This document shows, piece by piece, positions 1 to 35,007 of a stretch of DNA of 35,007 bases. Origin of the DNA: an uncultured Rhodospirillales bacterium (GTDB lineage: Bacteria > Pseudomonadota > Alphaproteobacteria > Acetobacterales > Acetobacteraceae); contig CAIYSR010000159.1 in assembly GCA_903928895.1 (NCBI GenBank), forward strand, positions 1 to 35,007. The letters are read 5' to 3'. A model generated the notes under the pieces. It worked only from the letters and a program-made list of their open reading frames with translations. It was not told the origin of the DNA and did not search any database. Each line of letters starts with the position of its first letter. Position 1 is the first letter of the stretch. The position numbers and the translations under genes were made by a program.

Positions 1-174
1 CGATCTTGCCCGTGAGGAAAGAATTGATGGGCTTCGCCCGCCTCCGCACGCGAGATCGCGGGCTTCCAACTGAAGGTCAGTGATCCGGCCGCTTAAATGA
101 ATGGGGTCCAGGGGCCTACGGCCCTTGGCCGGCGGAGCCTGCCTTGTTCGCTTCGCTTTCACCCGATTGCCCTG
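1..174. repeat. Intergenic repeat S, copy 1 (right half, cut by window edge)
   Basis: This stretch matches 25894-26067 in the same orientation with only four mismatches (near 116, 142, 157 and 167). It holds a 9-bp hairpin with a 3-nt loop at 108-128 and a short GGGC/GCCC hairpin near 29-39. The second copy is preceded by an inverted, diverged arm, so the matching left arm of this copy probably lies outside the window. Small open frames across it (for example from 97) are translations of the repeat and not genes. I see no gene here. Confidence 0.9.
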
Positions 175-195
175 GCGCGCCGCGTCGGTCCAACG

Positions 196-229
196 AAAAG
201 GGGCGCGGAAGGTTTCCCTTCCGCGCCCC
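196..229 (-). terminator. Rho-independent terminator of fusA
   Basis: A perfect 13-bp GC-rich inverted repeat (200-212 with 217-229) encloses a 4-nt loop that reads GAAA, a GNRA tetraloop, on the minus strand. The stem is followed on that strand by TTTTCGTT. It lies 22 bases beyond the fusA stop codon and in the right orientation. This is the clearest intrinsic terminator in the window. Confidence 0.9.
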
Positions 230-251
230 ATCTCGCATCAGTCATGCCGGC

Positions 252-2339
252 TCAGGCGGACTTCGCCATGATCTCGTCGGCGATGTTGCGCGGCACCGGA
301 TCGTAGTGATGGAACTGCATGGTGAAGGAGGCGCGCCCCTTGGTCATCGAGCGCAGATCGGAGATGTAGCCGAACATTTCCTTCAGCGGCACATGGGCGC
401 GGACCATCACCGTCGAACCCGAGCTCTCCTGGTTCTGGATCTGGCCGCGGCGGCGGTTGAGATCGCCCACGCAGTCGCCCACGTGATCGTTCGGGGTGGT
501 CACTTCGACGTCCATGATCGGTTCGAGAATGATCGGGCCGGCCTTCTTCATGCCCTCGCGGAAGCAGGCCTTGGCGGCGATTTCGAACGCGAGCGCGCTC
601 GAGTCGACGTCATGGTACTTGCCGTCGATCAGCGTGTACTTGAAGTCCACCGTCTGGAACCCGGCGAGCACGCCGGTATCGGCCTGCACCCGGATGCCCT
701 TTTCGACCGCCGGGATGTATTCCTTCGGCACCGTGCCGCCGACCACCTTGTTCTCGAAGGCGACGCCGGCGTTGCGCTCCTGCGGCTCGAAGACGATCTT
801 GACTTCGGCGTACTGGCCCGAGCCGCCCGACTGCTTCTTGTGGGTGTAGGTCTCGGTGTGCGACTTGCTGATGGTCTCGCGATAGGCCACCTGCGGCGCG
901 CCGATGTTGGCGTCGACGCCGTATTCGCGCTTCAACCGGTCGATGATGATCTCGAGATGCAGCTCGCCCATGCCGGACAGGATGGTCTGGCCGGTCTCCT
1001 GGTCGGTCTTGAGGCGCAGCGAGGGGTCCTCGGAGGCCAGCTTCTGCAGCCCGAGCGTCATCTTCTCGACGCCGTCCTTGGTCTTGGGCTCGACCGAGAT
1101 GTCGATCACCGGTACCGGGAACGCCATCCGCTCCAGCACCACCGGATCATCGGCGGAGGCCAGCGTGTCACCGGTCACGGTGTCCTTCAGGCCGACGAAG
1201 GCCGCGATGTCGCCGGCCGAGACTTCCTTGATCTCGGCGCGCTTGTCGGCATGCATCTGGAACATGCGGCCGACGCGTTCCTTCTCGTCCTTGGTGGTGT
1301 TCATCACCGTGTCGCCGCTGCGCAGCGTGCCGGCATAGACGCGCACGAAGGTCAGCGCGCCGTATTTGTCATTGATGATCTTGAAGGCGAGGCCGGCGAA
1401 CGGGGCGTTGGGATCGGCCTTGATCCGGCGGCGGTCGGAATGCTCGCCGTCCTCTTCGCCCTCGCCCGCGGCGATGGAGATGCCAGGCACATCGATCGGG
1501 CTCGGCAGATAGTCGAGCACCGCGTCGAGCAGCGGCTGGACGCCCTTGTTCTTGAACGCCGTGCCGCACAGCACCGGGCGGAACGCGCCCGAGATGGTGC
1601 CGGTCTTGATCGCGCGCTTGAGGGTCTCGACCTTGACGTCGCCGTGCTCGAAATACTCTTCCATGCCGGCGTCGTCGACCGACAACGCGGTGTCGAGCAG
1701 CAGCTGGCGGTATTCGGCGGCCTGCTCGGCCAGCTCCTCGGGGATCGGCTCGTCATGATACTTCGCGCCGAGCTCGCCGCCTTCCCAGATGATCGCCTTC
1801 ATCTCGATCAGGTCGACCACGCCGAGGAACTTGTCCTCGATCCCGATCGGCAGCTGCAGCGGCAGCGCCACGATGTCGAGCTTCTCCTTCAGCGTGGCGA
1901 AGGCGCGGTAGAAGTCGGCGCCGGTGCGGTCGAGCTTGTTGATGAAGATGATGCGCGGCACGTTGTAGCGGTCGGCCAGGCGCCAGTTGGTTTCGGACTG
2001 CGGCTGCACCCCGGCGACGCCCTCGATGATGAACACCGCGCCGTCGAGCACGCGCAAGCTGCGGTTCACTTCGATGTTGAAGTCGATATGGCCGGGGGTG
2101 TCGATGATGTTGATGCGGTGGTCCTTCCACTCGCAGGTCACCGCCGCCGAGGTGATCGTGATGCCGCGCTCACGCTCCTGCGCCATGTAGTCGGTCGTGG
2201 TGTTGCCGTCGTGCACTTCACCGATCTTGTGCGACACGCCGGTGTAATACAGGATCCGCTCGGTCGTCGTGGTCTTGCCGGCATCGATATGCGCGGTGAT
2301 GCCGATATTGCGGATCTTCTCGAGCTCGGTAATAGCCAC
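252..2339 (-). CDS. fusA: Translation elongation factor G (stand-alone copy)
   Basis: EF-G is the ribosomal translocase GTPase. The 695-residue product has the G1 loop AHIDAGKT (16-23), switch II DTPGH (80-84) and NKLD (134-137). Domains II to V follow at normal length, including the GMGELHLEI and [10 protein letters not shown] regions. I start it at GTG 2339: a GGAGG ends 5 nt upstream, and the ATG four codons earlier would place that Shine-Dalgarno inside the gene. The usual rpsL-rpsG-fusA-tuf neighbours are absent on both sides within the window. The region after switch I reads [17 protein letters not shown], where the common alphaproteobacterial form has GAATMD(W/Y)M. A second EF-G paralogue is therefore possible, but that needs a whole-genome view. 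The family call is certain; the paralogue status is inference. Confidence 0.97.
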
Positions 2340-2637
2340 GAAGGCCTCCATCTGCCCCGGCGGAAGGGGCGTTTCTGCCCCAGGCCAACGTCACCCGGGG
2401 GGGTCAAACTCAACAGGGGGACAAAACACAACGGGCGCGGCAAGGCCCCCTGCCCTGCGCACCCACGGCCCGACGCCATCGCCGACCTGATTCGCGCCGT
2501 GAAATGCCCTTCTGCCGGGCGTTTTGCAAGCACCTATTGCCTCCACCCGCCCGACCGCCGAGCATGGCTGCCCGCCGCCCGCGGCCTTGCCGAATTTTCA
2601 TGCCCCGGCGCGGCCAACCCGGGGTAGGATTCCCGCC

Positions 2638-3933
2638 ATGGACACGCCAGCAGCCCACGCCCTGATCCGCTTCGGCCTCGGCCGCCGGGGCGGCGAGCCG
2701 CTGCCGGCCGCCCCCCACGCGTGGCTCGCCCGCCAGTTGGAAGGCCCCGACCCCGCCTTCGCCGCCCCCTGCCACAGCGCCGCCGAGGGCGTCCTTGCCA
2801 TCCGCGCCTTCAACATGCGCCAGGTGACCGGCGCCACTGACAACCCGGTGCGCGAGATTTTTCGCGCCGACACCGCCGCCGCCATCGAAACCCTGCTCAC
2901 CACCGAGTCCCCCTTCCGCGAACGCCTAGTCTGGTTCTGGGCCAACCACTTCACCGTCAGCACCCGTCGCCCGCTGGTTGCGGCCCTCGTCAACAGCCAT
3001 ATCCGCGACGCCATCCGCCCGCATGTCACCGGCCGCTTCGCCGACATGCTGCACGCCGTGATGCGTCACCCCGCGATGCTTTTCTATCTCGACAACCAGG
3101 CCTCCATCGGGCCCGACAGTCAGGCCGGCAAGCGCCAGCGCAAGGGTCTCAACGAGAACCTCGCCCGCGAATGTCTTGAACTCCACACCGTCACGCCGGC
3201 GGCGAAATACAGCCAGGCCGACGTTACCGCCTTCGCCCGCGTCCTGACCGGCTGGTCGATCGCCTACGAGCCCGCCAACAACCCGGGCTTCATCTACCGC
3301 GCCAACGCCCATGAACCGGGCGCCCAGATCGTGATGGGCCAGAGCTGGGACGGCGGCGAGGCTGCCGGCCTCGCCGCGCTGACCTGGCTCGGCCACCACC
3401 CCGCGACCTATCACAACATCGCCATCAAACTGGTGCGCCACTTCACCGCCGACACCCCGGCGCCCGCCGCCGTCGCCGCCATCGAAACCGTGCTTCGCCG
3501 CACCGACGGCGACCTCAAGGCGGCCAGCCTCGCGCTCCTCGACCTCAAGGAGGCGTGGCAGCCCCTGACCAAGCTGCGCACCCCGTTCGACTACGTCCTC
3601 GCCGTCGTCCGCGCACTCGACCTGCCACCCGGCAACCGGCCCGACATCAACGCCATCATGGGCGGCCTCGGCCAGTCCCTGCACAACGCCCCGCTGCCCA
3701 ACGGTTGGTCCGACGTCGCACCCGACTGGGCGGCGCCCGAGGCCATGCTGCGCCGGATCGACTGGGCCTACGCGGTTGCCGCCCGTACCAAGGCGCTCGA
3801 TCCGGTCGCCACCGCCGAGAGCAGCCTCGGGCCGCTACTGCCCGCGGCCACCCGCGAACAGATCGCCCGCGCCGGCTCCCACCGCGAGGCGATGACCCTG
3901 CTGCTCGCCGCGCCCGAATTCCAGCGCCGCTGA
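2638..3933 (+). CDS. DUF1800 family protein
   Basis: A 431-residue member of the DUF1800 family, whose biochemical function is not established. Family landmarks are visible: WFWANHFTVS (99-108), HPAMLFYLDNQASIGP (144-159), LNENLARECLELHT (171-184, where most members have ELLELHT) and the ADVTAFARVLTGW segment after it. No signal peptide is apparent at the chosen ATG. An earlier in-frame ATG at 2524 would add 38 residues of non-family, proline-rich sequence, so I reject it. The gene is 11 nt ahead of a DUF1501 gene. DUF1800-DUF1501 is a recurrent bacterial pair, and the arrangement suggests that the two proteins act together. Confidence 0.9.
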   Translation: MDTPAAHALIRFGLGRRGGEPLPAAPHAWLARQLEGPDPAFAAPCHSAAEGVLAIRAFNMRQVTGATDNPVREIFRADTAAAIETLLTTESPFRERLVWFWANHFTVSTRRPLVAALVNSHIRDAIRPHVTGRFADMLHAVMRHPAMLFYLDNQASIGPDSQAGKRQRKGLNENLARECLELHTVTPAAKYSQADVTAFARVLTGWSIAYEPANNPGFIYRANAHEPGAQIVMGQSWDGGEAAGLAALTWLGHHPATYHNIAIKLVRHFTADTPAPAAVAAIETVLRRTDGDLKAASLALLDLKEAWQPLTKLRTPFDYVLAVVRALDLPPGNRPDINAIMGGLGQSLHNAPLPNGWSDVAPDWAAPEAMLRRIDWAYAVAARTKALDPVATAESSLGPLLPAATREQIARAGSHREAMTLLLAAPEFQRR

Positions 3934-3944
3934 CGGAGACCGCC

Positions 3945-5153
3945 ATGCCCGCCCCCACCCGCCGCGCCACCCTTCTCGGCCTCGCAAGCAGCCTCTCCGC
4001 CGCCGGCCTCGGCTTCGGCCGCTGCAATCTCGCCTTCGCCGCCGCCGCCACCGAGCAGCGCTTCGTCGTCATCCTCCTGCGCGGCGCCCTCGACGGGCTC
4101 GCCGCCGTCCAGCCCTACGGCGACAAGGCGCTGGCCGGACTGCGCGGCGAGCTCCTCCTGCCCGAGCCCGGCCACGGCACCGACAAGGACCGCGCTTTGC
4201 TCGACCTCGGAGGCTTCCACGGCCTGCACCCTGCGCTGGCCGGCATGCATGCGCTCTACCAGGCCAATGAACTCGCCGTCGTTCACGCCGTCGCCGGCTC
4301 CTACCGCAGCCGTAGCCATTTCGACGCCCAGGACTATCTCGAATCGGGCGCCGAGCACCGCATGAACAGCGGCTGGCTCAACCGCGCCGCGGCCTTGCTC
4401 CCCGCCCGCCCCGGCGGCTCCGACACCGCCCTTTCGGTGGGCGCCTCCGTCGCGCTTCTGCTGCGCGGCCCTGCCCCGGTCGGCACCTGGCTGCCGCAAT
4501 CCTTTGCCCAGCCCGACCCTGCTCTCTATCGGGCCCTGGCCGCCCTGCATCACGCCGATGCCATCACCGGCCCCGCTGTCACCAATGGCCTGCGCGAGCG
4601 CGGCTTCACCGAGGCGGTACTGAACGGCACCGAGCCGCCGAAGGACAAGTACAGCTTCCCCAATCTCGCCCGCGCCGCCGGCAAGCTGCTCGCCGCCGCC
4701 GACGGCCCACGCATCGCCGCCCTCGAGATCGGTGGATGGGACACCCATGCCGGCCAGAAGGGGCGCCTGCCCGGCGTTCTCGCGACCCTCGACAACGGCA
4801 TCATCGGCCTCAAGGAGGGTCTCGGCGCCGCCTGGAGCCGCACCGCCGTTCTGGTGATGACCGAGTTCGGCCGCACCGTGCGCGTCAACGGCACCAACGG
4901 CACCGATCACGGCACCGGCGGCGTTGCCTTCCTTGCCGGCGGTGCGATCGCCGGCGGCCGTATCCTCGGCACCTGGCCCGGCCTGGCGCCGGATCACTTG
5001 TTCGAAAACCGCGACCTCGCCCCCACCACCGACCTGCGGAGCCTCGCCAAGGGCCTGCTCGCCGGCCATTTCAACCTGCAAGCCGCCCGCCTCGCCCCCG
5101 TCTTCCCCGACAGCGACGCCGCCGCCCCGATGAAGAACCTGCTGCGCACCTGA
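3945..5153 (+). CDS. DUF1501 family protein, Tat-exported
   Basis: A 402-residue DUF1501 protein, a family related to the alkaline phosphatase/sulfatase fold and of unknown activity. The N-terminus has a twin-arginine motif (TRRATLL), a hydrophobic stretch and a probable cleavage site near AFAAAA, so export by Tat is likely. Family motifs are present: VVILLRGALDGLAAV early, SHFDAQDYLESG, LEIGGWDTHAGQ and VLVMTEFGRTVR followed by GTDHGTGGVAF. The ATG at 3945 follows GGAGACCGCC, 11 nt after the DUF1800 stop, so the two are surely one operon. Codons end mostly in C, like the flanking genes. Confidence 0.92.
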   Translation: MPAPTRRATLLGLASSLSAAGLGFGRCNLAFAAAATEQRFVVILLRGALDGLAAVQPYGDKALAGLRGELLLPEPGHGTDKDRALLDLGGFHGLHPALAGMHALYQANELAVVHAVAGSYRSRSHFDAQDYLESGAEHRMNSGWLNRAAALLPARPGGSDTALSVGASVALLLRGPAPVGTWLPQSFAQPDPALYRALAALHHADAITGPAVTNGLRERGFTEAVLNGTEPPKDKYSFPNLARAAGKLLAAADGPRIAALEIGGWDTHAGQKGRLPGVLATLDNGIIGLKEGLGAAWSRTAVLVMTEFGRTVRVNGTNGTDHGTGGVAFLAGGAIAGGRILGTWPGLAPDHLFENRDLAPTTDLRSLAKGLLAGHFNLQAARLAPVFPDSDAAAPMKNLLRT

Positions 5154-5215
5154 CCTTGCCGAGCCCGCCCGGGCGGGACATCGTGGCGCCAACAACCCCC
5201 GGGGGAACCAGCACC

Positions 5216-6535
5216 ATGACCCACATCCTGCCGGGCCTGCTCGGCCTTGCCTTGCTCGCCCTCGCCGCCGCCCCTTCCGCCGCCGAGCCCGCCCGCTTCG
5301 TCGCCGCCTGGACCGGCTCCGTCCAGGGTCCCTACCCCGTCGGCAATCCGACCGCCCAGCCTGACCTCCGCTTCGCCCTGCACGATCCCGCCCGCGGCGC
5401 CTCCAACCAGTCCTTCCGCCTCATTGTGCGGCCCGACATCTGGGGCAACCAGACCCGCATCCGCCTCTCCAACGCCTTCGGCACCCGGCCGGTCACCTTC
5501 GAGGCGGTCCATATCGGGCTGCAACTCAGCGGCAGCGCCCTGGTCCACGGCACCAACCGCCCCGTCACGTTCGCAGGCAAGCACAGCGTCACCGTCGCCC
5601 CCGGCGCCCATGTCCTGTCCGACCCGGTCAGCCTGCCCTTCGTCCCCAACCCCAACCTCACCCTCCTCGCCGGCCGCCGCCTCGCAATCTCCTTCCATGT
5701 CGCCGGCGAGAGCGGCCCGATGACCTGGCACGCCAAGGCCCTCACCACCTCGTACATCGCCCCGCCCGGCACTCCGCCGCGCGGCGCCGAGGAGGCCGAG
5801 ACCGGTTTCCCGTTCTCCACCACCTCCTGGTATTTCCTCGACGCGGTCGAAATGTCCGCCCCACCCGGCACCAAGGCTGTCGTTGCTCTGGGCGACAGCA
5901 TCACCGATGGCACCGCCTCCACCCTCAACGGCGACGACCGCTGGCCCGATGTCTTCGCCCGCCGCCTGCACGGCATCTACGGCCAGCGCTTCGCCGTGGT
6001 GAATGCCGGCATCGGCGGCAACCAGGTCACCGGCCCGGCCGAGTACGGCCCGGCCCGCCCCGCCAATGGCGGCCCCTCCGCCCTCGCCCGCCTGGAGCGC
6101 GACGTCATCAGCCTCGGCCAGGTCGGCGCCGTGATCTGGCTCGAAGGGATCAACGATCTCGGCACCGGCGGCGCCAGCGCTGCCGCCGTCGAAGCCGGCG
6201 TGCGCGAGGGCGTCAAGCGCCTGCGCGCCCGCATCCCCGGCGTGCGCATCTTCATGGCCACCCTGACCTCGGCGCTGCACAGCACACCAAGCCACGGCAC
6301 GCCCGAGGTCGAGGCCCGGCGGCAGGCCTATAACCGCTTCATCCGCACCACCGACATCTTCGACGGCGTGCTGGACTTCGACGCCATCACCATCGACCCT
6401 GCGACCGGCGAACTGAAGCCCGAGTTCCAACCCAATTCCTCCACCGGCGGCCCTGGCGACAAACTCCACCCCAACCGCGCCGGGTACCTGGTCATGGGAC
6501 ACGCCATCGAACCCAAAACCATCGTCGGCAAATAG
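5216..6535 (+). CDS. Secreted SGNH/GDSL-type hydrolase
   Basis: A 439-residue exported esterase/lipase-like protein. A Sec signal peptide covers about residues 1-23, ending APSAAE. An N-terminal beta-rich region (about 25-215) precedes the SGNH domain. The catalytic blocks are visible: ALGDSITDG with nucleophile Ser228, IGGNQ (oxyanion Gly/Asn, 266-270), EGINDLG (Asn313) and DKLH with Asp415 and His418. The ATG at 5216 lies behind GGGGGAA. The gene is 62 nt after the DUF1501 stop on the same strand and shares its C-ending codon bias, so it may be the third gene of that operon. The substrate is unknown; ester-linked polysaccharide or lipid would fit the family. Confidence 0.9.
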   Translation: MTHILPGLLGLALLALAAAPSAAEPARFVAAWTGSVQGPYPVGNPTAQPDLRFALHDPARGASNQSFRLIVRPDIWGNQTRIRLSNAFGTRPVTFEAVHIGLQLSGSALVHGTNRPVTFAGKHSVTVAPGAHVLSDPVSLPFVPNPNLTLLAGRRLAISFHVAGESGPMTWHAKALTTSYIAPPGTPPRGAEEAETGFPFSTTSWYFLDAVEMSAPPGTKAVVALGDSITDGTASTLNGDDRWPDVFARRLHGIYGQRFAVVNAGIGGNQVTGPAEYGPARPANGGPSALARLERDVISLGQVGAVIWLEGINDLGTGGASAAAVEAGVREGVKRLRARIPGVRIFMATLTSALHSTPSHGTPEVEARRQAYNRFIRTTDIFDGVLDFDAITIDPATGELKPEFQPNSSTGGPGDKLHPNRAGYLVMGHAIEPKTIVGK

Positions 6536-6539
6536 ACAC

Positions 6540-6556
6540 CCGCCGTCCATCGGCGG
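6540..6556 (+). terminator. Weak hairpin after the SGNH hydrolase gene
   Basis: CCGCCG (6540-6545) pairs with CGGCGG (6551-6556) around a 5-nt loop, 4 nt after the stop codon. Only TTGATCG follows, with no T tract, so termination would be weak or Rho-dependent. The sequence just after it (ATCGCGCGCCGGG) resembles part of repeat R, and the hairpin could instead be a decayed repeat. Confidence 0.3.
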
Positions 6557-6699
6557 TTGATCGCGCGCCGGGCTGGCCGGCGCCGCCGCGCTGAACGCTC
6601 GTGGCATCGGCGCGTCCAGCGGTCGTCGCTGACACGGGCGCATGCCTTCGCGTCTCGTCGCCCCCCCTGGCCGCTTTGCGCTCTGGGAGGGTAGCGAAG

Positions 6700-6737
6700 T
6701 TCGCGGAACCGGTTAGTCTGCGCCGGCACCCCGCGAA
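6700..6737 (+). promoter_or_regulatory. Leader hairpin ahead of the decarboxylase-like gene
   Basis: A perfect 7-bp stem, TTCGCGG (6700-6706) with CCGCGAA (6731-6737), encloses an inner CCGG/CCGG pairing (6709-6712 with 6723-6726). The right arm abuts the GAGGA ribosome-binding site (6738-6742) of the gene starting at 6747, so folding could affect initiation. No known riboswitch class is recognised. Confidence 0.3.
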
Positions 6738-6746
6738 GAGGATGAG

Positions 6747-7703
6747 ATGAAGCTGACAATCCGGCTCGCCTTGCGCGACTGGGACTACATGACGCCCCTC
6801 GTCCTCGGCGACGTCACCTCCAATCGCCTGGACGTGCGTGTCGACCGCGTGGCGGCGCTCCCAGACGATCTCGCGACCAGTGTCGAGTACGACGCGAGCG
6901 AAATGTCGCTCAGCCGATACACCACGGCGTGGGCGCGCGGCGAGACGGGAGTGTTCGGTGTGCCGAACTTCATCATGCGCGGTTTTCGCCATCGCTGCGT
7001 GATCACGGCGCGCGACAGCAGACTGACCCGGCTCGCCGACCTGCGGGGACGGCGGATCGGTCTCGCGGGATGGCAGGATTCGGGCAATACCTGGACCCGG
7101 GCGGCATTGGAGCATGACGGCGTCGGCATCGAGGATGCGCACTGGATCGTCGGCCGTCTGTCGCCCGACCATCCGAGCATCGACCGCGTCGGCCGCTACG
7201 CTCGGCCCGGCCGGATCGAGACGCTGCCGGGCGATCCGCCGATCCTCGATCTGTTGCTGGAGGGCAAGCTCGACGCCGTGTTCACGCCGTTCATGCCCGA
7301 CGGGTTCTACGGCCGGGACGCCCGGTACCGCCATCTCGTCGCCGATTTGCGCGCCGCCGAGCGCGCCTATTTCGCCGCCGTCGGCTACGTGCCGGGCATC
7401 CATGTTCTTGGCATCAAGGCCGATCTGGCGCGGCAGCACCCTTGGCTGGCGCAAGAACTGAGCGACTTGATCGATGCCTCCCAGCGCCTCTGGCACGACA
7501 AGCGCTGCCGCTACGCCGACACCACGCCTTGGATCATCGACGAACTCGGCCAGTGCGCGCGCGACCTGCCGGAGCGGTGGAACGCCAGCGGTCTCGAGGC
7601 CAATCGCCGAATGGTCGCAGCCTTTATCGAGCAGGCCCGCCACCAGGGCCTGATGGACACCGACATTACGCCCGACACTCTGTTTCCCGCCTGTACCGTC
7701 TAA
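6747..7703 (+). CDS. 4,5-dihydroxyphthalate decarboxylase-like protein
   Basis: A 318-residue protein of the family that includes 4,5-dihydroxyphthalate decarboxylase, which has a periplasmic-binding-protein (NMT1-like) fold. Supporting segments are DASEMSLSRYTTAWARGE, VPNFIMRGFRHRCV, LADLRGRRIGLAGWQDSGN and the AHWIVG region. There is no signal peptide, which fits a cytoplasmic enzyme better than a binding protein. The start at 6747 is behind GAGGA; an overlapping ATG at 6742 is out of frame. The gene is 12 nt ahead of a polar-amino-acid importer, so substrate import followed by decarboxylation is a reasonable idea. The real substrate is unknown, and many relatives are annotated only as ABC substrate-binding proteins. 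Confidence 0.75.
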   Translation: MKLTIRLALRDWDYMTPLVLGDVTSNRLDVRVDRVAALPDDLATSVEYDASEMSLSRYTTAWARGETGVFGVPNFIMRGFRHRCVITARDSRLTRLADLRGRRIGLAGWQDSGNTWTRAALEHDGVGIEDAHWIVGRLSPDHPSIDRVGRYARPGRIETLPGDPPILDLLLEGKLDAVFTPFMPDGFYGRDARYRHLVADLRAAERAYFAAVGYVPGIHVLGIKADLARQHPWLAQELSDLIDASQRLWHDKRCRYADTTPWIIDELGQCARDLPERWNASGLEANRRMVAAFIEQARHQGLMDTDITPDTLFPACTV

Positions 7704-7715
7704 AGGAAAAACGCC

Positions 7716-8567
7716 ATGTTCGACCGGATCTTGCTGCTCGTCCTGCTGCTCGCCGCGGCGCCGGCGCTCGCCGAGCCGGACCAGGCGCTGCGCGCCCGGC
7801 TGCCCAGCGATATCGCAGCGGCCGGCAAGATGGTCTCGGTCAACAGCGGGTCGTTCCCGCCCTATGAGATCGTGGGTGATGGCAACACGCTTTCCGGCGC
7901 CAGCGCGGAGATCGACCATGCGATTGGTGCCCTGCTCGGCGTCAAGGTCGAGAACGTCACCGTCGGCAGCTTCGCCGCCCTGCTCACCGGCATCAAAGCC
8001 GGTCGCTACCAGTATGCCATGGGTCCGATCGGCGACTTCAAGTCGCGCCAGGACAGCGCCGATTTCGTCGACTATGTGCAGGAATATGTCATTTTTGCCG
8101 TCCAGAAAGGCAACCCCAAGCATATCGACAACCTCGCCTCCGCCTGCGGCAGCAAGGTCGCAGTCATGGCCGCGGGCTCGGCCGAGAAGGTGATCCTCGC
8201 CCAGGCCGAAGCCTGCAAGACCGCCGGCAAGCCTGCGCTCGAAGTGCAATCCTATACCGACCAGCCGACCTCGCTGCTGGCGGTGCGCTCGAAGCGCGCC
8301 GACGCCTTCTTCTCCTCCCAGGCACCGCTCACCTATTTTGTCGAACAGGCCAAGGGTGACCTTGAACTCGCCGCGGTCGGCCAGGCCAACGGCTTCGATG
8401 CCCTGGTCCAGGGTGCGGTGGTTCCGAAGGGCTCGCCCCTCGGCCCGCTGCTGCTCGACTGCATCCGCAAGCTCCAGGCCGACGGCACCTACGCCGCGAT
8501 CATGAAGAAATGGGGCCTGGAGAAGAACATGCTCGCCACCCCGGGGTTGAACCTGGCGAAGAACTAA
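7716..8567 (+). CDS. Family-3 (polar amino acid) ABC substrate-binding protein
   Basis: A 283-residue periplasmic binding protein of the bacterial family-3 (amino acid) type. The signal peptide covers about residues 1-19 (ends PALAEP). The mature part shows the typical pattern: an N-terminal SGSFPPYEIVGDG ligand-pocket segment, GASAEIDHAIGALLGVKVE, then FAALLTGIKAGRYQ and MGPIGDFKSRQDSADFVDY. It ends LQADGTYAAIMKKWGLE, a hallmark of the family C-terminus. It is followed at once by a permease and an ATPase of the same transporter class. The ligand cannot be read from the sequence. Confidence 0.92.
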   Translation: MFDRILLLVLLLAAAPALAEPDQALRARLPSDIAAAGKMVSVNSGSFPPYEIVGDGNTLSGASAEIDHAIGALLGVKVENVTVGSFAALLTGIKAGRYQYAMGPIGDFKSRQDSADFVDYVQEYVIFAVQKGNPKHIDNLASACGSKVAVMAAGSAEKVILAQAEACKTAGKPALEVQSYTDQPTSLLAVRSKRADAFFSSQAPLTYFVEQAKGDLELAAVGQANGFDALVQGAVVPKGSPLGPLLLDCIRKLQADGTYAAIMKKWGLEKNMLATPGLNLAKN

Positions 8568-8572
8568 CCGTT

Positions 8573-9427
8573 TTGGACGACTCCGCGCGCGACGTCGCCC
8601 GGGCGCACCGGCCAGTTTTGGCCGGGCGCTGGCTGCTCTGGGGCGCGGTCCTGCTGCTCGTCGCTGATTTTGCATGGATCTTTGCGAACAACCGCAATTT
8701 CGGCTGGCCGATCGTCGCCCAGTATTTCACCGCCGCCGCCATCCTCCAGGGCCTGTCGGTCACACTCGGGCTGACCCTGGTGGCGATGACGCTCGGCACC
8801 GCGCTCGGCCTGCTGCTCGCCATCGCCCGCCTCTCGCGCGACCGCCTGCTCAACGGGCTGGCCGGTCTCTACATCTGGTTCTTCCGTGGCACGCCGCTGC
8901 TGGTGCAACTGATCATCTGGTACAATCTTTCAACGCTGTTTCCCGAACTCTCGATCGCCATCCCGTTCGGCCCCACGCTGGCGAGTTGGAACACCAACGA
9001 TGTCATCACGCCAATGACCGCCGCCGTCGCCGGCCTCTCGCTCAACGAAGCGGCCTACATGGCGGAGGTCATCCGGGGGGGCCTACTCTCGGTCGACCGC
9101 GGCCAGTACGAGGCGACCGACGCGTTCGGCATGACCCGGGCCTATGCGCTGCGCCGGATTATCATTCCGCAGGCGATGCGCGCTATCGTGCCGCCCACCG
9201 GCAACCAGCTGATCAGCATGATCAAGGCGACCTCGCTGGTCAGCGTCATCGCCATGTCCGACCTGCTGTATTCCGTGCAGGCAGTCTACAACCGCACATT
9301 CGAGGTAATTCCGATGCTGCTGGTGGCCGTTCTCTGGTACCTGGTGATCACGACAGTGCTCAACCTCGGCCAGGGCGTCATCGAGCGCCGCTATGCGCGC
9401 GGCAGCGAGCGCGGGCAGACGTCGTGA
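8573..9427 (+). CDS. Polar amino acid ABC transporter permease
   Basis: A HisM/GlnP-type membrane subunit with several hydrophobic helices. The conserved loop reads GLSLNEAAYMAEVIRGGL, followed by GQYEATDAFGM, the EAA coupling segment. I use TTG 8573, 5 nt after the binding-protein stop, giving 284 residues and allowing translational coupling. An ATG at 8510 would overlap the upstream gene by 58 nt with a non-family extension, and later ATGs would remove the first helix. No good Shine-Dalgarno is visible, so the start is uncertain. Only one permease gene is present, so the pore is probably a homodimer. Confidence 0.9.
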   Translation: MDDSARDVARAHRPVLAGRWLLWGAVLLLVADFAWIFANNRNFGWPIVAQYFTAAAILQGLSVTLGLTLVAMTLGTALGLLLAIARLSRDRLLNGLAGLYIWFFRGTPLLVQLIIWYNLSTLFPELSIAIPFGPTLASWNTNDVITPMTAAVAGLSLNEAAYMAEVIRGGLLSVDRGQYEATDAFGMTRAYALRRIIIPQAMRAIVPPTGNQLISMIKATSLVSVIAMSDLLYSVQAVYNRTFEVIPMLLVAVLWYLVITTVLNLGQGVIERRYARGSERGQTS

Positions 9428-10188
9428 GTCTCGTACGTATCCGCAACGTGCACAAGGCCTTCGGGAAAATCGAAGTGCTGAAGGGCATCGATCTCGACGT
9501 CGCGGCCGGCGAGGTCGTGGTCATTCTCGGCCCTTCCGGCTCCGGCAAGTCCACGTTGTTGCGTTGCATCAACCACATCGAGGCGATCGACCGCGGCTCG
9601 ATCGAGGTCGACGGCGACCAGATCGGCTACGCGTTGCGCAACGGGCGGCTGCACCGTCTGTCCACCGCCGCGATCGTGCGCCAGCGCCGGCGAATTGGCA
9701 TGGTGTTCCAGGCCTTCAACCTTTACCCGCACATGACCGTGCTGCAGAACATCACCGAAGCCCCGATCGGCGTGCACGGCGAAAGCCGGGCGGCAGCGCG
9801 GGACCACGCGCTGGCGTTGCTCGGCCGCATCGGGCTGGCCGACAAGGCGGATGCCTACCCGCGCCAGCTCTCCGGTGGCCAGCAGCAGCGCGTCGCCATC
9901 GCCCGCGCACTGGCGATCCGGCCGAAACTGCTGCTGTTCGACGAGCCGACCTCGGCGCTTGACCCCGAATTGGTCGGCGAGGTGCTGGCAACCATGCGCG
10001 ATCTCGCCGGCCAGGGCCTGACCATGATCGTGGTCACCCACGAGATTGCCTTCGCGCGCGATGCCGCCGACCGGGTGGTGTTCATGGACGACGGACGCGT
10101 TCTCGAACAAGGCGCGCCGGCGGCCGTGCTCGAGGCGCCGGAGCATCCGCGCACCCGGCTATTCCTCAGCCGCTTCATGCAGCGATAG
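9424..10188 (+). CDS. Polar amino acid ABC transporter ATP-binding protein
   Basis: A 254-residue GlnQ/HisP-type ATPase that energises the importer. Walker A is GPSGSGKST (36-44), the Q-loop lies in MVFQAFNLYPHMTV, the signature is LSGGQ (149-153), Walker B is LLFDEPTSALDPE and the switch histidine is His206 (VVTHE). It starts at GTG 9424, which overlaps the permease stop in a GTGA, a classic coupled junction. An insertion (about residues 66-88) precedes the usual RRR-IGMVFQ region. The gene closes the 6747-10188 operon. Confidence 0.95.
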   Translation: MSLVRIRNVHKAFGKIEVLKGIDLDVAAGEVVVILGPSGSGKSTLLRCINHIEAIDRGSIEVDGDQIGYALRNGRLHRLSTAAIVRQRRRIGMVFQAFNLYPHMTVLQNITEAPIGVHGESRAAARDHALALLGRIGLADKADAYPRQLSGGQQQRVAIARALAIRPKLLLFDEPTSALDPELVGEVLATMRDLAGQGLTMIVVTHEIAFARDAADRVVFMDDGRVLEQGAPAAVLEAPEHPRTRLFLSRFMQR

Positions 10189-10308
10189 GGCTTCCTTTTT
10201 CGCAAGATTGCCTTCCCCCATGGCGGCCGGCTGACGGATCGGCGCAAGCGAGCGGGCTATGCCGATCATGAACTGGGGCGGTCCGGTATCGCCATGCATC
10301 GCTCATCC

Positions 10309-11883
10309 TCATCCGCGACGGACATTCCAGAAGGCAACCTGGTTGTCGACCATGCCCACGAGGTCGGAGCGGTGCGCCGTGGCAGAAATCATCTGGCCCA
10401 GCGGGATATAGGGGACCTCCTGAAAGGCCAGCGCCTGCATCTCGCGGGCAATGCGCAGTTGTGTGGCCTGGTCAGGCGCAACGAGCCAGGCATCGCGCAG
10501 GTCCTCCATTCGCGCAATCGCGGGCCAACCGGGAGCGGCCGCCTTGCCGTTGCCGCGGAGGAAGACGTGGGTCGCGGGCGTGCCCTGATCGGCGCCCGTC
10601 CAGTTCGTCTGGAAGATCGACCAGCCGCCCTTGTCCAACGGGTCCTGCTTGGCGCGGCGCTGGACCAGGGTGCCCCAGTCCATCGACTGGTAGTCAACGT
10701 TGAAGCCGACGCGCTTGAGCACGTCGGCGGTGACATCGGCAAGGATCTTGGCGTAGGGGACATCGCCCGGGGCAAGCAGCACGACCGGCTCGCCCTTGTA
10801 GCCGGCGGCGTCCAGGTTGCGACGGGCGGCTTCGACGGAGCGCGGGCCGGTCAGGGCCTCCATCCCGGCATCGTTCGCCATCGGCATGCCGGGACAGAAA
10901 TAGCCGACATTGTCGCGCCAGCGCGTGCGGTCCTCGCCGTTCATCGCGGTCATGTAGTCGGCCTGGACGATCGCAGGGAAGACGGCGCGGCGGATCGCAG
11001 CGCGATCGAACGGTGGTTGTAGCCAGTTGAACCGCATGCAGGAGATCGAGCCAAGCGGGAATGCAACGCGCACGGTGACGCCTTGGGCCTTGCGCAGCGT
11101 ATCGATGAGGTCGGCATTGGGGGTGAGGAGCCAGTCGATCTCGCCCCGCTGGAGCGCCCCCGCCGCGGTGGTCGGGTCGGGCAGGATGGCCCATTCGACA
11201 CGCTCGAAATGCGCCACCTTGGGCCCCGCCGTGCCACCGATCGGGCCGTCCTTGCGGGGGATGTATTTCGGGTTCCGCGCGTAAACCACGCGCGCTCCAG
11301 CGATGCGTTCGTCGGCCTTATAGATGAAGGGTCCGGAGCCCGTGGTGTCGGTCACCTGCGTAAAGGGATCGGTCCTGGCGAGGCGCTCGGGCATGATGAC
11401 GCAGGGCACCCCGGAGTTGCGGGCAAGCGCATCGAGCACCGGAAAGCGGGACTTCAGACGCAGCACGAGGGTCTTGTCGTCAAGCACCGCAATCTCGTCG
11501 GTGGCCGCGGCCAGGGCCTGCCCGAATGGATCGCGCGCCGCCCAACGCTTGACCGAAGCGGCACAATCACGCGCCAGAACCTTCTCGCCGTCGTGGAAGG
11601 CGAGGCCGTCGCGCAGGCGCATGGTCCAGTGCTTGCCGTCGTCATCGACGGTATAGGCCTCAAGCATCTGGAGCTGGGGCTGGTACTGCGCGTCCTGCCC
11701 GAACAAGGTGTCATAGACGAGCGCCGCATGCTGGCCGGACTGCGAGGCCGTGGTCCACACCGGATCGAGCACGGCCAGATCGGCCTCCGGGGTAAAGCGG
11801 ATGGTGGTGGCGCTGGCGGCTCGTGCGAGGCCAGGAGCGGCAAGGGTCGCGCCGGCGGAGGCGAGGAAGGTGCGGCGGTACAT
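10309..11883 (-). CDS. Family-5 (peptide/nickel-type) ABC substrate-binding protein, Tat-type signal
   Basis: A 524-residue periplasmic binding protein of the DppA/OppA family. The N-terminus MYRRTFLASAG carries a twin-arginine pattern and a probable cleavage site near LARAAS, so it may be exported folded. Family features include PEADLAVLDPVWTTAS, WTMRLRDGLAFHDGE, TDTTGSGPFIY, FDRAAIRRAVFPAIVQADYM and a C-terminal PYIPLGQM segment. AGGAGA lies 8 nt before the ATG, and an ATG 53 codons upstream has no support. No permease or ATPase accompanies it on its strand. It diverges from the operon at 12255 and may supply that transporter with another ligand. Confidence 0.93.
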   Translation of the reverse strand: MYRRTFLASAGATLAAPGLARAASATTIRFTPEADLAVLDPVWTTASQSGQHAALVYDTLFGQDAQYQPQLQMLEAYTVDDDGKHWTMRLRDGLAFHDGEKVLARDCAASVKRWAARDPFGQALAAATDEIAVLDDKTLVLRLKSRFPVLDALARNSGVPCVIMPERLARTDPFTQVTDTTGSGPFIYKADERIAGARVVYARNPKYIPRKDGPIGGTAGPKVAHFERVEWAILPDPTTAAGALQRGEIDWLLTPNADLIDTLRKAQGVTVRVAFPLGSISCMRFNWLQPPFDRAAIRRAVFPAIVQADYMTAMNGEDRTRWRDNVGYFCPGMPMANDAGMEALTGPRSVEAARRNLDAAGYKGEPVVLLAPGDVPYAKILADVTADVLKRVGFNVDYQSMDWGTLVQRRAKQDPLDKGGWSIFQTNWTGADQGTPATHVFLRGNGKAAAPGWPAIARMEDLRDAWLVAPDQATQLRIAREMQALAFQEVPYIPLGQMISATAHRSDLVGMVDNQVAFWNVRRG

Positions 11884-12254
11884 GGTGTCTTTCTCCTCGT
11901 TCGACTTCGCGCCAAGTGTGCTGGGCTTCCCAGCGAAAAGAAAGTGCGGCCCCTGGGACGATCTCGGCAAATGATCGGACGTCCAGCCCTGCCAGCACCC
12001 GCGGAGTTCATCCAACGCGCCCCGGCGCCCGCGTGACCGCAAAGCGTGGGGTATGCCCGGTTCCGCAAGCGACCGATCGCCGGTCTTGCGGCGGGATGCC
12101 GAACCTCCAGCGGCCCAACTCCTATGACAAGCGAAAACGCGAGACCGGGACGGTTGTTTCCAACGATCGCGGTCCTGCTCTAGGATATCTCCGACGCGAG
12201 ACGCGGCGCTCGATCAACGGGCCCCGCAGTATTCCCCGGGAAGGGAGCCGCCCG
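11884..12254. other. Divergent intergenic region, 371 bp
   Basis: This gap separates two divergent family-5 binding-protein genes and must hold promoters for both. An imperfect hairpin (12063-12075 against 12081-12091, two-base bulge) sits in the middle. TTCCAA-17-TAGGAT near 12158-12186 is a weak sigma-70-like candidate for the plus gene. AAGGGAG at 12241 is the ribosome-binding site for 12255. I see no convincing small gene and no recognisable operator. Confidence 0.5.
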
Positions 12255-13784
12255 ATGCGACTGAAACCACTGCTGATCCTTGCCGCCGCGGCTGCCGGCC
12301 TGTATTTCGCGCCGGTGTCCGCTGCCGAACTGCGCATCGGCTTCACCCTCGACCCCCTGACGCTAGACCCGGCCAATCACCGCTCGCGCGAGACCGAAAG
12401 CGTGCTGCGCACCATGTATAATGGCCTCGTCGCCCATGACCCATCGATGAAGCTGGTTCCCGAACTCATCGAATCCTGGACGTGGATCGACCCCCAGACC
12501 ATGGAAGCCAAGATCCGCCCTGGGGTAAGGTTCCACTCCGGCGAAACCATGACCGCCGATGACATCGTCTTCACCTTCACCCGCCTTCTCGCGGACGGCG
12601 CCATCGCCGGCCAAACCAGCCCGCGCAAGGGCCTGCTCGGCCCGACACGGGAGGTTGTGAAGCTCAACGACAGCACCGTCCGCTTCCTGCTCACGGAGCC
12701 CTGGCCCGTGCTGCCCGCCATGCTCACCTTCCAGGAGGTGGTCAGCAAAAGCTTCACCGAGAAAGCGGGGGCCGGCGGCATCGCCACCACGGAGGACGGA
12801 ACGGGACCGTTCAAGCTGGTGCAATGGCGCCGTGGCGACAGCCTGGTGCTCGAACGCGCCGCCAGCTACTTCGGTGGCGGGCCTGGCATTCCCAAGGCTG
12901 GCAATGCTTGCATCGAGCGCACCATCATCAAGATCATCCCCGAGAATGCCTCCCGCGTGGCGGCCTTGCTTGCCGGCGACGTCCACATCATCAACGAACT
13001 GCCGGCTCACGACATCCGCACCGTCGAGGCCAACCCCAACACGGCGGTGATGGCCGTCAACGGCACCCGCAGCTTCTTCGTCGCCCTCAACACCACGAAG
13101 AAACCCTTCGATGACGTCCGCGTCCGACAGGCCGCCAATCACGCCCTCAACCGCAAGCTGATGATCGACAAACTGCTCGCCGGGCGCGCCACCAAACTCG
13201 ACGGCGTCATGAGCCCCGCCGCTTTCGGCCATAACCCCAACCTTCCCGAATACGCCTTCGACCCCAAACGGGCCAAAGACCTCCTGACCGCCGCCGGCTA
13301 CCCCAACGGCATCGACGTCACCCTCGATGCCGACGGCCCGCAGAAGGAAACCGCCGAAGCCATCGCTGCCCTCCTCACCCAGGCCGGTATCCGCACCAAG
13401 GTCGCCATCGGCGAGGGTTCGCAAGTCCGCACCCGCTGGGCCATCAACGGCAAGAAAGAGGGCGACATGTGGATCACGTCCTGGGGCAACGGCTCGCTCG
13501 ATCCGACCGACATCTTCGAACCGACCCTGCAGACCGGCGGACGCGGCAACTCCGCCTTCTACTCCAACCCCAAAGTCGACGCCCTGCTCGCCGCCGGCGG
13601 TCGCGAAACCGATGCCACCAAACGCGCCGCCTTCTACCAGGACGCCGAAGCGCTCATCCACGCCGATGCCCCCTGGATTTTCCTGTGGCTCCCCCAAGAC
13701 CTCTACGGAGTGTCCCGACGTCTCACCGGCTGGTCCCCCGCCGCGAGCGGCTGGCTCAATCTGCGTGACGTCTGCGTCCAGTAG
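12255..13784 (+). CDS. Family-5 ABC substrate-binding protein of the peptide importer
   Basis: A 509-residue DppA/OppA-type periplasmic protein and the first gene of the transporter locus. The signal peptide ends near residue 23 (PVSAAE). Typical segments are IGFTLDPLTLDPANHRSRET, IRPGVRFHSGETMTADDIVF, TEDGTGPFKLVQW, FDDVRVRQAANHALNRKLMI and WITSWGNGSLDPTD. It ends in NLRDVCVQ. The start is supported by AAGGGAG 7 nt before the ATG. Permease and ATPase genes follow on the same strand after a 291-nt gap with hairpins, which could let the binding protein be made in excess. Dipeptide-type ligands are usual for the family, but the neighbouring C45 enzyme hints at an N-acylated compound. Confidence 0.94.
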   Translation: MRLKPLLILAAAAAGLYFAPVSAAELRIGFTLDPLTLDPANHRSRETESVLRTMYNGLVAHDPSMKLVPELIESWTWIDPQTMEAKIRPGVRFHSGETMTADDIVFTFTRLLADGAIAGQTSPRKGLLGPTREVVKLNDSTVRFLLTEPWPVLPAMLTFQEVVSKSFTEKAGAGGIATTEDGTGPFKLVQWRRGDSLVLERAASYFGGGPGIPKAGNACIERTIIKIIPENASRVAALLAGDVHIINELPAHDIRTVEANPNTAVMAVNGTRSFFVALNTTKKPFDDVRVRQAANHALNRKLMIDKLLAGRATKLDGVMSPAAFGHNPNLPEYAFDPKRAKDLLTAAGYPNGIDVTLDADGPQKETAEAIAALLTQAGIRTKVAIGEGSQVRTRWAINGKKEGDMWITSWGNGSLDPTDIFEPTLQTGGRGNSAFYSNPKVDALLAAGGRETDATKRAAFYQDAEALIHADAPWIFLWLPQDLYGVSRRLTGWSPAASGWLNLRDVCVQ

Positions 13785-14075
13785 CGAGGAAGTCCTCACC
13801 ATGCAGGACGGCGAGGGCTTCGCCCCTCGAGCCGACCAAGCCCGTTGCGCGCCTTCGCGCAAAGGGTCCGGCGCTAGGAACGTGATCGTTTTGAACGAAT
13901 GCTCCCGGGGCGCGACAGATGCCAGCGCAGCGCTGGCAACATCCGGGCTCGCCGTCGCACCCAACCCTGATTTTTTCGAACAATTGGATGCAAACGGTCC
14001 CATACCCCTGGGTGGGCGCAGGGCAAAGACCTGGCCCAATTTCAGGCCGCCCGCCCCCGCCTTTGGTTGCGGGCG
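13785..14075 (+). other. Binding protein-permease gap with hairpins and a doubtful ORF
   Basis: The 291-nt gap holds short perfect hairpins: TTGCGCG/CGCGCAA around CCTT (about 13840-13860) and TGCCAGCG/CGCTGGCA around CAG (about 13919-13938). Such structures often stabilise or attenuate transcripts downstream of binding-protein genes. A 92-codon frame (13801-14079) starts behind GAGGAAG and ends in an ATGA overlap with the permease start. Its codon use (AGG, ATA, CGA, AAA, many A/T endings) is unlike any gene nearby, so I do not call it a gene. Confidence 0.4.
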
Positions 14076-15083
14076 ATGACGCCGGTTTTGCTGCTGCAGC
14101 GCGTGGGGCATTTGGTACCGGTGCTGTTGGGGGTCACGGTCATCGTGTTCTTGATGATGTCACTCACCCCTGGTGATCCGGCCGAGATCATGCTCGCCAA
14201 CCAGAATGCGACGCCGGCGCAGGTGGCAATGTTGCGGCACGACATGGGGCTGGATCGGCCGCTGATGGAACGGTTCGTGTCGTTTGTCGGCCACGCCCTG
14301 CAAGGAGATTTCGGGCAGTCGCTGTTTCACCGGCGGCCGGTCGCAACCGTGATCATGGAGCGCCTGCCGGCGACGATCGAACTGAGCGTGGCCGCGATGG
14401 CGTTCGCGCTGTTGGTATCGATCCCGCTTGGGGTCATGGCGGCAGTCTATCGCGGCGGCGTGCTGGACCGGCTGGCGACGGTCGGGGCGCTGCTCGGGGT
14501 CTCGTTGCCGGGCTTCTGGTTCGGGATCCTGATGCTGATCGGCTTCGCGGTGAACCTCCGCTGGCTGCCGGTTTCCGGCGCGATCGACTTCGCGGCCCAA
14601 CCGCCGGGCATCACCGGTCTGATGGTGGTGGACAGCATGCTCGCCTTGCGGGGCGATAGTCTGATGAATGCGCTGGCGCACCTCGTTTTGCCCGCAATCA
14701 CGCTGGGGCTCCCGATGGCGGCGATCCTGATGCGGGTGACGCGCGCCTCGATGCTGGAGGTGTTGCGGCAGGACTACATCACATTCGCCGAGGCCAAAGG
14801 GCTGGGGCGCGGTCGTATCATCGCGCTGCATGCCTTGAAGAACGGGCTTTTACCGACCGTGACGGTGGCAGCGATGGAGACCGGTTCCCTGCTCGGGGGC
14901 AACATGGTCGTGGAGACGGTGTTCGGCTGGCCGGGCCTGGGGCGGCTGGTGGTCGAGAGCATATTCGTCCGCAACTACCCGCTGGTGCAGGCCGCGGTGC
15001 TGCTCTACGCGGTCACCTACGTGGTGGTGAATTTCCTCGCCGACCTGCTCTACACCGTGCTCAATCCCCGGGTGCGGATGTGA
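14076..15083 (+). CDS. Dpp/Opp-type ABC permease, first subunit
   Basis: A 335-residue DppB/OppB-like inner-membrane subunit. The first helix (VGHLVPVLLGVTVIVFLMM) is followed by LTPGDPAEIML, and the cytoplasmic EAA loop reads FAEAKGLGRGRIIALHALKN. The C-terminus reads VVETVFGWPGLGRLVVESI and ends in NPRVRM, as is usual. The ATG at 14076 is preferred; a TTG at 14067 would add three residues. Neither has a strong Shine-Dalgarno. Codons end often in G here, whereas its partner genes prefer C, a visible break in composition inside one operon. Confidence 0.94.
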   Translation: MTPVLLLQRVGHLVPVLLGVTVIVFLMMSLTPGDPAEIMLANQNATPAQVAMLRHDMGLDRPLMERFVSFVGHALQGDFGQSLFHRRPVATVIMERLPATIELSVAAMAFALLVSIPLGVMAAVYRGGVLDRLATVGALLGVSLPGFWFGILMLIGFAVNLRWLPVSGAIDFAAQPPGITGLMVVDSMLALRGDSLMNALAHLVLPAITLGLPMAAILMRVTRASMLEVLRQDYITFAEAKGLGRGRIIALHALKNGLLPTVTVAAMETGSLLGGNMVVETVFGWPGLGRLVVESIFVRNYPLVQAAVLLYAVTYVVVNFLADLLYTVLNPRVRM

Positions 15084-15252
15084 TAACAACCCACGCAAAG
15101 ACTGACTCTTCCAGCCCTTGCATGGGTCGTTATCGCGCGCCGGGTTGGCGGGCGGCGGCGTCCGTTGCGCGCTTTCGCGCGACGCGCCAAAAGAGACTCA
15201 GACCAGCCGCCGTTGACCCATTCTTCATGGGTCAATCTTTACGGCGGTTGGT
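15083..15252. repeat. Structured intergenic repeat R, copy 1
   Basis: A 170-bp element lies between the stop codon of the first permease gene and the start codon of the second. It matches 23943-24112, with 15131-15200 identical to 23991-24060. It has three hairpins: H1 (15083-15104 with 15112-15133), H2 (15163-15171 with 15176-15184, loop CTTT) and H3 (15207-15220 with 15228-15247, interrupted by a 6-base bulge). Its short ORFs (15050-15235 minus, 15165-15419 plus) are repeat translations. Confidence 0.9.
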
Positions 15253-16101
15253 ATGATTTCGCGCCTCGGCAAGCTGCTGCCCGACAAGCTCGCCCGCCTC
15301 GCCGGCCTCGGCGTGCTCGCATTCATCGTCATGGCCGCCTTTGCTCCCCTGATCGCGCCGCAGGACCCGGCGGCGACCGACCTGTTCCGCCGCCTGCAAC
15401 CGCCGGCCTGGCTCGATGAGGGCGACTGGGCCTTCCCGCTCGGCTGCGACGCCCTGGGTCGCGACATTCTCAGCCGCATCATCTTCGGTGCCCGCGTCTC
15501 GATTTTCATCGGCGTGGTGGTCGTGCTCCTCGCCACCGTCATCGGCGTCATGGCCGGCCTCGCGGCGGGGTATCTGCGCGGAGCGACGGATCGGCTGATT
15601 TCCGGGCTGGTCGACGTGCTGCTCGGCTTTCCCTACCTGATTTTCGCCGTCGGCCTGATGGCGATGATGGGCCCGGGCGTGCTGAACATGGTGCTGGCAC
15701 TGGCCTACAAGGAATGGGTCGTCCCCTGCCGCCTCGTGCGCGGCGAAACCCTGGCCGCGCGCGAAACCGAATACGTCGAGGCCGCCCGGGCGATGGGCGC
15801 ATCCAGCCTGTCCATCATGGTCGGCGAAATCCTTCCCAACATCCTCTCCCCCGTCATCGTGGTCGGCACGGTGCGCATCGCCCAGGTGATCATCCTGGAA
15901 GCCAGCCTTTCCTTCCTCGGCCTCGGCGTGCAGCCGCCCACCGCCTCCTGGGGCTCCATGGTGGCGGACGGCCGCGCCTTCATCCTCGACGCCTGGTGGG
16001 TCAGCACCTTCCCGGGTCTTGCCATCCTGCTCCTGGTGCTGTGCATCAACGTCGCCAGCCAGGCCGTGCGGGACGCATTGGACCCTCGTTTCCATGACTG
16101 A
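15253..16101 (+). CDS. Dpp/Opp-type ABC permease, second subunit
   Basis: A 282-residue DppC/OppC-like membrane subunit that pairs with the 14076 product. It shows the N-terminal helix, FAPLIAPQDPAATD, the family motif GCDALGRDILSRIIFGAR, the EAA loop YVEAARAMGASSLSIMVGEI and LEASLSFLGLGVQPPTASWG. The start codon sits exactly at the edge of repeat R. Only a poor GGCGG precedes it, so initiation may depend on the repeat or on read-through from upstream. It overlaps the next ATPase gene by 8 nt. Confidence 0.95.
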   Translation: MISRLGKLLPDKLARLAGLGVLAFIVMAAFAPLIAPQDPAATDLFRRLQPPAWLDEGDWAFPLGCDALGRDILSRIIFGARVSIFIGVVVVLLATVIGVMAGLAAGYLRGATDRLISGLVDVLLGFPYLIFAVGLMAMMGPGVLNMVLALAYKEWVVPCRLVRGETLAARETEYVEAARAMGASSLSIMVGEILPNILSPVIVVGTVRIAQVIILEASLSFLGLGVQPPTASWGSMVADGRAFILDAWWVSTFPGLAILLLVLCINVASQAVRDALDPRFHD

Positions 16102-17071
16102 ACCGCTGCTCGCCATCAACGACCTCCGGGTCGCCTTCGCCACCCCGCACGGATTGGTACGGGCGGTGGACGGCGTGAGTCTCGACGTCCGCCCCGGCGA
16201 ATGCCTCGGCGTGGTCGGCGAATCCGGCTCCGGCAAAAGCGTCACCTTCGCCGCGGTGATGGGCCTGATCCGCCCGCCCGGCCGCATCGAAAGCGGCTCC
16301 ATCCGCTTCGATGGGCGCGAACTCGTTGGCCTCGACCGGGTCGACTACCGGAGCCTGCGCGGCCGCGACATCGCGATGACGTTGCAGGATGCCCTGACCT
16401 CGCTAAACCCGGCGCTCACCGTCGGCACCCAGATCACCGAAGTCCTGCTCGCCCACGCGGAGGACCTGCCATCCGGTCGGCACGCCCGTCATCGCGAGGC
16501 GCGCGCGCGCGCCATCGAGATGATGCATCTCGTCGGCATCCCGGCGGCGGAGCACCGTCTCGGGGACTACCCGCACCAGTTCAGCGGCGGCATGCGCCAG
16601 CGCATGATGATCGCCATCGCCCTGTCCTGCCGTCCCCGTCTCCTGATCGCCGATGAACCCACGACCGCGCTCGACGTCACCATCCAGGCGCAGGTGCTGG
16701 AACTCATCGCCGGCATCCGCGCCACCCTGGGCATGAGCGTGGCCCTGATCACCCACGACCTCGGCGTGGTCGCCGAATATTGCGACCGTGTCGCCGTCCT
16801 CTACGCCGGCCAGATCGTCGAGAGTGGACCGACCGCCTCCGTGATCGGCGCGCCCCGCCACCCCTACACCGCCGGCCTGCTTGCCTCGGTTCCGATGCTG
16901 TCGAACCTCGATCGCCGCATCCGCCCGATCGATGGCCAGGTTCCGGGGCTTGTCGATCTCCCCCCCGGCTGCCGCTTCCTGCCGCGCTGCCCCCATGCCG
17001 CTCCCGTCTGCGTCAGCACGATTGCCATGCGCGCCCTGGAACACGACCGCGCCGTGCGGTGCGTCCGATGA
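16094..17071 (+). CDS. Dpp/Opp-type ABC ATPase, first subunit
   Basis: A 325-residue DppD/OppD-like ATPase. Walker A is GESGSGKS (42-49), the Q-loop region is [17 protein letters not shown], the signature is FSGGMRQRM (163-171), Walker B is [12 protein letters not shown] (183-194) and the switch histidine is His221. The oligopeptide-type C-terminal extension carries HPYTAGLL and the [14 protein letters not shown] segment, which in relatives can bind an Fe-S cluster. The ATG at 16094 lies inside the end of the permease gene. Coupled translation with both neighbours is likely. Confidence 0.95.
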
Positions 17072-18060
17072 CCGCACTCCTCGAGGTCGAGAACCTGGTC
17101 AAGCACTACGAGGTCGGCGGAGGCCTCCTGCCCCGCCTGCTCGGCCACAAACAGCCCCGCGTCCAGGCCGTCAACGGCGTCAGCCTCGCCATCCGTGCCG
17201 GCGAGACCCTTGGCCTGATCGGTGAAAGCGGTTGCGGCAAATCCACGCTCGGCCGCGCCATCCTGCGCCTGCACGAACCCGACAGCGGCACGATCCGCTT
17301 CGCCGGCACCGATGTCGTGGGGCTCGACGCTGCCGCGATGAAAGCCATGCGGCGGCGCATGCAGATCATCTTCCAGAACCCCTACGCCTCGCTCAACCCG
17401 CGCAAAACCGTGGCCGACATCCTTGCCGCCCCCCTGCGCCTGCACGGGGTCGCCGCGGGCCCCGCCCTGCGCGAGCGCGTGATGGCCATGCTCGCGGCCG
17501 TCGGTCTCAGTGCCGAGCACGCCAGCCGCTACCCGCACCAGTTTTCCGGCGGCCAGCGCCAGCGCATCGGCATCGCCCGCGCCCTCATCCTCAACCCCGA
17601 ATTCGTCGTCTGCGACGAACCTGTCTCCGCGCTCGACGTGTCGATCCAGGCGCAAATCATCGACCTCCTCGCCCGCCTGAAGCGCGATTTCGGCCTGACC
17701 TACTTGTTCATCAGCCACGACATCGCGGTGATCGGTTATGTCAGCGACCACGTCGCGGTGATGTATCTCGGCCAGATCGTCGAAAGCGGCCCCGCCCGCG
17801 CCGTGCTGCGCGCGCCGCAACACCCCTACACCCGCGCTCTGATGTCCGCGGTGCCGCGCATCGACCGCGCGCGCCAAGGCGAACCCCAAATCCGCCTGCA
17901 CGGGGATCTCCCCTCGCCGATGAACCCGCCAGCCGGCTGCCGCTTCCATCCGCGCTGCGCCTTCGCCACCGGCATCTGTCGCGCCACGCCGCCCCCGCTG
18001 CGCCAGCTCGACGCCATGCACAGCGTCGTCTGCCACCATTTTCCGGAGGTCATGCCGTGA
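17068..18060 (+). CDS. Dpp/Opp-type ABC ATPase, second subunit
   Basis: A 330-residue DppF/OppF-like ATPase. Walker A is GESGCGKST (52-60), followed by IIFQNPYASLNPRKTV, the signature FSGGQRQRIGIARAL (159-173), Walker B VVCDEPVSALD (180-190) and FISHD with the switch histidine. The C-terminal oligopeptide domain reads HPYTRALMSAVP and CRFHPRCAFATGIC. It starts in an ATGA overlap with the upstream ATPase and ends in a GTGA overlap with the C45 hydrolase. That last junction ties the hydrolase to the transporter. Confidence 0.95.
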   Translation: MTALLEVENLVKHYEVGGGLLPRLLGHKQPRVQAVNGVSLAIRAGETLGLIGESGCGKSTLGRAILRLHEPDSGTIRFAGTDVVGLDAAAMKAMRRRMQIIFQNPYASLNPRKTVADILAAPLRLHGVAAGPALRERVMAMLAAVGLSAEHASRYPHQFSGGQRQRIGIARALILNPEFVVCDEPVSALDVSIQAQIIDLLARLKRDFGLTYLFISHDIAVIGYVSDHVAVMYLGQIVESGPARAVLRAPQHPYTRALMSAVPRIDRARQGEPQIRLHGDLPSPMNPPAGCRFHPRCAFATGICRATPPPLRQLDAMHSVVCHHFPEVMP

Positions 18061-19103
18061 TCCACCTCGCCGGGGACCCTCACACCCGCGGCCGCGCCCA
18101 GGCCGCGCGCGAACCCGAAACTATCCCCGGGGTCCGCGCCATGGTCGCCGCGCGCCTGGAAGCCGCCGCCGCCCTCCTCACGCAACCCCGCATCCAGCGC
18201 TACCTGGCGCGCCAGCGCGTTTTTGCGGAACGCCACGATCCCGAGGGCATCGCCGAGATGGACGGCATCGCCGAGGGCTACGGGCTCAAGCCGGCCGACC
18301 TGCTGGCCTTCCTCCACGCCGGCCAGCTCGCCGGCCTTTCTCCTGAAGGCTGCACGTCCTGGGCCTATACAAACCCCGCCCACGGCGCCCTCCTCGTCAA
18401 GAACCGCGACCTGCGCGGCACGGCCCTTCCCCTGCAGCGCGTCTTCCTCCATCACGACCCGGCCTGGGCGACCCGCCGCGTCATGTGCGTCGGCAGCCTC
18501 GGCGCCCCCGGCGCCTATTCCAGCGGCATCAATTCCGACGGCTTTGCCCTCGTCGACACCCAAGTCGTCACCACCGACCAGGGTGTGGGCCTGCTGCGCT
18601 ATTTCCTGATGACCCGCCTGCTCGCCCGCTGTGCCAGCGTCGCCGAAGCCATCGACGAACTCCACACCACCACCCATGCCGGTGGCGGCACGCTCGTCCT
18701 AGCCGATGCCACCGGCGCCATCGCCTCCGTCGAAATCGGCCATTCCGGCGTCGCCATCGAGCGCCCCACCGGCCCCTGGACGGCGCGGACCAACCACTTC
18801 CTCTCCCCTGCCCTCCACAACCGCCTGCTCGCCGCCCCGAGCGACCCGGGGATCGACGTCTCCCACGCCCGCCTCGCTCACCTCACCGCCTGGCTCGCCA
18901 GCCGCGACGCCTGCCCCACCGACAAGGAAGCCCGCGCCGTCATGTCGCGCCACGACGAACCCGGATCGACCGGCCTCTGCCGTCACGGCGGCGCTCTTGC
19001 CTCCACCACCGTATCCTGCGCCATCTTTGCCTGTGGCCAGGGATCGCTTTATTTCGCCCACGGAAATCCCTGCGACGGGGCCTGGTCCCGCCATTCCCTG
19101 TGA
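18057..19103 (+). CDS. C45 family autoproteolytic acyltransferase/amidohydrolase
   Basis: A 348-residue Ntn hydrolase of the acyl-CoA:6-aminopenicillanate acyltransferase (peptidase C45) family. The conserved GCTSWAY places the likely nucleophile at Cys99; in relatives the chain cleaves itself just before this Cys to free its N-terminus. Other family segments are ALLVKNRDL after the Cys, SSGINSDGFALVDTQV, THAGGGTLVLADATGAIASVE and ARTNHFLSP. GTG 18057 overlaps the ATPase stop (GTGA). No signal peptide is seen, so it should act on imported substrate in the cytoplasm. Bacterial members cleave or form amides of diverse acyl groups; the substrate here is unknown. There is no NRPS or isopenicillin N synthase nearby, so a role in antibiotic synthesis is unlikely. 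Confidence 0.87.
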   Translation: MIHLAGDPHTRGRAQAAREPETIPGVRAMVAARLEAAAALLTQPRIQRYLARQRVFAERHDPEGIAEMDGIAEGYGLKPADLLAFLHAGQLAGLSPEGCTSWAYTNPAHGALLVKNRDLRGTALPLQRVFLHHDPAWATRRVMCVGSLGAPGAYSSGINSDGFALVDTQVVTTDQGVGLLRYFLMTRLLARCASVAEAIDELHTTTHAGGGTLVLADATGAIASVEIGHSGVAIERPTGPWTARTNHFLSPALHNRLLAAPSDPGIDVSHARLAHLTAWLASRDACPTDKEARAVMSRHDEPGSTGLCRHGGALASTTVSCAIFACGQGSLYFAHGNPCDGAWSRHSL

Positions 19104-19135
19104 CGCAGCAGCGTCCGCAACAACACGAGGTTCCG

Positions 19136-20494
19136 ATGCAGACCGCGCGCATCATCTGCCCCAATGGCCATCTGGGGTTCGCTCCCCTCAAGCCCGCAAG
19201 CTTCGCCCTCGGCGTGGCCGCCGGCCCCGACTTCATCGCCGCCGACAGCGGCAGCGACGACATCGGCCCCGGCCCGCTCGGCTCCGACACCTGCACCTCC
19301 CCGCTCGCCTGGCAGACGCATGACCTCGAGGCCATGCTCCTCGCCGCCCACGCCCGCGGCGTGCCGATGATCATCGGCTCGGCCGGCGACACCGGCACCA
19401 ACAGCCGCGTCGACCTCTACGTCGGCATCATCAAGGAGCTCGCCAAAAAGCACGGCCTCGCGAAGTTCAAGCTCGGCTATTACTACTCCGAAGTCAGCCA
19501 CGCCTATCTGCGCGGAAAAATCCGCAGCGGCGACATCATCGAGGGCCTCGAGGGACGCGACCCGCTCACCGAAACCGAGCTCGACGCCTCGGCCCGCGTC
19601 GTCGCCATGGCAGGCGTGCATCCCTTCATGAAGCTGCTCGACCAGGGCGCCGACGTCATCATCGGCGGCCGCAGCAGCGATTCCGCCATCTTCGCCGCCG
19701 CCGCGCTGCATCGTGGCTATGAGGAGGGGCTCTCCTATTATCTCGGCAAGGTTCTGGAATGCGCCTCCTTCTGCGCCGAGCCCTATGGCGGCAAGGAGAC
19801 GGTGCTCGGCGAAATCGTCGACGGCGGCGTCCACGTCACCGCGATGCACCCGGCCCAACGCTGCACCGTCGCCTCCGTCGCCGGCCACGCCATGTACGAG
19901 CGCTCCAACCCCAATCATGAATTCGTCGCCGGCGGCATGCTCGACATGAGCCAGTGCCACTACGAGCAGATCTCGGAGAAAACCACCCGCGTCACCGGCC
20001 CCCGCTTCGTCCCGATCGATCGCATCCGCGTCAAGCTCGAAGGCTCCGCCAAGGTCGGCGAGCGCTTCGTCGGCATGGCCGCCGTCCGCGATCCCTACAC
20101 CATCAAGCACATCGATACCGTCATCGCCTGGGCGCGCCAGCAAGTGCATGACCGCTTCGGCGCAACCGGCTACGAGCTCCACTATACCGTCTACGGCCGC
20201 GACGGCGTGATGGGCCCGCTCGAACCCGTCAAAACCCCCGCCCATGAACTGTGCATCGTCGTCCAGGGCGTGGCGCCGACCAGGGAAATGGCCGAGGAAG
20301 TCTGCATCACCGGCACGCGCCAGATGTTCTATGCCCGCCTCCCCGAGGTGAAGGGCACCGCCGGCTCGGTCGCCTTCCTGTTCGACGAAGTGCTGCCCGC
20401 CAGCCCCGCCTATCGCTGGAGCGTCAACCACACCGTCGCCGTCGACGACCCGCTTGAGCTCTTCCCCACCCACATGACCGAAGCCGGACTCTGA
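19136..20494 (+). CDS. AtuA-like (DUF1446) family protein
   Basis: A 452-residue member of the AtuA/DUF1446 family, named after an acyclic terpene utilisation gene whose exact reaction is not settled. It shows GPDFIAADSGSDDIGPGPLG near the N-terminus, then MIIGSAGDTGTNSRVDLY and VIIGGRSSDSAIFAAAALH, the glycine-rich core of the family. No signal peptide is apparent. The ATG follows CGAGG, 32 nt after the C45 stop. DUF4387 follows 11 nt downstream, a pairing I know from other proteobacteria, which suggests a two-subunit enzyme acting on an acid or CoA ester. Confidence 0.82.
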   Translation: MQTARIICPNGHLGFAPLKPASFALGVAAGPDFIAADSGSDDIGPGPLGSDTCTSPLAWQTHDLEAMLLAAHARGVPMIIGSAGDTGTNSRVDLYVGIIKELAKKHGLAKFKLGYYYSEVSHAYLRGKIRSGDIIEGLEGRDPLTETELDASARVVAMAGVHPFMKLLDQGADVIIGGRSSDSAIFAAAALHRGYEEGLSYYLGKVLECASFCAEPYGGKETVLGEIVDGGVHVTAMHPAQRCTVASVAGHAMYERSNPNHEFVAGGMLDMSQCHYEQISEKTTRVTGPRFVPIDRIRVKLEGSAKVGERFVGMAAVRDPYTIKHIDTVIAWARQQVHDRFGATGYELHYTVYGRDGVMGPLEPVKTPAHELCIVVQGVAPTREMAEEVCITGTRQMFYARLPEVKGTAGSVAFLFDEVLPASPAYRWSVNHTVAVDDPLELFPTHMTEAGL

Positions 20495-20505
20495 GGAGCC
20501 AAGCC

Positions 20506-20856
20506 ATGCAGACCCGGAAACTCCACGAACTCGCCAAGACCATCCGCAGCAAGAACGCGGGCGTCGACCGCATCACCTTCGACATCATCTTTCGTGATCG
20601 TCGCACCTACGACGCCGTCCGCCGCAGCGGCGCGATCACCCGGGACAGCGTGCTCGCGCTCTACGGCCTGCCGGAATCGCGCCTGACCGACTTCGTGGAG
20701 TTCGACCCCGCCTTCGCCATCAAGTTCACCATCGCCCGCCTCCGCCCCAGCGGCAGCGCCGGCGACCCGGATATTTTCGGCGCCCAGCAGTACGCGCCCT
20801 TGCTCGATGTCGAGGTCCACCTGCCGGACAACGAGGTCTTCGAACCGACGCTCTAG
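20506..20856 (+). CDS. DUF4387 family protein
   Basis: A 116-residue protein of the DUF4387 family, function unknown. It opens with LHELAKTIRSKNAGVDRITFD, followed by IIFRDRRTYDAVRRSG, and ends with the DIFGAQQYAPLLDVEVHLP segment. The start is behind GAGGAG, 11 nt after the AtuA-like gene, so the two are co-translated. Family members almost always accompany a DUF1446 protein, either fused or adjacent. It is probably the small subunit of that complex (inference). Confidence 0.85.
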   Translation: MQTRKLHELAKTIRSKNAGVDRITFDIIFRDRRTYDAVRRSGAITRDSVLALYGLPESRLTDFVEFDPAFAIKFTIARLRPSGSAGDPDIFGAQQYAPLLDVEVHLPDNEVFEPTL

Positions 20857-21029
20857 CCGCGGCGATGGCGACATCCGTTGCGACCTGCTTCGGGACCGCG
20901 GGCGGTTTTCACCGAAAGGCGCCACTTTTTTTTCCCGATGGACGCAGACGGCAAGGCCGCAATCGCCCTTGGCGTGCCCGATCGTTCGCGCCATGCTCGC
21001 CCCAGGCCCGTCCAGAAGGATCCCGCACC

Positions 21030-22541
21030 ATGCTCAAGCTTCTCCTCGCCGCCGCCGTGCTCGCCGTGCCGATCCTCCCCGCCGCCGCGCAGGACCTGCC
21101 GCAGCTGCGGGTCGGGTTTTCCGAAGACGCCGACGCGCTGGATCCCACGCTGGGCCGCGCCTATGTCGGCCGGGTGGCGATGCTGAACATGTGCGACTCG
21201 TTGTTTACTTACAACGAAAAACTGGCCATCGTGCCGCGCCTGGCGACCGGCTACGAATGGCAGGACAGCAAGACCCTGGTGGTCAAACTGCGGTCCGGCG
21301 TCACCTTCCAGGACGGCACGCCGGTCGATGCTGCGGCGGTGAAATACAGCCTCGAGCGCCACGCCACGATGGCCGGAAGCGCCCGCAAAGGCGACGTCGG
21401 CAGCCTCGACCACGCCGAAATCATCGATCCGCTGACCATCCGCTTCACGCTCAAGACGGCCGATGTGGTGTTCCTCTCCCAACTCGCGGTGCGCGGCGGC
21501 GTGCTCGTCTCGCCCAAGGCAGCCGAGGCGGCGGGAAAAGACTTCGCCCTGCATCCGGTCTGCGCCGGCCCCTACAAGTTCGTCGAGCGGGTCGCGCAGG
21601 ATCACATCACCATCGAGCGTGAGCCGGGCTACTGGGACGCGGCGAATTATCACTTCTCGCGGGTGATCTTCCGCCCGATCACCGACGGCTCGGTGCGCCT
21701 GGCCAATCTGCAGGCAGGCTCGCTCGACGTGAACATGAACGTCCCGCCGGTCGATGCCGAGCGCGTCCGCAAGGACCCGAAACTCGTAACACGGGCCTTT
21801 GACGGGCTCGGCTATTCCGGCATCACCATCAACCTCGGCCGCTCGCCGCCCGGGCAGACCCCGTTCGGCCTCGATGCCCGCGTGCGCAAGGCATTCGAGC
21901 TTTCGATCGATCGGGAAGCGCTGGTGCAGACCGTGTTCGCCGGCGCCCATGCCATCACCGCCCAGCCGGTGCCGCCGACCAGCCCGTTCTACGCGCCCTC
22001 CGTGGTGGCGCCGAAGCGCGACATCGCCAAGGCCAAGGCCCTGCTGGCCGAGGCCGGGGTGAAGACGCCGCTCACAGTGGTGCTCACCGTCATCAACGCG
22101 CCCGATTCCATCCAGACCGGCGAGGTCATCCAGGCCATGGCGGCCGAGGCCGGGTTCGACGTGAAGCTGAACGCGATGGAGTTCGCCGTCAGCCTCGATA
22201 CCGTCTATGGCGGCAACTACACCGCCTATCTCGTCGGCTGGACCGGACGACCCGACGCCGACGGCAATATCCGCGACCTGCTCTACACCGGCGCGCCGCA
22301 GAACGCCCCGGGCTACCACAGCACCGTGTTCGACGGCCTGATCGACCAGGCGCGGTCGGTTCCCGACATGACCCAGCGCGTCGGGCTCTACGCCAAGGCC
22401 TTCGAGCAGATCCACCAGGACTTGCCGATCCTCTACCTTTATGCACCGCGCTGGCTGTTCGGGATGACGGCGAAACTGCAAGGCTTCGTGCCGGTGGCCG
22501 ATGGGATGCTGCGGCTGAACGGTGTCACGCTCGCCAAATAG
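21030..22541 (+). CDS. Second family-5 ABC substrate-binding protein of the locus
   Basis: A 503-residue DppA/OppA-type protein. The signal peptide ends near residue 20 (PAAAQD). Mature features are LRVGFSEDADALDPTLGRAY, LRSGVTFQDGTPVDAAAVKY, HPVCAGPYKFVERV, GLDARVRKAFELSIDREALV and VGWTGRPDADGN. AGAAGGA precedes the ATG. It lies 173 nt after DUF4387 with an 8-T tract in between (20926-20933) but no convincing hairpin. It may share the operon or have its own promoter. It would give the single Dpp/Opp permease set a second binding protein of different specificity. Confidence 0.93.
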   Translation: MLKLLLAAAVLAVPILPAAAQDLPQLRVGFSEDADALDPTLGRAYVGRVAMLNMCDSLFTYNEKLAIVPRLATGYEWQDSKTLVVKLRSGVTFQDGTPVDAAAVKYSLERHATMAGSARKGDVGSLDHAEIIDPLTIRFTLKTADVVFLSQLAVRGGVLVSPKAAEAAGKDFALHPVCAGPYKFVERVAQDHITIEREPGYWDAANYHFSRVIFRPITDGSVRLANLQAGSLDVNMNVPPVDAERVRKDPKLVTRAFDGLGYSGITINLGRSPPGQTPFGLDARVRKAFELSIDREALVQTVFAGAHAITAQPVPPTSPFYAPSVVAPKRDIAKAKALLAEAGVKTPLTVVLTVINAPDSIQTGEVIQAMAAEAGFDVKLNAMEFAVSLDTVYGGNYTAYLVGWTGRPDADGNIRDLLYTGAPQNAPGYHSTVFDGLIDQARSVPDMTQRVGLYAKAFEQIHQDLPILYLYAPRWLFGMTAKLQGFVPVADGMLRLNGVTLAK

Positions 22542-22625
22542 TCCGCCGGGTCAGCCAGTGGATCCATGGGCCGGCGTTGCCGCAGCGGCGGACCGCGAGT
22601 CGGTGATGAACAGGGAGTCGATGTC

Positions 22626-23825
22626 ATGAGCAACGCAGTCGCCGCAGCCGCCCCCAGGACGGCCGCAATCTCCGTTTTGGTGGCACTCAGCCTCACGCAT
22701 CTGCTCAACGACATGATCCAGTCGCTGATCCCGGCGATCTACCCGATCATCAAGACGGCCTACCACCTCGACTATGGGGAGATCGGGCTGATCACCCTCG
22801 CCTTCCAGATCTCGGCCTCGCTGCTGCAACCCGCGGTCGGCTTCTATACCGACAAGCACCCGATGCCCTACTCCATGATTGTCGGCATGGGGTGCAGCCT
22901 GGTCGGCCTGATCGGCCTCGCATTCGCCAGCAGCTATGGCTTGCTGCTGATCGCCGCGGCCTGCGTGGGTCTCGGCTCGTCGATCTTCCATCCCGAGGCG
23001 ACGCGGATGGCACGCAATGCGTCCGGCGGACGGCAGGGTCTGGCGCAGGGGATCTTCCAGGTCGGCGGCCAGACCGGCGGAGCATTGGGCCCGCTGCTCG
23101 CCGCCTTCATCATCGTGCCGCTGGGGCAGCGCAGCCTTGGCTGGTTCTCCATCGCCGCGCTGCTGGCGATGATGCTGATGGTCTGGATCGCCGGCCGCTA
23201 CGCCGAGATCGCGCCGCTGCGCAAACCGCCCGCCGCGGCCGGCGCGATGCCTGCCACCACCGCGCGCCCGGCGGCCAATGTGGTCATCCCCTTCATCATC
23301 CTGATCGTGCTGCTGTTCTCCAAGAACGCCTATTCGGCCAGCTTTACCTCGTTCTATACCTTCTTCCTCATCGGCAAATTCGATGTCTCGGTGCAGACAT
23401 CGCAGCTCATGCTGTTCCTGTTCCTGGCATCCTCGGCCGCGGGAGCGCTCGGCGGCGGCATTCTGGGCGATCGGATCGGCCGCAACCGCATCCTGTGGTT
23501 TTCCATCCTCGGTGCCCTGCCCTTCACCCTGGTTCTCCCGTTCGCTGACCTGTTCTGGACCGGGGTTCTGACGATCGTGATCAACGTCATCATGGCCAGC
23601 TCCTTCGCGGCGATCATGCTCTACGCCATGGAGCTGTTGCCGGGACGGGTCGGCCTCGTCGGCGGGTTCTTCTACGGCCTGACATTCGGGCTGGGCGGGA
23701 TCGCGGCCGCCCTGCTCGGCGGACTTGCCGACCACTATGGCATCGAGACCATGTACCGCGCCTGCGCCTTCCTGCCGGCCATCGGCCTGCTCGCCTGGTT
23801 CCTGCCGCGTTTGCGCGACGCGTAG
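22626..23825 (+). CDS. MFS transporter, Fsr (fosmidomycin resistance) family
   Basis: A 399-residue major facilitator with about 12 predicted helices. It resembles the Fsr group: ALSLTHLLNDMIQSLIPAIYPI at the N-terminus, GEIGLITLAFQISASLLQPAVG, GLGSSIFHPEATRMARNASGG and QGIFQVGGQTGGALGPL. A second MFS signature reads LGDRIGRNRILWF. The ATG 22626 follows AGGGAG; an ATG 20 codons earlier gives no sensible extension. Fsr proteins export drugs or small metabolites. Placed at the end of the uptake and hydrolysis locus it could expel a toxic substrate or product (inference). Confidence 0.9.
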   Translation: MSNAVAAAAPRTAAISVLVALSLTHLLNDMIQSLIPAIYPIIKTAYHLDYGEIGLITLAFQISASLLQPAVGFYTDKHPMPYSMIVGMGCSLVGLIGLAFASSYGLLLIAAACVGLGSSIFHPEATRMARNASGGRQGLAQGIFQVGGQTGGALGPLLAAFIIVPLGQRSLGWFSIAALLAMMLMVWIAGRYAEIAPLRKPPAAAGAMPATTARPAANVVIPFIILIVLLFSKNAYSASFTSFYTFFLIGKFDVSVQTSQLMLFLFLASSAAGALGGGILGDRIGRNRILWFSILGALPFTLVLPFADLFWTGVLTIVINVIMASSFAAIMLYAMELLPGRVGLVGGFFYGLTFGLGGIAAALLGGLADHYGIETMYRACAFLPAIGLLAWFLPRLRDA

Positions 23826-23894
23826 CGCCCTGCGCGAAACCGGTGAGACCGACCCCGAAAAGGAATGATCCTTCTTTGGTAGGGGCAGGGAAGC

Positions 23895-23918
23895 GCTTCT
23901 TTTTTGAAAAAAAGAAGC
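23895..23918 (+). terminator. AT-rich hairpin, left member of pair 1
   Basis: GCTTCTTTTT pairs with AAAAAGAAGC around a 4-nt loop, embedded in GGCAGGGAAGC...AAAAAACTTT. The same unit recurs at 32727-32750 and, inverted, at 24147-24172 and 32936-32961. It lies after the MFS stop codon, as a terminator would. The U tract is inside the stem and an A tract follows, so it is not a textbook intrinsic terminator in this orientation. Read from the other strand it ends in a T tract, so it could stop transcription arriving from the right. Confidence 0.6.
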
Positions 23919-23942
23919 AAAAAACTTTCCTTGGAGTCTGTC

Positions 23943-24112
23943 ATACCAACCCGCGCAAAGGCTGCCTCTTCCAGCCTTTGCGCGGGTTGGTATCGCGCGC
24001 CGGGTTGGCGGGCGGCGGCGTCCGTTGCGCGCTTTCGCGCGACGCGCCAAAAGAGACTCACACCGACCGCCATTGACCCATTCTTCATCGGTCAATGGCG
24101 GCCGGTATCATT
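23943..24112. repeat. Structured intergenic repeat R, copy 2
   Basis: This is the second copy of the 170-bp element. H1 is a perfect 22-bp stem (23943-23964 with 23972-23993) with a 7-nt loop. H2 is at 24023-24044, and H3 pairs CCGCCATTGACC with GGTCAATGGCGG around an 11-nt loop. Compared with copy 1, the differences inside the stems mostly keep pairing. Confidence 0.9.
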
Positions 24113-24146
24113 CCATTTGCGGCGAAGCCAGGGGTGAAGTTTTTTT

Positions 24147-24172
24147 GTTTCTCTTTTTTCAAAAAAAGAAAC
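24147..24172 (-). terminator. AT-rich hairpin, right member of pair 1
   Basis: GTTTCT-C-TTTTT pairs with AAAAAAAGAAAC with one mismatch, 6 nt beyond the stop codon of the minus-strand binding-protein gene. It is the inverted counterpart of 23895-23918. A run of seven T precedes it on the plus strand, which is an A tract for minus-strand transcripts. Confidence 0.6.
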
Positions 24173-24178
24173 GCTTCC

Positions 24179-25660
24179 CTACGGCCGCCACGTCATATCG
24201 GCGAGAAAGAACGCCTCGTTCGGCGTCGGCGTCCACTGCAACTCCTTGCGCGCGGCGTAGATCGAGACGTCCTGGAACAACGGGATCGCGGGGATCTCCT
24301 CGCGCATGATCTCGAAGGCCCGGCGGTAGTATTTCAGCCGCTCCTTCTCATCCAGCACCACCCGCGCGGCGTCCACCGCGGCGTCGAACTCGGGATTGCT
24401 GAACTTCGACCAGATGCTGCCGCTGCGGAACAGCGGGAAGATGACGCCGTCGGCATCCTGGCAGCCGCAGGACCAGCGGCCCTGGGCGAGATGGCCGCTT
24501 TCCTCGGGCTGGCCCTGGCGACGGCGCAGATAGGTCGGGAAATCGACCGAGACGATGTCCACCTTCAGCCCGACCTCGGCCAGCATCTGCTGCACCGCCT
24601 CGTTGAGCCGCCGATCGTACGAGGGCGCGGTGAGGAAAACCACCGTGGTGCCCTCGGCGCCGATGTCCTTGATCAGCGCGCGGGCACGGGCGGGATCGTG
24701 CGGCCAGAAGGTGATGTCCTCGATATAGCCGAAATTCGACGACGGCAGCACGATATCGACTTTCTTGCCGTAGCCCTGCTGCAGCGCCGAGATGATGAGG
24801 TCGCGGTCCACCGCCATGGAGATCGCCTGGCGCAGCCGCTTGTCCTTGGTCGGTCCGAACTGGGCGTTCATGAACAGGTAGGCGACGCGTTCGGAGGGCA
24901 CGGTCAGCAGCTTGATGCCGGGCTCGGCCTTCATCGTCACCGCGTCATCCGGGCTGATCCCGCGGATGATGTCGGCGCGGCTGGTGCGCAGATCGGCCAT
25001 CCGGGTGGTGGCATCAGGCACGGCGCGGAAGATGGCAGTCTTGAACGTGGGCTTGGGACCCCAGTAGGTGTCGACCGCGTCGATCACGCTTTGCTGGCCG
25101 CGCTGCCAGCTGCGCAGGCGGTAAGGGCCACTGCCCATGACCTGCTGGTTGAAGGCGACGTCGCCGAGCTTTTCGACATAGGCCTTCGGCACGATCGACA
25201 GTTTGGTCAACTGCGCCAGCAGCACCGGATACGGCGTTTTGGTGTGCAGCGTGACCTGCGCCGGGCCGGTGACATCGGCGGCGACGATCTGGTCGAACTG
25301 GGAAAGCTGCGGGCTCTTGAACGCGGGATTGATCATGCGGCGCACGCTGAAGGCGACATCTTCCGGCGTCAGCTTGCTGCCATCCTGGAAGACGATGTCG
25401 CTGCGCAGGTCGAACACGAGCGTGAGCGGGTCACTGTAGCGCCAGGCGGTCGCGACCTGCGGGACGATCTTGCCGGGAATGTCGCGGGTGACGAGGTTGT
25501 CGAAGATGTTGCGGTAGACCGAGGAGCTCTCCGGGTCCCACTGCACATGCGGGTCCATGGTGGCGACGTCCGAGGCGAGGTCCACCGTGAGGGTGTCCTT
25601 CTGCGCCCAGGCCGGGGAAGCCAGGGCCAGACCGAGGATAGCCAAAGCAAGCTTGCGCAT
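24179..25660 (-). CDS. Orphan family-5 ABC substrate-binding protein A
   Basis: A 493-residue periplasmic binding protein with a signal peptide ending near residue 19 (PAWAQK). It shows MDPHVQWDPESSSVYRNIFD, LRSDIVFQDGSKLTPEDVAF, MGSGPYRLRSW, RLRQAISMAVDRDLI and an unusual WSCGCQDADG. It ends PTPNEAFFLADMTWRP. The start at 25660 is behind GGAGGG; upstream ATGs add non-family sequence. It is clearly a paralogue of the 32972-34456 product and shares its 3' hairpin. No permease or ATPase adjoins it on its strand, so it must use a transporter encoded elsewhere or the Dpp-like set at 14076-18060. Confidence 0.93.
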   Translation of the reverse strand: MRKLALAILGLALASPAWAQKDTLTVDLASDVATMDPHVQWDPESSSVYRNIFDNLVTRDIPGKIVPQVATAWRYSDPLTLVFDLRSDIVFQDGSKLTPEDVAFSVRRMINPAFKSPQLSQFDQIVAADVTGPAQVTLHTKTPYPVLLAQLTKLSIVPKAYVEKLGDVAFNQQVMGSGPYRLRSWQRGQQSVIDAVDTYWGPKPTFKTAIFRAVPDATTRMADLRTSRADIIRGISPDDAVTMKAEPGIKLLTVPSERVAYLFMNAQFGPTKDKRLRQAISMAVDRDLIISALQQGYGKKVDIVLPSSNFGYIEDITFWPHDPARARALIKDIGAEGTTVVFLTAPSYDRRLNEAVQQMLAEVGLKVDIVSVDFPTYLRRRQGQPEESGHLAQGRWSCGCQDADGVIFPLFRSGSIWSKFSNPEFDAAVDAARVVLDEKERLKYYRRAFEIMREEIPAIPLFQDVSIYAARKELQWTPTPNEAFFLADMTWRP

Positions 25661-26230
25661 CGTTTTCCCTCCTGCGTCGTTCGGCGCAATGGTGACCGGA
25701 CAAGCGCTTCGATGCAATCCATCGCCCGAGCCGACATGGCAATCGGGTGAAGGCAGGCAAGGCAATCAAGGCTCCGCCGGCAAAGGGCCGCAGGCCCTTT
25801 GAACCCGCTCCATTCAGCGGCTGGATCAGCGACCTTCAGTTGAAAACACCGATCTTGCTTGCGCCGCAGGCCATCGATCCTGCGATATCGGCACGATCTT
25901 GCCCGTGAGGAAAGAATTGATGGGCTTCGCCCGCCTCCGCACGCGAGATCGCGGGCTTCCAACTGAAGGTCAGTGATCCGGCCGCTTAAATGAATGGGGT
26001 CCAGGGGCCAACGGCCCTTGGCCGGCGGAGCCTGTCTTGTTCGCTTCGCCTTCACCCGATGGCCCTGCCCGAGCCGACAATGCAGGCCCGGGCAGCGAAC
26101 CCGATGACGGCGCCTGCCCGGTCATGTTCAACCACCGCCTGCACCCGGCCCCCCACGCCCCATCCGCCGCCGGCGCCCCAGCCGTCTAGGGGATATCCGA
26201 GGGGGGTGCCCGCATGGTATCGCTGTTACC
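25661..26230. other. Divergent intergenic region, 570 bp, mostly repeat S
   Basis: Apart from repeat S (25738-26067), this gap holds about 77 bp upstream of the minus binding-protein gene and about 160 bp upstream of the plus hydrolase gene. Promoters for both must lie here, but none is obvious. Frames through it (for example 25990-26499 plus) are repeat translations that run into the next gene in another frame. Confidence 0.7.
25738..26067. repeat. Intergenic repeat S, copy 2 (both arms)
   Basis: The left arm (25738-25846) is an inverted, diverged copy of the right arm (25959-26067); about 110 bp separate them. The right part, from 25894, is nearly identical to 1-174. Each arm carries a 9-bp hairpin: 25781-25801 (perfect) and 26001-26021 (one G-T pair). 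The arms differ at a paired position in a way that keeps pairing (A-T in one, C-G in the other). I see no gene or transposase in it. Confidence 0.88.
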
Positions 26231-26233
26231 ATG
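26213..26233 (+). promoter_or_regulatory. Palindrome covering the start codon of the hydrolase gene
   Basis: CATGGTA (26213-26219) pairs perfectly with TACCATG (26227-26233) around a 7-nt loop, and the right arm contains the start codon at 26231. A GAGGGGGG run ends 25 nt upstream of the ATG, too far for normal initiation. It may be an operator or an initiation-blocking hairpin, or chance. Confidence 0.3.
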
Positions 26234-27238
26234 TCCGGTTTTTCCAGCCATGCCTGCCCATCCCGTCGCGGCCTGCTGATCGCCGGCGCGGCAGCCCTCC
26301 TGGCCGGCTGCGCTTCCACCGCGATACCGCCCGGCCCGACGGTCACGGCCCCGGCGATGACGGGCGATGCGTTCGTCATGCGCGACGGAGCGCGGTTGCC
26401 CTTCCGCACCTGGCGGCCCTCCTCGCCGCCGCGGGCTGTCGTGCTGGCGCTGCACGGGTTCAACGACAGTCGCGACGGCTGGGAGATGCCGGCGCCTGAT
26501 TTCGCCGCCGCCGGCATCGCCGTCTATGCGCCGGACCAGCGCGGCTTCGGCGAGGCGCCGGGGCGCGGGGCGTGGCCGGGCAGCGCGGCGCTGGTGAACG
26601 ATGCGGCCGACATGACGCAGGCACTGCGGGCGCGCCATCCGGGGACGAAGCTGATCCTGATGGGCGAGAGCATGGGCGGTTCGGTGCTGATGCTGCTCGC
26701 GACCGGGCCACAACGTCCGGACGTCGACGGCTACGTGCTGCTGGCGCCGGCGGTCTGGGATCGGGGACGGATGAACCCGTTCATGCGCGCCCTGCTCTGG
26801 CTCGCCGGCACGATGGCGCCGGGGCTCCAGTTGAGCGGCCCGCCACCGAGCGTGCGTATCTACGCCACCGACAATGACGACGCGCTGCGCCGGCTCAGCC
26901 GCAATCCGCTGACCATCCTCTCGACCCGGGTCGATGCGGTGCGTGGGCTGGCCGACCTGATGGACGAGGCGCAGGCGGCGGCGGCCAGTTTCACCGCGCC
27001 CGCCCTGTTCCTCTATGGGGCGCGGGACGAGATCGTCCCGGCGGAGGCAACCAAGGCAACATGGTCGGCGCTGCCATCGGGCCGCGTCGGGCTTTATCCC
27101 AACGGATGGCACATGCTGCTGCGCGACCTCGGCCGCGCCTCGCCGATCGGCGACACGATCGCCTGGATCGACAACCGCACCGCGCCGCTGCCGTCGGGGG
27201 CGGAGGCGAACGCAAGGACCTGGCTGACCGCAGGATAA
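26231..27238 (+). CDS. Alpha/beta-hydrolase lipoprotein (monoacylglycerol lipase-like)
   Basis: A 335-residue hydrolase of the lysophospholipase/monoacylglycerol lipase type. The signal has RRG, a hydrophobic stretch and a lipobox LAGC with Cys27, so it should be a membrane-anchored lipoprotein. The fold is shown by LALHGFNDSRDGW (HG oxyanion motif), YAPDQRGFGEAPGRG, the nucleophile elbow GESMGG, LFLYGARDEIVPAEAT (acid) and NGWHMLLRDL (catalytic His). The start follows a palindrome and has no close Shine-Dalgarno. It converges on the PLP enzyme gene. The substrate is probably a lipid or ester (inference). Confidence 0.9.
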   Translation: MSGFSSHACPSRRGLLIAGAAALLAGCASTAIPPGPTVTAPAMTGDAFVMRDGARLPFRTWRPSSPPRAVVLALHGFNDSRDGWEMPAPDFAAAGIAVYAPDQRGFGEAPGRGAWPGSAALVNDAADMTQALRARHPGTKLILMGESMGGSVLMLLATGPQRPDVDGYVLLAPAVWDRGRMNPFMRALLWLAGTMAPGLQLSGPPPSVRIYATDNDDALRRLSRNPLTILSTRVDAVRGLADLMDEAQAAAASFTAPALFLYGARDEIVPAEATKATWSALPSGRVGLYPNGWHMLLRDLGRASPIGDTIAWIDNRTAPLPSGAEANARTWLTAG

Positions 27239-27326
27239 CCCCGGCGGCGCCGCCACCGCCCCGCTTCGTCTCCCATTCAGCCCGTCTCAACAAGGTCGGC
27301 GCCGATGCGACGACGACCGCGAAAAT

Positions 27327-28622
27327 TCATCCGTTCAGCACCGAGCGGATCGCATCCTCCATGATCGCCAGCCCGCGATCGATTTCCGCCTCGGTCGTCG
27401 TCAACGGCGGCGCCACCCGCCACACCGCCGACATCGCCCCCGCGCTGGTCGACCCCGCCACATTCATCGACAGCCCCAACTCCATCGCCTTCATCGAAAT
27501 CGCCCGCCCCGTCACCCCATCCGGCTCCTTGGAGTGCCGATCCTTCACGATCTCCACCCCCAGCAGCAGCCCCATCCCCCGCACATCGCCGATGCACTCA
27601 TAGCGCTGCTGCAAAGTCTCCAGCCCAGCCCGCAGCCGCGCCCCGATCCGCTGCGCGCGCGCGCCCAGATTGTCCTCCTCCATCACCGAAATCATCGCCA
27701 GCCCCACCTCCGCCGGCAACGGATCGGACACATGGGAGGTCACATGAACAAACCCCTTCTCGCGGCAATCCGCCTCGATCGCATCGGACGTGATCGTCGC
27801 CGCCAGCGCCGTCCCCCCACCCAGCGCCTTGGACAACGTCAGGAAATCCGGCACCACGCCCAGCGTCTCGAAGGCGAAATTGGTCCCCAGCCGCCCGAAC
27901 GAGGTCTGCGCCTCATCCAGGATCAGCTTCATCCCGCGCTCCGCGGCCTTCTGCTTCAGCTTCGGAAAATACCCCGCCGGCGGCACAATCATCCCCGCCG
28001 TGCTCAGGATCGGCTCGGCAATCACCGCCGCCCCCGCCCCCGAGGACTGCGCATCCACCATCTCGAAGCCCACATCCATGCACGTCGTATCGCACGTCCC
28101 CGCACAATGCCGGATCGGACAGCGATACGCATTCGGCGCCGGTATCGCCATCGTCCCCGGCATCGACGGCCCATACCCCCGCCGCGCCCCCCCCGTATAC
28201 GTCGAAGCCGCCGCCCCCGCCGTCACCCCATGCCACGACCCCGACAACCCCACCACCTCGAACCCACCGGTCGTCAGCTTCGCCATCCGCAGCGCCGCCT
28301 CGTTCGCCTCCCCCCCGGTCGAGAGAAACATCGACCGCTGCAACCCCTCCGGCAGCAACCCCGCCAACCGCCGCGCCAACTCCACCACCGCCGGGCTCAA
28401 CATCCCCGAATACAAATGCAACGACCCCTCGCACGCCCGCCGGATCGCCTCCACGATCCGCGGATGATTATGCCCGATCGTCGCGCACATCTGCCCCGAC
28501 GTGAAATCCAACATCTCCCGCCCCTGGTCGTCCCACAGCAGCGTCCCCCGCGCCTTGACAATCAGCCGCTCCACGAATGGCATCCCGTAGTGGATCAAAT
28601 GACGGTCAAATGCATCGGACAT
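27327..28622 (-). CDS. Class III PLP enzyme, 2,2-dialkylglycine decarboxylase-like
   Basis: A 431-residue fold-type I PLP enzyme, close in length and motifs to 2,2-dialkylglycine decarboxylase, which couples decarboxylation of dialkylglycines such as 2-aminoisobutyrate to transamination of pyruvate. Shared features are FTSGQM (Gln44), STGGEANEAA, GSWHG (Trp130), IAEPILSTAG, LILDEAQT (Asp236), TLSKALGGG with the PLP lysine Lys265, HVSDPLPA, GDVRGMGLLLGVEIVKDR and WRVAPPL (Arg402). A four-cysteine insert (Cys168, 173, 177, 181) is not in the Burkholderia enzyme as I recall it. GGGAGG precedes the ATG. It is divergent from the D-carbamoylase operon across 97 bp. An ordinary omega-type aminotransferase is the alternative. 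Confidence 0.85.
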   Translation of the reverse strand: MSDAFDRHLIHYGMPFVERLIVKARGTLLWDDQGREMLDFTSGQMCATIGHNHPRIVEAIRRACEGSLHLYSGMLSPAVVELARRLAGLLPEGLQRSMFLSTGGEANEAALRMAKLTTGGFEVVGLSGSWHGVTAGAAASTYTGGARRGYGPSMPGTMAIPAPNAYRCPIRHCAGTCDTTCMDVGFEMVDAQSSGAGAAVIAEPILSTAGMIVPPAGYFPKLKQKAAERGMKLILDEAQTSFGRLGTNFAFETLGVVPDFLTLSKALGGGTALAATITSDAIEADCREKGFVHVTSHVSDPLPAEVGLAMISVMEEDNLGARAQRIGARLRAGLETLQQRYECIGDVRGMGLLLGVEIVKDRHSKEPDGVTGRAISMKAMELGLSMNVAGSTSAGAMSAVWRVAPPLTTTEAEIDRGLAIMEDAIRSVLNG

Positions 28623-28719
28623 CGGCGTGCCTCCCTCGAAAACCGGAGCCTACTCCACCAACCCGCCTTGCAACCACCCACCGCCCCGCGCCACCCTGCC
28701 CCCAACAGGAGTCCCGCCC
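28623..28719. promoter_or_regulatory. Shared divergent promoter region, D-amino-acid cluster
   Basis: Only 97 bp separate the PLP enzyme (minus) from the D-carbamoylase (plus). It contains both ribosome-binding sites (GGGAGG for the minus gene, ACAGGAGT for the plus gene), and promoters for both must lie here. Such close divergence suggests joint control. I see no clear -35/-10 pair or palindrome, and no regulator gene is adjacent. Confidence 0.5.
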
Positions 28720-29661
28720 ATGCCCCGCATCCTCACCGTCGGCGTCGCCCAGATGGGCCCCATCCCCCGCAGCCAGTCCCGCCCCGAAACCCTCGCCCGC
28801 CTCATCGCCATGCTCGAGGACGCCGCCCGCATGGGCTCCGATCTCGTCTGCTTCACCGAAGCCGCCCTCACCGCCTTCTTCCCCCACTGGACCATCGAGG
28901 CCGACCAGGAACTCGACACCTACTTCGACACCGCCGTCCCCGGCCCCAGCACCCAGGCCCTGTTCGACGCGGCCAAACGCCTGCGCATCGGCTTCCACCT
29001 CGGCTACGCCGAAATCGCCATCGAGGACGGCCGCAAGCGCCGCTTCAACACCTCCATCCTGGTCGGCAAGGACGGCGAGATCATCGGCAAGTACCGCAAG
29101 ATCCACCTGCCGGGCTACGACGCCCCCCGCCCCAGCGAGCCCTTCCAGAACCTGGAGAAAATGTATTTCGAAGTCGGCAACCTCGGCTTCCCCGTCTGGA
29201 ACGCCTTCGGCGGCCGCATCGGCATGATGGTCTGCAATGACCGCCGCTGGCCCGAATCCTACCGCGTCATGGGCCTCCAGGGCGTCGAAATGATCCTCCT
29301 CGGCTACAACACTCCCGTCCACAACCCGGCCATGCCCGAGACCGACGACCTCGGCAATTTCCACAACCACCTCGTCATGCAATCCGGCGCCTACCAGAAC
29401 GGCACCTTCGTCGTCGCCGCCGCCAAAGCCGGCGTGGAAGAGGGGGTGGACCAGATCGGCCAATCCTGCATCATCGCCCCGTCCGGCGAACTCATCACCC
29501 AGTGCAGCACCCTGGGCGACGAACTCCAGGTCGCCCGCTGCGACCTCGACCTCTGCAACAGCTACAAATCCTCGATCTTCAACTTCGCCCGCCACCGCCG
29601 CCCGGAACACTACGGCCTCATCACCGAGCGCACCGGCGCCGGCCCCGTCCTCGGCCGCTGA
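28720..29661 (+). CDS. N-carbamoyl-D-amino acid hydrolase (carbon-nitrogen hydrolase)
   Basis: A 313-residue nitrilase-superfamily enzyme matching the D-carbamoylase group. These hydrolyse N-carbamoyl-D-amino acids to D-amino acid, CO2 and ammonia. The catalytic triad falls at the positions known from the Agrobacterium enzyme: Glu47 (CFTEAAL), Lys127 (YRKIHLPG) and Cys172 (MVCNDRRWPE). Other matching parts are RRFNTSILV, ETDDLGNFHNHLVMQ and the C-terminal FNFARHRRPEHYGLI. The start at 28720 has ACAGGAGT upstream. The protein has no signal and should be cytoplasmic. It is 17 nt ahead of the D-aminopeptidase gene. No hydantoinase gene is in the window, so its substrate supply is open. Confidence 0.92.
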   Translation: MPRILTVGVAQMGPIPRSQSRPETLARLIAMLEDAARMGSDLVCFTEAALTAFFPHWTIEADQELDTYFDTAVPGPSTQALFDAAKRLRIGFHLGYAEIAIEDGRKRRFNTSILVGKDGEIIGKYRKIHLPGYDAPRPSEPFQNLEKMYFEVGNLGFPVWNAFGGRIGMMVCNDRRWPESYRVMGLQGVEMILLGYNTPVHNPAMPETDDLGNFHNHLVMQSGAYQNGTFVVAAAKAGVEEGVDQIGQSCIIAPSGELITQCSTLGDELQVARCDLDLCNSYKSSIFNFARHRRPEHYGLITERTGAGPVLGR

Positions 29662-29678
29662 CCCACAGGAGCGCCCCC

Positions 29679-31220
29679 ATGACCCTCACCACTACGATCG
29701 ACCGCCTCTTCGCCCAGTACAACCGGCCGGACAGCCCCGGCGCCGCCGTCGGTGTCACCCGCCACGGCAAACTCATCCACGAAGCCTGTTACGGCATGGC
29801 CGACCTCGCCCACGCCATCCCCATCGACCGCCACTCCCTCATCCGCATCGGCTCCCAGTCCAAACAATTCACCGTCCTCCTCGCCCTCCTCCTCGAAGCC
29901 GAGGGCAAACTGGACATGAACGCCGAAGTCCACACCTACCTCCCCTGGCTCCCAAAATATCCCCACCCCATCACTCTCTGGCATCTCGCCACCAACACAT
30001 CGGGGATGCGCGACTTCCTCGAAATGATGGTGTGGAACGGCCTGCCGCTGCACGCCTCGTCCGACCGCCAACTCGCCCGCGACATCATCGCCAACTACCC
30101 CGAGGTCAACTACGTCCCGGGCAGCCAGATGCTCTACTCCAACACCGGCTTCTTCCTCCTCTCCGAAATCGTCGAACAAGTCTCCGGCCGGACCTTCAAC
30201 GAACTCCTCCGCGCCCGCATCACCAGCCGCGCCAACATGCCGGACACGCTGCTCATCCCGCGTGACGCCGAAATCCACCCCCGCCTGGTCGCCATGCACC
30301 AGCAAGGCCCCACCGGCTGGGAAACCGTGCGCTGGGGCTTCCCCCTCGGCGGCGAAGGCGGCATGGCCTCCACCCTCACCGACATGCTCGCCTGGCAAGC
30401 CACCCTCGCCGCCCCCCCCGCCGACTGGGCCCCCCACCTCGCCTGCATGACCGCGCCGCTCCACTACACCAACGGCACCGAAACCCTCTATCGCGCCGGC
30501 CTCGTCGTCGATCGCTACCGCGGCGCCCTCGGCATCGGCCACGGCGGCGGCGTCGCCGGCGGCAAATCCGAATCCATCCGCTTCCCCGAGCACGGCCTCG
30601 GCATCGTCATCCTCGGCAACCTCGCCGAAATGAACCCCTTCGCCCTCGCCCGCCGCATCGCCGACGCGGCCCTCGACCTCCCTCCCCCGCCCCCGCCCGA
30701 AGCCGCCGCCGCCCTCTGCGCCGCCCCCGGCCTCTACCGCGAACCCGCCACCGGCGAAGTCTTCGCCCTCTCCGCCCGCAACCATGCCCCCCTCTTCACC
30801 ACCTCCGGCGGCGCCACCTCGCTCGACGAAATCGCTCCCAACCGCTTCGCCCCCGAACGCCCCACCCAGCACCTCGAATTCACCCTCACCCCCACCGGCA
30901 CCATCACCGCCACCTTCTGCGGCGCCCCCACCACCTACCACCGCATCACCCCCCCGGCTGCCCCCCCACGCGACCTCTCCGGCCCCTACGCCAACCGCGC
31001 CCTCGGCCTCGACGTCACCATCGACGGCCCTTCCATGCTCATCCGCACCAACATCGGCGCGCTCCGCACCCGACTCTCCTGGGCCGATACCGACCTCCTC
31101 CTCGTCCACCCCGCCAACCCCACCGACCCCCGCGCCTTCATCGGCACCCTTCTCCTCACCCCATCCGGCCTCACCCTCACCACCGACCGCACCAAATCCC
31201 TCACCTTCGCCCCGGCCTGA
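29679..31220 (+). CDS. D-aminopeptidase-like serine hydrolase (family S12)
   Basis: A 513-residue penicillin-recognising serine hydrolase resembling the Ochrobactrum D-aminopeptidase, which removes N-terminal D-residues from peptides and amides. The three active-site elements are SQSK (Ser59, Lys62), YSN (Tyr153, Asn155) and HGG (His288, Gly290). After about residue 335 come the two smaller beta domains typical of that enzyme, whose total length is about 520. No signal peptide is seen, so it is cytoplasmic. CAGGAG precedes the ATG. It is certainly co-transcribed with the D-carbamoylase. A generic beta-lactamase-like esterase is the alternative, but length and domain plan favour the D-aminopeptidase. 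Confidence 0.85.
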   Translation: MTLTTTIDRLFAQYNRPDSPGAAVGVTRHGKLIHEACYGMADLAHAIPIDRHSLIRIGSQSKQFTVLLALLLEAEGKLDMNAEVHTYLPWLPKYPHPITLWHLATNTSGMRDFLEMMVWNGLPLHASSDRQLARDIIANYPEVNYVPGSQMLYSNTGFFLLSEIVEQVSGRTFNELLRARITSRANMPDTLLIPRDAEIHPRLVAMHQQGPTGWETVRWGFPLGGEGGMASTLTDMLAWQATLAAPPADWAPHLACMTAPLHYTNGTETLYRAGLVVDRYRGALGIGHGGGVAGGKSESIRFPEHGLGIVILGNLAEMNPFALARRIADAALDLPPPPPPEAAAALCAAPGLYREPATGEVFALSARNHAPLFTTSGGATSLDEIAPNRFAPERPTQHLEFTLTPTGTITATFCGAPTTYHRITPPAAPPRDLSGPYANRALGLDVTIDGPSMLIRTNIGALRTRLSWADTDLLLVHPANPTDPRAFIGTLLLTPSGLTLTTDRTKSLTFAPA

Positions 31221-31272
31221 TGGCGAACGCCAAGCGGCAGCATCCCGAAGCAATCATGCCATAAGCAGGCGC

Positions 31273-32712
31273 ATGAGCATGCGCCGGTCCCTCCTCGCCG
31301 CCGTCTCCGGCCGCTTCGCCGGCGTCGCCCTGCAAGTGCTCGGCGCCCTGGTGATCGCCCGCCTGCTCGCCCCCGCCGAATTCGGCCTCTTCGGCATCGC
31401 CAGCTCCGTCATCGCCATCTCCGGCAGCCTGCGCGAATTCGGCGTCACCTCCTACCTCATCCGCCTCGACACCATCGACCGCACCGCCCTCGGCCGCGCG
31501 CTCGCCTTCACCATGTCGGTCTCGCTCGCCGCCGGCGCGGTCATCTTCCTCGCCCGCCACGCCATCGCCGCCTTCTTCCACGCCCCCGAACTGGCCCCCC
31601 TCATCGCCGTGCTCTGCCTCAACTTCGCCCTCGTCCCGCCCAGCATCGGCGCCACCGCGGTCATGCACCGCCACCTCCGCTTCGGCGCCCTCAACCTGAT
31701 GCAGCTCGGCACCACACTCCTCACCATCGCCGCCACCCTGGCCATGGCAGCCAGCGGCCTCGGCCCGCTCAGCCTCGCACTCGGCCAGGTCCTGCAAGCC
31801 GCCCTCCTGCTGACCGCCCTGGCCCTGTGGGACTGGCGCAGCGTCCTCGTCCTGCCGGTGTTCACCGGCATGGGCGCGATGATCCGCTTCGGCTCCTTCG
31901 CCGCCCTGGCGAGCCTGGCCAACGAACTCGGCGGCTACGTCACCTCCCTCATCCTCGGCCGCCTGCTCGGCCCCGCCGCCGTCGGGCTCTACGATCGCGG
32001 CAACGGCCTCTTCGTTTCACTCGCCAACGATGTCGTCGGCGCCATCGGCCACGTCCTCTTCGTCGGCCTCAGCCGCCTGCGCGACGACGCCGCCGCCTTC
32101 ACCCGCCTGCTGCTGCACGCCCTGCGCAACCTCACCGCCATCGCCTGGCCCGGCTTCCTGCTGATCGCCACCCTCGCCCATCCCCTGATGGCGGTCATGT
32201 TCGGCCCCGCCTGGCAGGCCTCGGTGCCGGTGCTGCAAATCCTCTGCCTCAGCGGCCTGCTCACCTCCGGCACCCTGCTCTATTACCACAGCATCGTCGC
32301 CATCGGCGCCACCGGCCGCATCCTCGCCATCGAACTCGCCGGCCAAGGCACCCGCGTCCTCGCAATCCTCGCCCTCGCCGGCTTCGGCATCATCGGCGCC
32401 GCCTGGGCCTCGGTGCTCGCAATGGCCGCGCTCCTGCTGCTCTACCTCGCCGCCATGCGCCGCACCCTCCACACACGCCGCCGCGACATCCTCCCCATCT
32501 ACGCCGAATCCCTCGCAATTGCCCTCGTCACCGCAACCCCCGCCGGCCTGCTGATGCTCCTCGCCCCCCCGGGCCTGCCCGATATCATCCTGCTCGCCCT
32601 CGGCGGCACACTCGGCCTCGTCACCTGGCTCGGCACCATCCTCGCAACCAGCCACCCCCTCGCCGGCGAACTGCGCAGCGCGGTCGGACAGATCAAAGTC
32701 AAGCTCAAGTAA
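31273..32712 (+). CDS. Wzx-like polysaccharide flippase (MOP superfamily)
   Basis: A 479-residue multi-spanning membrane protein of the polysaccharide transporter type, which flips lipid-linked oligosaccharides. It opens RRSLLAAVSGRFAGVALQVLG then LLAPAEFGLFGIAS, typical of the family. It continues with many hydrophobic helices, MHRHLRFGALNLMQL and a LLGPAAVGLYDRGNGLF repeat-like segment at the second half. It starts at 31273 or at the ATG two codons later, with only a poor AGG upstream. It lies 52 nt after the D-aminopeptidase on the same strand. No glycosyltransferase is near, so its link to the cluster is unclear; it may simply be downstream. Confidence 0.88.
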   Translation: MSMRRSLLAAVSGRFAGVALQVLGALVIARLLAPAEFGLFGIASSVIAISGSLREFGVTSYLIRLDTIDRTALGRALAFTMSVSLAAGAVIFLARHAIAAFFHAPELAPLIAVLCLNFALVPPSIGATAVMHRHLRFGALNLMQLGTTLLTIAATLAMAASGLGPLSLALGQVLQAALLLTALALWDWRSVLVLPVFTGMGAMIRFGSFAALASLANELGGYVTSLILGRLLGPAAVGLYDRGNGLFVSLANDVVGAIGHVLFVGLSRLRDDAAAFTRLLLHALRNLTAIAWPGFLLIATLAHPLMAVMFGPAWQASVPVLQILCLSGLLTSGTLLYYHSIVAIGATGRILAIELAGQGTRVLAILALAGFGIIGAAWASVLAMAALLLLYLAAMRRTLHTRRRDILPIYAESLAIALVTATPAGLLMLLAPPGLPDIILLALGGTLGLVTWLGTILATSHPLAGELRSAVGQIKVKLK

Positions 32713-32726
32713 AGTGGCAGGGAAGC

Positions 32727-32750
32727 GCTTCTTTTTTGAAAAAAAGAAGC
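32727..32750 (+). terminator. AT-rich hairpin, left member of pair 2
   Basis: The hairpin core is identical to 23895-23918 and is preceded by the same GGCAGGGAAGC. It lies 14 nt after the flippase stop. Its position suggests a transcription end or 3' stabiliser for the flippase mRNA. Confidence 0.6.
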
Positions 32751-32935
32751 AAAAAACTTTTATCCGTGCTCGCGGCTGAAGCAACAACCTTCAGCCGCGG
32801 GGGAGCGGCGAAGCCGTCAATCCATCGCCCCACCCACGATCGCGCCAGGATCGAAGGATCAATGCCTGCGGCGCAAGAAAGCCGTTCCCAACCGAAGGCC
32901 AGCGCCCCAGCCGCAAGCACAGATCAAGTTTTTTT

Positions 32936-32961
32936 GCTTCTTTTTTTCCAAAAAAAGAAGC
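32936..32961 (-). terminator. AT-rich hairpin, right member of pair 2
   Basis: GCTTCTTTTTTT pairs with AAAAAAAGAAGC, 10 nt beyond the stop of the minus-strand binding protein. It is the counterpart of 24147-24172 in the same position after the paralogous gene. Confidence 0.6.
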
Positions 32962-32971
32962 GCTTCCTACC

Positions 32972-34456
32972 TCACTGCACCCACTTCATATCCATCAGAA
33001 AAAACGCCTCATTCGGCGTCGGCTGCCACATCACTTCCTTGCGTGCGGCGAACATCATCACGTCCTGGTACAGCGGCACCCCCTGCACCTCGTCATGGAT
33101 CAGCGTCAGCGCGGTCCGATACGCCGCCAGCCGCTTGCTTTCGTCGAGCGTGTTGCGCCCGGCCACGATGGCGGCGTCGAGGGCCGGGATATTGGTTTTC
33201 GACCATTGGCTGGACGAGTGATAGAGCGGGAACAGCACCCCGTCCGCATCCTGGCAGCCGCAGGACCAGCGGAAGAAGCTGACATCGCCTGCCTCTTCCG
33301 GCCGGCCCTGGCGCAGCCGCAGATAGGTGCCGATATCGACCATCTGGATCTGCGCATCGAGCCCGACATCGCCCAGCATCTGGTGGATCGCCTGCACCAC
33401 GCGCTGATCGAACGAGGGCGCGGTCGGGAAGCTGATTTTCGTCCCCGGCGCCACGCCGGCTTCCTTCAGCAGCGCGCGGGCGCGGGCCGGGTCGTATTTG
33501 AACCCCGGCAGCCCCGCGATGAAGCCGAAATTCGACGCCGGCATCATCTGATCCACCGCCTTGCCGTAGCCCTTCAGCAGGGCCTCGACGATCAGGTCGC
33601 GGTCGATCGCCAGCGCCACCGCCTCGCGCACGCGGCGGTCTTTCATCGGCCCGGTCAGCCCGTTCAGCGCCAGCAGCGCCACCCGCTCCACCGGCGTCCA
33701 CAGCACGCGCAACTGGGCGTCGCCTTTGAGCGCCTCGGCGTCGTCGGTGAGCAGGATGCGGGTGATGTCCGACCGCCCCGAGCGCAGATTGGCCAGCCGC
33801 GTCGCCCCATCCGGCACCGGCCGGAATTCCACCTTCGGAAACGGCGCAGCGCCGCGCCAATAGCCAGGCATCGCGGCGAGTTCGGTGCGCACGCCGCGGG
33901 CGAACCCGGTCAGCTTGTAGGGCCCGCTGCCCACCGGCGCGGAATTGAACGCCTCGTTGCCGATCTTCTCAACCGCCGCCTTGGGCACCACCGACAACTT
34001 GGTCAACTGCGCCAGCAGCACCGGATACGGCACCTTGGTCGTCAGCTTCACGCTGTCCGGCCCCGTCACCTCGGCGCCGACGATGCTGTCGTACTGGCTC
34101 AGCTGCGGGCTCTTGAAGGCAGGATCGGTCACCCGCTTGATCGAGAACACCACGTCTTCGGGGGTGAGCTTGCTGCCGTCATGAAACACCACGTCGCTGC
34201 GCAGCTTGAGGATCACCGCGGTATCGGACTCATAGGTCCAGGACATCGCAATCTGCGGCACGATCTTGCCGGTGCTGTCGCGCGTCACCAGGTTGTCGAA
34301 CACGTTGCGATAGACGAAGTAGCTGTCGGGGTCCCACTGCACATGCGGATCGAGCGAGGCCGGGCTGCCCACCGTATCCACCACGAACAAATCCCGCCCC
34401 GCCTGCGCCGTCCCCGCCGCCACGAGCGCCATCGCCACCAGCAAATACCGCAACAT
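32972..34456 (-). CDS. Orphan family-5 ABC substrate-binding protein B
   Basis: A 494-residue periplasmic binding protein with a signal peptide ending near residue 19 (TAQAGR). By eye more than half of its residues match the 24179-25660 product: LDPHVQWDPDSYFVYRNVFD, DGSKLTPEDVVFSIKR, PAFKSPQLSQYDSIVGAEVT, PYPVLLAQLTKLSVVPKA, WSCGCQDADGV and the PTPNEAFFL C-terminus. The start at 34456 is preferred over one 14 codons upstream because the signal peptide begins there. It has no transporter partners on its strand. Together with copy A it probably extends the ligand range of a shared permease. Confidence 0.93.
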   Translation of the reverse strand: MLRYLLVAMALVAAGTAQAGRDLFVVDTVGSPASLDPHVQWDPDSYFVYRNVFDNLVTRDSTGKIVPQIAMSWTYESDTAVILKLRSDVVFHDGSKLTPEDVVFSIKRVTDPAFKSPQLSQYDSIVGAEVTGPDSVKLTTKVPYPVLLAQLTKLSVVPKAAVEKIGNEAFNSAPVGSGPYKLTGFARGVRTELAAMPGYWRGAAPFPKVEFRPVPDGATRLANLRSGRSDITRILLTDDAEALKGDAQLRVLWTPVERVALLALNGLTGPMKDRRVREAVALAIDRDLIVEALLKGYGKAVDQMMPASNFGFIAGLPGFKYDPARARALLKEAGVAPGTKISFPTAPSFDQRVVQAIHQMLGDVGLDAQIQMVDIGTYLRLRQGRPEEAGDVSFFRWSCGCQDADGVLFPLYHSSSQWSKTNIPALDAAIVAGRNTLDESKRLAAYRTALTLIHDEVQGVPLYQDVMMFAARKEVMWQPTPNEAFFLMDMKWVQ

Positions 34457-34543
34457 CCGCCTGCACCCCTCATGTTTCCCGAACCATGTCCCCCCCACAC
34501 CCCGCGGTCAACATCGCCCCCCAGCCCGATCTCGCTGTATCGC

Positions 34544-34573
34544 TTGACGCGAAGAACAGTCATATTTTATAAC
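34544..34573 (+). promoter_or_regulatory. Sigma-70-type promoter for the last gene
   Basis: TTGACG (34544-34549) is followed after 18 nt by TATAAC (34568-34573); TTATAA with a 17-nt spacer is an overlapping alternative. The AT-rich -10 stands out from its GC-rich surroundings. The -10 ends 2 nt before the first ATG, so transcription should begin within the ATG-GTG-ATG cluster at 34576-34584. The message would then be nearly or fully leaderless. Confidence 0.6.
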
Positions 34574-34575
34574 TG

Positions 34576-35007
34576 ATGGTGATGACAGCTCTCGCCACCA
34601 CCTTCCGGGATATCCTCGACGGCCTCAAGGTCACCCTGGGCGCCATTGCCCATCGCGACGCAAACGTCCGCGCCCTCGTCACCCTCGCCTGGTTCCACAT
34701 CAACCGCACCGTCCAGCGCTTCGAACGCCTCGTCACTCGCTGGCAATCCGGCACGCTCCCCAAGCCCCGCATCCGCGCCCCGCGCGCCAAACGCCCCACA
34801 CCGACCACCCAGGCGCCCCGCCTCCCCCGCGCCCGAGCCTGGCTCGTCCTTCGCCTGCAAGACCACCACGTCAACACCCGCGCCAGCCAGCTCCAGTATT
34901 TCCTCGCCAACACCCCTGATCTCCCGGCATTCCTCGAAGCCGCCCCGCAAGCCAGACGCCTCCTCCGCCCGCTCTGCACCATGCTCGGCGTCCAGATGCC
35001 AGGCGAC
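34576..35007 (+). CDS. Conserved hypothetical protein, 3' end outside the window
   Basis: An open frame of 144 codons runs to the window edge without a stop. It begins at ATG 34576, or at ATG 34582 if the message is leaderless. The product starts MTALATTFRDILDGLKVTLG (from the second ATG) and has a helical part with FHINRTVQRFERLVTRWQSG. A basic, proline-rich linker follows, then LVLRLQDHHVNTRASQLQYF and a C-terminal helical part with FLEAAPQARRLLRPLCTMLG. I recognise no named domain and suspect a family restricted to Acetobacteraceae. Codon use matches neighbouring plus-strand genes (C-ending), and the promoter upstream supports it as a real gene. Confidence 0.7.
   Translation, partial: MVMTALATTFRDILDGLKVTLGAIAHRDANVRALVTLAWFHINRTVQRFERLVTRWQSGTLPKPRIRAPRAKRPTPTTQAPRLPRARAWLVLRLQDHHVNTRASQLQYFLANTPDLPAFLEAAPQARRLLRPLCTMLGVQMPGD

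Follow-up and report, generated by a model that had tools for sequence, protein, structure and literature searches.

The stretch of DNA analysed here (the window, 35,007 nucleotides) carries a discrete operon at positions 12255-20856 of the forward strand, with the gene order SBP–DppB–DppC–DppD–DppF–C45–AtuA–DUF4387. The module opens with SBP1 (12255-13784), a periplasmic binding protein of the SBP_bac_5 family (PF00496, 263.7 bits), followed by a DppB-type permease (14076-15083; PF00528, 136.3 bits), a DppC-type permease (15253-16101; PF00528, 101.3 bits, with OppC_N) and the DppD-type (16094-17071) and DppF-type (17068-18060) ATPases, both matching ABC_tran and oligo_HPY, the latter scoring 411.1 bits against NF008453 (cut-off 408). 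A single GTGA joins DppF to the gene for a C45 family N-terminal nucleophile hydrolase (18057-19103), the GTG start codon lying at 18057 and the DppF stop codon at 18058-18060. Beyond a short spacer (19104-19135), AtuA (DUF1446; 19136-20494) starts soon after the end of C45, and DUF4387 (20506-20856) lies 12 bases downstream of AtuA. The first-pass annotation had placed these genes, the C45/DppF overlap and the short gaps after it correctly, and its family assignments are borne out by scores above cut-off for C45 (AAT, PF03417, 61.4 bits, cut-off 23.2; C45_proenzyme, NF040521, 149.7 bits, cut-off 85), AtuA (PF07287, 88.5 bits, cut-off 22.8) and DUF4387 (PF14330, 119.2 bits, cut-off 27).

The importer resembles the Opp, Dpp and Gsi systems in possessing the complete set of binding protein, two permeases and two ATPases, but differs from the curated members in that SBP1 falls far below every cut-off, its best score being 174.6 of 594 bits for GsiB. 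Relatives of known structure were considered as a guide to the SBP1 ligand, and the best of them, an unnamed substrate-binding protein (5u4o) and YliB (1uqw), are too distant for transfer.

The importer, C45 and AtuA/DUF4387 form a conserved unit that reaches well past close strains, in line with the coupling noted from the window alone. Among 25 other loci with a strong C45 relative, the whole order is present in 21, is consistent but cut by contig ends in three and deviates in one, and every one of the 21 complete operons begins with SBP1. The gene set is thus kept as a unit across many Alphaproteobacteria; restriction of the C45-DppF junction to close strains had been set beforehand as the refuting outcome, and the junction is still present at 40-50% C45 identity. 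A C45 relative without the importer was also found (L105). In class-level searches for C45 and DUF4387, each of 385 genomes and apparently on the same draw, strong C45 hits come from 11 genomes, every one of which is among the 35 bearing DUF4387 (Fisher P = 7e-13); with the window's own genome removed, the counts are 10/34 DUF4387 genomes versus 0/350 others (P = 8e-12), P-values that serve only as a guide because the genes are related. The window operon is real and apparently represents a kind of catabolic import operon not described before, a variant for which a search of the accessible literature returned no paper on DUF4387 or on this gene combination.

All ORFs of at least 90 amino acids within 6.5 kb of 25 operons (900 ORFs) were compared all-versus-all at E 1e-20. 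The recurrent groups were all small, comprising ABC ATPases (seven loci), SBP_5 proteins (four), a putative membrane protein (three) and a group with LysR regulators (L096, L097, L098 and L102, with Pfam support in two). The second binding protein of the window, SBP2, has one distant relative in these flanks (26% identity, at L033, 4.5 kb away), and the MFS gene has none; neither is conserved with the operon. The reading of the whole neighborhood as one complete route is thus supported in part, by the conserved linkage of the importer, C45 and AtuA/DUF4387, but not for SBP2 and the Fsr-type exporter, which exist without being conserved.

Position 99 of the window C45 protein, named earlier as the candidate nucleophile, is a Cys that is invariant in 13/13 aligned rows (the window included). 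The protein is probably a self-cutting, amide-cleaving enzyme. The C45 family includes penicillin acyltransferase and insect tan, and acyltransferase activity also occurs among its members. The window protein fits the family by its score above the NF040521 cut-off and by the Gly-Cys invariant in the aligned rows, and differs from these hydrolases and acyltransferases in lying in a bacterial operon with a lyase pair. A sequence search of the PDB returned no C45 relative at E < 0.4, and models predicted from two-row alignments (mean pLDDT 39.7 for C45 and 32.4 for AtuA) were too poor for use.

The two downstream genes match, over almost their full length, the subunits of a solved citramalate lyase, CmlA/CmlB (PDB 9erq/9evf), with AtuA corresponding to the large subunit (9erq_A, E 1.4e-72) and DUF4387 to the small subunit (9erq_B, E 2.3e-20). 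Both pairs comprise the same two subunit families encoded by adjacent genes, and many charged residues are common to both window subunits and CmlA/CmlB. On this homology, the window pair is predicted to be a lyase of two subunits akin to citramalate lyase. It would be expected to cleave a C–C bond in a beta-hydroxy acid, most likely the one released by C45, which is consistent with the processing of a released acid suggested in the first-pass annotation; its description of the families as poorly understood no longer quite fits AtuA/DUF4387, given the solved structure of a homologous pair. Elsewhere, release of acetate by lyase action is described for AtuA proteins (PMC4847356), and AtuA-like lyases are reported (PMC12016498). 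The close relatives of CmlA/CmlB in E. coli O157 (ECs_0760/ECs_0759) set limits to the comparison. Window AtuA has 32% identity with the CmlA-like protein of E. coli and belongs to a separate clade, so that the lyase substrate may differ; on the AtuA tree the E. coli protein falls outside the operon clade, although its long branch leaves the exact placement unsure. The genomic partners differ as well, the window pair lying with a Dpp importer and C45 and the Sakai pair with methylaspartate genes. A swap of AtuA inside the operon was also considered and found weak, with two changes of AtuA type on the transporter tree and one on the AtuA tree.

Lyase pairs outside the operon keep varied company. 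Same-clade AtuA-DUF4387 pairs without C45 adjoin carboxylate-type partners, namely a TctC receptor or MmgE/PrpD. On Cupriavidus plasmids, the pair lies with an activator beside the tricarboxylate-type binding protein TctC, and these clusters resemble the operons in the activator (about 61% identity), AtuA (72-73%) and a sigma-54-like site before AtuA, but contain no Dpp importer or C45 in stretches of 21 kb, with no C45 on the plasmids. Such an arrangement would fit a carboxylate-cleaving core to which a conjugate-importing front end can be added. In Terrarubrum the pair also occurs without C45, and a Dpp-type importer nearby means that direct import of the free acid is not certain there. Elsewhere, AtuA-DUF4387 adjoins hydantoinase B, a neighborhood that could reflect other chemistry, and an aconitase-family gene.

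In 14 relatives, the slot of the short C45-AtuA spacer holds a sigma-54 activator gene (identified by tblastn in L033 and L037) and a -24/-12-like site. Such sites precede the importer in 12 of the 14 and AtuA in 12 of the 14, versus 0/9 at either position in the assessable operons without the activator, the window among them. Where the activator gene is present, the two halves are thus alike in their sites, in line with the proposed coupling. The window operon contains no activator gene, the best activator-like protein in its genome being only 41% identical, and none of its sites ahead of SBP1 or AtuA reaches 10 of 11 positions, the best scoring 8/11 and 7/11. L003 likewise has neither activator nor sites. 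Given these absences, the window lineage looks to have lost the activator gene, and the close C45-AtuA spacing to be a derived state. A GCGTG-N5-CACGC motif before AtuA was also considered and is inconsistent, occurring at 3/14 loci with the activator and 1/9 without.

Together, these results suggest that the operon serves to scavenge and catabolize a conjugate in which a citramalate-type beta-hydroxy carboxylic acid is held by an acyl or amide link, a reading in which our confidence and doubt are evenly balanced. SBP1 and DppBCDF would take up the intact conjugate; C45 would activate itself by a cut before Cys99 and then hydrolyze the amide (or other acyl) bond; and the AtuA-DUF4387 complex would split the freed hydroxy acid, in a retro-aldol type reaction, into acetate and a 2-oxo acid (or ketone). 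Both halves would be turned on, in many relatives, by a dedicated sigma-54 activator whose gene lies between them. We infer the reaction order, the bond cleaved, the lyase substrate class and the binding of the activator to its sites. The fixed gene order, the co-occurrence of C45 and DUF4387, the CmlA/CmlB homology, the activator-linked sites and the carboxylate-type partners argue for this scheme; the C45 acyltransferases, the nine operons without activator or sites, L105, Terrarubrum, the separate AtuA clade and the hydantoinase B neighborhood weigh against it.

The two halves might instead serve unrelated compounds and have only a regulon or operon in common. The separate sigma-54-like site of each half in relatives, the lyase pairs without C45 and the C45 genes of other clades that adjoin peptide-type importers without AtuA (L094, L022-L024, L042 and L043) are all compatible with such a partition, but the presence of DUF4387 in every class genome with this C45 clade and the order fixed at 21/25 loci make it improbable. 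We regard as similarly unlikely that C45 is a deacylase detoxifying a compound or degrading a signal (a beta-lactam, an N-acyl-homoserine lactone or similar), or an acyltransferase, with the lyase recycling a by-product: PF03417 takes its name from acyl-CoA:6-APA acyltransferase, yet a dedicated importer and lyase in a single unit suggest catabolism, and no resistance or quorum gene recurs among the 900 partly named flanking ORFs of the 25 operons.

There is also a small chance that the citramalate-lyase model is not transferable and that AtuA-DUF4387 catalyzes a different reaction, such as a hydration/dehydration, or the lysis of a compound that is cyclic or bound to CoA. The low identity to the E. 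coli protein, the long stem of the AtuA clade and the MmgE/PrpD, hydantoinase B and aconitase-family neighbors elsewhere would accommodate this, whereas the conservation of both subunits with CmlA/CmlB, including their common charged residues, and the lack of a recurrent CoA ligase or transferase in the flanks of the 25 operons speak for the citramalate-lyase type.

The most far-reaching form of the scavenging scheme, which we hold with rather more doubt than confidence, would be a catabolic pathway, hitherto undescribed, for a natural compound in which a citramalate- or 3-hydroxy-3-methylglutarate-like acid is amide-linked. A sigma-54 activator and lyase core common to Alpha- and Betaproteobacteria would then have acquired the importer and C45 in one lineage, giving access to the acid in its conjugated form. 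We discounted citrate siderophores as candidates for the conjugate, as freed citrate should need no special lyase. The scheme joins the poorly understood C45, AtuA/DUF1446 and DUF4387 in a single pathway open to test; if correct, it would reveal the role of one clade of bacterial C45 hydrolases and give the citramalate-lyase enzyme type a new metabolic role. Conservation of SBP1 offers a handle for identifying the substrate, and the regulon could be read out through the activator, the two sites that go with it and a putative operator.

Every gene listed in the first-pass annotation was found with an intact reading frame in the window, which is the entire single contig G000:C159 (35,007 bases) of a 5.57 Mb genome, and Pfam assigned them to SBP_bac_5, two BPD permeases, two oligo_HPY ATPases, AAT/C45, AtuA, DUF4387, a second SBP_bac_5 and MFS_1. 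The nearest named relative, L003, comes from an uncultured Rhodospirillales MAG, which points to Alphaproteobacteria as the class of the host; the genera recovered across the order search suggest Acetobacteraceae as its family. The C45 gene (18057-19103) scores above the curated cut-off of NF040521 C45_proenzyme, and the GTGA overlap reported between it and DppF is real. Two more SBP_bac_5 genes identified by Pfam (10309-12042 and 24179-25765, both on the minus strand) flank the operon (12255-20856, plus strand), bringing the number of such genes to four in about 15.5 kb once SBP1 and SBP2 are counted. Directly upstream of the operon region, two genes (8510-10188, plus strand), one for a permease-like protein and one for an ABC ATPase, resemble a polar amino-acid importer on the basis of their translations and, for the ATPase only, Pfam.

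Searches of 299 genomes of the order with the C45 query yielded 22 with a match; in 12, counting the window's own genome, it was strong (E below 1e-50). A profile built from 13 orthologues matched 12 of 385 class genomes with E no higher than 1e-20 (11 below 1e-80, own genome counted) and 7 of 398 phylum genomes, the strong ones being the own genome, G485 and G929, while the plasmid search returned two records, Ciceribacter thiooxidans (43%) and a distant Embleya. Besides the window, all 25 strong C45 places were read (L003, L029-L039, L093, L095-L105 and L107). The complete one-strand order SBP-B-C-D-F-C45-(activator)-AtuA-DUF4387 is present in 21 of these, bearing out the proposed coupling of importer, C45 and AtuA/DUF4387; in L039, L097 and L100 the order is consistent up to the contig ends, and the exception, L105, has C45 without an importer and an AtuA from another clade. 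In L021, ranked as a weak match, C45 is a fragment lying at the end of a contig, with AtuA next to it. Across the 11 uncut relatives (L003, L029-L038), taking the nearest candidate start codons, the DppF-C45 junction is a 4-base overlap in seven and measures 5-20 bases in the remaining four. In L102, two tandem AtuA-DUF4387 pairs (4033-7448) follow a single importer-C45 set, their AtuAs occupying separate positions within one subclade of the AtuA tree. The import-and-cleave operon is real, widely kept and apparently undescribed.

The route logic of the first-pass annotation is roughly right, but its extent is not, as it had included the second receptor and the exporter. None of the stretches read holds a relative of the window MFS protein, and for SBP2 the sole relative close to an operon is a distant one (26%, L033); the L003 stretch stops just past DUF4387 and carries no information on either. 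The flanks of 25 operons, out to 6.5 kb, have few ORFs in common: ABC ATPases (7 loci), SBP_5 proteins (4), a LysR group (4) and a membrane protein (3). No terminator was predicted between 20856 and 22626 by a scan whose yield did not exceed that from shuffled sequence (5 found against 6.5 expected), and SBP2 and MFS may be co-transcribed with the operon in the window.

All 11 class genomes with a strong C45 fall among the 35 of 385 with DUF4387 (p 7e-13). Neither AtuA nor DUF4387 was found near five of the 12 weak C45 genes of the order search (L040-L044) over the 16-20 kb read, and AtuA was absent from six of the other seven, read over 1.5 kb on each side, L021 being the one with it. Both were likewise absent from the stretches read around the weak class and phylum matches (L106, L108-L111) and the Embleya gene (L094). 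Several weak C45 genes are nonetheless close to peptide-type importer genes (L022-L024, L042, L043, L094), the Embleya plasmid gene (L094: 7863-8930) lying between two such sets without AtuA. A C45 gene adjoining a peptide-type importer is therefore not special, and it is linkage to the lyase pair that marks the strong C45 clade among the genomes seen.

The homology of the lyase pair provides a new functional anchor for the operon. Window AtuA (residues 2-446, E 1.4e-72) and DUF4387 (E 2.3e-20) match PDB 9erq_A and 9erq_B, entered there as the cmlA and cmlB subunits of citramalate lyase. Both subunits are homologous to CmlAB, and the window pair probably works in the same way, on a substrate that may differ from citramalate. 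In a tree of 49 AtuAs, however, 24 operon copies and three others form one fully supported clade, and the E. coli CmlA-like protein falls outside it, at a place left unsure by long branches. ECs_0760 and ECs_0759 of E. coli O157:H7 Sakai (L074: 46934-48618) are close to the 9erq chains (94/101 and 84/100 compared residues); in the annotation one gene of the pair is an acyl-CoA synthetase and the other, ECs_0760, a 3-methylaspartate ammonia-lyase. PMC4682846 had already remarked that the DUF1446 gene lying downstream of mal bears a name of this kind, and calls the fate of (S)-citramalate unclear, making ECs_0759/ECs_0760 a candidate for the citramalate-cleaving step left open there. AtuA-like lyases also figure in a naphthalene cluster, according to PMC12016498.

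The three non-operon members of the operon AtuA clade all lack C45. In L112 (407-6579), AtuA-DUF4387 is flanked by two hydantoinase B genes with MmgE/PrpD alongside, which may be a ring-opening variant on this theme; in L113 an ABC importer lies beside the pair, and L114 shows no clear partner in the stretch read. On a Terrarubrum plasmid, LysR, SBP, permease and ATPase genes precede the pair, with a Dpp-type importer slightly further upstream. Three Cupriavidus plasmid records present activator-AtuA-DUF4387 followed by a gene identified as a TctC receptor in L121 (Pfam); L121 and L124 also have an aconitase-family gene in the vicinity (Pfam run on L121 only). These gene contexts suggest a carboxylate-cleaving core, the lyase pair, that different importers can supply or, in the window type, conjugate import and C45 hydrolysis.

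A sigma-54 activator gene separates C45 from AtuA in 10 of the 11 relatives from the same family (L029-L038, L039 being the exception) and in L093, L101, L104 and L107; by Pfam, the L029 copy has an AAA domain and a Fis-type HTH but lacks a sensor domain. Sigma-54 sites follow the consensus TGGCAC-N5-TTGCW. Requiring at least 10 of its 11 letters, we found that 12 of the 14 activator-bearing loci, against none of nine without the gene, have a site in the 350 bp before SBP1 (background 30/2534 windows); before AtuA, within 200 bp, the figures are again 12/14 versus 0/9 (background 21/4428). The two nine-locus sets differ by one locus, since AtuA is missing from L097 and SBP1 from L039. In all three Cupriavidus records such a site precedes AtuA by 72 bp. 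Ten of 14 loci with the activator, versus 0/9 without, also carry a GCGTG-N5-CACGC palindrome (9 or 10 of 10 letters) at a distance of 50-180 bp on the upstream side of the pre-SBP1 site (background 100/3275). That test is partly circular because the motif was spotted in the same data; as the loci are related, neither site nor palindrome counts represent independent events. Before AtuA, the palindrome occurs in two or three copies in each Cupriavidus record and inconsistently in alphaproteobacterial loci (3/14 with the activator versus 1/9 without).

Neither the activator nor sigma-54-like sites are present in the window or in L003, and the window genome holds no close activator elsewhere (best match 41%). 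L029, their closest relative in the trees, has both activator and sites, from which we infer loss of the activator in the window/L003 lineage. The tight C45-AtuA spacing of the window is therefore probably a derived state.
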